A stretch of 64,000 nucleotides of DNA from Owenia fusiformis (Eukaryota; Annelida; Polychaeta; Sabellida; Oweniidae). Of the stretch, positions 1-64,000 are shown in pieces; positions within the stretch are counted from its first letter, which is position 1; the number at the start of each line of letters is the position of its first letter. A program made the translations under genes and the position numbers. The notes beneath the pieces are model-generated. The model saw nothing but the letters and a program-made list of their open reading frames with translations. It searched no databases and was not told the DNA's origin. The stretch lies in NCBI GenBank assembly GCA_903813345.2, contig CAIIXF020000011.1, positions 33,160,166-33,224,165 on the forward strand. The letters run 5' to 3'.

Positions 1-642
1 AAAGGTAAATACATAGTGAACGGAACAAAAACAGTGAACAGCGCATAAATAGTAAAGTTGTTAAGTTATTACATTAAGTAATATTTGATGATGTTGAAAT
101 ATCTGTGGAATACAGAATTTCATTTAACTTTAATGTGTGTCACTGTATCATACTGTTTAATATCTCAAAAATTGTTCTTTGCTGAAAAACCACAACAAAC
201 ACCATGCTGTGCTAATTGAAGAAAAACATATGAAATGATTTTATTTTAAGATGCAGACTTTCTTTGGCACAATATATTCTGCACTTTGCTTGAATCCTTT
301 ATCAACTTCTGTATTATTCAGGATTTGATGAGAGGAGACTTTAATTCAACATTATTGGGACAAGCCAATGTTTTCACAAACATGTAGTTCAAAGTGAAAG
401 AGATTTCTTTTCAGGATTAATGAATTTATATAAGCATCTCGCATATCTGAAATGTTCACATATCAAATCATATTTCATGAAATATATTTGAGTTTGAGAG
501 ATGAGACATTTTTTACTTTCAAAAATGTGTTTTTTGTTTCTTTTAGCTTAGACTGGTGTTACATCATTAGTGTTACAGTTACAGCTCTATTATGGTTTTA
601 CAGATGTATTTAGGAATTGCCTATATGAATTAGTTTATTTAC
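1..642. other. Non-coding left edge (GRIN1 3' intron or flank)
   Basis: AT-rich sequence left of tail exon B. I see no exon, RNA gene or repeat that I can support. The GRIN1 terminal exon would be expected beyond the window edge. Confidence 0.4.
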
Positions 643-726
643 CTTTATATCTGTGAGTCCATTAGGCTTGATAATCTCCAGCTCCTGTTGTTGGGCCAGA
701 AGGGTACGACGAAGCGTACGCCGTTT
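643..726 (-). CDS. GRIN1: GRIN1 alternative tail exon B (84 bp)
   Basis: 28 codons between a TTTCAG acceptor and an AAG|GTAAAT donor, phase 0 at both ends. The peptide opens with [17 protein letters not shown] and ends NGLTDIK. It would follow RWRSNIE directly, giving NIEKRRTLRR, which reads well as an invertebrate GluN1 tail. A further exon must lie left of the window, or the frame reads through to a stop 13 codons later. It could belong to another minus-strand gene, but phase and composition favour GRIN1. Confidence 0.65.
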
Positions 727-3700
727 CTGAAACACACAAATCATGAAATGTACAGTTGTTTCACTTATCAAAACATATTTAACACAATATGCAGATTTCG
801 TCACTGTTCCAGCACTGTCATTGAAACCTTTCAAAATTTGCCACCTGACTAGTCAGTCCATTTGAAATTTGACACCAAAACGGTGTCGAAAATCAGATAT
901 ATATCATTTGAGGATAACCTTCACTTCTGTCTGAAGTCTTATAATGCTAGGAGAAAGCTATTGAAAATGGCGCCAGAGGATCCTACTCATATCATGTACA
1001 ATTTCTTTTTTAATGGCACAATATAGTTACATGATAATATTTATCTACACTGTATATGTTTTCATCATAACTCTGAAAGTATAAATGAAATCTAGATGTA
1101 TTGGGCATTTATGATTTTTTTTATAAAAAATAATGTTTTTGACCAGCTTGGGGGAGCAGTTTTGTATTTCACATTTTAAACTGCATTCTCCCCCAAGCTG
1201 GACAGAAAAAATAAACATTATTTAATTTTAGATAGCTTATACTCCCACCATTAGTGGACTTCAAACAGCAAATGATATATCCATTGCATAGAGTAGTTAA
1301 TTTTCATGGTATAAAGAAACATATGAGTTAAAAATAATTTGTGAAGTTTTTCTCAGTGTTTTATGAAAAATAGCATGCTCCCCCAAGCTGGACAAATCTT
1401 TTGATGACAACCAAGGATAACATGAAATTCAAACATATCACAATGTTCTAATGTAGAACACTGTTCTGTACAATCATGTACTTTAATCTGCAACATAGCA
1501 CAACATATACAAATGTAACATAACATTATGTTACATAACATTACAAAGATTAACAAACAGCATACTGAGTATGCCAGATGTAAAAGACACAACTTTCCTA
1601 TATTTTTCTCTATCCTAGATAAACATTAGTTAATATGATATATATACTAACTGACAAGAGAACTAAAAAGGAAAATGCAAACACTGTGCATCATATTTAA
1701 AATAACCTTAATAATAAAAAGTAAAAGCATTAAATCATCCTTTTATAATCATGTATAAATTACCAATCTTTGGACCTGTCTTTTTACAATTAATGACATA
1801 GCATGTTAGACCTGTAGCAAGGAGGCCAAAAAATTCTTAAAATACTTTATGTACATGTATAAATTAAATACCAATGAAAAGCTTAAATACTCAAGTGTAT
1901 GGGGAACCAAGGTTAATTAAAATACTTCAGGTGCTTGTTACTAGCTGGGATATAAACATGATATTGACCTTTTGGCCCATTAATCTTTCTGTTTCTTTCT
2001 TTTTAATTTGGTTTGCACCATTTGAAAGCTAATCCTTCAAGGAATACAGACAAATAATCTTGTTAAATCGTGTTTTGTGGGGTAATATCACTAGTCTTGC
2101 AGTTAAAGCGACTTAGGTGTTGTTCTGTGGTGTAAGTAGAATATTTTCAGTGGTTTTGATCACCACTTTAATGTGCAAAATTTCAGCAAACATTTCATTT
2201 GCATGAGCTCGATGGAAAAAAAATTCAAATTCTCAATATATACAGTCAGTATATATATCTATTGAAGGCCCGTGAATTATGTAAGGGTAACTCATTGATT
2301 GAAGCAAACAGGGTCGTCATTGTCCACAACCCAAAATATATTATAAGCAGTGCATAAAGCATTTTTCCATTCAACAATAATATTCACAGCTACTGATTCA
2401 TTAGTTATTGCATATCTTAATTGTGTGGAAGATAGAACATAGGAATTTTAGCAGTCTAAAGTAAGTTTGAGTGCTTTCTGACCAATTGTATCTTCTAATT
2501 TATGAGGTGCTACTTCAACATCAGGGAAAACAAAGCTCATTTTGATCCTTGAGCATCACAAAGTTGTAATAAAAAATTAAAATATATTTCTAATACATTT
2601 TGGACCCCCATTAATGTCTCATAAAGATGCTCAACAAGTTGAAGCTTCCCGCATATCAAAATGAATGGTATTTCAATAGAGGAAACAGCCAAACTGCATC
2701 CCATCTGAAAACCTCCTTTAGCTCTTATACAAATATTATTTTTCACTAAAAAAACTAAAAAAGTTAAATCAAACAAAAGTTCTTTTCTATCAATTAAGGG
2801 AATATGAAGAATACTTCAGATACTCTGAGCAATAATTTTCAAGGAAGCAAATCAAAAAAGGGAAAGAAAGTTCTTTTCTATCAATTAAGGGAATATGAAG
2901 AATACTTCAGATACTCTGAGCAATAATTTTCAAGGAAGCAAATCAAAAAAAGGGAAAGAGGAAAATATGATAGAGTGCCATAGAAAAATTTACTCCAGAT
3001 CAGTCAAAGTCTCAAATTGTCATTAATTGTCATTTATACATTGCCTCATAATTTCAACCTATCATGTGAGGGTTGATATATAATTCAAATGTTAGAACTA
3101 TATAAGATGCTGAATTATAAAATAACTCAGATGTATACATGAATATAGCCAGAGTAATAAGATCTACAACAAGAAAGTTATAGATAATTCATATCCGATC
3201 ACAGAAAATATCCGGTAAGATTTTGTAATTTTTCAATACAAAAGAATTCTATGATGTTTGAATAATCTGAATTGGTAAGATTTCATCAAATATTAACCTT
3301 TCTTTGCTAATCCATATTAGTAATATACATAAATTGATAAATTATTTCACATTAGGGTGCTAATAAAAGTGGAAATGAATGTTTTATCATCTCTGTAAGT
3401 ATCAAAAGCGTTAACAATTTTACAAATACCTGGGATTACATTTATACATACACATACACTATATACATTGTATTTCCATGAAGTTATGTCCTGAATAATA
3501 TTCTACATGTATATACATTGTATTTTCAATACCTGCAGAGTGAGGGTCTTGCACCTTTAAGACTTACGCTATATAGTTTATTCTGCATTTACATATGTAA
3601 TATATTTCCAATTCATTTACACATGAGGTTATGCACCATAAAGGGTAGGCAATAAAAATGGGACACTTTGTATCATTCTTAGTAGTATGTAAGATCACAC

Positions 3701-6700
3701 AGATAAACCATGTGTTATATACCAAAAGATGGGGAATTCATTTAGCTTTAATATATATATTAAGATATAATATTACGTGACTTATCTTCAATGTTGTAGT
3801 AATTGTGTCAGTTTTTGTGAATGTGATTCATAAACACAGATTTTACAATCTAAAAATGAAGTAATTCATAAAAAGGATGTCTCATTTGTCAGCCTCTATC
3901 TGTGATAATAGCTATCTATCTCATAAAATTCATTAATGTCCATTATGTATGCCTTCTGAAACTTTTGCTTCCATTCTGTTGTTGATACTGTAAAACACTT
4001 AATATCTGCTACATGCATTATTCGCGAGAGTGCCACCCCAGGTCAATTTGCTACACATTATATTCGCAGTATGCAAAAATTCACAAAAGAACCCCCCGCC
4101 AAATTGAAGGATTTTTTTCCCAGAGAGAGTCCCCGATTTGATCTTCATTATTTCCACTAAAGACTATTGGATATTGATTTAAAATGCGTAATTAACCTAT
4201 TATCATAACATAGTTCCATTCTTGCATAGAAATGCTGATTGTCAATTTTTTGGAACAATTCATACAAGATGCCCATTAAACATTATTTTTTACAATAAAA
4301 AGTCATAATGTATGTTACCATTTTATTCTTAGCAAATACAAATAACATAGATATTTTGGCAAAAAAATAAGGAGAAATAATAAAGAATGGTACCTAAAAT
4401 TGAGGAAAGATTCTGCAATTTCAAAAGCTGTTTTTTATGTGGCACATTTCTTGCTAGAAGAAAAAAATAATGAAGACTTAATTGCATTGTTTGAATTAAA
4501 ATTTTACGTGCATGACCAGAAATATTCATAATACATTATACTCCCTAATTCTCATGGCATTTGGTTCATATCTGCTCTTAAAATATATATGTGAGTGTCC
4601 CACTTTTTTGCCATACCTATAATTTATTCTATACACATTGCATAGTTAATACATTTATGCACCCACTATACAGTTTATTCTGAACTCTTTTTATTCTGAC
4701 AGTGATGGACTTGATGATGTTTGTTCTGCTTGGCCTGATCCTTGCAACATGTACTTCTGCAGTCCCAAGAAATCATCGAAATGAGAATTTAGTCCTTTAT
4801 GAAAATCCTCCACCAAAATGCTGTACACCGTATCAATGGCATGCCAATATCACCCAGGTTCAAGTATTCGAATTCAGGCATCGCCATCCCACAGAGCAGA
4901 AAACAATCATAGGAGGTCATATGTGGTTTGATGGGAAAGATGAAAAAACTGCCCTCCGCATTAACGTCTTAAATGGAGGTCCTCAAGTAATTACCATCAT
5001 CCAAGATTTCAAGGCTAACAAACGTTATGGAATAAACAATGAAAAAAAGACCTGTAATGTTATGCCAACGGTCTACCCTAAACCAGAACGCTGTATTCCG
5101 GATGATGCTGAATTTCTGGGAGAAGAAATACTTGGTAAGAGCTTAAAGGTGAACTCGTGGAAAGCTTCATTTAAAGGTAAAACATACCAAGTGGGGAAAC
5201 TTTTCACAATGACAGATACCTGTATTCCAGTAACAAGCATTATGGCTGGTGAACTCAGTTCTTCTCAATTGGAATGTGGCATATTAATGACAACAACAAC
5301 ATCCAACTTCATAGAGGGAATCAAAGATTTCAGCATATTTGACATACCCGATTACTGCAATAAGTAACTGTACATGTAAATCCATCCTGAATCGCATTTG
5401 CTACACTGATAAGATCTAAGCATTCTCAAATGGATCATCTAGAGATGTTTGAATGTGATATTAGCTTATATTAGTTCACTGAGTCAAAATATTTATCTTT
5501 CAATAGAAAAACTGAATTTGTTTTAATGGCAAAAAAGTTTCCATGAATGTTAAGAACGATATAGAGGCTTTTGATGTAAATTTAAATTTCCATTTGGTAC
5601 AAATTAATCAAAATTGAAACTTTCTGATCTTTTACAATTAACAGCAACAAAATATACTGCCATGGAAACGGGCCTTATCTTTAATGAGCAATAAAAAATA
5701 TACAAAACAAAGTACATGTGTTGTTAGTTTAAAGACTGACATATATTAAAGCGGATATTAAAAATTGCTATGAGTATCAAAAAGTGCTGGCGCTAATGTT
5801 TTTATGAAATTTTGGCAATGAATTGTTTGTATACTTTTGTGAACTATTGGAATTAACTCAAGGATAAAAAGTGTTAAAAGAGAAAATACCATAACAAAAG
5901 CTGTCAATTTATAAAGGTTTGTGATGAGACAACAAATCCCTGAATCGGAGGGCATAAGTTCAGCACAGATCAGTTTGGTTTTAATGTGAAATAGTTGCCA
6001 AAGCAACATCAAAAGAATAAAATAGTGTACTTTCAAATGTTGTAGATTTTGGTTACCATGGCATCAGTGATATTGAAATACCATTATTTCAGAAAAACTT
6101 GCAAGCTGTTATACTTGGCTCTATTTATGAAAGCTAGTATTATCATTCAAAAAGTTTTATCTCAAGATGATGATGTTACATTTTTCATGTGCATTCTTCA
6201 TTGTGATTTAAAATGATTAAAACATTTTAATCACGATCTTGTAAAGGTACTATAGTCATAGGATTCCTAGTTTTTATCATAGTTACTCTTCTAATTTTGC
6301 TCTATTCATCTTTATGTAAAAGACCGACAGCCACCTACTGACCACGTGTACCCAACTTTGGAGAGTGACAGGTCGGTGGTCAATCTTTTTCGTAAAACCA
6401 TTCTGACACCCCCGGCTTCCCTAATAGATGCGATAAATGAATTAAGTTGCATATTGAGTTATTGGCCAAATCCCTGATGGATTAGCTCTAAAATAATGCA
6501 AACTAAATTAAATTTGGAAAGAAACTGACAGATACATGAATGAAAATGTGAATATCATGTTTATATCCGCAGCATCTGCTACAATAATGTTTCTAAAAAA
6601 GTACAACTTTGAAGCCTTATTTAACCCTGGTTCCATACTTGAGTATATAAGCTTTCAAACAGTATATGATTCATCCACAAGGTATTCTGGAAATAACTGC

Positions 6701-9700
6701 CATTTTTAAGCAACTAGTAGTCAAAGTATCTTACAAATATTAGTTAACCACACAGAGTGGAGCACTAACTGAACAGTATTAAAGTCTCTACAAAATTGAA
6801 TACACCATGTAGTTTGGTTAGGTAACCTCCTTCTCTACAAACATCCTAAGAGTCATCCAAGAGTGAGGGGGAGAATTTGAAAATCACTTTCCATGCAGGA
6901 ATAAAGGTGGGCCATGTTTTTGAAAATGACTAATTTTCGAAACTTTTGACCCATATTTTCAACCTATACTTCTTCTTCAGTACCATGCCTACTTTCACCA
7001 ATGGGGCTGGGAGTGAAGGGAAGAATAATATTGGATCACGATGCACATAAACACAAACATACCTTGTGATCCTTACTCAGATAAGCATGGATAGACCCTA
7101 TGTAATCTACCACCTGACTGATGGAGCAATTTCTTATGTATTATTTCCATAACTTTTTGGTGTATAGCATCCATTGCTATACAAAACAAGGCTTTAACAT
7201 GCAAAATGTCACCACCCATTTGTTACAGATGTTGAAAGAATTTGTTACAGATGCTGAATGCCAAACCCCCATCCACAAAAAGTTGGAGACAGTAACAATA
7301 TGTCTGCACTTCTGGTGGTGACATGGAAATAGTCAGTGGGATAAAGCAAATCAGGAAATCATTATTCATGAAGATCTATTATGTTGTTAGACCAATCTTA
7401 CTAGCTTAATATGTACTATACCATTTTGTGAACTCTGTATGGTGATTATAGCTGGGATAAATTCCTGTCGTCTCTTCTTGCGTTTCTGAAATGTTTTGTG
7501 AATAAAATATTGCTCCAAGAATAAACCTGGTAAATGATTATTAGTCTCAGTACTTACTGTTAGTCTGCAAAGCAAAATGTCTATGTGTTGCAGGCGTTTT
7601 TATATCAAGCTTCATTAGTTAGGTAATAAAATCAATGCATCAACTCACCATGCTTTTAAACCTAGGTCTGGGTTACTGACACTAGAATGCTGTGTTATGG
7701 TGTTACAGCTTTATCATGATGTTACAATATTGTTATTTACTTATTTTTAGATCTTTGTTAAATAAAGCTGTAATATGTTATTATGGTTGCACATATTATA
7801 CCATGGTGTCACAATTGCATAATGTGACAACTGTAATTATGATCTTATGTGACCAGGGGATGAAAAAAAGCCAAAAATCAACTTAAAAATGATAAGTATA
7901 CAGGCTGAGCCATATCTTTCTACCAATACTCTACTCTTTTGACATTATCTTGGTAACATAAGAATTAAGAAAAGGTGCTGCCATCTTTATACTTATACAA
8001 GATTTATAACTACATATAGGTCATAAAAGTCAACATAGGCTCACTCTATGTCCTTAGAGAGTTGAGCCCAGCCTTACTAGAAAAAACTAACTTCTGGAGT
8101 AGTTAATCGCACCAAACACAACATATTTCATCAAATCATCCATCAAAATTGTAAACACATTTCTACATCAACAGCTTCTCTTTGTCCCTTAATCTCAACT
8201 TAGATCGCTGGGCAATTACTCCTTTACTTATCCACATTGACTACATAGAAAGACACATTCAAATCATTTGGGTTTAAAAATAGAGAATATATGAGTTCAA
8301 AGCCAATGCAAGGAATTGATTCATGCCCCATACCTAGAACTACAGTATACATGAAATGGTTTTATCAAGCCACTGGAAGAGAAATATATAATAAGCATTA
8401 TTGCCATAACCCCACCTAATTCTTATCAATACAAACACTATGAAGCCAACATGCAACTGGGGTATATCCCTGACCCCAAGAAATATAAAACCTTATCTAT
8501 ATTAAGCCAAAAATCTACAAAGATAATGTTAAAGCTAATTAGCACACAAGTAAGGATGTTGAGCTCCTGGCAATGAATAACAAACATTTGGCCAATCTCT
8601 CTCATATACCCTAATCTACATGTACTAAGACTACAAAACCATTGAGTTTATTTAGTCATTATATGAAAATAGAGCATCTGTCAGCGTCTGTAATACAATA
8701 AATGATGACACAAAGCTAAAGATTGAGCAGCTTAATTCAAAAATAGTTGGCGAATCTCTGCCATATATCCTAGTTTATTTAGACTACAAAGCCAATGGGT
8801 CCATGACTATGAAGCAAGTAGTCGATTATATGAATATAGAGAAGTAAAAACCACAGCCACAGCCCAAACTACAACAAAGTTAAACCTTGAGCTATTAAAG
8901 CAAAAACTATTTCGTCACTGTCTGCCATACACAACATGTATACCACCCCTACAGTACTTAAACTACAAAGTAAAGTAGTTTATTTGCTACAGCCCCCAAC
9001 TATGATACAAAGCTTAACCCTGAAGGTATCTCTGTTCACACACTTACGTGAATCTGCAGTCAAGACAAAACACATAATATGCATGTAAGTTAGTTTGTTA
9101 GTGCAACACTACACAACTGCCAGTTTGTTAGTGCAACACTACACAACTGCCAGTTTGTTAGTGCAACACTATACAACTGCCAGTTTGTTAGTGCAACACT
9201 ACACAACTGCCAGTTTGTTAGTGCAACACTACACAACTGCCAGTTTGTTAGTGCAACACTACACAACTGCCAGTTTGTAAGTGCAACACTACACAACTGC
9301 CAGTTTGTTAGTGCAACACTATACAACTGCCAGTTTGTTAGTGCAACACTATACAACTGCCAGTTTGTTAGTGCAACACTATACAACTGCCATTCCAAGT
9401 TAAGTTATGAGACATAAGTAAATTTGGCCATAACTTTACATTCAATATTTTAGTATTATGTGAGGTATTTAACCATCTCTCTAAGATTATCTCACTACCT
9501 AACTACATGTTAAAGAAAGTACAGGCAGTTTTGCATATTTTTTATCACACTCAATATTAGAGATTGTTAGTACAATAGAACATGTATGTTACTATTAAGC
9601 ACATGAGAACATAGCATGGATGGATGTTAGTATTGCTACACAAAATTGATCATGTGAAGTATCAAAAAATATTAGTATGTCATCTAGGGATACATTTAAC

Positions 9701-12700
9701 ATACACAATAATATTCTGTCTGGGAATCTATAATATATTTGTACCAAATATCATGCATACATTTTACTGTACAATATTAACTATTATAATTTTAAACAAA
9801 AGTATTTTACAACTAGAAATATGCAATATAAAAATTTATTCAAAGGAAACATATAACGGTGAAAATATTCAAAAGACTATTTATCAAATATCCATTTCAC
9901 ATCATCCTCATTGTAACTCACCACCTTGATATTTATTTGGCAACAGTATTTCAAGGTCATGAAAGGTCGATATGTGGTATATCGATCAAGGTCCAAAAAA
10001 AAAAAATACATGGAGTTATTTCTTAAGTTTTGCCATTCTGCTGGGTCGAGTCGTCCCAGTCCAAGGTCACTTTAAGGACAAAGGTCGGCTGATTGGTCAA
10101 TGTATGGGTCTTGTATCAAAAGTAAAAGATATTATATTAAAATATTATGCAATACCTCAATATTACTGCGCCATCTATCTGCTGCATGCCTTGCTAGCTC
10201 CATTTCCTTCTCTCTCATCCCTCGGTGGCGTTTGTAGGCAATCTCAACAAAAATGACAAGAACCCCTGTTACTATACCCCCTGCTACCATAAGGAACACA
10301 CCTGTAGAATAAATGCAATATATTTTTAAAATGGTTTGAAAAACTCTTTATAGTTATACATGCAATGAGTGAAAAATGAAATTGAGGGGAAAATGAGAAT
10401 GCACAATAAACAAATAAACAAGGACAAGCAAAATGTCACCAAATTACAAGTAAGGTTCCAGTTTACCTGCCATGTTAGTGAGTCCCAGAGTGGCTGGGGC
10501 AGAATTACTCTCTTCACAGTCCTGGCCTTTAAACAAGATCCATTTACCATCAAGTTCTTCCATATAGCCCTCTGAAGTAACATGAAAAATAATGGTATGT
10601 AAACAATGTTACCATTAGATGACATTATTATATTTGTATACCTGACGATGCTGATAAGAATAGTGAGATGTCTTTTAGGTACGATTTAAATGATAAAGTC
10701 TTGAGATATTAAAGTAAACATCACAAAGTGACATTATTGTAAGATCACTAATTAACTGGTTTTATAACTGGAATTGATAAAATAGTTTTATATATCTTGT
10801 CATCTTGATTAATACAATTATGTAATATAACTAGAAAAACAGCAACTCCACGGAGTAGCAAATCCCACCGAACAAAACATATTATGCTTATCATAGCTAG
10901 TGTAAATGTTGAAATGTTTGTGCACTTTGTGATAGAAGCATGAAATTTGGCACAAAGTTAGTTTATACCATTGTGAACTAGGCATCATCATATAAAATTT
11001 GAACCAAATCCGTTCACTGGTATATGAGTTATCAAAGATTACATTTTTTACAAAAATTATCTGCCATCTTGAAATTCAGCCGCCATCTTGAAAATTATTT
11101 CTTGAACAGAGCTACTGTGTCCCTAGGCATTATCATATAAAATTTCAACCAAATCTGTTCACTGGTTATCAAAGATTACATTTTTTTACGAAAAATTGCC
11201 GCCATTTTGAAATTAAGCGACCATCTTGAAAAGTTTTTGTCGAATATAGCTACTTTGTCCCTAAGCATATCATATAAGTGGCCATCTTGAAAATCTCTTT
11301 TTGTGCGAAACTCCATATAAAATTTGAACAAATCCGTCAACTTGTATATGAGTTATCAACTATTACATTTTTTACAAAAAATGGCAGCCATTTTGAATTG
11401 AGCGGCCATATTGAAAATTCCTTCTCGAGCAGAGGTCCTACACTCATAAGGCATAAGCCTATAAAATTTGAACCAAATCTGTCAACCGGTATTGGAGTTA
11501 TCGCCCCGACGAACGGACGGATGGACAGCTTCTCTATATCCCCCTCGAACTTCGTTCGGTGGGATAATCATATGTAACTATATACACTTGTATGGGTGTC
11601 AGTTGCCTGTACAGTGAACATTGATATAATTGATGAATAAAACAACTATGCAAAATAAAAAATATGGTCTATAATAAGGACCATAATAACTGCCTTAATA
11701 TTACATTGCTTAAACATACCAATGGTAGAAACTTGCAATCTGACATGATATATTAATGTATAATTTATCAAAACATCTTGATCTTACTTTCATGAAAGGC
11801 AAGAATCTTGAGGGAGATATCACTGGTCCAAGGACTGTCTTTGGGGAGCCCTACAGCATAGCCTGATCTTCCAAACATCTCCCCTGCTGTTAGCAGATCG
11901 CAATATTGCTCTGCCTCAAACTCAAGCCTTGAAGAGTCCCATATAAATGCTGACAAGACACCACTGGAATATAATACTTTAAAATTAAATGATGAATCAT
12001 TGATGTTAAAAACTGAGGTCTAACTATGTAATATGCGACTTAATATAAAAGCTAAGGGTCTAACCCCTGATATAAAAATGAAACTTTCCAAGAATGTGGC
12101 TAAAACATTAGTTATAACCCAAATTTGCCAGTTACATTTGAACAGTCATTTTAAACATGGATCTGATTTTGAAATCACAATACAGTGTTTGGGTTTTGTA
12201 AAATTTAAACATTTAATCAAGTACAAATCTATAATATTAAAGACAGAAATATAAAATGTATCTTTTTACTCTTTCACATCTTGAATAGCTTCTTCGGGGT
12301 TGTTGTAGTTCCTTTTCTCCATTGTCCGATACATGGTAGAGAGTTCCACTTGGCGTTTGAAGTACATTGACACTGCACTGTTTTTCACTGTAGCATATGT
12401 GTATTTGTCTTGGGGATTGCGAAGCTGAAATGGAGAAATACCACATTTTATAAAAACATACCCTGTATATAGGTACAAATCTGAGTTTAACACTGCTTGA
12501 TCTTGATATAGATGTTAAGATTAAGGTTTAATGAGATGGAGTCGGTCATGGATGACAATTTAACAATTTTATGTTCCCACTTGCTATGTTTGATAACATT
12601 TACATGTGTTCTTTCAATTAGGGTATAAGTGACAAGTGTACCATCATTAATGAACTCAGATGAATATTTTTCACATTTATATGTGGGCATTTACACATTA

Positions 12701-15700
12701 TGGAAGAATACATAGTTTAAAATCAGAATATTCGATATTTACACATTATGGAAGAATACATAGTTTAAAATCAGAATATTTAATAAAGTTGTACTGAAAC
12801 CTCCCAAAAATATTTTCATCTTATTTTGTAATGTGGAACCAATTTAATTGTGACACTTACCCTGGCATCATCAATCCCAGATATAGAAGCCTTGGGTCTG
12901 TCAAGCACCAGGAAAGCAGCCAAGTTAGCAGTGTAAGAGGCCACAATGATCATAGCGAATCCTGCCCACACCATCCCTACTACCCGAGCACTGAAGCTCC
13001 TTGGGGTACCTAAAAACATTGAAAGTTAGAATCAGAGCCCAAGACAGCAATAATTGCATATGATGTGATCATTTCAGAATCACTTTCAAATATTTCTTTC
13101 CATGTTTATTTTCTAAAATAAATTTCACATTATTTTGAAATATTCATGGATTTAAATGTGACTGTTAATTTTTTTTGTAAATACATGTAATTCTCACAAT
13201 AATAGGACTGTTGCATAACATTGCAAAATTTGGTAGATAAGAATAAATAACAAATTATATTAAAATTAAAAATATTATTTCCTAAAACATTTATATTAAA
13301 TATATACAAATATTTTGTCCAGAGAAAAAGTTAAATTTAGTTCAACAAATCATGAGTGGTTCTTCAGGAGGAATTTTAAACAAAAGTAAAATATATAAAT
13401 ACCTTCCCCAATGCCACTGTTAAGCAGCACCCCCCAAGCAAACCAGAGGGCGCTGGAAAGATTCAATGCATCCTCTTCAGTATCATCAGACTTTGCCAGC
13501 TTAAATCGGCCAAATGGACTAAATCTGTCGAGTAAATAGAGCACTAGTGCTACCACATGGACTGAGAGTGCCACCAAGATCCAAAGTGTGTTTTTGAAAG
13601 GTTGCAGGAATGAACCAAGACCAGATTGTGTATTTTCCTGAAAGCAAGAGACAACAATTTAAGATTCTTTTTTAGACTATTGATACAAATTAATGTATGA
13701 TCTTTGATAAATTTCTATTTTTGAGATAATAATTTGTCTGATGATATATTTTGTGATTTCCAAACGAATATTGTCCAGGTGACATTACATCCAAAACAAA
13801 TTTGACAATCATGATTCATCTAAATGGAACATTACTTAAGAAACATAAAACACAATTTTATTTCTCATACAAAGTTAACATTTAGACACACCTTTTTGAC
13901 AAGAATCCTCAAGCCCTGATATTTGAATGGCTTTGAAAAGTCGATATGATCAGCTCTCTCTGGGTTAATTGTTAGTGGAGCCATGATGAGGTCTGCCTTC
14001 CCTTCCTTTACTTCTTGTACCATACCATTCCATGTCTTAGTGTTGGAACCATTTATCTGAAACACAATTATTTAACAACTGTGTATTTTCATCAAAACCC
14101 CTAGTGGGTGTCTGTTAACCTTTCCTATTCAAAAACCCTGAAGATTTATTATTCAACTTCAAAAATAATTGCAAACGTGAATCCTGCATCTTGCCAAAAA
14201 TATTTCTAAAATAAATGCATCATTGAAAAAAGTCATAACCAAATAAAAAATATTGATGTTTTTGGCCGATTCTGGATGTCAAGTACGATAGATTAACATA
14301 CCCGTTCATAACTGCCATATTGTCCATCCGACACAAGATGGAGATCAAAAGTAAAACTGATGTTCAATGCAAGTTGGATCAACAAATCAATGCAGTAGCC
14401 CTCGCAACACATCTCCGTTGTGTTTCCTAAAATGGCAATATGTTAACATGTAAATGGATTCAGCAGCTGAAAGGGTACTGAGAAGGATAATAAGGATAAG
14501 GATAATAGCATATTATATATTATATAGATAAAGAAAGGAATTTCATCAAGATTATTTTCCACGATCCAAGAAAAACTGAAAAAAGATGGCGGCATACTGG
14601 AAATGAAAAGTGAATTTTCAATTTTGATCATACGAAAATATTTTATCATAATTTTACTAGATACAAATAATTGATAATAGGTTTTGGCAAGCAAATGAAG
14701 AGAGTGATGGGCTTGGAAGGAGTACACCTTCAAAGAAGAGTTTTCCTCAGAGACAATAACTCACCAGTTGTTTGATTTTTGAATGGACAGAGGACTCTTC
14801 CATCCTCCACATTACAAGATTCCATTTCAGATAGAGGTTTGGTATACACAAATGGTGTCTCTGCTATGGTCACAACCTAGGAAACCATTAAGAATGTATC
14901 AATGGCCAGCATTAAAACAACCGGTCGTTGTTCCACAAGCAGAAATTATATGTAATTTTATATGTGTACAGTAAAACAATTCTTAGTGGAACACCTTTGG
15001 TACCTCTAAAATGTCTTCCACTTGATAGGTGTTCGAGGTTCATTTATCATAATGTCAGTTGATTTTGCGACTCTGAAAAGCATTCCTCTAACTGAGGTTT
15101 TCCACTTCAAGAGGTTACATTGTAATACATGTATCATGGAATATAAAAATTCATAGTATAGAGCACATTAGCCTTAACACCCCCATAACCAAATGTTACA
15201 TTTTGCATGCTTTATTGTATTAAGCAAATGTATGTCCTTACCTTAAGACGAGTTTCCAGTTTAATCCCTTTTGGTACATCATCTATATTTGGCGGCCATT
15301 TTATTGAACTCGAGTTATCCATGTTAACTGTTAATTGTTTCTGCAATAACAAAAAACACAATATTGTGAATAACCCTTCAGTATTGCAGTATAAAACATA
15401 GAAAAAAGGCATTTTAAATTTTTAAATTTAAAAAAGGTGCAATATATGTGATCAAATTTACAATGACAATATTTCCAATCTAAGTAAATCACAGATGTCT
15501 TTCATTTGAGTATTATAACATTTCAGAGAGATATCAAATTAAAGAAAATTCCTGTTTTTTTGGATATATAATATAGATATTTCTAAAAGTGTCAAACGTA
15601 CAATGGTAGTACACATTACTTTGGCTGGAAATGACAAAATAGATGGATGGACAGATGGGAACACATTGATGACTGGCTGGGTGGAGGGCTTCATTCAATA

Positions 15701-18700
15701 TCCCAATGGAACTAAGTTTGTTGGTATAGTAAAAGATGTTACTAACCGTGCGTCTAATTTCCCTAACATAGGTTTTTCCAATGACAACAGGACCATTTTC
15801 CTGGATGTTGACAATGTTATACAGCGGTTGAACTCTATCCCCATCCTTAGAGAACTTAATGCTTCCAGTTTGCCCATAATCAAGGACTTGCTTTATCAAT
15901 TCACTGGAAATAGGAAAAATAAAAGTTATTATTGTGCCATAAACATACATACATCAATATATTTAAACATGCATCAATAAATCTAAAAACATGCATGTAT
16001 CAATTAAAATCTAAAATGTTTCTTCCAGTCATAATCTGTGTAATAAGACATTTAAATGTAGTGATCATCAATCCTTTCTTAACATTTCATAACTTGTTCA
16101 ACTCTTTCATAATTCGTGTAGATTGCATTAAAATTGTCTAAGTATTTTTGGTGCATTTAAACTTGGAATTGTTTATTTGGAAATGTTATGGACAGAACTG
16201 ATCTCCTTGATTCATGGAGGACTAAAAATTTAAAAAAATTTAAATACAAAAGATTTTAATTTGATCGCTATTAAGTCAGACAGAAAAACATCCATGAGAT
16301 ATATAAGAACATCATTCTATTTGATAACACTTACTCGTAGACCAACTCTCCTCCAAGCACAGTCTCATCCTCTTCTACCCATGGGTAAGCCTCACAATCT
16401 GTAGGAGCCTCAATTAGTGAAACTTTTGGATTCATGTAGATAGACTGGAAAGCTTTAGCAATTATTTGTAGACTGTCTCTAATGTGTTTTTCTTCTTCCA
16501 TCCAGTCTACTAGGCTTGCCCCTAGGAAACCTAAATAAAAAAGTAAATTATACACTCAGGGCTTTTTAAGCAGCAGGCAACAGGCAATTTTCAACGGTTG
16601 TTTTCACAAAATCGCCTGCTGTTTTTAGGGACTTTTCAACTTTTCCATGTTAAATTTATAATTTCCATTTATTTTGCCTGTTGTTTTCATTTATTTAGTC
16701 TGTTGTGAGAAATTCTGCCCCTGACACTATTGATTATTTTTGTTGTTGCCTGTGATGAAATATGTGACTAAACTGAAACAGGTTATTTCATTCAATTCTT
16801 CAAGATACATGATTTTTCTCTGACTAAAAACCATTCTCAGTTACTCCTATATAAGATAATTTGTTCATTATGGAGTTTAAGATTGCATATAAAACCGAAA
16901 CGCCAACCTATACGTATGATCAATCGTCAATTCAAATGCATCGCTTAAATGTTTTCCATTCACGTTAAGGTTGTGAAAAACATTACAAGCTTAAACTCCC
17001 TATTATTTACAAAATTTACCTATGGGTACATCTGGTAGTGTGAGAAGTTGCTCTGTTACTATCCAAGCATAACCAGGCTGGGTGAGATTCAATGCTACAG
17101 CATCACGTATGATATTCTGGCCATCTTCTCGACTACAATAAAGTAGATGAGAAATATGATTTCAAAATTGGTAATGATAAACCTTTGGAAGAAAACAATC
17201 GATTAAATATAAAATGAAAACCTTATATTATAAATTAATTATGCTTTACTGCATTCTAGCATTGGACAGAACAGAATTGGAATAGATTCCAAAACTTGCC
17301 TTCATAATTTGCAACTCTCAAAATCTCATACCTAATTGGCTTACTACATGTATTGTAAATACAAAATCTTCAGACATTCTATATTTTCAGTTCTAGGATA
17401 AGAGTATGGCAGATCAAAATAATTTATGAATCAGTTTATTGCATATGAAAACTCTATAAAGTAAACTCAACATTTTTATCTACTTTTATTGGTTTTGTTT
17501 ATTCAATTTACATAAGCAAGTTTTCAAATGTTCTTTACAGAGAATGATAAACTCTATGAAATATCTGAACACTGAGTCCTCTTGAGCGTCCTCTGAAAGT
17601 CCATTTCTGAAGGTAAAATTAATTGCTCAGATTGGACAAGAACTCCTTTTCCTGCAAGCCTTCATTGTTATGATTCACTGCCAAATTAATAACTATGAGT
17701 TACAAAAGAAGTTACAAACAGTACTTACTCAGCATATAGTAGGATAACCCTAGTAGTTAACTCTATGATATCTGTGTCCAACAGCTCAGACATATAGCTA
17801 TCCAAACCTGGAGTCAATGCTATGGTTTTTTCAATCTAAAATTAAAGGACAATTGAAAATAATTTTCAAACCAATTCTAATACCAACTTAATTCATGGAA
17901 AAGTAAAAGTACAACAACGATATAATGATTAGAGAGAGAAGAAATATAAGAGAGGAACTGTAGATAGGGACTTTGTTTCATATTCTAACTCTATTTTAGA
18001 GGTGATTAAGATTTCAAAATCAAAGCTACATGTATATCTGCCCTATTTGTCGTTTAAATTACTAATAGCACTGGACCTCAGGCTAACAAATGGTCCTTAT
18101 CACCAAAAATCAATTTGGATCCTTGATTCTAAGATTCCCAATGAAACTTGGTGATGTGCAAATATTTTAAGCTGTAGTTGTAGTCTATTGGATTCTAGAT
18201 GCAGATTTGGAACTGCAGGGATATTAATATGAAGACTTATTGATTTTCTAGTTTAGAAGCTAAGACACTCGCAAGTGATATTTTATGTGATATGTGAAAT
18301 TGGAGGAAAAGTCAATCCGCATGTATGCAATATTCTTAAGTGTCAAAGCGGTCCATTCGATATTTCTCACATAAGCTATATTGTGACAAAAGCCTTTCCA
18401 CTTCATATGGCAGACACATTAATATCACAGTACCCTTTTTCAGGTTTTCTCCTATACTCTTACAATAAAACTTGTTTTTTACCTTATCTTTAACCAGTCG
18501 GATCTTGGGTAGCTTCCAAATAAGAATTGTTGTCATGGCACTTTCTCGCTTCAAAATGTCGCTGGCATAAATTCTATGTGAACTCCCATTACATAAAAGG
18601 CTCAGACTCTTACATTAAGGATCATTAAGATCTGATAAGTATCAAAACTGTTAAATTGTCTCTCTTAATCAGAGGTAATAATGATTTTTAACTTATTGAT

Positions 18701-21700
18701 CTCAGGGTATTGAGAAGTTGTTTCAGCAGTTTTTGCAAAGATATACTAATAGCATTTCCATTTCCCCCAAGAGGCTAATAACTACATTATGTGTTGTTTA
18801 AATGAGTTCAAGCTCTCCTACTGAATAACATTAGATTCATGATCTTAGAGAGTATTAGTTGGTGGAAGTTCAACAATGCCATTAACATTTATCTCAGAGG
18901 CATGCACAAAGGGATTTTTACTTTATCTCAGACATGCATGTACAACAAGGGTGCTTGCACATTACAGAGATTTTTCATGTTTCAATATGAACCGTATTGT
19001 CAAGAATTAAAGCATCATCATAATCCAATCGCAGGGCTCCAAGATATCTTCTTTACATGTGATTGGAGAAACGAATTCAGCAGCTTGTTTTTGGAGGATG
19101 TAAAACGTGGGTAATTCTAAATATCAAAATCAAAAAGTTCAATGTTTAGTACCTTCATATTTTTGTAGTCCATTCTGTTTTGAAATTCTGCCAAAATAGC
19201 TCTGCCATCGTGATCGGCTGTGTGGAGGAATATAACGCTCTTCCATTTAAAATGACGCACCAAGTTCACCCAAATCTCTGCCTGTTCAGAGAATGGTGGG
19301 ACCGTCCTCATAAAAAATGGATGTATTCCCTACAATAACATCGTAATCAATTTGTAAATCTTAATCTAGTTTATAAGTCACAATGCAGGGCATCCATATA
19401 TTTTATCTTCAGTTCATCTTTATAAAGGTCCACGTGCAGTATGGCAAGTGATTTTAGACCGTCATATATCTTTCACAATGAGTACTTTCTGGGCATGAAT
19501 AATATGTTTTCTTTCAAGTGAAGTCCCCATGATGATAAAAATATCAATCGAACAATTAGAAAGTTATAAATAGGGACCCACCGTCAACAATTTTTCAAAA
19601 TGTTGAACTTATTTGCTCAAAAGAGGATCTTCTTTTTCTAATTTTTATTGCAGGAAAAGATTATTCAAAAAGGGGTCTAAAACATCTTCAAAAGTAGAAT
19701 GGTATTCTGTATTGAGAGACTAGTTTTGAAGACATCAATTTTCGATGACCAAAAGCATGCTGAAAACAATGGATAGCATGAGTTTTCACTATGGGAAAAT
19801 AACATGGGAAATATGGTTTTTAACTTTATCGCATTTCAATACCCATCCGCTTTTCAGAAGTTATTAATATAGTGTAGAAGAAAATGTTGATATATTTAAA
19901 TTGAGAAAAACACGATCCTCTTAAGAAAATAAGCCTTACATTTTTTTAAAAAGTGACAAGGTGGGGTTCTTATCCATAATTTTTCAGAGAGTTGGACTGA
20001 TATTTTACTATCATGGGGACTTCACTTTAAAGAAAACATATTGTTTTAATAAAAACCACTGTATTTATAACCAGAAAGTATACTCATGGTGAAACATGTG
20101 GCTGTCTAAAATCACTTGCCATACTGCACATGGACCTTTAATCTTATTTTTAGTAAAAATGAATAAAGATGTCTGAAAGGCTAAACCAAAAAATTGTGGA
20201 ACTTTAATTCTACAGGTTTCCAGAAATATACATGTTTTATTAGACTGTAGAACATTAAACACACAGGGCAGTTTTCAAGAAGCAGAACAAATTATAAGTG
20301 GATTAGGAAATGTTATTTCAAGATCCAACTTACTTGCTATTTGATCAGCTGTAATGATGATATAAATGTGTTATCTGAGGCTAGAGTAAATAAAAATATT
20401 TTTAGATGTCCATGTGGCATTCATGGATAATGTTTAACACAATCTAACTTACTTTAGCCTTAAATCAGACCAGGATGTTTATCTGTTTTCACTTAGTAGC
20501 TATGTGTATATTTATTCATGGATGTCTATTAGAATATATAAATTCATCTAATATTGCTTGAAATTCTAAAGGGTATGATTTCATCTTTACACTTAGTTTT
20601 GTTGCTAAAGTATTGCTGGGGAAAGTATTTATGGTTAATGAATTGATATAACCAAAAAGGCAGTCAAGAACATAGAAATTATGAAAAAATCACATTTTTG
20701 ATTGCATCTTTGGGAAAATTTGAAATTCAATTCATATGTTCTTCATAATTTAAATAAGACATTTAAAAAATAACATTAGTCAAAGGTGAAGATAACAAAC
20801 AAGCTTTTCTAGAAATGTTAATTTTCTATTTCTGTCTAGCTTTTGCAGGGGGGTTCACTTTTACAAAATTCGCTTGAACACTCAAACCCTCGACCCCCCC
20901 CCTCCCAGCAGCTACAGTATGGGCCTGTAAAAGATTTGACTTTCCTGCTTCATAAGTTGAGCACATTTCTCTACTCCCTTGACTCCCTTGTTAACAATGT
21001 ACTTTTGGTATTTCCAAAGCTGAGAAAAGTGCCAGTGGCCAAAATTATCTTTGATGACATATCCATGACTAAAGAAAAATAGTAACAATTTTCATCTTAT
21101 GCCTGACAAAAACTCTCCAGACACTCCAAAGGATAGTGAAGAGAGTTATTGTTATTGAGAAAAAGAATATTGTTTTTGAACATTCTTTCAATCTTATGGC
21201 ACTAAGACTTATTTCATGTACATGTATATGGATCTGGTGAGGCCTCAGGCCCTGGGGTTTTTCATGGGACTAAAAACAGTCTTTATTAGGGCTCACTCTA
21301 TTTATAAAATTGATTACAAAGCCATTATTTAAAAAAAATTGCCAAATACATGTACTATGGGTTTTTGACCACCCTCTCTTGTCAATTTCCATATCCCCCT
21401 TGTTATTTAGACAACATCAATAGGTTTGCATGTATTTACATTACCTTATCAGAAAAGATGCTTTCTCTGGCAGAGAGTCCAATTACAGGAATCATATAAT
21501 ATCCACAAGTGAACGATACAGCTATGGGTGACAACTCCTGACTTGGCGGATGACTGGCTAATACTGTATAAACCTGCTTTGAGAGTAAATTGCTACATGT
21601 GGACTGAGCTGCACGAATTGGATTCTCTTGCATGACTAAAGACGTGGCATTAAAAACAACACCTTGGGGTAGCGCCCCTAGTTCCCGATTCAGATCTCTA

Positions 21701-21858
21701 ACAGCCTGGTGAAATACATCCTCACTTTCTTGGGAACTAAGCACAGCTCCGATCATAATTTGCTTGGGATTGATCACAGGATCGCTATACGATGAGACAG
21801 ATGTTGATGAAATACATAAGCAAATCCCAAGAAGGATGAGTCTGTGATATATTGCCAT
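643..21858 (-). CDS. GRIN1: NMDA-type ionotropic glutamate receptor subunit 1 (GluN1), multi-exon gene, 3' end off window
   Basis: Obligatory glycine/D-serine-binding subunit of the NMDA receptor, a postsynaptic Ca2+-permeable channel. Coding exons in transcript order: 21858-21445, 19329-19153, 17835-17729, 17132-17020, 16530-16335, 15903-15747, 15340-15242, 14876-14765, 14426-14302, 14056-13892, 13637-13403, 13009-12861, 12424-12270, 11963-11788, 10571-10467, 10301-10156, then alternative tail exons 7485-7402 and/or 726-643. Every junction has AG/GT and keeps phase; with one tail exon this gives 905 codons (rat GluN1 938). Visible: signal peptide, amino-terminal domain, S1 ([15 protein letters not shown]), M2 with [12 protein letters not shown] (channel Asn kept), M3 [16 protein letters not shown]2 with FIWDS, M4. 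Glycine-site Pro, Thr and Arg of APLTINPER and the Asp of FIWDS are kept; the Ser688 position is Ala. Disulfide cysteines (SCNV, LCPF, CC, YCDL, DCEE) are kept. The terminal exon is missing. Identity is firm; exon ends are inferred, and 15747 is the least certain donor. Confidence 0.95.
1143..1391. repeat. Inverted and direct 14-bp repeat, three copies
   Basis: CCAGCTTGGGGGAG at 1143-1156, its exact reverse complement at 1188-1201 and again at 1378-1391. The first two form a potential hairpin with a 31-base loop. It lies in the long GRIN1 tail intron; function unknown, probably a small foldback element remnant. Confidence 0.7.
2778..2960. repeat. Tandem duplication, two copies of about 91 bp
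   Basis: The segment starting AGTTCTTTTCTATCAATTAA occurs twice in a row with a 91-base period and almost no differences, so the duplication is recent. Intronic to GRIN1. Confidence 0.85.
4705..5367 (+). CDS. Ependymin-related secreted glycoprotein
   Basis: 220-residue protein of the ependymin/EPDR family: secreted, lysosomal or extracellular-matrix proteins with a lipid-binding fold, common in molluscs, echinoderms and fish. An N-terminal signal peptide ends near TCTSA. Then come the family Cys-Cys ([10 protein letters not shown]), a possible glycosylation site (ANIT), further single cysteines (KTCNV, ERCIPD, DTCIPV, LECGI) and the usual ending of the type [11 protein letters not shown]. 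The length is typical (about 200-220). I start at ATG 4705; a GTG in frame just upstream is not a eukaryotic start. A TTCTGACAG acceptor ends at 4702, so the 5'UTR probably lies in an upstream exon, while the coding part is one exon. The gene lies antisense inside the GRIN1 tail intron. Confidence 0.9.
   Translation: MDLMMFVLLGLILATCTSAVPRNHRNENLVLYENPPPKCCTPYQWHANITQVQVFEFRHRHPTEQKTIIGGHMWFDGKDEKTALRINVLNGGPQVITIIQDFKANKRYGINNEKKTCNVMPTVYPKPERCIPDDAEFLGEEILGKSLKVNSWKASFKGKTYQVGKLFTMTDTCIPVTSIMAGELSSSQLECGILMTTTTSNFIEGIKDFSIFDIPDYCNK
5690..5695 (+). terminator. Polyadenylation signal AATAAA for the ependymin-related gene
   Basis: AATAAA about 320 bases past the stop codon, in an A-rich stretch. 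It is the first good signal downstream; the cleavage site is not shown. Confidence 0.5.
7183..7326 (-). repeat. Dispersed repeat family R1, copy a (reverse orientation)
   Basis: Reverse-orientation copy of a roughly 150-bp interspersed element that also occurs at about 33560, 37760, 39740 and 43748. Recognisable parts are GTCACCACC next to its inverse, a TCTCCAACTTT block, a TCTGTAACAAATG block and the end GTGACATTTTGCATGTT..CCTTGTTT. In this copy, the TTGTTACAGATG block is duplicated. Confidence 0.7.
7402..7485 (-). CDS. GRIN1: GRIN1 alternative tail exon A (84 bp)
   Basis: 28 codons between a TTTCAG acceptor and a CTA|GTAAGA donor, phase 0 at both ends. The peptide opens with the basic run KRKKRRQEF and contains an Asn-Gly near residue 21. 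If the donor is skipped, the frame stops 13 bases later at 7389-7387, so it could also serve as a short terminal exon. It matches exon B (643-726) in length, phase, basic start and Asn-Gly position. Assignment to GRIN1 rests on phase, strand, order and the basic tail character, not on close homology. Confidence 0.65.
9091..9391. repeat. 30-bp minisatellite, 10 copies
   Basis: Ten head-to-tail 30-base units beginning AGTTTGTTAGTGCAACACTA, differing at only a few positions (TACAC/TATAC, one TTAG to TAAG). Because 30 is a multiple of 3 and the unit has no stop in some frames, both strands show artificial open frames. Intronic to GRIN1. Confidence 0.95.
10156..10301 (-). CDS. GRIN1: GRIN1 exon carrying M4 and proximal cytoplasmic tail
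   Basis: Last constant coding exon in the window. It encodes M4 (residues around [20 protein letters not shown]) followed by the conserved juxtamembrane AYKRHRG and a charged helical segment ending RWRSNIE. It ends in phase 0 at GAG|GTATTG, and both 84-bp tail exons downstream start in phase 0 with Lys-Arg, as expected for the basic C0-like tail. Confidence 0.93.
10862..11565. mobile_element. About 700-bp element with 12-bp terminal inverted repeats and internal degenerate repeats
   Basis: Ends are ATCCCACCGAAC (10862-10873) and its exact inverse GTTCGGTGGGAT (11554-11565). The inside is built of three or four diverged units of about 110-130 bases, each containing CATATAAAATTTGAACCAAAT, a GAGTTATCAA..TTACATTTTTTAC block and GCCATCTTGAAAAT. 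Near the right end is a CGACGAACGGACGGATGGAC segment. No protein is encoded. It looks like a non-autonomous element (MITE-like or foldback) in the GRIN1 intron between the exons at 11788 and 10571. Confidence 0.7.
12690..12783. repeat. Tandem duplication, two copies of 46 bp
   Basis: TTTACACATTATGGAAGAAT and the following bases are repeated 46 bases later with one or two changes, inside a GRIN1 intron. Confidence 0.85.
12861..13009 (-). CDS. GRIN1: GRIN1 exon carrying M3 gate
   Basis: Exon 12. It encodes [20 protein letters not shown] and the gate signature [15 protein letters not shown], shared by essentially all ionotropic glutamate receptors, then the start of S2 (SISGIDDAR). It joins in phase to the flanking exons: GIGEG spans the upstream junction and DAR/LRNP the downstream one. 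Confidence 0.93.
13403..13637 (-). CDS. GRIN1: GRIN1 exon carrying M1 and the pore loop M2
   Basis: Exon 11 of the gene, phase 0 in and phase 1 out. It encodes M1 ([21 protein letters not shown]), an acidic linker ([10 protein letters not shown]) and the re-entrant pore loop [17 protein letters not shown]. The Asn of LLNSGIG is the N-site that sets Ca2+ permeability and Mg2+ block in rat GluN1, so this subunit should behave as a standard GluN1 pore. Confidence 0.93.
19433..20140. mobile_element. 708-bp non-autonomous element with ~125-bp terminal inverted repeats
   Basis: The left end TAAAGGTCCACGTGCAGTAT and following TGGCAAGTGATTTTAGAC return inverted at 20140-20100, and the match continues inward through ..TTTCTTTCAAGTGAAGTCCC at about 19511-19531 to the inverse at about 20010-20030. 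The interior has no usable frame. This fits a MITE-like DNA element in GRIN1 intron 1. Confidence 0.75.
21445..21858 (-). CDS. GRIN1: GRIN1 coding exon 1: signal peptide and start of amino-terminal domain
   Basis: 138 codons from ATG at 21858 to a GTAATG donor. A hydrophobic leader (residues about 5-20) is a signal peptide. The amino-terminal (LIVBP-like) domain follows, with the Cys of STCSNLL matching the rat GluN1 C79 region and [14 protein letters not shown] matching the well-conserved VIGLSARDSIFSDK stretch. A good acceptor (TTTTCAG) lies 61 bases upstream of the ATG at about 21922, so there is probably a 5'UTR intron; a CAG|GTATGA donor ending at about 22464 could close an upstream non-coding exon, but this is only a guess. 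Confidence 0.93.
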
Positions 21859-22542
21859 TTTGAGGCAATTAGTATGGCCTTGTTTCTACAAGTAAATTTC
21901 AGCTTCCCTCAACTCATGACTGAAAATCAAATAAGAATAGAATTATTCATTAGGCAAATTGTCCAACCAATGAATATGTCCAGAGAATCTATTCTGTGGC
22001 AACATTTAGCACCTGGTATGTAGATTATAGAATATTATACCACAGGTTAACCTACATGTAAGTATATTGGGGGTTAACATTATATCATAGCTCTATACAG
22101 TTCATAACTTTCTAAAGTACTCAAGACAAGAATTTACTAAAATATTGAAGATATATTGCCCACGGTGTGTCTTCTAAAGGATGTTGTCAGAATTAGACAA
22201 ACTTTGTGATATTAGAGTCAAATATTAATGTTGTTTACATATACTCCTGTATATGTTTACATGTGCAAATAGTCAAATCTATGCTGAGACCTACAAACTA
22301 ATTAAAGTTAGAGATACAGTCGGAGACATTAATAAACCTCAACCATCAAAAGTTGTCACAATGAGCTAAATTCTAAGTTTCATGTCTCAAACTCCCTCAA
22401 GCCGTAGAAAAATAATTCCCGTTCACACTAAGTAGCACAATAAATGAATCCAAAGCTTCATACCTGCAAATGGAGTGTAAAATGATGGATAAATTCCTAC
22501 CAAATCGAACAAATGTTTTCATGAATCGCCATGTTTGTGATC

Positions 22543-22672
22543 CAAGGAGGATTGACTCCCAGAATGCAACATCAGTTAACCTTATTTACCTCGTGACAGG
22601 TTTCAAAATGTCGGAACAGCATTTTGAAAGTTGGCACGTGTCATGTTGCATTCTGGGAGCCAATCCTCCTTG
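22543..22672. repeat. Inverted repeat, 30-bp arms
   Basis: The arms start CAAGGAGGATTGACTCCCAG (22543-22572) and return inverted at 22643-22672 with one mismatch, giving a 70-base loop. Located just upstream of the probable GRIN1 leader exon. Confidence 0.85.
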
Positions 22673-23126
22673 CGGAGTAATCGGGCTCCAAAATCACCTC
22701 AACATTTGAAGAGTCGGAATTAACATGTAAATATCACTTCAAATTTTTAAGTTCCTATTTGTCATTATGGACACAAATTCCACTATATTTGTACGTTCCG
22801 TGACGGAGAAAATAGAGCACTCAATGTCTCACAGAATGTATTTTTCATAGTGGTTGTAATTATTTATGTTCACCACTTTAGGCTAATCTTTTACAGATGT
22901 AAATGAAATGAAACTCTTTCCAAAGAATATAAATTTATGCATTTATCTTTTATAAAATCCATACATGCTATCTCAAGACAGCACAAGTCATATATGTATA
23001 ATATAGAAGCAAAAGCATGAAGTCTGATGATAGTACATACAGTGTATATTCTCAAGATTTCATACATCTACGACTTGTGAATTCTAGACATCTATTTTCC
23101 TTTTAAAATACGAAGTGTCTGGAGTA

Positions 23127-24770
23127 CCTTAAAATTTAAGGCTCTTTAGCCAAAATGCTAAAGAGCCTTAAAATTTAAGGCTATTTAGCTGTGAACAAAG
23201 TGTTTTGGCTAGAGAGCCTTTGTGTTTATAATCCGTGTTTATATTGTTTTTTATTGAAGTTTTCGTCATCTAAACAATAAAACAACACTCCCGAAAGCTT
23301 TTCAACCCAGAATGCCACTTAAAAATTTCACACATGTATATCACTACAGAGTTGCAAAAAAATTTGACCTAACATGGTATAACACTCTGGTGTAGTGGTT
23401 AGAGGGCTCGCTTACCATTTCTGCTGCATGGGTTCGATTCCCCGACGGAGCACTTTTTATTTTGAATAACAAGCCGGAAGTTTGTTCTCTGAGGTCCGGA
23501 AATTATGTACACAATTTTTTCTAGAATTCTTGGGCTTGCTCCATCGCTCAATCATCAATGTTTAATGAAATTAATCACTTGTATTGGCTTTGCTATAGTC
23601 ACGAGAATACAGGGAATCCCATTTTAAGATGGCAAAAAGTATGATGAAGACCTGGGGATGAAAAAGGATCTTGTTTCTTCTAGATCAGCACATCTTGACG
23701 AAGTTTATCGTGAATGCAGGGACATCAGCCCAGGGACATCACAGAAAACACTTCCAAATCTATTGCCCATTAGATTTCAATGCTGATTTTAGAATTTTTC
23801 ACGTGACGAGATATTTTTGCATAATATTTTCCTCACAAGTGAGAATTTAAGCACATGAGAGAGCACAAAGAAAATTTACAGTACAAGAGGTGAACTGTCG
23901 AGGAAACAGCGGCTTATGCAACACAACAACAACATTTTTATCCTAGCCTCCAACCCATCAATAAATGTCTATACATCAAAATCTTTACTAAACGGACGTT
24001 GCGATTTATAGTGGATAAAATGGTAAAAATAACATTTTTCTGGCTATACGTGATTGCCTGGTCTTACACCTTCTCTGGTGAACCAGAGACATATATTTTC
24101 GATAAATGCATGAACATCAAACAAACAAACATTTACTTTTCAAAATCGATTTTTGAACCTTTTAAAGGCCAAATTTAGACTGAGAATTGAAAACAATTCT
24201 TTTATTTGTCTCGGTAGACCGGAAGTAAATTTATGAGTCGAGCAAAAAGTGATAAAGTTTTTTATGAAGTGGGGAAGTCAAAACAGTACTAATAGAAGTC
24301 ATAGTAAGCATTAGAAGATCATTTAAAACCATATAAATCAAATCGACGGCAAAGTTAGTTGAAATGACTGAAATCTTTATATGTTATCTTCTTCATCTTC
24401 GCGGACCTCAGAGAAGACACTTCCGGTTTAATATAATCAGTGATTTTATCGATCAAAAATCTTTTTTAAATTTGTCCGATATGTGCTATGGTATGTATAT
24501 TTGTGCTGATTGTTAAATTACAAAATAGGTTGGGTATAGAATATGTCAAAGTCGTTTGATCTTGTCCCAGAAGCAATATTTCGTCATTTCTGTCGCCTGG
24601 AATTCCTTTAAGGCTCTCTAGCAGAATTGGCTATCAAAATGCTAAAGAGCCTTAAAATTTAAGGCTCTTTAGCCAAAATGCTAAAGAACCTTAAAATTTA
24701 AGGCTCTTTAGCATTTTGGTAACCCATTTGGCTAGAGAGCCTTTAAGGCTCTCCAGGCGCGGCCTTTAAA
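23127..24770. mobile_element. Composite palindromic element with internal tRNA-derived unit
   Basis: Both ends consist of GCTAAAGAGCC / TTAAAATTTAAGG / GGCTCTTTAGC palindromes (about 23127-23220 and 24601-24770), present in both orientations. A second inverted pair lies inside: CCGGAAGTTTGTTCTCTGAG.. at 23474-23498 and its inverse at 24402-24426. A pol III A box/B box unit sits between the left outer and inner arms. No protein is encoded. I read this as one non-autonomous mobile element, or a nest of them. Confidence 0.6.
23381..23458 (+). ncRNA. tRNA-derived pol III unit (SINE head or degenerate tRNA)
   Basis: TGGTGTAGTGG (23388-23398) matches the pol III A box and GGTTCGATTCC (23431-23441) is an exact B box at normal tRNA spacing. 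TTTTT at 23454-23458 is a pol III terminator. The 3' part GGTTCGATTCCCCGACGG resembles tRNA-Asp. The acceptor, anticodon and T stems do not pair properly, so it is not a working tRNA. Confidence 0.6.
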
Positions 24771-26217
24771 ATAATGTAACAGTCAGGCTATAAACTCCAT
24801 CCACATATGTAATAATAAGTATGTATCAATCCTTTTTTATTTCCAGTAAACAATTGGGCAGAACAAAAGACTCAATGAGCAAATACTAAATGAGCACTTA
24901 TTCACTCATCAATATCTACAATACAATACAGCCTATTTGCAGCTGCTGAAAAGTATCAAATTTCAAACTAAGAATTTTACTAATAAAACGGCACTAATAT
25001 TCCTAGTATTTCGTACACATAAAGAACATATATATTTTAATTGCGTGATTCATGCAAATTGATCATAAGTTGAGTTAAACTTTCAAATAAATTGAAAAGA
25101 AACAGCATAATGTCTTACCCGTGCTTTATTATTATTTTCTTCGAAATGAATTCCATACGGTTTTTCATTGGTGCATAGTAAATCAGATATGCTCTTTCAA
25201 TTAGATAGTCTCGATAAATCAAGCATTTTCCTATTTCTTTGAGATGTTAAATAATACATTAAAACTGGAGCTTCATTTATATCACTTGATCAGTAAAAGA
25301 AATCTGAAAAAACTTGATTATTCAGCCCGTAGCTCTTATTGACCTACTTTTAAAAATCCACACGTGAAAATATTTCGAAAAATTGGGTAAGTTAGGCCTA
25401 AGTAGATTTCAAGATAAAACGCAATCTGTAATATTGTCGAAAATATTAATTCATTTTTACAAGAAGTATGTGTTATACGTATGTAACTGAAAGGCAAAAT
25501 AGACATGAGCACAAAGTTGTTCTTGTTGAGAATAAAAAAAACTAAAAATGAAATCTTACCTTCTTCTAAGGCCACTCACAAGAAAAATCAGTGAAAAAAA
25601 TCAGAAAATTTTCAGTAAATTTTTTCACTGAATTTTCTCATTTTTTATACATTTTACAAAACAAACCTTCTCACAAGGCTTTTCTAGGCACAGAAGTGCA
25701 CTCTTTGTGCAAACTTGGAAGATGTAGACAATGTGGGGAAGGAGTTATTCATGTTTGAAAAATAACATGTGACTCAATTGAGGAATGCAGAAAATTTCCC
25801 AACATGCACCCTGTCCTTAACGACATTTCGTCCAGTTTTCGAACATCGCCATTTTTCTTGGAGCCATTTTGTTTTAATTTTAGACGAAATCCTGATGAAA
25901 TCATGTCATATCTCATCAAGGAGCCGAGCTGGGTCCGGTTTGATTAATGATTTATTTATCTGGCGATTTTTAAAATATTCAATAAATTTATGACACCACG
26001 GCCAGCTTTTTTCAAATAGAGTTCACAGTATTCCAGATGCAATTCCTTCTAGCCAAGTATTGGCTAGAGACTCGAGTAAGATAAATCACTCGAGTCTATG
26101 TCATCCCTCCTGCTAGGTTACATTGTGGAACTCAGGCAAACACACAGGGGCTTGTCTCGAGGCGTCGGGCAAGCCCTCCGATGTGTGTACTGCTTATTAA
26201 GGCGACGCTATATTAAA

Positions 26218-27188
26218 TAAAAAGTACAAAAAATGACTGCCATATTTTTTTGATAAAGACACATGTTTTTAAAATCTGTTTACCTTGTATATGAATTGTG
26301 TATCTTGACTAATGAAACATGTCAAAGTTAACATCACACATAAACGCATTTTTCCAAACTATGAATTGGAGGTGCATGGATCCCCAAAGCTAGCATGAAG
26401 AGTGCGAAGTGAGGCTAATTTTTGAAAGTTTCAAGGAGTAGCCTTGCAACAGTCACACATTTGCAAGAGTCTAAAATTTCCACAAATCATCTTACCTTTC
26501 CCAGGAACAACGAAGGAGCATGAAAATGTGCACTTCTTGCATTGTTAGAGTATAATAAAGCTCAAACCATTGTAAATTCTAAATATTTCATGTCCACATT
26601 TTGTTTGCCGGAACTACTTCTAGACTTCCTGATTAATCCTCATGCAAGTTTTGTAACTACACCAAGTGGCATGGATTATCACTTGTATGTTTTATCTATT
26701 ACAGTGTAATTATCATGATAGATACATGATAGAGGCTTTATGAATGATAAACAATGGAAACATGAATGAAGATAACTCTGGACTAAAAAATAGTTCCAGG
26801 AAACAAAATGGTGGACATGAAATATTTAGAATTCACAATGGTTCGAGCTTTATTATACTCTAACAATGCAAGAAGTACACATTTTCGTGCTCCTTCGTTG
26901 TTCCTTGGTAAGGTAAGACTATATCTAGAAATTTTGAATTCTTGCAAATGTGTGTCTGTTGCAAGGCTACTCCTTGAAACTTTCAAAAAATAGCCTCACT
27001 TCGCACTCTTCATGCTAGCTTTTGGGAGCCATACACCTCCAATTCATAGTTATGAAAAATGCGTTTAAATGTGAGGTTTTCTTTTATGTGTCTCTTTAGT
27101 CAGGAAATGCATTCACATACAAGGAAAACAGTATACAAAATCTTCTGACTTTATCAAAAAAATATGGCTCCCATGTTTTTGTACTTTT
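26218..27188. repeat. Inverted repeat with ~400-bp arms
   Basis: Left arm about 26218-26622, right arm about 26785-27188, loop about 160 bases. Matched blocks in order include TACAAAAA/GATAAAG, AAACGCATTTTTC, TATGAATTGGAGGTG, AGCTAGCATGAAGAGTGCGA, GGAGTAGCCTTGCAACAGTC, AACAACGAAGGAGCATGAAA and AATATTTCATGTCCA. The arms differ by scattered substitutions and small indels. Confidence 0.85.
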
Positions 27189-28440
27189 GATTAACTTAAA
27201 TGTCACCTTAAGAGAAAAAGGGTGGTCGATTTTGATGCTACCTGAAATTTGTAGAAAATGATTGTTAGATATATCCAGTAAAAATATATGAAATCCTTTC
27301 AATAATCGACATGCTGATTCAAACAACATTACAGAGTAAACTTACCTAAAATGGTAGCAATCCATCCACTATTTGCTGAGAAATCTGAAGAATATGTTAA
27401 GAAGTGTTTAAAATGAAAATCACGGCAATTTTCACCTCACGATTATTAGCTCCAGAGTAGATTTCTTCCTCAAGACACGTCCACTGTTAAAAATCGGTAG
27501 TTCCTAGAGTTCTTTGTTTCCTTAGGTTCATTTCCGTATATTATTTTTAACGAAGGACAGCCTATAACGACTGCTATATGCAAAATAGATGCATGAAATT
27601 ATGTTTCGAAACTGAAAATGTGTTCCATGCGCAGTTGCGTTCAATCCAGCAATTTGATTAGTTCATATTATATGAACGCATGCGCAATGACCACATATTT
27701 TTCTAGATAGATGTCACTTGTATCATTATTTCACACCAGTCCCTTCCCATGATGCACCTAATATTGCGGGAATATTTTCCTTTAGTGATAAAACAAATAA
27801 CTCTCATTTTCGAAACATGTTTTCCGTTCCTTGGCAATAATCTTTCATTTGGTACCGATCCAACCGCCGAAAAGTAATTCGAATCGTTCTGAATCGTGGG
27901 AATGAAGAACTTTCTTTTTTGCGCATGCGCATAGAACATGGGATATTCGGCCATTTTTCAACTTTCAGTTTCGAAACATAATTTCATGCATCTATTTTGC
28001 GTATAGTTGTCGTTATAGGCTGTCCTTCGTTAAAAATAATATACGGAAATGAACCTAAGGAAACAAAGACCTCTAGGACTACCGATTTTTAACAGTGGAC
28101 GTGGAGCTAACAATTTGAGGGTGAAAATTGCCGTGTTTTGCATTTTAATCACTTCCTTACATGTTCATCACCCATATATTTTTGATAAAGTCACAAGATT
28201 TTATGTATCTGTTTTCCTTATATGTGAATGCATTTCCTGACTAAAGAGATATGTCAAAGAAAACTTCACATCTAAACGCATTTTTCATGACTATGAATTG
28301 GAGATGCATGGGTCCCTAAAGCTAGCATGGAGACCGTGAAATGAGGCTAATTTTTGAAAGTTTGAAGGAGTAGCCTTGCAACAGTCAAACATTTGCAAGA
28401 ATCCAAAATTTTCACAAATCATCTTACCTTACAGTAGATG
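26900..28440. repeat. Second, larger inverted repeat sharing an arm with the first
   Basis: The right arm of the 26.2-27.2 kb palindrome is matched again, inverted, at about 28150-28440, and the match continues inward: AGTGGACGTG..TTTTTAACAG and AACGAAGGACAGCCTATAAC at 27478-27610 pair with 27965-28105. The unpaired centre is about 27611-27964. The left side carries about 200 extra bases (27190-27390). Confidence 0.8.
27611..27964 (+). promoter_or_regulatory. Promoter-like centre of the palindrome, about 1 kb upstream of the PWP1 coding start
   Basis: This unpaired centre contains CATGCGCAG (about 27628), CGCATGCGCAATG (about 27674) and GCGCATGCGCA (about 27920), all close to the NRF1 consensus, plus TTCCCATGATGCA (about 27745), close to the ZNF143/THAP11 core. 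Such sites mark housekeeping promoters, and PWP1 is a housekeeping gene. Whether transcription starts here, in one or both directions, is inference. Confidence 0.4.
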
Positions 28441-28943
28441 AGGGGATGAGAGTAAACAAAGCGTATAATATACAAATTAAAGGGAATATATATCTCGATA
28501 ATATTGGAAACTATGGGCTTTCAAACCACTATAGTTTGGAAGTGAAGTGGTGATGGAAAATTGACTACTAATTTTTAAATTTTTGTATTGTTTATGGGAT
28601 AGATTTTAGTTTTGCCCTGGACCAAAAACACCACAGCTAGTGAATATGCTCATTGAATACACCTTTTTACTGACAATGCCTGGCGAATGAATTTTCCTTC
28701 TTATTTTTGGGTCATTAATGCTTCAAAAAGATATTTTAATAATGTGTCTCTCTGAAAGTCACATGATGCTCAAAATGTCACCATCGCATCATTTTACAGA
28801 ATGTGATGTACTGTTACTTTGTGCCATACAATGTATACCTATGTACAAATTCATTATGTGATATTACAATAGAATACATATGCTTTGGTGTGTATTGTTT
28901 GTTTGTGTTTTACAGATCAGCTGATAACACCAAAGTTGCCAAG

Positions 28944-31900
28944 ATGACTTGCGTTCCATGTGTGACATGGGTCAAAAGAGGTGTTGCTAAGGAAAGACCA
29001 GACAAAGTGAGTTTTTTCTCATTTTCAAGTGGGTGCAAATGGATTTTCAGGTGGGTGCAAGTCTATTTTCAAAATCTCAGGTAGGTGCTGCGCCCACTTG
29101 CCTTAATGCTGGGGAGATCACTAGTAAGAACTCTCTAAAATGTATGAAAATTCAGAAAATTCAATGACCATTTGTTCAAAATATAAAAATGTGGGTCATT
29201 GAATTTACTTTTTTGTAAATATCTTAAATATTTTTTAACCCTCAACTTATAATCTTAAGTATATTGATAATCTATTTGAAATCCTGATTATTTCCCAAGA
29301 TGCATAAATATAATCACAATATGTATTTTTAATTGCTCTCCAGGTCCAGCTGAATCCAGAAGAGCTCGCTGAACTCATTAAAGAAAGTAAAGAAGAAATA
29401 GGGTAAGAACTAAGATGTTGTTAAGCCAAGATAGGAATTTGTGTTAAGTGAAGATTAGAGGTAGAACATACAGTCCTTTAAGAAATCTAGGCATACTATA
29501 GTGTAGAGGTGGGGGTTGTAAGGAATTTGAATGATTTGTTATTTGTGCTCTTGGAATCAAACTAATTCTGAATTTGATAAAGGGTACTGTCCAAGTCTGT
29601 CCTATTCAATTGTATTTGAAATCCCAATTTCTTACCATAAAGATAGCATGTTAATGGTACATTAAATGTGTGATTCTATATGTTTTAGTGACCTTGATGG
29701 GGATGATGAGAACATGGACACGGTAGATCTCGACCCAAGAGAAATTAAATCTTCCAAGAAACACAAAATTAAGAAAGGTAAAATTACTGCAAGCCTACCC
29801 AAAGGAATAATTTAAAAGTTTTAAAACATGTTAAATTCATGTAGTTACCTGCACACACTTTTCAAAACCTAAAATTTATTTAACCTTTTCAGAAAAGAAA
29901 GCCAAGCCAGATGAAGATGATGACGATGATGATGCAATTAATGACGAAGAGGATGATGACATTGTGAAAGCATATGGCCTTGATGACTACGATGATGAAG
30001 ATGCTGATGGTACGATGACAATTTTGCAAAAAAAAGATAAAATATTCAGAATTATCTAAAAAAAAATTGGAGATCAGATATCTTGTTCATTTTTAAAGCA
30101 AAATTCAGAATTCTCTGAACTCTCCTGCTTCATATTCAAATAAAATCATGGTAGATACCTGAAGTTTTACTGTGCATGTGCAAGTATGTAATTAATCATT
30201 GTTTGTTAATATAGAAATATCAATCTCCACTCATTGAAATTGACACCCCACTCATCTCCACTACTCTCTCTAGTATTGTAAAGACATCTGTATTCCCTTC
30301 ATGGATGCAAATTTAATTCCTTTAATTTTCCAGAGTTTAATTTTTAAATTACTGTTCCCTTTAGATGGAGATCCTTTAAGTATAGGGGGTCTTACATTTT
30401 ACGCTAGTAATGCACAAGACCCCTACATCACACTAAAAGAAGACAGTGATGATGAAGAGGAAGCATCGATTATTAAACCAACTGACAATTTAGTTGTTGT
30501 TGCCAAAGCTCAAAATGAATTCTGTAATTTACAAGTATTTGGTGAGTTCCATTTTGAACTTGTACCAGAACAACACTGCATTCTTAATTATTAAAAATTT
30601 GTTACATAATTGTCATAATTACACGATAAACAAAAATTTTCATTGCATGTATATGTATCACTACACATGTTACTTATTCATTATTCAGTACAATTTTGTA
30701 TTTTATTTGCTAGATTAACTTAATTGTATGTTTCATAATGAACTTATACATAAATTGTCACCTTGTTCATTTAAGTACATGATTATATTTCAGTATATAA
30801 TGAGAATGAGGGAGACTTATATGGTCATCACGACATCTATTTACCTGCCTATCCCCTGGCTATAGAGTGTATGAACTTTGACCCTGGGACAGATAAACCA
30901 GGTAAATACATCGTTTCATTTGTTAGTGCATTAAAGTACAAGATGTGTCCAAATATGGTACATTATAACACACACAGATATTTTTTTGCAAATATTAACA
31001 AAAGTTTTGGGAATACAGGCAATATGTAGATTAAATACACATTTGTTTGAACGGATGAGAAAAGCACTCTTCCTGAACTTGAATATCTCCCACATTACAT
31101 GCATACTTACTGAGGGTTAAATAAGTTTCATAATTACCTAAGTAACCTGTGTGTCCAGATATGGTGCATTATAACACACAAACATTTTTTGGCAAATATT
31201 AACAAACGTTTTGGGAAGGGGCAATAAGTAAATTAAGTTCACATTTTTTATTGTTTGAACTGACTGGAAAAGCACTCTTCCTGAACTCGAGTATCTTTCA
31301 CATTATATGCACTCCTTAAGGGTTAACTAAATAAGTTTCCCAATTATCTAGGTAACCTAGTAGCTGTAGGATCCATGGAACCAACTATAGACATCTGGGA
31401 CATGGACATTATGGAGAGCATAGAGCCTGCACTGACACTTGGTACTAAACAGTCAAAGAAAAAGAAGAAATCAAAAAAGGTAGCTTTCAATTTCTTTTAT
31501 TTATAAATGGAATATAGATTTTCGTAACATTGTCGGTATTTTATAAATTTTAATCGCACTTAAAATAGTGCTATATTGCTGCATTTATATTGCATATTTT
31601 TGAGGATGGTGCCCAATCACAGGCCGTTTAGACTTTCTAGAAACCCCTTGTTTCATTGTACGTTGTTTAGTATTACTCATACAGACAAAGCTAATCTATT
31701 GATGTTGAGTAATGTTGGTATGGACTAATGGTACATCAATTTAACAAAGGACAAGGTGCAATTATTGGCAAATATCCCTATGGTCAAAATGAATCATTCG
31801 TAAGTGTAACATGAAGAATAAAATGTCATATAATACTTTGGAAAATATTAAAGTGCTCGGACACACATAAGCTGAGATAGGGATCATTTCGTTCAGTAAG

Positions 31901-34900
31901 GTTGTATTGACTTACATGGGGCTGTGCACCAGTGACTTAACATGAGGATATCAGCAGATCCCAATAGAGGCCATTGGTTTCCATTGATTACCACAGAAAT
32001 ACCAAAAATACACTATGACTTGAATCGATTGCAAACTTAATAATTTCACAATACGACACAAATGGTTTATCTCATCAAATGTGCAAATATGAAGTTTGCA
32101 ATCGATTAAGGTCATACTTAAAATTAAAAGATTGTACATTTTTTCATCATTTTTTCCCTACAAAATGGCTATAGAAAAATGCTCCAAAAACAACTTTTAC
32201 ACTTATCAAATATCATACAAGTTTGTAAAACCAAAGATTATACTATTATATTTCATTATGTAGTAAAATATTTGGATAAGATGCAGGGATGCGTAGGATG
32301 TAAATGGATTTTGACAGACACAAAAATACTTCCTGGTTTGGAATCTATGCCTCTACACTTCATGATTGAATTATGACCCTAATAAGTGGCCTATACATCA
32401 ATACAGTGCTGAATATAGGTCAACAAGATACTAGTGTGCATATCAATGTAATAATTGAAGCAGAATACTCATTTTGAAAAATCAGATGAATTATTTTTTT
32501 CCCATGGGGAGATCCCAATGGAGGGTGTATAAGGTCCTTTTGCCTTGACATTGTAGAAAGGAGCTCTGGGTGGTCACACAGATGCAGTTTTAGATCTATC
32601 ATGGAATCATCACGCAAGGAATGTTCTTGCGAGTGCCAGTGCAGATTACACTGTTGCATTATGGGATATGTCACAGGGAACTGCTGTCACAACTTTACGG
32701 CAGCACAAAGAAAAGGTACTCCCTCTTTTAATGTTTTGGATTTTCAGGCAAATTTGGCTTTAATCGGGTCTTTCATTTTCAACGTTCACCGGTGATTTCA
32801 ATGATATGCAACAAATGACAGTGAAACAAATGTAAGGGTAGAAATATCCAAACCTGAATTCTCAACACATAAGGTAGACAGGGTGGGTGGATAAAAAGGT
32901 TTAACTAGCCAGATCACTCAATCTATTCTACCTGTGAAATTATGATATTTCATTTGTTTACTCCAGGTACAGACCATACAATGGCATCCCTATGAACCAC
33001 AGTCACTTTTATCTGGTGGATTTGACAAGTAAGTTCAGTTTGTTGATATCTGGAATCATCGTTACATTTGAAGTAAATTCTCTTTTTGAACTTCTATTTT
33101 ATTGATGTTTATTATATTAAGGAATGAAGATTGAAGGGTGTATGACTTTGCTATTCCATGAGTCTTATTCTGATGACTTTACTATTTCATGGTTTATACT
33201 ATTCCAGGAGTGTTATTGTATATGACTGTCGCAGTCCTGAGGAGACACATAGAAATTGGAAGCTAGGTGGAGAGATAGAGAGAGTTGTCTGGGATCATTT
33301 CAACCCAACTTACTTTCTTGTAAGTAATCCTTTTAAAGCTTCATTTCAACCTTATAATTTTTTCATTAGAAACATTAAAATAATATTAATAAAAAGGTAT
33401 TGTATGACCTAGTGAGCTACCTCAACTGAAATTAGTTTAACTTTTGAATATTTTTGGCGCTTATCATTCCTTGTCCTGTCTATATTTCAAAAATACCCTA
33501 AAAACGCATACTTGATTTAAGGCAAACTAAATGATTTTACAAAAATGTATTATTTTTCTATGTCACCAACAGAAGTGGTGACATACAGAAGTGTGACATA
33601 TTATTGTGGTCTCCAACTTTATTTGTTGAAGATATTCTGTGGTTGATGTTTGGCAGCAGTCACTTTTTGGCAGTCAATTTGGCATGTTAATTCCTTGTTT
33701 TACTATTGCAGGCAAGTACAGACCAAGGGTATGTGTACTATGTAGACTCTAGAACCGACAAACCTGTGTTCACATTGAATGCCCACTCTGGTGCTGTGAC
33801 TGCACTAAGCCTCAGTAGCCAAGTTAGAGGATGCCTAGTGACAGGGTCTGAAGATAAAGCTGTGAAAGTTTGGGACATCGCTGACTCAAAACCTTCATGT
33901 GTCACAGAGAAAAACATGAAAATAGTAAGTAACTTTTCTGAGTTTTGGCCTGTATTAACTCATGGTCTATAAGCACTATAGGTTTATTCAAGTTTGAACA
34001 ATGTACAGTACTTATGTATAGTCAAAATAGCCATGTTTTAAATTTCTGTATTTCCATATTTCACTTCGTCTCCGGAAAAACTATTAGAATCTTAGGAAGA
34101 GGATCTAAAGACATTAAACTCCGAAAAATCTCCAGAGAATCTCTGGAGTCAAAAGCCTTGTGAGAACCCTGAACATTAATATCTTAGAGTATTTAGTTCT
34201 TGTCCGATAATATGACATGACATACTTTGCAATTACAGGGCCCTATCCAATGTGCCAGTTGCTGTCCAGAGTCTGGCTTTATACTTGCCCTTGTCCTGTA
34301 ATATGACATGACATGACATACTTTGCAATTACAGGGCCCTATCCAATGTGCCAGTTGCTGTCCAGAGTCTGGTTTTATATTCGCTGTTAGTGGAGAGAAG
34401 GAGTTCAGAGTGTGGGACATCAGAGATAACACAGATGGTAAGATAGCAATTTTCATAATTGAATTGATGGGGCTAAATCAAATATTCACATATCATTGGC
34501 TCTCACAGTGCATCAGTTCTTGATGATCTGACCGTCCCAGTAGAACTGTGCCAGCCAGGGACAAAAATTGTGGTTAACTGAACCGAACCATGACTTGCGC
34601 AGGAGGGTTTCGTCAAATATGGGCTGACCTTACTCTATTAGACATGTGGCATCTAAATGGTTGCAGCATTCTATAACCATCATGCCATAACATATAAAGT
34701 GGTTGTGATTCTAACTGAATGCTACATCAACTGTGGACACTTGAATAAAATGTGACTGACAGCTTATACTTGTTGGACACTTTCAAACCACATACATTGA
34801 TTACTACTCTATCAATATCAGTTCAGTATTATTGCTGTTGTAAAGGGGTAAGTCAGTTTACTCCAGAGCTCAATAGGTTGAACAGTCTGACATGTAATCG

Positions 34901-35361
34901 GGGGATAACGAGTTAGATTCCCATTCAAATGGGGTAAGTTTCTTGTATAAGTCCTAGCATAGGATTATCTTCTATGTTTGAAATGAGAGGGTTGGTCAAA
35001 AACAGGGTATTGCCATCCCACTTTCAGCTACTTAAGATTAAGTGCATCATTATCCACATCATCCATTCATGTTTTAATTTCTTGTAATTTAAAATACTCG
35101 ATGTCTCTTCCAGTGCGAGGTCAGTTTGAAGGCAGATCAGCATCTGCAAGTGAAGTGTCTTCAGCACCTAATCTTGAAATGGACACTGTGGACGCACTAG
35201 ATGACCTCTGTATTGACACTGAGGAAAAAGACACTGATGGTAAAGACGCTATAAAAACAGAAACTGAAAATGTTGTATCATTTTCTGCAAAATCTACAGA
35301 CTCTACAGCTAGTTCTACTGCTAGTAAAACAAAGAAAAAGAGGAAAAAGAAGAAGAAATGA
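28944..35361 (+). CDS. PWP1: PWP1, WD40-repeat ribosome biogenesis protein, 13 coding exons
   Basis: Homologue of periodic tryptophan protein 1, a nuclear/nucleolar WD40 protein involved in rRNA transcription and ribosome production. Exons: 28944-29006, 29344-29402, 29689-29777, 29893-30009, 30365-30541, 30794-30901, 31352-31479, 32557-32715, 32967-33028, 33208-33319, 33712-33924, 34335-34437, 35114-35361. All junctions are AG/GT and in phase, giving 545 residues (human 501). Visible: N-terminus [16 protein letters not shown], an acidic low-complexity stretch (exons 3-4), [12 protein letters not shown], then WD40 blades with [54 protein letters not shown] and [10 protein letters not shown], and a Lys-rich C-tail acting as a likely nuclear signal. 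The ATG at 28944 is chosen because TGATAA lies in frame just upstream. The leader exon begins at 28916 after TTTTACAG. Introns near 31.1 kb and 34.2 kb carry tandem duplications of their 3' ends. Confidence 0.96.
30945..31360 (+). repeat. Tandem duplication (period ~206 bp) covering a PWP1 intron 3' end
   Basis: GTGTCC..TATGGTACATTATAACACAC starts at 30945 and again at 31151; both copies run through AAAGCACTCTTCCTGAACT, GGGTTAA and ATAAGTTTC to a splice-acceptor-like end. The second copy ends with the working acceptor ATCTAG|GTAACC (31350-31352); the first ends CCTAAGTAACC. Confidence 0.85.
32023..32107. repeat. Inverted repeat, perfect 16-bp arms
   Basis: AATCGATTGCAAACTT at 32023-32038 and its exact inverse at 32092-32107, with a 53-base loop, in a PWP1 intron. 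Probably a small foldback element. Confidence 0.85.
33560..33700 (+). repeat. Dispersed repeat family R1, copy b
   Basis: Starts ATGTCACCAACAGAAGTGGT (a hairpin), contains TGGTCTCCAACTTT and ends GGCATGTTAATTCCTTGTTT. It lies in a PWP1 intron just before an exon. Diverged and partly deleted relative to the copies at 39740 and 43748. Confidence 0.6.
34199..34383 (+). repeat. Tandem duplication of a PWP1 splice acceptor and exon start
   Basis: TTGTCC..TAATATGACATGAC, the branch/acceptor TTTGCAATTACAG and the first ~45 exon bases (GGCCCTATCCAATGTGCCAG..) occur twice, with acceptor AGs at 34237-34238 and 34333-34334. Only the second copy continues into the open exon. In the first, the frame reaches TAA at 34299-34301, 20 codons in. 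Confidence 0.92.
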
Positions 35362-35450
35362 ATAATATCTTGAGATTTTATAAAGCCAGTTCAGATGTTT
35401 TGAATATATTGTCAATTTATATATAATACATGCTGTCATGTATGTGATGG

Positions 35451-35456
35451 AATAAA
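35451..35456 (+). terminator. PWP1 polyadenylation signal AATAAA
   Basis: AATAAA 90 bases after the PWP1 stop, followed by a T-rich stretch (CTTTATTTG). Confidence 0.7.
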
Positions 35457-35965
35457 ACTTTATTTGAAAATTAAAAAGAAATGATTTTTGGTCATACCAA
35501 TTGATCGATCCCTTAAAATTTAGCTTGATCAGTGATCTGACCGCATCTGGTCAAAATGGAACCACTAATTGCAATGTTGTGTCACTGTTCGGACCTTCAC
35601 TGATCAATTGTAGCAAAGCTCTTTAGTCAAATCAAGCTTAAAGCTTCTTGAACCTATTGGTCTCCCTCATATTGTACAAAAAAGGTACACTTTGTTATAT
35701 TTCATTGTACTTTATTTTTCTAAACAAGGCAATGTTTTTATTAGTTTACTGTCATAAGCAATGATACGTAAGAATATATCATGCACATGCATTATGATAT
35801 CTAAAGTATTGAGGTTGTCTTAAAATGGTCATATGTTTGATCCATCAATTTTTTAAAACGCTTCATTTTTGGACAAATTCTCATGGAATGATTGCATGAT
35901 CAATCTGTTGTTACAGATCAGGTCAGACGAGATAGAGTCGATATGTTCATATTCACTGAGATATA

Positions 35966-36545
35966 TGAATTTATCCCATACTTGGACGTGTTACAGGTAC
36001 ATAAAGCCGGTTTGTAAAAACTTATATTTTCATCAGCGGGCAGATATAGCTTTACGTCCCGCTCCGAGCGGGCAGATATAGTATATCTGCCCGCTACGTC
36101 ATAATCGCCGCTCGCATATTTGTTCATAATCTGTAACGTTCGCGTAATGACTGTAAAATACAATGGAGAACACACAGACAATCGGGATCTGTTTGATGGT
36201 TTTAAAAAGGGAAGGGGCATCCACTTAATCAATCAAAAAATTCGAGAAAATAAATGTGGGAATATTTGAGAGAACAGGAAAATCCGCCCACGGTCAAGAA
36301 AACAAAACTGGATATGAATATTCTAAAATATTTCCACGATTGAACAATGTGAACCAGATGACCAAGATTGGTATGGGATAAACATATTATCCTATAGTCG
36401 GTTCAGGATATTTGGATTATCCCTTGGCCAATATAATATATTTTCCCTCGGGACCTGCGGCCCTCGGGCAAATATATTATATTGGCCTCAGGATAATCCC
36501 AATATCCTGAACCTCATATAGGATAATCTCTATATATTACAACTC
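35966..36545 (+). mobile_element. Foldback element family R2, copy A
   Basis: Starts near GAATTTATCCCATACTTGGA. It includes a perfect 29-base palindrome (AGCGGGCAGATATA, one base, then its inverse; 36067-36095), CGTCATAATCGCCG, and a long imperfect palindrome with arms about 36387-36444 and 36469-36527 (GGTTCAGGATAT..GGATTATCC). No protein. A second direct copy lies on the other side of eIF5A at about 38690-39080. Confidence 0.75.
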
Positions 36546-36671
36546 GGCTGTACCCTGACTGGAAAGTCACAATGTTCATTCTGCTTGCATCATAGTGTGG
36601 TGATCATTATAGATATCATGTGTTGTTTATAAGGTAGAGTCCTGCATCATGGACTAGGTATAGGTGATAGT

Positions 36672-38025
36672 TCATGGGTCAAAGTGGAGCTTCTTCACTC
36701 CAATGATTGCCTCTTGTTCGCAAGCAGAGAGGATGCACACCTGAAATTATAAGTAAGACACAATCAGTTTTAGTTCATTAAAGCCAAGCATTGCATCACA
36801 TTTTTGTGTATTGTGGGACAGATTGAGTTGTTTAGTAACATACATACACTACTTAGTACCTAGGGAAGACTTGATAAGAGACATATAATGTATTATGTAG
36901 CTTGTGATTAGTGAGAATGTTTTGTTCAGCAAAACGGAGCATTGGGGGATTGAATGTAACATTTGTGAATATTTTCATAATTTTATTGCCAAAAATCAGG
37001 TTTTCAGCTATTTAAATATGTAAGCTTAGTACCCATGGTACTTTTATATTATTTTACATTAGTGATATCAGTAAATGCATTGTTCAGTTAATTCTAAGAA
37101 TCTGTTTGAATTTTCATCCCTGCTTATATACAGATTCTCTCTTTAATGTTAAACTTACAGCGATATCCTCTTCCTGTTTGATGCGATCATGAATCTCCTT
37201 CCCTAGTCCATTGTCAGGAACCTTCAGGTCACGCCTGATCTCCCCATTCTCCAACAACAGCGATATGTAACCATCATGGGCCACAGACAACACCTAAATT
37301 GATATATCATACAGAGTTAATTGAAGCAATTATTAAACTAATTGAAATATGGTTCCACAAACAAATCATCCCAAATTTTGTTTTGAGGAAAGATAAATTG
37401 CTTTATACAACTCTTATCACGATGATTTTGTTATAAATATTATTCTATCTTCAACTTCAAGTACGAGCAGATTGATTTCAAACAAATTGCAAAATCAACC
37501 AATCACTGACATGTATTTCATTTTTGTTGACCTCTGGGACAGACATTGTGTGCTTTGATGGGCAGCTATCCTCATAGCGTGACCCAGTGAAAATGTCCAG
37601 GCCAACAAGTTGAATCTGAAATAAGGAAATAAATTATAGTTCAACTTAATATGTATATTTTATGTGTACTTTAGTTAAAGAAATTCATAATTTATTTATT
37701 AAAGTATTTTGAAGATTATAGCATTGCCATGGAGTATGAAATTCTCATTTATAATGTCAACACTACAAGTGTTGGTCTGCGTTTGTAACAAATGACATCG
37801 CATCTGTAACAAATGGCAGGTTGTGACATTTTGCATGTTAATGCCTTGTTTCTCCTGTCTTACCTTTGCATGACCGTGTTTCCCAGGTGAAGCACTGGAG
37901 AGGTTCACAATTTTACATGGGTGACCTTTAATCATCACATGACCACCCTTCCTCAGGGTTGAACATTGGACGGGGTAGCAGGATGCAGCCCCTGCCCCGG
38001 AGGAGGCGAAACTTTCTTCTGTCAT
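36672..38025 (-). CDS. EIF5A: Eukaryotic translation initiation factor 5A, 4 coding exons
   Basis: eIF5A binds the ribosomal E site and promotes elongation through poorly reactive sequences (such as polyproline) and termination; it is the only protein with hypusine. Exons: 38025-37864, 37615-37532, 37293-37159, 36740-36672, all AG/GT and in phase; 149 residues (human 154). The hypusine loop [11 protein letters not shown] is intact, the modified lysine being residue 49. The SH3-like N-domain ([24 protein letters not shown]) and OB-fold C-domain ([35 protein letters not shown]) are both complete. The start ATG (38025) gives an N-terminus of normal length; the frame is open upstream to the acceptor at 38058, so an upstream leader exon exists. 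The C-terminus is slightly short and ends KKLHFDP. The donor at 37531 (GAG|GTCAAC) is weak but fixed by phase. Confidence 0.97.
37760..37852 (+). repeat. Dispersed repeat family R1, copy c (partial)
   Basis: Contains GTCTGCGTTTGTAACAAATG, a second TCTGTAACAAATGGCAGGTT, and the end GTGACATTTTGCATGTTAAT..CCTTGTTT. It lies in the first mapped eIF5A intron, ending about 10 bases from the donor of the upstream exon. Confidence 0.75.
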
Positions 38026-38581
38026 TTCTGCTTGTTGTGTTCTTTTCAACCAAACCCCTAAATAAGGAGAAATTATACATAGTTTACTTTACATATTATA
38101 AAGAATAATGTAAAACTCAAGACCATTTCAATTGCAACCAGAAACTTCTAATTAGCCTTCACGTGAAAATATCCGGTGTTTATTTTAGATGGATATTCAC
38201 ATAGTGTATGTTAAAGTGTTACTTATTTTAAAGACTTAAATGTTATCATTTTGGTAACAATGTAATTATGAATTTTGCTTACCTTAACACCTGCAGTTGT
38301 GAAATAGTTTTAACAGAAACTTGAAATGTTCTTAAATATACAATAGAGATTACAACTTGTGGTGCAATCCTCATAGTCATCAGGGGGTCATTAACAGAAA
38401 TTTCGTAGAGTTACGAATTAGTAAATCAATTGTTGTAACCATGGATATAATGACGTCACAGTTAGAGAACAATGGATTTTATGAATTGTTAACTTTAAGA
38501 AGTTTCTGTTTATGGCCCCCAGATTATCAGATTGCAGCGCTACTACACATTTGTGTTAAGTTGATTGCAGAACCATCTATA

Positions 38582-38641
38582 TTTAAAGCGAACTCCTATG
38601 CAGTGTCTCGGTATATCACTGCACGGGAGTTCGTATTTAAA
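38582..38641. repeat. Hairpin, ~25-bp imperfect arms
   Basis: TTTAAAGCGAACTCCTATGC.. pairs with ..GCACGGGAGTTCGTATTTAAA across a short centre (TCTCGGTATA). It lies directly before foldback copy B and may be part of that mobile complex. Confidence 0.75.
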
Positions 38642-38689
38642 GTAGAAGTTTAATAACGTATTGTACAGGATTATCAATCATGATTGGAT

Positions 38690-39080
38690 AGCTATTTATC
38701 CCATACTTAGACGCGTTTAGGTACATAATAAAGCAGGATTGTAAAAACTTGTAAAACTTTATAGTATATCTGCCCGCAATGTCATAATCGCCGTTCGCTT
38801 TTGGTATTTTTGGAACGTTCGATTCGAGAAAAATGTGGATGGATATCTGAAAAAACAGGAAAATCCCGCCACGGCCGAGAAAAAAGGACATGAACATTTT
38901 AAAATAATTCCACGGTTTGTTTGAAATTTCTTAACTGTGGCCAATTGAACAATGTGAACCAGATGACAAAGATTGGTATGGGATAAACAGATCATCCTAT
39001 CATCGGTTCAGGATATTGGGATTATCCCTTTGTCAATATAATCCCACTATCCTGAACCTCATAGGATAATCTCTATATTC
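38690..39080 (+). mobile_element. Foldback element family R2, copy B (shorter)
   Basis: Same order as copy A: TTTATCCCATACTTAGACGC, GTATATCTGCCCGC, GTCATAATCGCCG, GAACAATGTGAACCAGATGA, then GGTTCAGGATATTGGGATTA and its inverse. It lacks the left arm of the 29-base palindrome and the centre of the long palindrome (present arms about 38994-39070). Confidence 0.75.
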
Positions 39081-39583
39081 TGATCGGTACATTTTGTTAC
39101 AATGTTTGTTATCCCAAGACAAGATTCGGTAAGGATAGCGAACCTCTTCATGTGACCATCCATCAATCAGTCTTTTATTTGAGCAATAACTTACATTAAA
39201 TCAAAATCTGAGTTTTTCATTTCTATACCAAAGTCATTAGTGAACTGTATCAATTTTCATTAAATATACTTTAACATCAAGACCAAACGTTATTACAAGT
39301 GAAACAATGATTATTTTTTAGAAACCATCATATTTTAGAAATCAAACTACATGTACCCGGAGTTGAGTTCTTTCTTTGACGTTGGAAACGTCAAAAGTGC
39401 GTAAGAATGCTTGCTTGATGTTTAAAGTTAATATTTAAACAACATTTTAAGAGTCGTCGCATCACATGATAGAGCGAACTTGACATTGGTATTCACCTTT
39501 TATTGATAAAAGGCCTGTATAGAGTGAGACATACTGGTCGAGCTGAACATTTTGCAAGCCCGTAGTCACTGTGAAGGTTTACA

Positions 39584-42500
39584 ATGGGATTATTAAAGAA
39601 AGTAGGAGGTGGGATAATTTGGATTGTGGATTTGATTCTAATGTTCATTAATCGTTACATTGGCATTCAGATTGTGAAAGTAAAGAAGGATGAACTACTC
39701 ACGAAATTCAAAGAGGTAAATTTTCATCATTAAATTTCCATATCACCTCCACAAGTGGTGACACATAGTTTCCAACTTTTTATGGACGGCGTTCGGTGGT
39801 CAGCGTCTGTAACTAATGCCAGGTGATGACATTTTGCATGCTCATGGCTTGTTAAGGTTATCTTGGAACATAACTGAAAATGGACCCTTTCTCGACCTAA
39901 TGATTTAAACATTTCTGCATCTTAAATATTCAAAATAGGTCAATTTGAATGTCATTTTATCATTATTTGAGTATTATCAAAATCATGTTCCAAAAAACGT
40001 TTTCACATACCTATCACCTTGACCTAGTTTTAGAGAGTAGCCTAAAGTTAATCACATCCTCAAAGAATACACCCATCATTATTAGAATAAAGTATTTATT
40101 GCATGTAGGTTCTAGAAGAAGATAATGATGAGCATTTATCAAGAAAATGGTTGCAGCCTGCGTCGACTTACTTATCTTGCTTTTCTCGGGACCTACGTAT
40201 CAGACCTAGTATGGCTATGCTACTCAGCTCCCAGTGGTTTTCCCATATCGAGACAGATAGGCAGATAAGCAGATACCTTCATGAAAATCCATCAGTTCTT
40301 CAGGTAATTCGAGTCAAAATGAGCCAGCTTTTTTCTAGTACCTCGAACAAGAAATACAAATGTAAACCATAGCTTTACGCCTTTTAGATACCAATTCAGC
40401 GACCTATATTCATCATCGGCCTACCCCGGACCGGTACTACTTTTCTCTTCAATATTCTTGCCCAAGATCCCAACCATTTGGCGCCACCTCTGTGGCAGCT
40501 ATTCGGCTCACCAGTACCACCTCCTCATACTTCTGAACCAGCGAAAATTAAATCGACTCAGTCAGTAATGGGTGAGTAAAAGATTTAATCAATAAAAGTT
40601 TGTGAAATGATGCAGTAAGATGAATTGTATGCTGTGAAAATCGAGTCTGAGGTAGCATTTTCGAATTCAACTGCCGGCTATCGGTTTAACCTACTTTTTG
40701 GCAAATTCATTCAAATATGAATGGAATAGTGGCAGGTACTATTCATTTCTAAATGAGTTGGCCATGAAATAATAGAATAATTCGACAGCCGGCAGTTGAA
40801 TTCGCGAATGCATTCTGATACACGATTGTTTAAAGCTAGTATACAATTGCAATGGACTGTGAATCAGTCGGGTGCTATCTGTAAGTGCGTTATTGATCCT
40901 ATGATTTATGATTTGAGTAGTACTTTAAGCATACGTAGACCAACACGTTGTGTCATTCCATGGAACACATAACTACTTTATCCTATACCAAGTAGAGTTT
41001 TCAGGGGCATATGGCCATTTCAATAGTACAAGGTGTAAAAATAAACAAATCATACATATGCAAAGTCATTTTATTGCATTTCCACTACTTACCGAAAGCG
41101 GGAAGATATGCACCGAAGCGGGAGATATGGGGGTTCTGGATATGGAAACCTCAAAATCAGGATACGGGATATATCTTACCAACTTATCTCCCTAAAACTC
41201 TACTTGGCATAGGATAAATGCACGTACACATACACTCACGTACGAACGCACGCATACACACAAATGCATGCACGCACACAAACGTACGCACGCACGGACA
41301 TACACGCACGAACAAATAAACGAACGCAAGCACACAAACACACATACAAATACACATACTTATGAAATTAATAAAAGGACATACGAACAAAATTACAATA
41401 ATTCTATTTCAAACTCGTTTCAGATTTATTTTTTGATGGCGAAGCTTTAATGAAGCATGAAGCGCATTCTCTGATGCCTGACGAATGTGTACATACCCTT
41501 GAGCATACTTGCTGTGGGAGGTTAGGACAATTTATGAGATTAGGTAAGAACAGGCCTTAATTATGATTATTTGAAATTTCTTTTCTGTTACAATTGAGTA
41601 CGCTTATTAGGTATTTTGATTCAAAAAATGTATGTTTTAGTTCTCAATATAGGTTTTAAGATATCTAAAAGTTATTTAGATATGTGTTTATTATTATTCA
41701 TTATCATAATACGGAGTTTAAGTACACGTTTTAAGAGAACTTACGTGAACGTAAATGAACGTTTAATATTATGATCATGAGCACCAGTGATTACTGTCTT
41801 CCTAATTGGTTTTCCAATTACAATTTTTTCCCTATACTTAAATACTTAAGTATGGGGAAGTAATTCCTACCAAGGTGAGAACAAATTACCAGATTAACAT
41901 AATTCTCAACGTTCAAGTACACGATCTTTTAAAACATGAAGCTTATCTCTCTATATTACTTTTCCCCACTTTACCCAACACAGGCATGGATGACTACTTC
42001 GAATGGTACAACAGCCCCGATCCTGACTTTCATGATACTATATACAGATTCTACAAAAAAGTCTTGCAGATATTGGCAGTTAACCAAGGTAACCCACTTG
42101 GTCGTTCCTACTTATCTATTGTCCCATTCCTCTGAGCATCGTCTATGTAATTATTTGACCCCAGTAAAGTTTATTTTTTGTTGAAGACTAATAAGATATT
42201 CGAGAGCTAGAATAATCTCGTTTCCATACCTCAATCTGACTGTTTTTCAAATTCAGCCTTTATTCAAAATTAGATAACTGTTTAGTTCTGTAGTTCAAAC
42301 AGGTTGCATTTCCGGAGAAGCTGACATTTTTTGGGCTTCATCTTGAAAATGATTTTTGTCGAAAAGAAACAAAGAAAAGAAATATCACAAAATATTCAAA
42401 ATGGGAAATAGGTTGATAAAATGTCAGCCAATGATTGCTACTCCTTGGAGTTGATTCTTTTCTAGTTCTGACGCAATTTTGCAATAATTCTTTTATGTTT

Positions 42501-43298
42501 ACCCTTTGCTATGAATGTTTCATGACTGTAATAGCTGCCCCGCTGCTCCACCATTTTCCTGCATTCGGTTTTTACATACATTTCAAAACTATATCAAACT
42601 TGCGAGTTGGTAAGTGAAATCAATATTCAATGAGCTGTTTATCGATTACCAATGTGGTTAGTATTTGGGTTTTTACTCCGTTTGTATCAAAATATCAAAT
42701 AAACAAAAATAAAGATAGTTGCACGCCATTATAAAATTTGCAATAGGCTAATTATATATTATTTACAGGGAAAGGGTCTAGAAGGTATGTACGCAAGGAT
42801 TACGGACACATGGCACGATTAGACTCCATCCTCAAGGTCTTTCCCGATGCTTGTATTATTCACCCGTCAAGGAATCTAAAAAGCATACTGGGGTCATTAT
42901 TTTCTCTTTCTGAAACATTGCTCAAACCAGCGTATCTCAATCTTAACAAATATGAGATGGCGTTTCAGCTACTTCAACGCTTAAAATTCCTCACTAGTGC
43001 TTTCCTCAAATTCCGTGAGGAATACGACCAAAGTTTAACCCCAGGATCGAAAAGCCAATTTATTGATATAAACTATGATGAACTAGTGGAGACACCGATG
43101 TTGCTTGTGCAGAAGATTTACGTTTATTTTGACATGACCTTGACCCCAGAAGCAGACGTCGCAATGAGGAAATATATAAAGGAGAACCCTCAACATAAAT
43201 ATGGTCGACATACATACAGTTTGCAGCCCTATGGAATATCGGAAAAAGAGATAGAGGATAGTTTGAAAGACTATATTGAATATTTCGACATTCATTGA
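39584..43298 (+). CDS. Membrane-anchored PAPS-dependent sulfotransferase, 6 coding exons
   Basis: Transfers sulfate from PAPS to an unknown acceptor. Exons: 39584-39715, 40109-40303, 40388-40571, 41424-41543, 41984-42088, 42769-43298; AG/GT junctions with consistent phase, 421 residues. Exon 1 encodes an N-terminal hydrophobic segment (IIWIVDLILMFI) followed by basic residues, suggesting a type II Golgi anchor or a membrane-associated tail. The 5'-phosphosulfate loop is IIGLPRTGTTFLFNIL in exon 3; the 3'-phosphate motif is in exon 6 (FPDACIIHPSRNLKSILGS, with Arg and Ser kept). Helix HMARLDSILKVFPDA and the end region resemble the Sulfotransfer_3/Stf-like group rather than cytosolic SULTs. 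The ATG at 39584 is the first in the exon. Acceptor substrate and exact subfamily are unknown. Confidence 0.9.
39740..39855 (+). repeat. Dispersed repeat family R1, copy d
   Basis: Contains CACAAGTGGTGACACATAG, TTTCCAACTTTTTATGGACG, GTTCGGTGGTCAGCGTCTGT and GATGACATTTTGCATGCTCA..CTTGTT. In sulfotransferase intron 1, just after the exon 1 donor. Confidence 0.8.
40663..40803. repeat. Inverted repeat, 17-bp perfect arms
   Basis: GAATTCAACTGCCGGCT at 40663-40679 and its exact inverse at 40787-40803; a further GCATT pairs outside with two mismatched bases between. A MITE-like foldback of about 150 bases in sulfotransferase intron 3. Confidence 0.85.
41218..41360. repeat. CA/CG-rich simple repeat (ACGCAC/ACACATAC)
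   Basis: Degenerate tetra- to hexanucleotide tract of ACGC, ACAC and ATAC units in sulfotransferase intron 3. Open frames over it are artefacts. Confidence 0.9.
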
Positions 43299-43414
43299 TA
43301 ATAACTGCGTTTAATTTCATAGTCAAAGATGATCCGAGGGGTCACGATTTGTCGCATTTTTTCAAGGTTATAAGCCAATGTCGAAATCAGTTGTATAACA
43401 TTTCCCTATTGGTC

Positions 43415-43420
43415 AATAAA
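43415..43420 (+). terminator. Polyadenylation signal AATAAA for the sulfotransferase gene
   Basis: AATAAA 117 bases downstream of the stop codon at 43298; no other signal intervenes. Confidence 0.6.
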
Positions 43421-46369
43421 AAGTCATTGAAAAATTAATTAAACAAAAGTGTTTTTATACCGATAAACAGACATTTAAAGTTTTGAAAAAAATTGACGCT
43501 AAACTCATTTTTAAACGTCACATACAGATTTCTATTAGAAAAGAAAAAATCAGTCCACTTGCATTTGAGATACAGTATAGGCCTAATAAGTATCCAAAGA
43601 TGGCAGTTATTTTCATGCGTTGTTCTTCAAACCAGTTCTGTTGTTTAGCACCGAAGACCATGAATAAGAAAATAAATGCCTAATATATGGCCAAGTGTAC
43701 TGATAACAGGACATATGATTGATAAAGCAAGTACTATGGCCCTTTTTATGTCACCACCAGACGTGGTGCCATATTGTTATAGTCTCCAACATTTTCATGG
43801 ACGATGTTCGGAGCTTGGTGTTCGGCGGTTGGCGTTCGTGGCTGCGTCTGTAATAAATGGTAGGTTGTGACATTTTGCACGTTCATATCTTGTTTAATTT
43901 ACAGAGGGTTAGAGAATATAAAAATGGTTTTGAATTTTCATCTCCATTCAGGAACCATCTCTCAATCCGAAATAACATCACAATCCACAGTTCCAAACCC
44001 GTCGGAAAGGAATTGTACGCGTATTTGCAATGATTACTTGGCACAATGGACAAGAAAACTAGCCAAGTTAATGAAGATGTTCATTCATGCTAGTCAACAT
44101 CAATTGTTCAGTACTAACATACTGGTATAGAAATGTTCCGAAATTGTTATTTTCTGTTGTTAATTAAAGCCAAAAATCGTTCGGCTCCACATACCGATTT
44201 GTTACCTTTGCAACAAGAATATCGACGATAGAAATGAAAAATGTTTTTTGGGGAAAAATGAAGGACACATTTTGACCAAATAATCAGGAATATTGGATAA
44301 ACATAGCCACAATGCCATCTTACTATTTCTTGAACTTTTGGAACATCCTGTATATCAAGTATCACGACGATTCACAAGTTCTCGTTGTTGTGTGTAAACT
44401 AATACTGATGCTTTCTGATCACCTGTCAGCTATTTTCTTCGCATCCTGAGAGTCCTTGATTATAATCGAAAAAATTAGACAAACTAACACAACATATGCC
44501 CTGATCTGTCTCAAGCGGGATTATCTCTGGTAATTAATGAGAAAATTATCGCCACTATCTTTAATTTTTGTTTTCATTTCTCTAATAATATGCGATAATT
44601 TTCGCCGAGAATTTTTTAGAAGATTAATAGTGCAGTCGATGAAAGGTGAAATGATACATAGTTTTGTATTTGATAAAATTTGATTAAAGAATTTCTGTTA
44701 TTCCGAGGTGTGAATATCTGAAGACCATCATTATCACTTCTTACCGGATTCTCAGCTCGATAGTGTAACCACCAGTGGATGGACTTACACGAAAAGACAA
44801 GCCAGAGTAGTTGCCAAAATTCTTTTTTTCGTATATAAGGTGAAACAAGAAAAAATGGTACCAGACATAGTGGAACAAAAATAATATATAGCTTTTAAAG
44901 GGAGCAACTTTGCATTTGAACAAAATTGAAAAAAAGGTTGAAAAAACTAAAGTTCGAAAAAACTGATAAGTTTGTTGGTTTGATCCGATCTGATGATGAT
45001 ACTATCACACCCGCAGGTGCGAATAACACGCTGGGTTAATTGCAGTATCTAATTCACAATGATGCGGATATGTTCAAATACGAGTCAAGAAAATTGAATT
45101 TAGGACCGTTTTTCATCATGTCCATATTCAAGATAGAATGTTACTTTCTACTTGTAGGTGATTTGTTTGTTTGGTTGTTTGTATTTTGTCTTGTGTCATG
45201 TTTTTGCAAATCTTTGTTTGTTTTGTGCAATGTTTTTGCAAATTGTGCTGTCTGATATTTTGTCTTCGGGTTGTTTGTTTGCGTGAATTTTTAACCTACA
45301 CCACCTAAAATAATATTGATTCATTTTTTACATTTTCAATAGCGATTCTAATAGTATCAGGAAAACCAAAAAACACGGATGACCAAAAATATCTCTGTCA
45401 AGAGAGCAAGCCAAAACTGCTCAACAAACTTTAGGCATTTGATTCATCACCCCCTCATCAAAAAGAAGGAAAATATATAGCTTCTCCCGACATTACATCA
45501 AGTATTTTTTGAAAGGTCAGAACAGCAAGGATTGTGTTTATAAAACACACCAAGTTCTGGTTTCGCCTTGCCAAACTGCCTTGGGTAAACCGACAAAATA
45601 AACTCCGACTTAATTGGAGCCAGATTGATTGAGTCTTCTCTCTTCAATTTAGACTCCTCTCGCCCGACGTGAAAATGTATCAGGTGATGATTTGAGGTGA
45701 AGATTCCCAGGTAGATATCCGCAAATAAAAAACTAGTAAAAACGCTAACAGGTCTAATCATAATATAACGCAAATTCAATTAAAATATTTGGAAAGGAAG
45801 TACGCAATAGCAGAAAAACATGTATACACTTGAAATAATGTATTAATTAATATGCCAAAATACGCAATCTGGAAGAATGGTAAAATAAGCATGATCAAGG
45901 GATGTTTTTCTTCATCGGTAGATAACAGAGAAAAGTTAATCAATCCGCATAGCAGGTGATGATTTGAGAAACTGTTTGTTTGATCCACTTGTTTCAATAC
46001 CTGAATGTACCTCTGTTCTCCAAACCTAGAATGTTCTTTATTCTAGTCCATACACAATGCCCTTTCTTAATTTTTATCGCACTTTTCAAAGAACATGGTC
46101 GTCTTCTTGTGCTGTTGGGTGGGCGTGCGGGCGGGCGGGCGCCACGTAATTCTTGTCAAAATTCCAGGAAACCCGCTTACCTGTTCGATACAAAAGATGT
46201 TACATATGCAAGAGGAGACGCTAGTGCCAAGATATAATTTGGTTTTTGGCATGCTTGAGTAAGGTAAAGCCTCCATTTTGAATTTTTTGATAAAAAGTGC
46301 GATATATATCACAGTGTGTCCTGTCTCCAATACAGAGAGATGAAATCTACAATATGCGCGATGTAACGT
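43421..46369. other. Intergenic interval
   Basis: No gene recognised. It contains an R1 repeat copy at 43748-43895, a GTTTGTTT-rich stretch at about 45160-45290, and a short GC-rich GGGCGGGCGGGCG run at about 46126. Open frames here lack recognisable motifs. Confidence 0.5.
43748..43895 (+). repeat. Dispersed repeat family R1, copy e (most complete)
   Basis: Starts ATGTCACCACCAGACGTGGT (short hairpin), then TAGTCTCCAACATTTTCATG, a GTTCGG/GCGTTCG GC-rich middle, CTGCGTCTGTAATAAATGGT and the end GTGACATTTTGCACGTTCAT..CTTGTTT. This is the best copy for building the family consensus. Confidence 0.85.
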
Positions 46370-48663
46370 TTTTTTTTTGTTTTTTTTTTTTCCTTCATTC
46401 TTATTTATGTACATGTAAATGTAAATATAAATATGTACATGTAAATGTAATGCAATTAATAATATAAATAAAATTTACGTAGACAAAAAAATACACTTAT
46501 AGTTATGTTGTAAATGTATGTTGACTAAATGAATGTTGAATAAAATTGCAATTGTTGTTGATTGTTGATTGATAAAAGAATGAGTAAGAATAAAGTGTCT
46601 GTAAAACCAATGCAAGGGGTGTGCTTTCCTATCCTATTTTGATGCTGTTTACTATATGTTGTAAAGGGATCTACAATGTTTTTATTTACTGCTTGAATAT
46701 CTTTTGAGCAGTTTTCCATGCTTTGTCATGGGCTTCTAACTTGTTATTCTTCTCTGCATTGCTTCTGCTTAGGATTTCCTGGGCTTCAACATATTTCTTG
46801 AGGCCTGTCATATTTGGTGGTTTATTGTCTAATTTGTTGAGATAGATGTAGTGTTTAACCAAGAGTAGCGTCAGGTTTTCTCCCAAACTGGTGTTCTCTC
46901 CTAGGAAGTATTTTGCTCTTGTCAGGTTTTGTATTTGACACAGTTTGGTGACCATCTCTATGAATGGTTTGACAGCTATACATTCGTATAGTCCATGTTC
47001 GATGGTATCCTGTTTGTCTTCTTTACACAATGCACATTGTGGGCTTGTTTTGATTTTCATATTGTGTAGCATTTTGTTGAAAAATATTGTCCGAAGTAAT
47101 ATTCTATATTGGAAATATCTCAGTTTTGTTTCCTTTGTTGTTATGTATATTCTACAGTAGTTGCTTTTCCAGTTTATATTTGTGTTGTCTATCGCCTTTT
47201 CCCATAGTTGTTGTTGTTTTATTGGTTCTTCAGTGTGGCTTTTTATTAGTATGTTATATGTATCCTTATTCGTCATTGTTTGTAGTTCCTTTATAGAAAT
47301 GGATTTTTCTTTCACATCAGTTTCTGTCTCGGTCCTTCTCGGTGTTTTTATTTGGTTTCTCCATTCAGCTGGTATGCTGTGTATGATGTGGTACCATTGA
47401 ATGAATGTTGTGTTTATTAAATCAAATTTCCTTTTCAGTGCTTGGTACGGGATTAATTGATTGTCCTCATACAACTGTTTGATATATATTATCCCTTTGG
47501 ATTTCCACCCCTCTATATATAAGGTCTCTCTTCTATTTTGTACATGTCTATTGTTCCAAATTATCTGGTTTTCGGGTGTATGGATGTCCTTGTACTCCTT
47601 ATAATGTATTGCACACCATGCATTGTATACGTCCCTTGCTGCTGTAAGTTTGATGTTGCTGGCAATCATCGGATTGATTTCTCTGAGGTTGTATTCCCAT
47701 GCATGTTCTCTGATATCTTCAAACTGCTGTTGCCAGAGTATTTTCCACTTACTTTTTATGTTGTCGTCCGTTAATTTTTTAATCCATTTGAGTTTTAATT
47801 TATTAGCAAGTGATGGAATATGCGTCATTTCAAGACCTCCATAAGGTATTCCCCCTCTTAATGTTTTTCTTGCTATTTTGTCCGGTTTTCCGTCCCATAT
47901 AAAATCAAATAGTATTCTTTCTAGTTCTTTGGTCATTTCAGCTGTTGGTGCTTTTAACACTGACATTGGATATGTTAACTGTGATAAAAGTAGTGACTTT
48001 ATAACCACGATTTTACCCATCAGGGATAGATTTCTTTGCTTCCATATTTGTGCTAATCTTAGTATAGTCCTGATTGGTTTGCTATAGTTGATTTCTTCTA
48101 TGTTTCTTCCATCTATCGGTATTGTTAAGCCTGCTAGGAGGTTAATCTCCTTTTCTTCTAGATTCACTCCAATATTTGTGCATATTCTCTGTGTCTTTTG
48201 TTTGTTTATCTGGTTGTCTTTTCCAATGGTTACTACTGTTGTCTTTTCTTTATTGATTTTAAGTCCTGATATCATATCAAATTTATTAAAAAGATCTAGT
48301 GCATTTTCTAAATATGAGGCGTCTTTAAGGAACAAGCAGGTATCATCTGCATATTGCGAGATTCTGAGTTCTTCGTTTTCTGTTAGATTGATACCTTTTA
48401 TTTTGTCTGTCTTCCGTGTAGCATTGCTAAGAACTTCTGCACATAGGATGAATATGTCAGGACTCAATGGGCAGCCTTGTCGTACACCTCTTTCAAGGTT
48501 GAAGTACCTGGATGTGAAGCCATTGTTTATTATAGTGCTGTTTATTCCATTGTAGAAAGTTTCAACCCAGGCTATTAAGTCTGTGCCAAAATTAAAATAC
48601 TTCAAGGTTTTATAGATGAATTTCCACTCCAATGAGTCGAATGCCTTTTGGAAGTCGATAGTT
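46370..48663 (-). mobile_element. 5'-truncated L1/Tx1-like LINE retrotransposon
   Basis: The insertion is bounded by a perfect 12-bp target-site duplication GCGATGTAACGT (46358-46369 and 48664-48675). On the minus strand it starts abruptly inside the reverse transcriptase coding region at 48663, runs through an open frame to the stop at 46686, then a 3'UTR of about 320 bases with TACATGTAAATGTAAATATA repeats, and ends in an A-rich tail (A10 C A13 type, plus-strand T run at about 46370-46393). The exact duplication and unbroken frame indicate a recent insertion by target-primed reverse transcription. Confidence 0.95.
46686..48662 (-). CDS. LINE reverse transcriptase, C-terminal ~658 residues (5'-truncated)
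   Basis: Retrotransposon ORF2-type protein missing its endonuclease and the first reverse transcriptase blocks. Motifs in order: TIDFQKAFDSLEW (catalytic Asp of palm motif A), GVRQGCPLSP (motif B), ISQYADDTCLF (motif C, YADD), SGLKINKEKT (motif D), then a long thumb/connection region and a C-terminal zinc-finger-like CALC..HGLYEC about 100 residues before the end. There is no internal stop. The open frame continues about 40 codons upstream to 48782, but that part is host DNA. The copy cannot be autonomous because the endonuclease is absent. The L1/Tx1-like clade is my reading of the motif spelling and the A-rich tail. Confidence 0.93.
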   Translation of the reverse strand, partial: TIDFQKAFDSLEWKFIYKTLKYFNFGTDLIAWVETFYNGINSTIINNGFTSRYFNLERGVRQGCPLSPDIFILCAEVLSNATRKTDKIKGINLTENEELRISQYADDTCLFLKDASYLENALDLFNKFDMISGLKINKEKTTVVTIGKDNQINKQKTQRICTNIGVNLEEKEINLLAGLTIPIDGRNIEEINYSKPIRTILRLAQIWKQRNLSLMGKIVVIKSLLLSQLTYPMSVLKAPTAEMTKELERILFDFIWDGKPDKIARKTLRGGIPYGGLEMTHIPSLANKLKLKWIKKLTDDNIKSKWKILWQQQFEDIREHAWEYNLREINPMIASNIKLTAARDVYNAWCAIHYKEYKDIHTPENQIIWNNRHVQNRRETLYIEGWKSKGIIYIKQLYEDNQLIPYQALKRKFDLINTTFIQWYHIIHSIPAEWRNQIKTPRRTETETDVKEKSISIKELQTMTNKDTYNILIKSHTEEPIKQQQLWEKAIDNTNINWKSNYCRIYITTKETKLRYFQYRILLRTIFFNKMLHNMKIKTSPQCALCKEDKQDTIEHGLYECIAVKPFIEMVTKLCQIQNLTRAKYFLGENTSLGENLTLLLVKHYIYLNKLDNKPPNMTGLKKYVEAQEILSRSNAEKNNKLEAHDKAWKTAQKIFKQ

Positions 48664-48675
48664 GCGATGTAACGT

Positions 48676-51600
48676 ATATTTACAATAAGTTCAAACCAGT
48701 TGTAAGGAAATAATTGTCCCCATGTATACTCCTCCAATATAATGTATAAAATATCAATGAATATGTAAGAGTTGCAGGTCAATGAAAAGCCTATTTGGAT
48801 AGCAATGGCCCACGTTTTGCTTCAATATACCCTCTATTCCACACAATCTTATGTATCACCAGGATTTTTAAATATTCTTTAATATAATTGACTTGAATTT
48901 GATTGAATGAAGCAAAATTTTTAAAAAAAATTGCAACAGATGGCGAATAATTGTTCATTTAAAAATCTACATGCTTCGATTCAGCTTGCATATTTTTGCA
49001 TTTAGTTTACATCGTGTCGCCTGTTGGGTCATTTACTTTAAAAGAGAGTAACCTGCCTCTCGATATCGAAGAAAAGATTTAGAATCTAGATGTTCTGATA
49101 TTAGGTTTCTTGGGTATGAAGTTGTTATAAACCAATCATGTATAATAGGGATTTAGAATGACTTATCGAGGATAAATAAATTGATGAACAAGTAACTATA
49201 TGTTCCCGCGAGACCTTAATAGAACCACGTGACTTGGTTAAACCAATCAGAATACACGTCGAAAATAATTATGTTGGCAAAATAACACCTCGGGTATTGA
49301 TGCGCATAAAAACAAGAAGTATGTTATCAGAATATTTGAGGCAAATTGGATGCCATGAAATCCCTATAGAGTCGATCCAACAGGTTTTATCTGTTGAGGA
49401 CGAATTAAGAGAGCAATAAGTCATAAATTGTTAGACCAGATCTAGCAAGAAGACTAGAACTTCATTATACACAGCTAATCATAGATAATTGGACCGGTAC
49501 ACGCGTTCTTGTCACGATATAATAACATTTGATATCAGTTAAAAAATAGTTAACTGTGTATTCTGTTGCTGACCGATCGTACTCACACTTGCAAAAGCTT
49601 GTCTGTATGTGAATGGCCAGGCTTCTAAAAGTGTCAAGCGGTTAACGGACTGATTGACATTCATCGGGTCATACTATTTCAAAGTACAAAAAATGCAATT
49701 TCCACCCGATCTACTTATTTGCACGACAGAAAGAATACAATTACAAATTGTTAATATATTCAATTACGTTAGTAGTTACAATTTTTATTGCATAAAAATG
49801 TAAATAACAGCCAAGAAATAATACTTCTAAATTAAAATGATATGCATTTAGTTTTGCGTGGCACTTTACGGTATATGTACGATCTTCCGAAAGTATATGT
49901 TCACTTTTTATCCTGCAGTTGAGAATAAACTGCTGTTGTAACTAGTGCAGAGGGGGTTAATTAGGTTTACATTTTTAAAACTCAGTTACTTTAGATGGAA
50001 TTCAGGATAATGAAAAACAGAAATTGATCATTTTAAAAGTGGTAATTAATTTAAATATACATACGGTAAAAGGTTCCAACGGTGCTAAGCTTTTAGACAA
50101 TAAACTACTACGAGAGATCACACGTATAAGGCCAAATATCACTTAGCACTGGCTATTGAACGCGATTAGAAAACCAAGAATATGAAATAACTACGCTTAA
50201 TAAGAATAGTAGTAGTCAGGACCTCGAGAGGCATTTTGATACTCTTCGAATCTTTCTGTTTTTCTAGAAATAGGAATGTAACTAATTGAAGGCCATGCTT
50301 TCTCATGATGATCTAGAGCGTGTAATAGACATTGATTTGTTGAAATGTTATCCGCGCAGTTGGGTATCTCCTGGGGGAGATAAGAGGAGAGTTGTGAGTT
50401 ACACTATTTTCCTTACTATAGAAAAGAAGTTAATAATCGGTTTGGCACAAAAGTAGCTGGAGAAGATCTAAATGATATCTTGTCGAATGCGTTGCTTTAT
50501 TACTTATTGTTTTATTACTTGGTATTTCAGGCATTTAATTGTGTCCGAAACATGGTAATCAGTAAATTCACAATGTTATCCGAACGCACCGAATATAATC
50601 AAAGTATCGCTAACACTTTCCTCATCCAATATCTTATCATTAAAACTGTAAAAGCACGAAACCAATTCGACAAAGTAGATGTTAGAATGCAAAAGTAAAA
50701 GATCAATTGTATTTTATCAACTCTCTGAGTGACTCCTACAAAAATGTATGATCAGTCACGCTAAATGATAAATCTTTGTTTTATAATTAGGAAACAGCGG
50801 ATATAGTGTCTGAGTTTGGTGAAAATATAAAAATACTTCAGCTATATTTTATTGTATTTATTGTATTGTAATTGGGTATATATTTTTAAAGGTAATATGA
50901 AATGCGTAATATAGACGTTTTATTTTCGAGGGTAGTGGGAGTTTTAACCAAGTGTTTTATGTCCACTTGTAACGCAGAAATCTTGGTAGAATTAGGACTT
51001 TGATAAGACATGTTTTCTCTTTTTAGTAGAATACTTGATTCATTATTTATTCAATAATGTCGAATCTATCTTTTATTTGCTGTGTAAAATGTCAACACTT
51101 CGAGTAAAAATTCAAAATTCAAGCCTTGATCTACATGTTATACTTTAAATAGCAAACGTCAGTTTTTCCCTATAAGTCGTTTACTTCATGCCTTTCTTGT
51201 GTCACCATATGAAGGGTTCAATTTTATGCGTAATTACAAGATGTAGTTCGTCTTCGACCCTTACCTCTGCCATAAAAGATAAATTACTAAAATCTAAAGT
51301 TATAGATACGCTATAATTTCTGGGAATTACATAACGATTTGTGTGAAATATTGTAAAATTCATTAATACTATACTAGGAATATGCTTGGCGGAGGGATAC
51401 CACACCTCCGATTGATACGCATATTGTTAATCGTTGCATTCACCAGCCATGGATACATGGATATGAAAGGAGTGCAGGGCAGTGAATGCACCTGAAGAAT
51501 GGAAAATGACATATATTAGTTTCCCGCTTATCCCATTGATAATCTGTAGAGGATGTAGCATTGATGTCAATTTACTCTCGCAAGGCCCGTCCGAAGGATT

Positions 51601-53308
51601 TCCCAAGGGGGTGACGTTTGTGCATGGATGGATTGTGCCTAAAGCGTAGCAAGCTAGGGGGTCTGAAGGGCAGACCGCATGCATTTTTGAAAAGAGCCTC
51701 CTTGGTGCTTTCTGAGCATATCTGAGAGCCATATTCGCACCATTAAATACACAAATTGTTCGGCCCCAACGCCCCTCCCCTCCTCGGACGGACCTATCAA
51801 CATACTTTTAGCTTTTAGCTTTTGCAATGATTGGACGTGAAAGAATGAAATTATGCAATTCCTACTGAAGTACGTTAATAATAAAAGAATTATCTGCAAA
51901 TCAAAATCCGATAAGTAACTTTTGAGCTCTGCTCATATCAAAAGCGAACACCCAATCAGATTTGTCTCATATTTATCCAATTTGTTTTTAAAATAGGTAT
52001 TTTGATGTTTCATATTTTAAATCATTCTTTAAAAGACCTTGCAGTCCAGTAGGTTGAGCTACAAACGATCTTTTACGGTAAATGTTGTGAATTCTAATGT
52101 CTGCAAGTCATAACATCTCTTTCATACACCAACTCGAAAAACATTGGAGTATCGATATTAGAGAGAAACGTTTGAAAGAAAAAAGACCAACCCGAGTAAA
52201 ACATATAGTTTTCCATGATCTTTGACCAAGGGGATGATGGTACAGCCTAAACAGTCTTAGACTGTGCCAATGGTATGAACTCAGAAAAATGCGAGTAATA
52301 AACATGAAATTGGCATTTAATTTTACGCACTGGAAATAAGGGATAACATCACCGGAACACACTTCGATTGATTTTTCTGCATTTGCGCAAACTAACAACA
52401 TCTGCGCAAACTAACAACATTTGCGCAAAGTATTACTATTATTGCGCGTTTAGATGCATGAAGTAATGCCTTGAAAAATAGGATTCTGAATAAGATAGAA
52501 ATTGTTAATTCATTTATTCTATCAATGGTAGATGCTGAAAGCAGATTAAAGACAACGTATGCTCTTATATAGTAACCGTCAATAAAATAGAGAATATTGC
52601 TTATAAGATGTAAAGTGCTGAAGCCAAACGGAACGGAAACAATACAAAAAAACGTTTTCATTATTAATCCTCAATTATTCCAGATGATTTTTCAAAATAG
52701 GAAGAAATCATTCATTCGTATCTGATAATCATATTATGCTCAAGTGAACAGGACATTCAACTACTGTCTAATTCATTCTATATATGTATCTCCCTAAGAT
52801 CAGCGATTCAGCGTCTCGGGACTGCTGTGTTGCGTAAATTGACAGGCCGGACAGGCGCTCATTCCGCGGGAGATATCGGATATATCAGTTTACGGTGCAG
52901 TTTACTTATACCAGTTATATCGCTAGTTATCCGAGAATTATTTTAGCATTGAACGAGTGATTTTTTCCTATGCAAACAATGAAGTTTTTTCTTTTTGTAG
53001 CAAACGTAATAAAACAAGCGATGAAACACGATATAGGTTTGAGTGCGTAGCCGTGATGGATGCAGGAATTCAGGAACAATCCCCGAGAGAGAACATCTAA
53101 TAAGCTACCGCTCTGTATATAGATTGCGAAGCAGATCGGTGGTTGCCTATGACACTCTCAGCTCCGGTTAAATCCTCGTGTATAATTCCGTACTTCACAC
53201 ACGGGGAATGACGTGAAACATTTACACAAACGCCAACAAAATCGTCCAAGATGTAGTATTAAAATAAATGCATTATAGAACATTTAATGGATTATTCCAA
53301 CGTTAAAT
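48676..53308. other. Intergenic interval
   Basis: No gene recognised. Part of about 51560-51800 (GTAGCAAGCTAGGGGGTCTG and neighbouring GC-rich text) reads like a dispersed repeat fragment common in marine invertebrate genomes. A frame at 49234-49419 has no recognisable motif. The last 300 bases are probably the leader of the exon at 53309. Confidence 0.45.
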
Positions 53309-53396
53309 ATGGATTTATATCAGATCATATATTTCATACTTTGGATTGGGATAAGTTTGGATACATCACTTGGGCTCCCTCAATTAATACGAATAG
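53309..53396 (+). CDS. Probable first coding exon of a kainate/AMPA-type ionotropic glutamate receptor
   Basis: The ATG opens a 29-codon exon ending in phase 1 at a strong ATAG|GTAAGT donor. It encodes a hydrophobic signal peptide (IIYFILWIGISL) and then GLPQLIRIG. Kainate-type receptors begin their mature amino-terminal domain with a sequence of the type LP-x-(V/L)-I/L-R-I/F-GGIF, so the missing Gly-Ile-Phe would be at the start of exon 2. I found no second exon in the remaining 10.6 kb, so the intron would be long, or the call is wrong. Confidence 0.45.
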
Positions 53397-53930
53397 GTAA
53401 GTGATTATTTTAATTCCTTAATTTTGCAATTTGATGCAAATAGTCTTGAGAGATTCCCGGTAGAGGATTAGATTACGACCAATAACTTGTTATAATTTTT
53501 TGGGTAAATTGTATACTAGTAACTCTCATTCAGGGGTTCAGCGCTCATTACACGATCGCGAGTTTACACCATTAATACATATTCACGAGAGAGAGTTCGA
53601 ATTTGGAATCAAAAGTGATTACGGAGTTGCTGTACTGTTAAAATGAAGAGTTAAGAATGTAATGGATCCAGTTCAACTATTAACCATGTTCGAGTTGCCA
53701 TAATCTTAATAAGTATATGATAATATAATGAAATAAAAATAGACATGGGCCTAATGAACCACAATGGAATCATACAATATTGGCTTGATACAAACACGTT
53801 AGCCACATACACAATTTTTCTAAATAACATGGCATGAGGGCTCCATCAGATTATCGAAATTGATTTTTATTCTAACAGCTAGATAACCAATTATATTGTA
53901 TACGTGTGTCATGGTTCAAATGTCAATATG

Positions 53931-56137
53931 GTACCAGCCAACATGGTACCGTTCAATATGGTACCAATCAAAATGATGCCGTAAAATATGGTACCAAACA
54001 AAATGATGCCGTAAAATATGGTACCAATCAAAATGATGCCGTAAAATATGGTATCAATCAAAATGATGCCGTAAAATATTGTATCAATCAAAATGATGCC
54101 GTAAAATATGGTATCAATCAAAATGTTGCCGTAAAATATGGTACCAATCAAAATGATGCCGTAAAATATGGTACCAATCAAAATGATGCCGTAAAATATG
54201 GTACCAATCAAAATGTTGCCGTAAAATATGGTACAAATCAAAATGATGCCGTAAAATATGGTACCAATCAAAATGATGCCGTAAAATATGGTACCAATCA
54301 AAATGTTGCCGTAAAATATGGTACAAATCAAAATGCTGCCGTAAAATATGGTACCAATCAAAATGATGTAGTAAGATATGGTACCAATCAAAATGATGCC
54401 GTAAAATATGGTACCAATCAAAATGATGCCGTAAAATATGGTACCAATCAAAATGTTGCCGTAAAATATGGTACCAATCAAAATGATGCCGTAAAATATG
54501 GTACCAATCAAAATGATACTGTAAAATATGGTACCAATCAAAATTATGCCGTAAAATATGGTACCAATCAAAATGACGCCGTAAATTATGGTACCAATCA
54601 AAATGATGCCGTAAATTATGGTACCAATCAAAATAATGCCGTAAAATATGGTACCAATCAAAATGATGCCGTAAAATATGGTACCAAACAAAATGATGCC
54701 GTAAAATATGGTACCAATCAAAATGATGCCGTAAAATATGACCAATCAAAATGATACCGTAAAATATGGTACCAAACAAAATGATGCCGTAAAATATGGT
54801 ACCAATCAAAATGATGCCGTAAAATATGGTACCAATCAAAATGATGCCGTAAAATATGGTACCAATCAAAACGATGCCGTAAAATATGGTACCAATCAAA
54901 ATGATGTAGTAAGATATGGTACCAATCAAAATTATGCCGTAAAATATGGTACCAATCAAAATGACGCCGTAAATTATGGTACCAATCAAAATGATGCCGT
55001 AAATTATGGTACCAATCAAAATAATGCCGTAAAATATGGTACCAATCAAAATGATGCCGTAAAATATGGTACCAAACAAAATGATGCCGTAAAATATGGT
55101 ACCAATCAAAATGATGCCGTAAAATTGACCAATCAAAATGATACCGTAAAATATGGTACCAAACAAAATGATGCCGTAAAATATGGTACCAATCAAAATG
55201 ATGTAGTAAGATATGGTACCAATCAAAATGATGCCGTAAAATATGGTACCAATCAAAATGATGCCGTAAAATATGGTACCAATCAAAATGTTGCCGTAAA
55301 ATATGGTACCAATCAAAATGATGCCGTAAAATATGGTACCAATCAAAATGATACTGTAAAATATGGTACCAATCAAAATTATGCCGTAAAATATGGTACC
55401 AATCAAAATGACGCCGTAAATTATGGTACCAATCAAAATGATGCCGTAAATTATGGTACCAATCAAAATAATGCCGTAAAATATGGTACCAATCAAAATG
55501 ATGCCGTAAAATATGGTACCAAACAAAATGATGCCGTAAAATATGGTACCAATCAAAATGATGCCGTAAAATATGACCAATCAAAATGATACCGTAAAAT
55601 ATGGTACCAAACAAAATGATGCCGTAAAATATGGTACCAATCAAAATGATGCCGTAAAATATGGTACCAATCAAAATGATGCCGTAAAATATGGTACCAA
55701 TCAAAACGATGCCGTAAAATATGGTACCAATCAAAATGATGTAGTAAGATATGGTACCAATCAAAATTATGCCGTAAAATATGGTACCAATCAAAATGAC
55801 GCCGTAAATTATGGTACCAATCAAAATGATGCCGTAAATTATGGTACCAATCAAAATAATGCCGTAAAATATGGTACCAATCAAAATGATGCCGTAAAAT
55901 ATGGTACCAAACAAAATTATGCCGTAAAATATGGTACCAATCAAAATGATGCCGTAAAATTGACCAATCAAAATGATACCGTAAAATATGGTACCAAACA
56001 AAATGATGCCGTAAAATATGGTACCAATCAAAATGATGCCGTAAAATATGGTACCAATCAAAATGATGCCGTAAAATATGGTACCAATCAAAACGATGCC
56101 GTAAAATATGGTACCAATCAAAATGATGCCGTTCAAT
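53931..56137. repeat. 30-bp minisatellite, ~74 units, with 835-bp higher-order period
   Basis: Unit AAAATGATGCCGTAAAATAT + GGTACCAATC, with variant units (GATGTAGTAAG, GTTGCC, AATTATGCC, ACCAAACA). Two shortened units, of 28 bases (AAATATGACCAATC) and 27 bases (AAAATTGACCAATC), each occur twice exactly 835 bases apart (54733/55568 and 55121/55956), so the right part is a higher-order repeat of 28 units. The flanks keep degenerate CAATATGGTACC-like or CAATATGACC units to about 56325. Open frames on both strands follow from the 30-base period. Confidence 0.95.
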
Positions 56138-59100
56138 GGTTCCAGTCTGCATGGTCCCATTTAATACGGCATCGGTAAACATGACCCACAACAATATATG
56201 GACGCAAATCAATGTGGCCGAAAGAATTCTAGACAATGCACAATGCACGTGGTCTCTTATGGTGTCTATGGTCACCGACAATATGACCCAAGACAATATG
56301 ATCACAGTCAATGTGGCAAGAGGAATGCAAGTGATCATTGGTGGTTGAGAGTGGATACATTTCATTCCCGATCATTACGCAACCTCAGTCAAAATCATCA
56401 GCCTTCATGTCAACGGACAATTCAGACTTATGAGAAACGGTTATTTGTGGATTCTCTCTAATACCTAGAATTATATCAGAAAGAATAATTCAGGTCGTGA
56501 TATATAAAAATCAGTGTAATTGATCATGTTTCGGAGTACATAGTTTGTACATTACGATGATTTGTAACATATTTCATTAAGGTAATGAAACCGACATTTA
56601 TCATTCATTAGATTCATTCATTAGCAATAAAGCCATGTTCATTCAATACAAACATCTGATCGAATTTTGCTATCATGTGTATTCAAAGATATACGCAGTA
56701 TCTCAGTATGCGTAATTATCAAATGGTATTTACTCCATTTAACCTTTTAGCAACGGCCATGTGTTGAAACTTGTTCTGGTTTGTTGATTTTAAGATATAA
56801 AAATGAAGATTCAAACAATAACAAACTTTAACACTAAATATTCAACTTTGACCTTGACCTTTGATCTTGACCTATCTGAATTCATCACGTGAATGGGAAC
56901 GAAGAGAGGGCCAAATCTTCTCCAGGTTAGGAGATTAAAAAGGCTAAGAAAATAACAACGAGGTGGAATCGAGCTGAAAAACTTCTATACATGATACAAT
57001 GGGATAAAATTTAAGTGTATGTGGCTATTTAACCGTGTCATCGTCTAAACCAATGCATCCAACCTCTATTTGTATTTCTGTTCATATTGTCTTCCCCTCG
57101 AACTAAGAATCAGCATATTTCTAATTGGAAGGATGAAATCACATCTGGGGCAAAATTGAGTTAAAAGCAAACCAATGTTAAACTTCAATTTCAATTTCAT
57201 TGCTATTGCTATAGCTACAAGCCCTTGTGTTGTCTTGGTGAAGTAGATAAGGGGAGGGGGTCTACAGTCTTGAGGCAAGACTATTGAATTGCATGGAATG
57301 TGACTGTAATGTCTGTCTTGTGCCTGGCTTCGAAGAGTGAGTCCATGAGAAGAGGTTTCAGACGACCCAGCCAATCCGAATTTCACCACTCTCTTGCATT
57401 TTGCAAGAAAGCATTCTGTTCTCGATGTATCTGAACGAATCAAACCACGCGATAAATCTGATTCAGCCAGTGACAGAATAATTGAAAAAGATGTTCAATA
57501 AAACAAATCATATATCACAACGGATATTCCCCTTCAATAAAATGCAGTATGCTCTTTTTGTTCTCAGATAGGACAAGTGATCTTAAATGAACATCTTCAT
57601 ATATGAAGAACATGGTAGAAATAAAGAGTGGTAAGGGGTGAAGAAGGATGGAACGGATATCGAGTTATTGAATTAATAAATACAAATTGACGAACATGTG
57701 CCAGCTTACAACAAGGTCGAATCACAAAACATGGTGCCAATTTCGAACGCGATACAATCAGCTAGAAATCTTGGACGCGTTCAAATGGTCAGAACCCATA
57801 GTGTCCAAAATTGCATTTCGGCGAATTTGTTGACAGATATCCTCATATCGTTATCCTAAGATAGAGAAAATTTTACCTCTAAGTCGCAATGAAATCATTA
57901 TAAATTATTTGGTGAGCCACTCTTTCCCAGGCCCCAGTCTCATTCTCTCAAACCCGACTGGGAAGAGGGTTGGGAGCAAATTATGCGAACAAGTTGTATT
58001 TTACGCAGAGGCCACTTAAATCAAATGGAAAAATAAGAACCATGCTTTCCATATTCCATTTCAGATTAGGTGATACAAAATCCCATTTCGCATTTATTTA
58101 TGAGTTTTCCCAACATGATTGCATAACAAAGAGAGATAAAAATCAACGAAAGACGAATGGTGGGATTTTTTAACATGAAGCCAAAAGGGAAACGGTAATC
58201 TGCTTGGCCGTAGTGGTACTTGTATCCCGGGACTTGTATTGGAAAGGTTAACGCATGGCGTTCGCACTTTCAGCACCTCTACCAAAATCACAATATGTGA
58301 CAGAGAGAGAAATAAACATTGTAACATTATTTGATGACCTTGGACCGAATGTAGGTATTAAATAAAATTCATATTTGGTAATACAAAATTCCGTTCCGCA
58401 TAAATATTTTTCGATATCTTGCTGTTCACAGTTGCGTCTTGAAACCGCGCAGTTTTGGTCCAAGAAAGGATGGTGTAAATTATCATGATTGGACATCCCA
58501 AAACGAGACGATTATCTAGCTATTCCCATAACCAATATATTGATTTGTATTAACTATTTATACTTGTTTTATATTAGACATAAAAGTCACGATTCTTGTA
58601 TATAGTATAGTATTATTATTGCTAATAAAATCAATGAACAACCACATACAAACAACACGCCACAGTCAAACATCAATCGTATACAAAACCATCATAAAAC
58701 GATAGATAGAAATTTTAATTCACTCCAAAGTCTTACTTGTCCATTGTGCATTTGTTAATTATGCAAGCAGACAACCCACTAACTAATGGATTACCTGTAT
58801 TAAGGCTATTAGTATCACGTAATCCATTGAATTAAACATGAGGCAATAAGGGATATGTCATTTAGAATGATCGGAAATACAATTGAACATTGTCGACGAT
58901 ACCCTGTCAAAATGTTCGCCCATGATCACTGTGCTTCTAATTCCTTATTTTCAATTGATTCTTTTCTTGACATACATTCTAAAACAATACAAAGGAACCG
59001 GGTTCTAATCATACATTCTTATTTTATCCAGAGGCCCTATTAGCATAGCCATTTGAGCTTATTCTCTCTAATGTCTGATAAGATACGAACTCTTTCAATT

Positions 59101-62100
59101 CCTTTTGAGTAGATTTCGAATTTGGCATCATTAACTAATGAAATACACTTTGTATTTATGAACTCCTCTTGTATCCTTCTAAAGCCCCTTCGAGAAGTGT
59201 CCAATATTTGATCTTCTGGTTATGTCTATATGAAAATGCCCTCTTGAAGTGGTCTTTGGAATAAGTACAACTAAGATTGAAACAATCGATTGAGGGAGTT
59301 TTAATGTCAAATAAACACACCGATCTTTACACAAATCAACAGGAATGGACCCACTACCTGATTTTTCTACTTTTGTCGCATTTCTAGGATTGATGCACGA
59401 AGAAGATAGGTCATTCCTCGTTGGCCACGTTTTACATATTCTCCTTCCCTTATATAGCTTTCAATCTGCACTACTTCTTGTTGATCCCAATGAGTCATCC
59501 CACGTTTTGCCCAATTTTACTGACATCAACGTTTCCCATGTCACCTCAGTCTATCAAATGATGATATTGTCAAGATGAACTGACAGATGTGGGTGAAAAT
59601 GTCATATTGAACATTTCACGATTCCTGATATGTAACACCCCTCATCTTAAGTTAGACTTCCAACCGAATCGTAATAGATTAAGATGACAACCACGGCCTT
59701 GGATGTTGTCGCTGAGCTCAATAGCTGTCATCTTGATTCACAAGGTTTCTCTTTCCCCACCTTGGAAATTGAAGATGAATATCTGTTGGACACACGTCAA
59801 TGAGACGATTGGCAACATCAAGGAAAAATATGACACGCAAAATACAATAGATGAGAACATGGCCATGGTTATAGATATAAAGGCACTCAATACTCAGCGA
59901 ATTAATCAAGATGAATTTTTTTAAAGTAAAGGCCATGGTTGATCCTTTGCTTGTTTCAAACCCATTTCCACAAATTCATGAAATACATGTATCACTTTCA
60001 GTTGTGATTGAACAAGGTACAATACAGTATCAGACAGTCAATTTGAAGTAAGTCGGTGCATATACATTGTAGTATGCTTGTTCTTGGAGCGTAGAATCAA
60101 TTCTGCTACCTCAACAAGCGACATATTATGGAAAGAAGCAGTGTAAGTCATTGTGATCTGAATTCCATTGCGCCAAATGTGGATGTTTGGATCTGGAATA
60201 CTCTAATTGACAGAAGTTTTGAACTTTATTTCAAAATGTTAGGTAACACGGCATGATGTATGGCAACAACACTTTTTCTTAGGTTTAGAAGTGGTATGAT
60301 ATTATTTATTAGCGTTTGGCTTCCGTAACCTGCCACTACGGCCTTACATTACTTTTTACCTCTTTCATCAATTATATCTAGAAAAATGAATAAGGACTAG
60401 AATCTACTCCAAGGTTCTTGTGATAGAAATATGGTTATTTTCATCTTTTACCAAAGCATAGTTCCCTGTATCAATGATTGATCCATCTCGACTTTTGACA
60501 TTTGCTCCTGTAACTCAATTTATTTACTACAGTTTTTCAACATGTTCTCGACGACGATTCTTCATTTATTTTATAGATTTTTGCAATAGTTTGGCAATTA
60601 CTGGTACTTGCCAAATATGATGATGTGTTTCAATGTATTATTAAGGAAATAGATTTCCCGGTCGAGTTTGTCTGGGTACGAAGATTGCAAATAAGGTCGT
60701 AACGAAGAATTGTTACTTGTGTTAGATGGCTCGTTAAGAGGTTTATCTTATAACATACTGTCCCTTTGTGCTGTACCAATCTTGAGGCACAGTAAATATC
60801 GAGATGTCATGCTGACAGGTAAAATACTGAAATACTCTCGCCTCATCAACCCTGACTGAAGCCTATTGCGCGAGATAAGAATGAATTCTTGATACATGTT
60901 TTCGTGATCATGCCTGTCATGAGAAATCATGACCTTCTAGTTGAAGGAAAGATGTGATAGTATCAAAATGGACCTTCTCACGGCCTATATGTTAGGAATT
61001 GAAACTTGATCAAGGTTCTAAGCACTACGAATCAATGGCAAGCACCTTTTTGCAAAAATGGGACGCAACATTCCGATTTCTCAGAGTCTCTCTCTCTCTC
61101 TACGCTTGTAAAGGGATAGTAGTGATTGTTGATCCCAAAATGATACCAAGCAAGACTTTACCCGCTGTACGTTTTTAAGGTTAACCATCTCGAGAAAGAC
61201 TGGAATACGCAATTGCAGCTAAGTTAGTTAATGCTGTATTTTAAACTCTAGTTTGTGAGAAGAGGCGTGTGTCAAAGCCCAAGTAAACTTGGCTACCCAT
61301 CTATTCTGACTCTTGCCGAAGTATACTGACCTGACCCAAGTATTCTTAGTTTACTTATTTCTTCGAATACACTCGATAGATGTCCACGTTAGTTTTTTAA
61401 TCATTTTGTGGTTGGATTTATTTTACTAAAAAGGTGGCTCCTGTTATTCTGGTAGAGTTTTAAATTTTTACTTCATTATGTTATACGTTACGTTACGTCA
61501 TATTACGGCTTCATCACTGGTTGTTATTTCTACTTTAATATAAGTAATTTTAGGTTTTAGGACTTCCATATGTTTTTATAAAAGGCAGTTTCCTATCATC
61601 GTATATAAGGGTCACTATGAATAAAATATCTTATTAATCGTGGATATTGGATTGTTACAATAACATTTTAAAGGTAAGGTGGATGATGTTGTTCTTTGTG
61701 CGTTAACCAGAATTATGCTGGGGATTCTTTTTCTTTTCCATGACTGATTCAATCAATGCTAAAACTAAATCACCAATAAATTGATTAAGCTATCTCGTAA
61801 TGTGAGTCATGCAATTAAAGCACAATACAAGTTAATAGTTTCAATGATATTTTCTTTATTACATATAACCTTACATGTAACATATGGACATAATATTTAC
61901 ATTTTCTAAATTATACAATCAGTATTGTAGATCATACGAGCTGCTTTTTTATTTCCATGTTGATAGAGAAAACCTTTGGTGCTCCTATCAATATCAACGT
62001 GTTATCTTGAAAGTATACAATACGTGTATATTTATTATTTAATAAATTTCAAATATACACACCCTATGGATTTAAAGTAGCACAATTTATTCAGAATATG

Positions 62101-62400
62101 TAGCATTTTTACCGTCCGATTATTTATCTCACAGTAATGTCAGTAGGCGACTATTTCCCATTCTACATACACAAGAAAAATATTGAAGTATTGATATTTA
62201 CAAAACAGAAAGAGTGGGTCTAATTCTTTAAATAATGTCAGGAATACAAAAAATCAGAAACACAGATACTGACCCTTTAAGTATAAAATACAATGATAAT
62301 AAAATAGGCGAGTATACTATGTATCACTTTTATTACAGTATATCATACATGGTTACAAAATATCTTATAATATACAGGGTGGGCCAAAATCACCCCTAGC
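56138..62400. other. Interval without a recognised gene
   Basis: Degenerate minisatellite flank to about 56325, then ordinary AT-rich sequence. Several open frames (for example 57066-57443 and 59345-59578) have no recognisable domains or good splice context. A short CT microsatellite lies near 61090. ACAGGGTGGGCCAAAA at about 62378 resembles a transposon end but has no visible partner. If the exon at 53309 is real, this is its first intron. Confidence 0.45.
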
Positions 62401-62615
62401 CAATATTATTTTTAACAGAAACACCAATAATGATATATCATTTTAAAGATTTAATTTAATTCGCAATAAAATGATATATAATAGAATAATTTTCAACAAC
62501 CCTGGCTTGAGATATTGAACAAATATTTCACTCTATTGAGGTGAATACCTGTACATCTTTCACAAGTGATATTCCACGAAGCCCAATTCACTGAAAATAG
62601 AGCGAAATATTTGTT

Positions 62616-63026
62616 TTATTATATCACTGTCTAGCTAAACATCCCTAATATTATTAAGTCATAGGTTAACATTGAAATACATTGAATCTACTCGGTTCGT
62701 CTGCCATTTTGACTTACACTAAACGAAAACAAATTCTTTGAAAATTCCCGGGAGCGTGGGATATCGCTAGATATCTCACGGTTGTCTTATCTGATTAGCA
62801 TTGCCATTGAATATCGCCAGATATCCCACGACATGTGACCCGGTTTTGACCAATCATACTGTCGCTTAGCTAGATAGTGATATAATAATATAAGTTATTC
62901 AATGATTCGAGTGAAATACAGAAAATATTCTTCCCGAGAAGGTTGTATTTCACGATGCGCTAGAGTGAAATACAGACGTTCAAGGGAAGAATATTTTCTG
63001 TATTTCACGAGAAATCATTGAATAAC
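62616..63026. mobile_element. Nested palindromic element(s)
   Basis: Three inverted pairs: TTATTATATCACTGTCTAGC.. (62616-62638) with 62866-62888; GTGGGATATCGCTAGATAT (about 62756) with its inverse near 62812-62829; and GTTATTCAATGATTCGAGTG.. (62894-62935) with 62984-63026, arms about 42 bases. The last hairpin also repeats GTGAAATACAG inside. No protein. Likely stacked or nested foldback/MITE elements. Confidence 0.7.
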
Positions 63027-63702
63027 GTTTTTATTCCATGATTACCCATGCTATAAAACTCGCCTAAATCAAGTCCCTTGGCTTGGGGCCGGAGAAACAG
63101 ATCAACCTTCTCACCTCAGAGATATTTTACATCGATATTCCTTCAAAATCTTTATGGCCTTGTTTGCTTTTTATTGTATTATACGAGACGTTTGATTTTC
63201 CTTCTTTTTTCTTCAATTTCATCAGCTGGAAGTGCAGTGTAGCGAAACATTTTTTTCGACTTTCGTCTGCCATATTGGATTTTAAATTTTTTTTAGTAAA
63301 TCGGGCAACAATGGTCTACACGACCTGTAATAAATAGGTATAAGGGACGTTATTATCACAATACTAATGACATTGCTCACTTTTTAAAGTTAATTTCAAT
63401 GCGTTATATACAAAAAATAATCGAAATAAATTAATATTGGATGGAGGGGGATAGGATGGAGGGGGGGATAACGTGTATATAAGACATGATAAGACATGCT
63501 ACTTGAATTTATTCTTATGACTCCAAATTTTCCCATTTTTCATTCTCCAGAGATACAATATCCAGTTTCTTACTGGGGTACTGAGTTTAGTTTTTTCAAA
63601 TACACGAGTTCTTGTGAATTTGTTCCATCGTAAAGACATATAAATCTAGGGTCCTGAAACGTTTAAGCTAATATTATTAGCCGAGAGCTCTTGAGAAAAT
63701 CT

Positions 63703-63780
63703 GGATTTACATTACGTTTGTAAAACGTTTTAACGCTTAAACGTTTTAGCCAAGACGTCTTAGGGCTCTAGTGTAAATCC
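63703..63780. repeat. 78-bp miniature inverted-repeat element
   Basis: GGATTTACATTA (63703-63714) and TAGTGTAAATCC (63769-63780) are inverted with one mismatch. The inside is also partly palindromic (AAACGTTTTAACGCTTAAACGTTTTA). It directly abuts the end of the OTU-like coding fragment. Confidence 0.6.
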
Positions 63781-63963
63781 AACAACTATGATGCTTCAGT
63801 TGGTTAACCAATGCATGGAACAGGCAATTACCATTACCATCGTTTTCTATAACACTAAGGCCGTGATTTGCTGCTGTCTCCGCCATTGTCTGCTCTTTGT
63901 CATTTCCACTAATCATAGATTCCAACAATGCGCGTTGCAGCGCATAAAAGTTGAGCAAATCCT
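63780..63963 (-). pseudogene. OTU cysteine-protease-like exon fragment
   Basis: On the minus strand an ATTCAG acceptor at 63964-63966 opens a frame encoding an acidic/helical leader, then ANHGLSVIENDGNGNCLFHALVNQL. GNCLFHAL with a preceding Asp is the catalytic Cys box of OTU deubiquitinases, and such domains are also common in transposon-encoded proteins. The frame runs into the 78-bp inverted-repeat element and no donor is visible at its end; the catalytic His block is not in the window. It is either the last intact piece of a broken gene or transposon, or an exon whose end I cannot place. Confidence 0.45.
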
Positions 63964-64000
63964 CTGAATAACAAAAAATAAAATTCTTTGCATTAACAAC

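Follow-up and report, generated by a model that had tools for sequence, protein, structure and literature searches.

The C1 cassette of vertebrate GluN1 (GRIN1 exon 21) is a phase 0 exon of 111 nt which is optional in transcripts, follows C0 directly and brings basic residues beside it. The boundary between C0 and C1 reads NLQ/DR, the string MQLAFAAVNVWRKNLQDR being given in PMC10453589, and calmodulin is reported there to bind both C0 and C1. The KKK and RRR sequences of C1 are described as ER-retention signals (PMC4245912), and according to a review GluN1-1a carries a nuclear signal in two parts, beginning KRHK, that spans C0 and C1 (PMC10488196). No marked difference in the length of the NR1 tail between vertebrates and invertebrates was noted by Ryan and others (PMC2257970). 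Among protostomes, Aplysia has two splice variants, Grin1-1 and Grin1-2, whose shares differ between ganglia; the use of the second is ganglion-specific, and in most of six animals it dominates NMDA-receptor expression of the buccal ganglion (PMC5225553). The available text of that paper does not state the position at which the variants differ, and the likeness to the gene described below would lie in the existence of a splice variant. Apart from this case, the accessible parts of the literature searched contained no account of an invertebrate GluN1 with alternative tail exons.

The GRIN1 gene of Owenia fusiformis was analysed in a stretch of 64,000 nucleotides, here called the window (Table 1). 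Spliced alignment, guided by the window's own N-terminus and a human GluN1 sequence, produced a model of 861 residues with GT-AG introns, running from the ATG to the SNIE at the end of the C0 exon; a 31-nt intron at 16379/16347 in this model is an artefact of the script. The C0 exon matches Pfam PF10562 over positions 1-29 of 29 (E 6.5e-13; 49.2 bits, the cut-off being 20.2), the match ending at the last codon before the following intron, and among 11 candidates this was the only such match in the genome. The best PDB matches of the same exon were GluN1 chains (best E 3.5e-14). PF00060 was matched in two exons of the gene, and the pore motif LNSGIGEG can be read in the spliced model. With a C0 domain after M4 and with a GluN1-like channel and M4, the identity of the gene as GluN1 (GRIN1) is secure.

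Table 1. Features of the GRIN1 locus, numbered from the first letter of the window; negative positions lie beyond its start.
Feature	Position	Strand	Remarks
Window	33160166-33224165 of contig C11		498-Mb genome; GRIN1 on minus strand
GRIN1 upstream part	10467..21858	-	ATG at 21858 to exon ending 10467; from spliced alignment
GRIN1 M4 end and C0 calmodulin-binding exon	10156..10301	-	ends ...RWRSNIE; phase 0 out; donor GAG/GTATTG
Candidate exon A	7402..7485	-	84 nt, phase 0; 28 residues; open between TTTCAG and GTAAGA; putative cassette
Exon B	643..726	-	84 nt, phase 0; 28 residues; putative ancestral tail exon
Terminal exon	-25 to -183	-	phase 0 in; acceptor TTATTTCAG; VSPTSMRN...EDQL-stop, product VSPTSMRNPNTTNPEIVPVTSGSSSFHGNLPVVATVTRHNPTYQSGEAEDQL then stop

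The initial annotation of this DNA had pointed to two segments of 84 nt each on the minus strand (7485-7402 and 726-643), and its description of them was partly borne out. Both are open, bounded by AG and GT and of phase 0 in and out, both start with Lys-Arg, and either can be joined with the frame kept to RWRSNIE at 10156. They are also placed, as had been proposed, at the joint after the C0 exon, which is the site of the vertebrate C1 cassette, since the PF10562 match ends at the intron. The Asn-Gly pair to which attention had been drawn is present in both segments, but it occupies residues 21-22 of A and 22-23 of B and is hence out of register. The same account of the tail contained the two segments but no terminal exon. 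This exon lies 667 nt past B, outside the window, and was seen in 20 kb of neighbouring contig. Since the terminal exon, A and B are all of phase 0, transcripts with A, with B, with both or with neither all stay in frame, and the tail after C0 would measure 80, 80, 108 or 52 residues, respectively. The tail introns are 2,670 (C0-A), 6,675 (A-B) and 667 nt (B-terminal) long. C0, B and the terminal exon are securely identified as ordinary parts of GRIN1. No other open phase 0 segment between C0 and the terminal exon resembled a tail exon. Last exons formed by read-through (VLHNILI, VRLV or VNKLIHIGNS, then stop) were rejected for lack of evidence; AATAAA is frequent here, with 15 copies in about 13.7 kb of AT-rich sequence. 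Searches with the whole tail gave only bacterial matches in NCBIfam, all under cut-off, and in Pfam a sole other match, Ribosomal_L25p, under its cut-off; no NR1 C1 chain was among the PDB matches. Each tail exon matched only itself in the genome, in searches which scored one candidate each and from which weak relatives could escape. Neither exon A nor the tail had a relative in the viral and prokaryote contigs scanned. Two clade markers, mollusc hemocyanin and hemerythrin, gave 0 matches, the hemocyanin result being uninformative since its controls were silent as well.

Splice sites were scored with matrices for which GRIN1 alone supplied the sites, 15 donors and 14 acceptors. The exon at 16530 did not contribute to these, its 3' end being doubtful; its bases sit in the intron training set. 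The background consisted of 154 open phase 0 segments between AG and GT, 60-129 nt long, in 18.9 kb of intron. Exon B has an acceptor of 7.6 bits, a donor of 9.1 bits, a codon score of 0.434 per codon and a GC content of 0.49, compared with 0.31 in introns. Its splice sum was equalled by none of the 154 background segments, its codon score by four, and both together by none. Exon B also resembles the tail of Drosophila Nmdar1, which follows directly after WR-x-x-IE; the string used for this comparison (KRKTIRASLAMQRQ...) was not found in print and is assumed here to be correct. The local score was 37 against 16 +/- 3 and was reached by none of 5000 shuffles; in register, there are 7 matches among the first 28 residues. 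When the first seven residues, which form the basic start, were held fixed, the remainder gave p 0.10, so that much of the signal sits in the basic start. That exon B is real is secure. Its earlier assignment to GRIN1 stands, as it is in frame with C0 upstream and with the terminal exon downstream, and these joins together with the insect-tail likeness rule out a piece of another gene.

The acceptor of candidate exon A scores -0.8 or 1.1 bits, depending on the pseudocounts of two scorings; in the -0.8 scoring, the only one used for this comparison, it is below all 14 scored gene acceptors (0.8 to 11.8). The donor (4.6 bits) is within the range of the 15 scored donors, 4 of which are lower, and the codon score of 0.113 per codon, though low, does not fall outside the values of the gene's 16 exons (0.027 to 0.537). 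Background segments equalled the splice sum of A in 19 of 154 cases, its codon score in 46, and both together in 6. Since these scores are not above background, it is conceivable by these measures that A is a chance open segment which is never spliced, the tail then being C0, B and the terminal exon. About 3.5 open segments of such length would be expected in the stretch from C0 to B, where 4 phase 0 AG..GT segments of exactly 84 nt were present, A included, and shuffles averaged 3.54. Against a chance origin, however, stand the six K/R codons (KRKKRR) directly after the acceptor of A. When the C0-to-B stretch was shuffled 1000 times with its dinucleotides kept, a start with at least five K/R in the first six residues of any open segment arose twice. 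In 168 kb, both strands included, there are 1687 open AG..GT pairs, of which only A begins in this way; a start with at least four of six was found in none of the 154 background segments. In addition, TTTCAG/AAACG is common to the acceptor joints of A and B. Because the K/R-start test was picked after the sequence of A had been seen, we go no further than to regard A as probably an exon, and a segment that is never spliced appears unlikely. Another reading makes both A and B constitutive, with every GluN1 carrying the 108-residue tail made of A, B and the terminal exon. All phases fit and A plus B is in frame, and an imperfect inverted repeat of 52 nt inside the A-B intron (1948-1999 with 6517-6568; 81% complementary) could loop out a large part of this intron and favour joining of A to B. 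The weak acceptor of A and the conserved protein order, in which C0 stands directly before B-like sequence in the insect tail as assumed here, argue against constitutive use of A, which we consider improbable. We tentatively prefer a third reading, in which A, placed where C0 and C1 meet in vertebrates, may be a cassette of optional use. A weak acceptor together with an in-range donor, as in many regulated exons, suggests such use.

The initial annotation had instead seen in A and B the products of an old duplication, used as mutually exclusive exons. Equal length and phase are indeed found in the tandem-duplicated exclusive exons of Dscam, FGFR2 and calcium channels, and both A and B begin with AAACG and Lys-Arg. 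The equal length is weak evidence alone, since open segments of 84 nt are frequent by chance. Only 3 of the 28 residues are identical in register, and the similarity was not significant by local alignment (p 0.13), in fixed register (p 0.18) or at the DNA level (27 of 84 identical against 22 +/- 4 by chance, p 0.13); gapped global alignment of the proteins (p 0.02) was the sole test favouring relatedness. The flanks share one 25-nt patch, reaching 28 against 21 +/- 2.5 in shuffled sequence (p 0.03, or p 0.06 with random windows as the reference), though it lies at differing distances from the two donors and is thus out of register. With similarity of the exons not significant in the other tests and that of the flanks weak and out of register, the duplication is unsupported, though conceivable. 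Loss of frame upon joint inclusion is one known route by which exclusion of exons is enforced. Others are an intron that is too short, mixed spliceosome types and competing RNA pairings, and exclusive exons without homology are also reported (PMC6071210). Here A plus B is in frame, the intron between them is long, and the donors of A (GTAAGA) and B (GTAAAT) are both U2-type, so that enforcement by frame, by a short intron or by spliceosome type is inapplicable. Pairing between flanks of 600 nt, or with the whole 667-nt intron on the B-terminal side, gave ordinary duplex energies in 8 of the 10 region pairs, whereas in the other 2 the energy was lower than in any of the 15 shuffles; no clear docking pairs emerged, yet docking is conceivable. 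Inverted-repeat pairs of at least 20 nt numbered four, all of them inside the A-B intron, and none links the two sides. Unlike the exons of Dscam, FGFR2 and calcium channels, A and B thus lack clear homology, are separated by a long intron and have no enforced exclusion that we could find. Mutual exclusion of A and B is likewise unsupported and possible only via regulators or weak pairings, and that the two are exclusive duplicates seems quite improbable.

If A is an optional cassette, the GluN1 tail would be coded by four pieces, C0, A, B and the terminal exon, all meeting in phase 0. B would be the ancestral tail exon of protostomes, and C0 joined to B would give the conserved order WR-NIE-KRRTLRR. 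A would be skipped in some transcripts and included before B in others, adding 28 residues and placing its block of six basic residues beside C0. By position A thus corresponds to the vertebrate C1, whereas the optional use established for C1 is something we infer for A from sequence. In local alignment with the C1 sequence as assumed here, neither A (p 0.26) nor B (p 0.57) showed significant similarity; in fixed register A gave p 0.04. Nor does A resemble the Drosophila tail used above (p 0.25), and we know of no counterpart of exon A in Drosophila Nmdar1.

The basic starts of A and B had also been likened to ER-retention signals. General basicity is common to both, but specific motifs are absent: no RXR was found in A, in B or in the joints tested, and inspection by eye revealed neither KKK nor RRR in A or B, in contrast to the vertebrate C1. 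The KRKKRR of A conforms in general terms to basic nuclear signals, and together with the KRHR carried by the C0 exon, an arrangement like the two-part signal reported for the vertebrate tail, it might shift the location of the receptor or of a cleaved tail. By analogy with the vertebrate tail, the basic block of A beside C0 could alter calmodulin binding; nothing unusual was seen in the helical moments calculated for four stretches. None of the kinase patterns tested occurs in exon A.

Should A be used as a cassette, distant animals would each have built a splice switch at the C0/C1 joint beside the calmodulin site, and tail function would be comparable across independent solutions. It is doubtful, however, that the full case applies, namely that a protostome GluN1 has its own cassette at the C1 site, unrelated in sequence and adding a nuclear- or retention-type block, as a convergent switch of tail splicing. 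Given the Aplysia Grin1 variant, splicing of a protostome GluN1 tail would be no first of its kind; a cassette placed at the C0 joint would be a variant so far undescribed in the accessible literature searched. If A is unused, this animal would still appear to share with insects the boundary of the C0 exon and a tail exon like B, and with vertebrates the boundary.

Two further observations concern the surroundings of A. A TGCATG sequence lies about 200 nt downstream of it, where about 0.10 would be expected per 300 nt, and is possibly an Rbfox site; it counts in favour of the cassette reading. Use of the upstream AG at 7512 would lengthen A to 111 nt, with a slightly better acceptor and worse codons, and this form is a minor possibility.

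The intron separating the 84-nt tail exons A and B of GRIN1, A a candidate exon and probable cassette and B a secure exon, was found to hold an ependymin-domain open frame on the strand opposite to GRIN1. This frame is intact and in a single piece, with an ATG at about position 4705 and a signal-like start. The two arms of an inverted repeat lie on either side of it, and pairing of these arms would bring exons A and B nearer each other. The 91-nt pair in the same intron is a recent tandem duplication. The TGCATG motif near exon A, expected about 0.10 times per 300 nt, is a possible Rbfox site.

Features in the GRIN1 tail introns (C0-A, between the M4/C0 exon and exon A; A-B, between exons A and B) and elsewhere in the window
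Feature	Position	Strand	Details
Ependymin-domain open frame	4684-5367	+	PF00811, E 3.3e-19
30-nt unit x10	9092-9392		98% matches; C0-A intron
91-nt unit x2	2776-2959		copies 98% alike; A-B intron
TGCATG	7203	-	~200 nt downstream of exon A donor
Inverted repeat, 52 nt	1948-1999 with 6517-6568		81% complementary; A-B intron
Exon, translation factor 5A gene	37699-38088	-	PF21485, E 2.4e-18
Exon, sulfotransferase-family gene	42747-43298	+	PF13469, E 1.7e-15
711-codon open frame	46686-48821	-	reverse transcriptase (PF00078) and zf-RVT domains
Long tandem repeat	53876-56371		several frames open, both strands

Outside GRIN1, the 711-codon frame is a LINE-type element, and the long tandem repeat gives a NAVKYGTNQND-type reading on the + strand.
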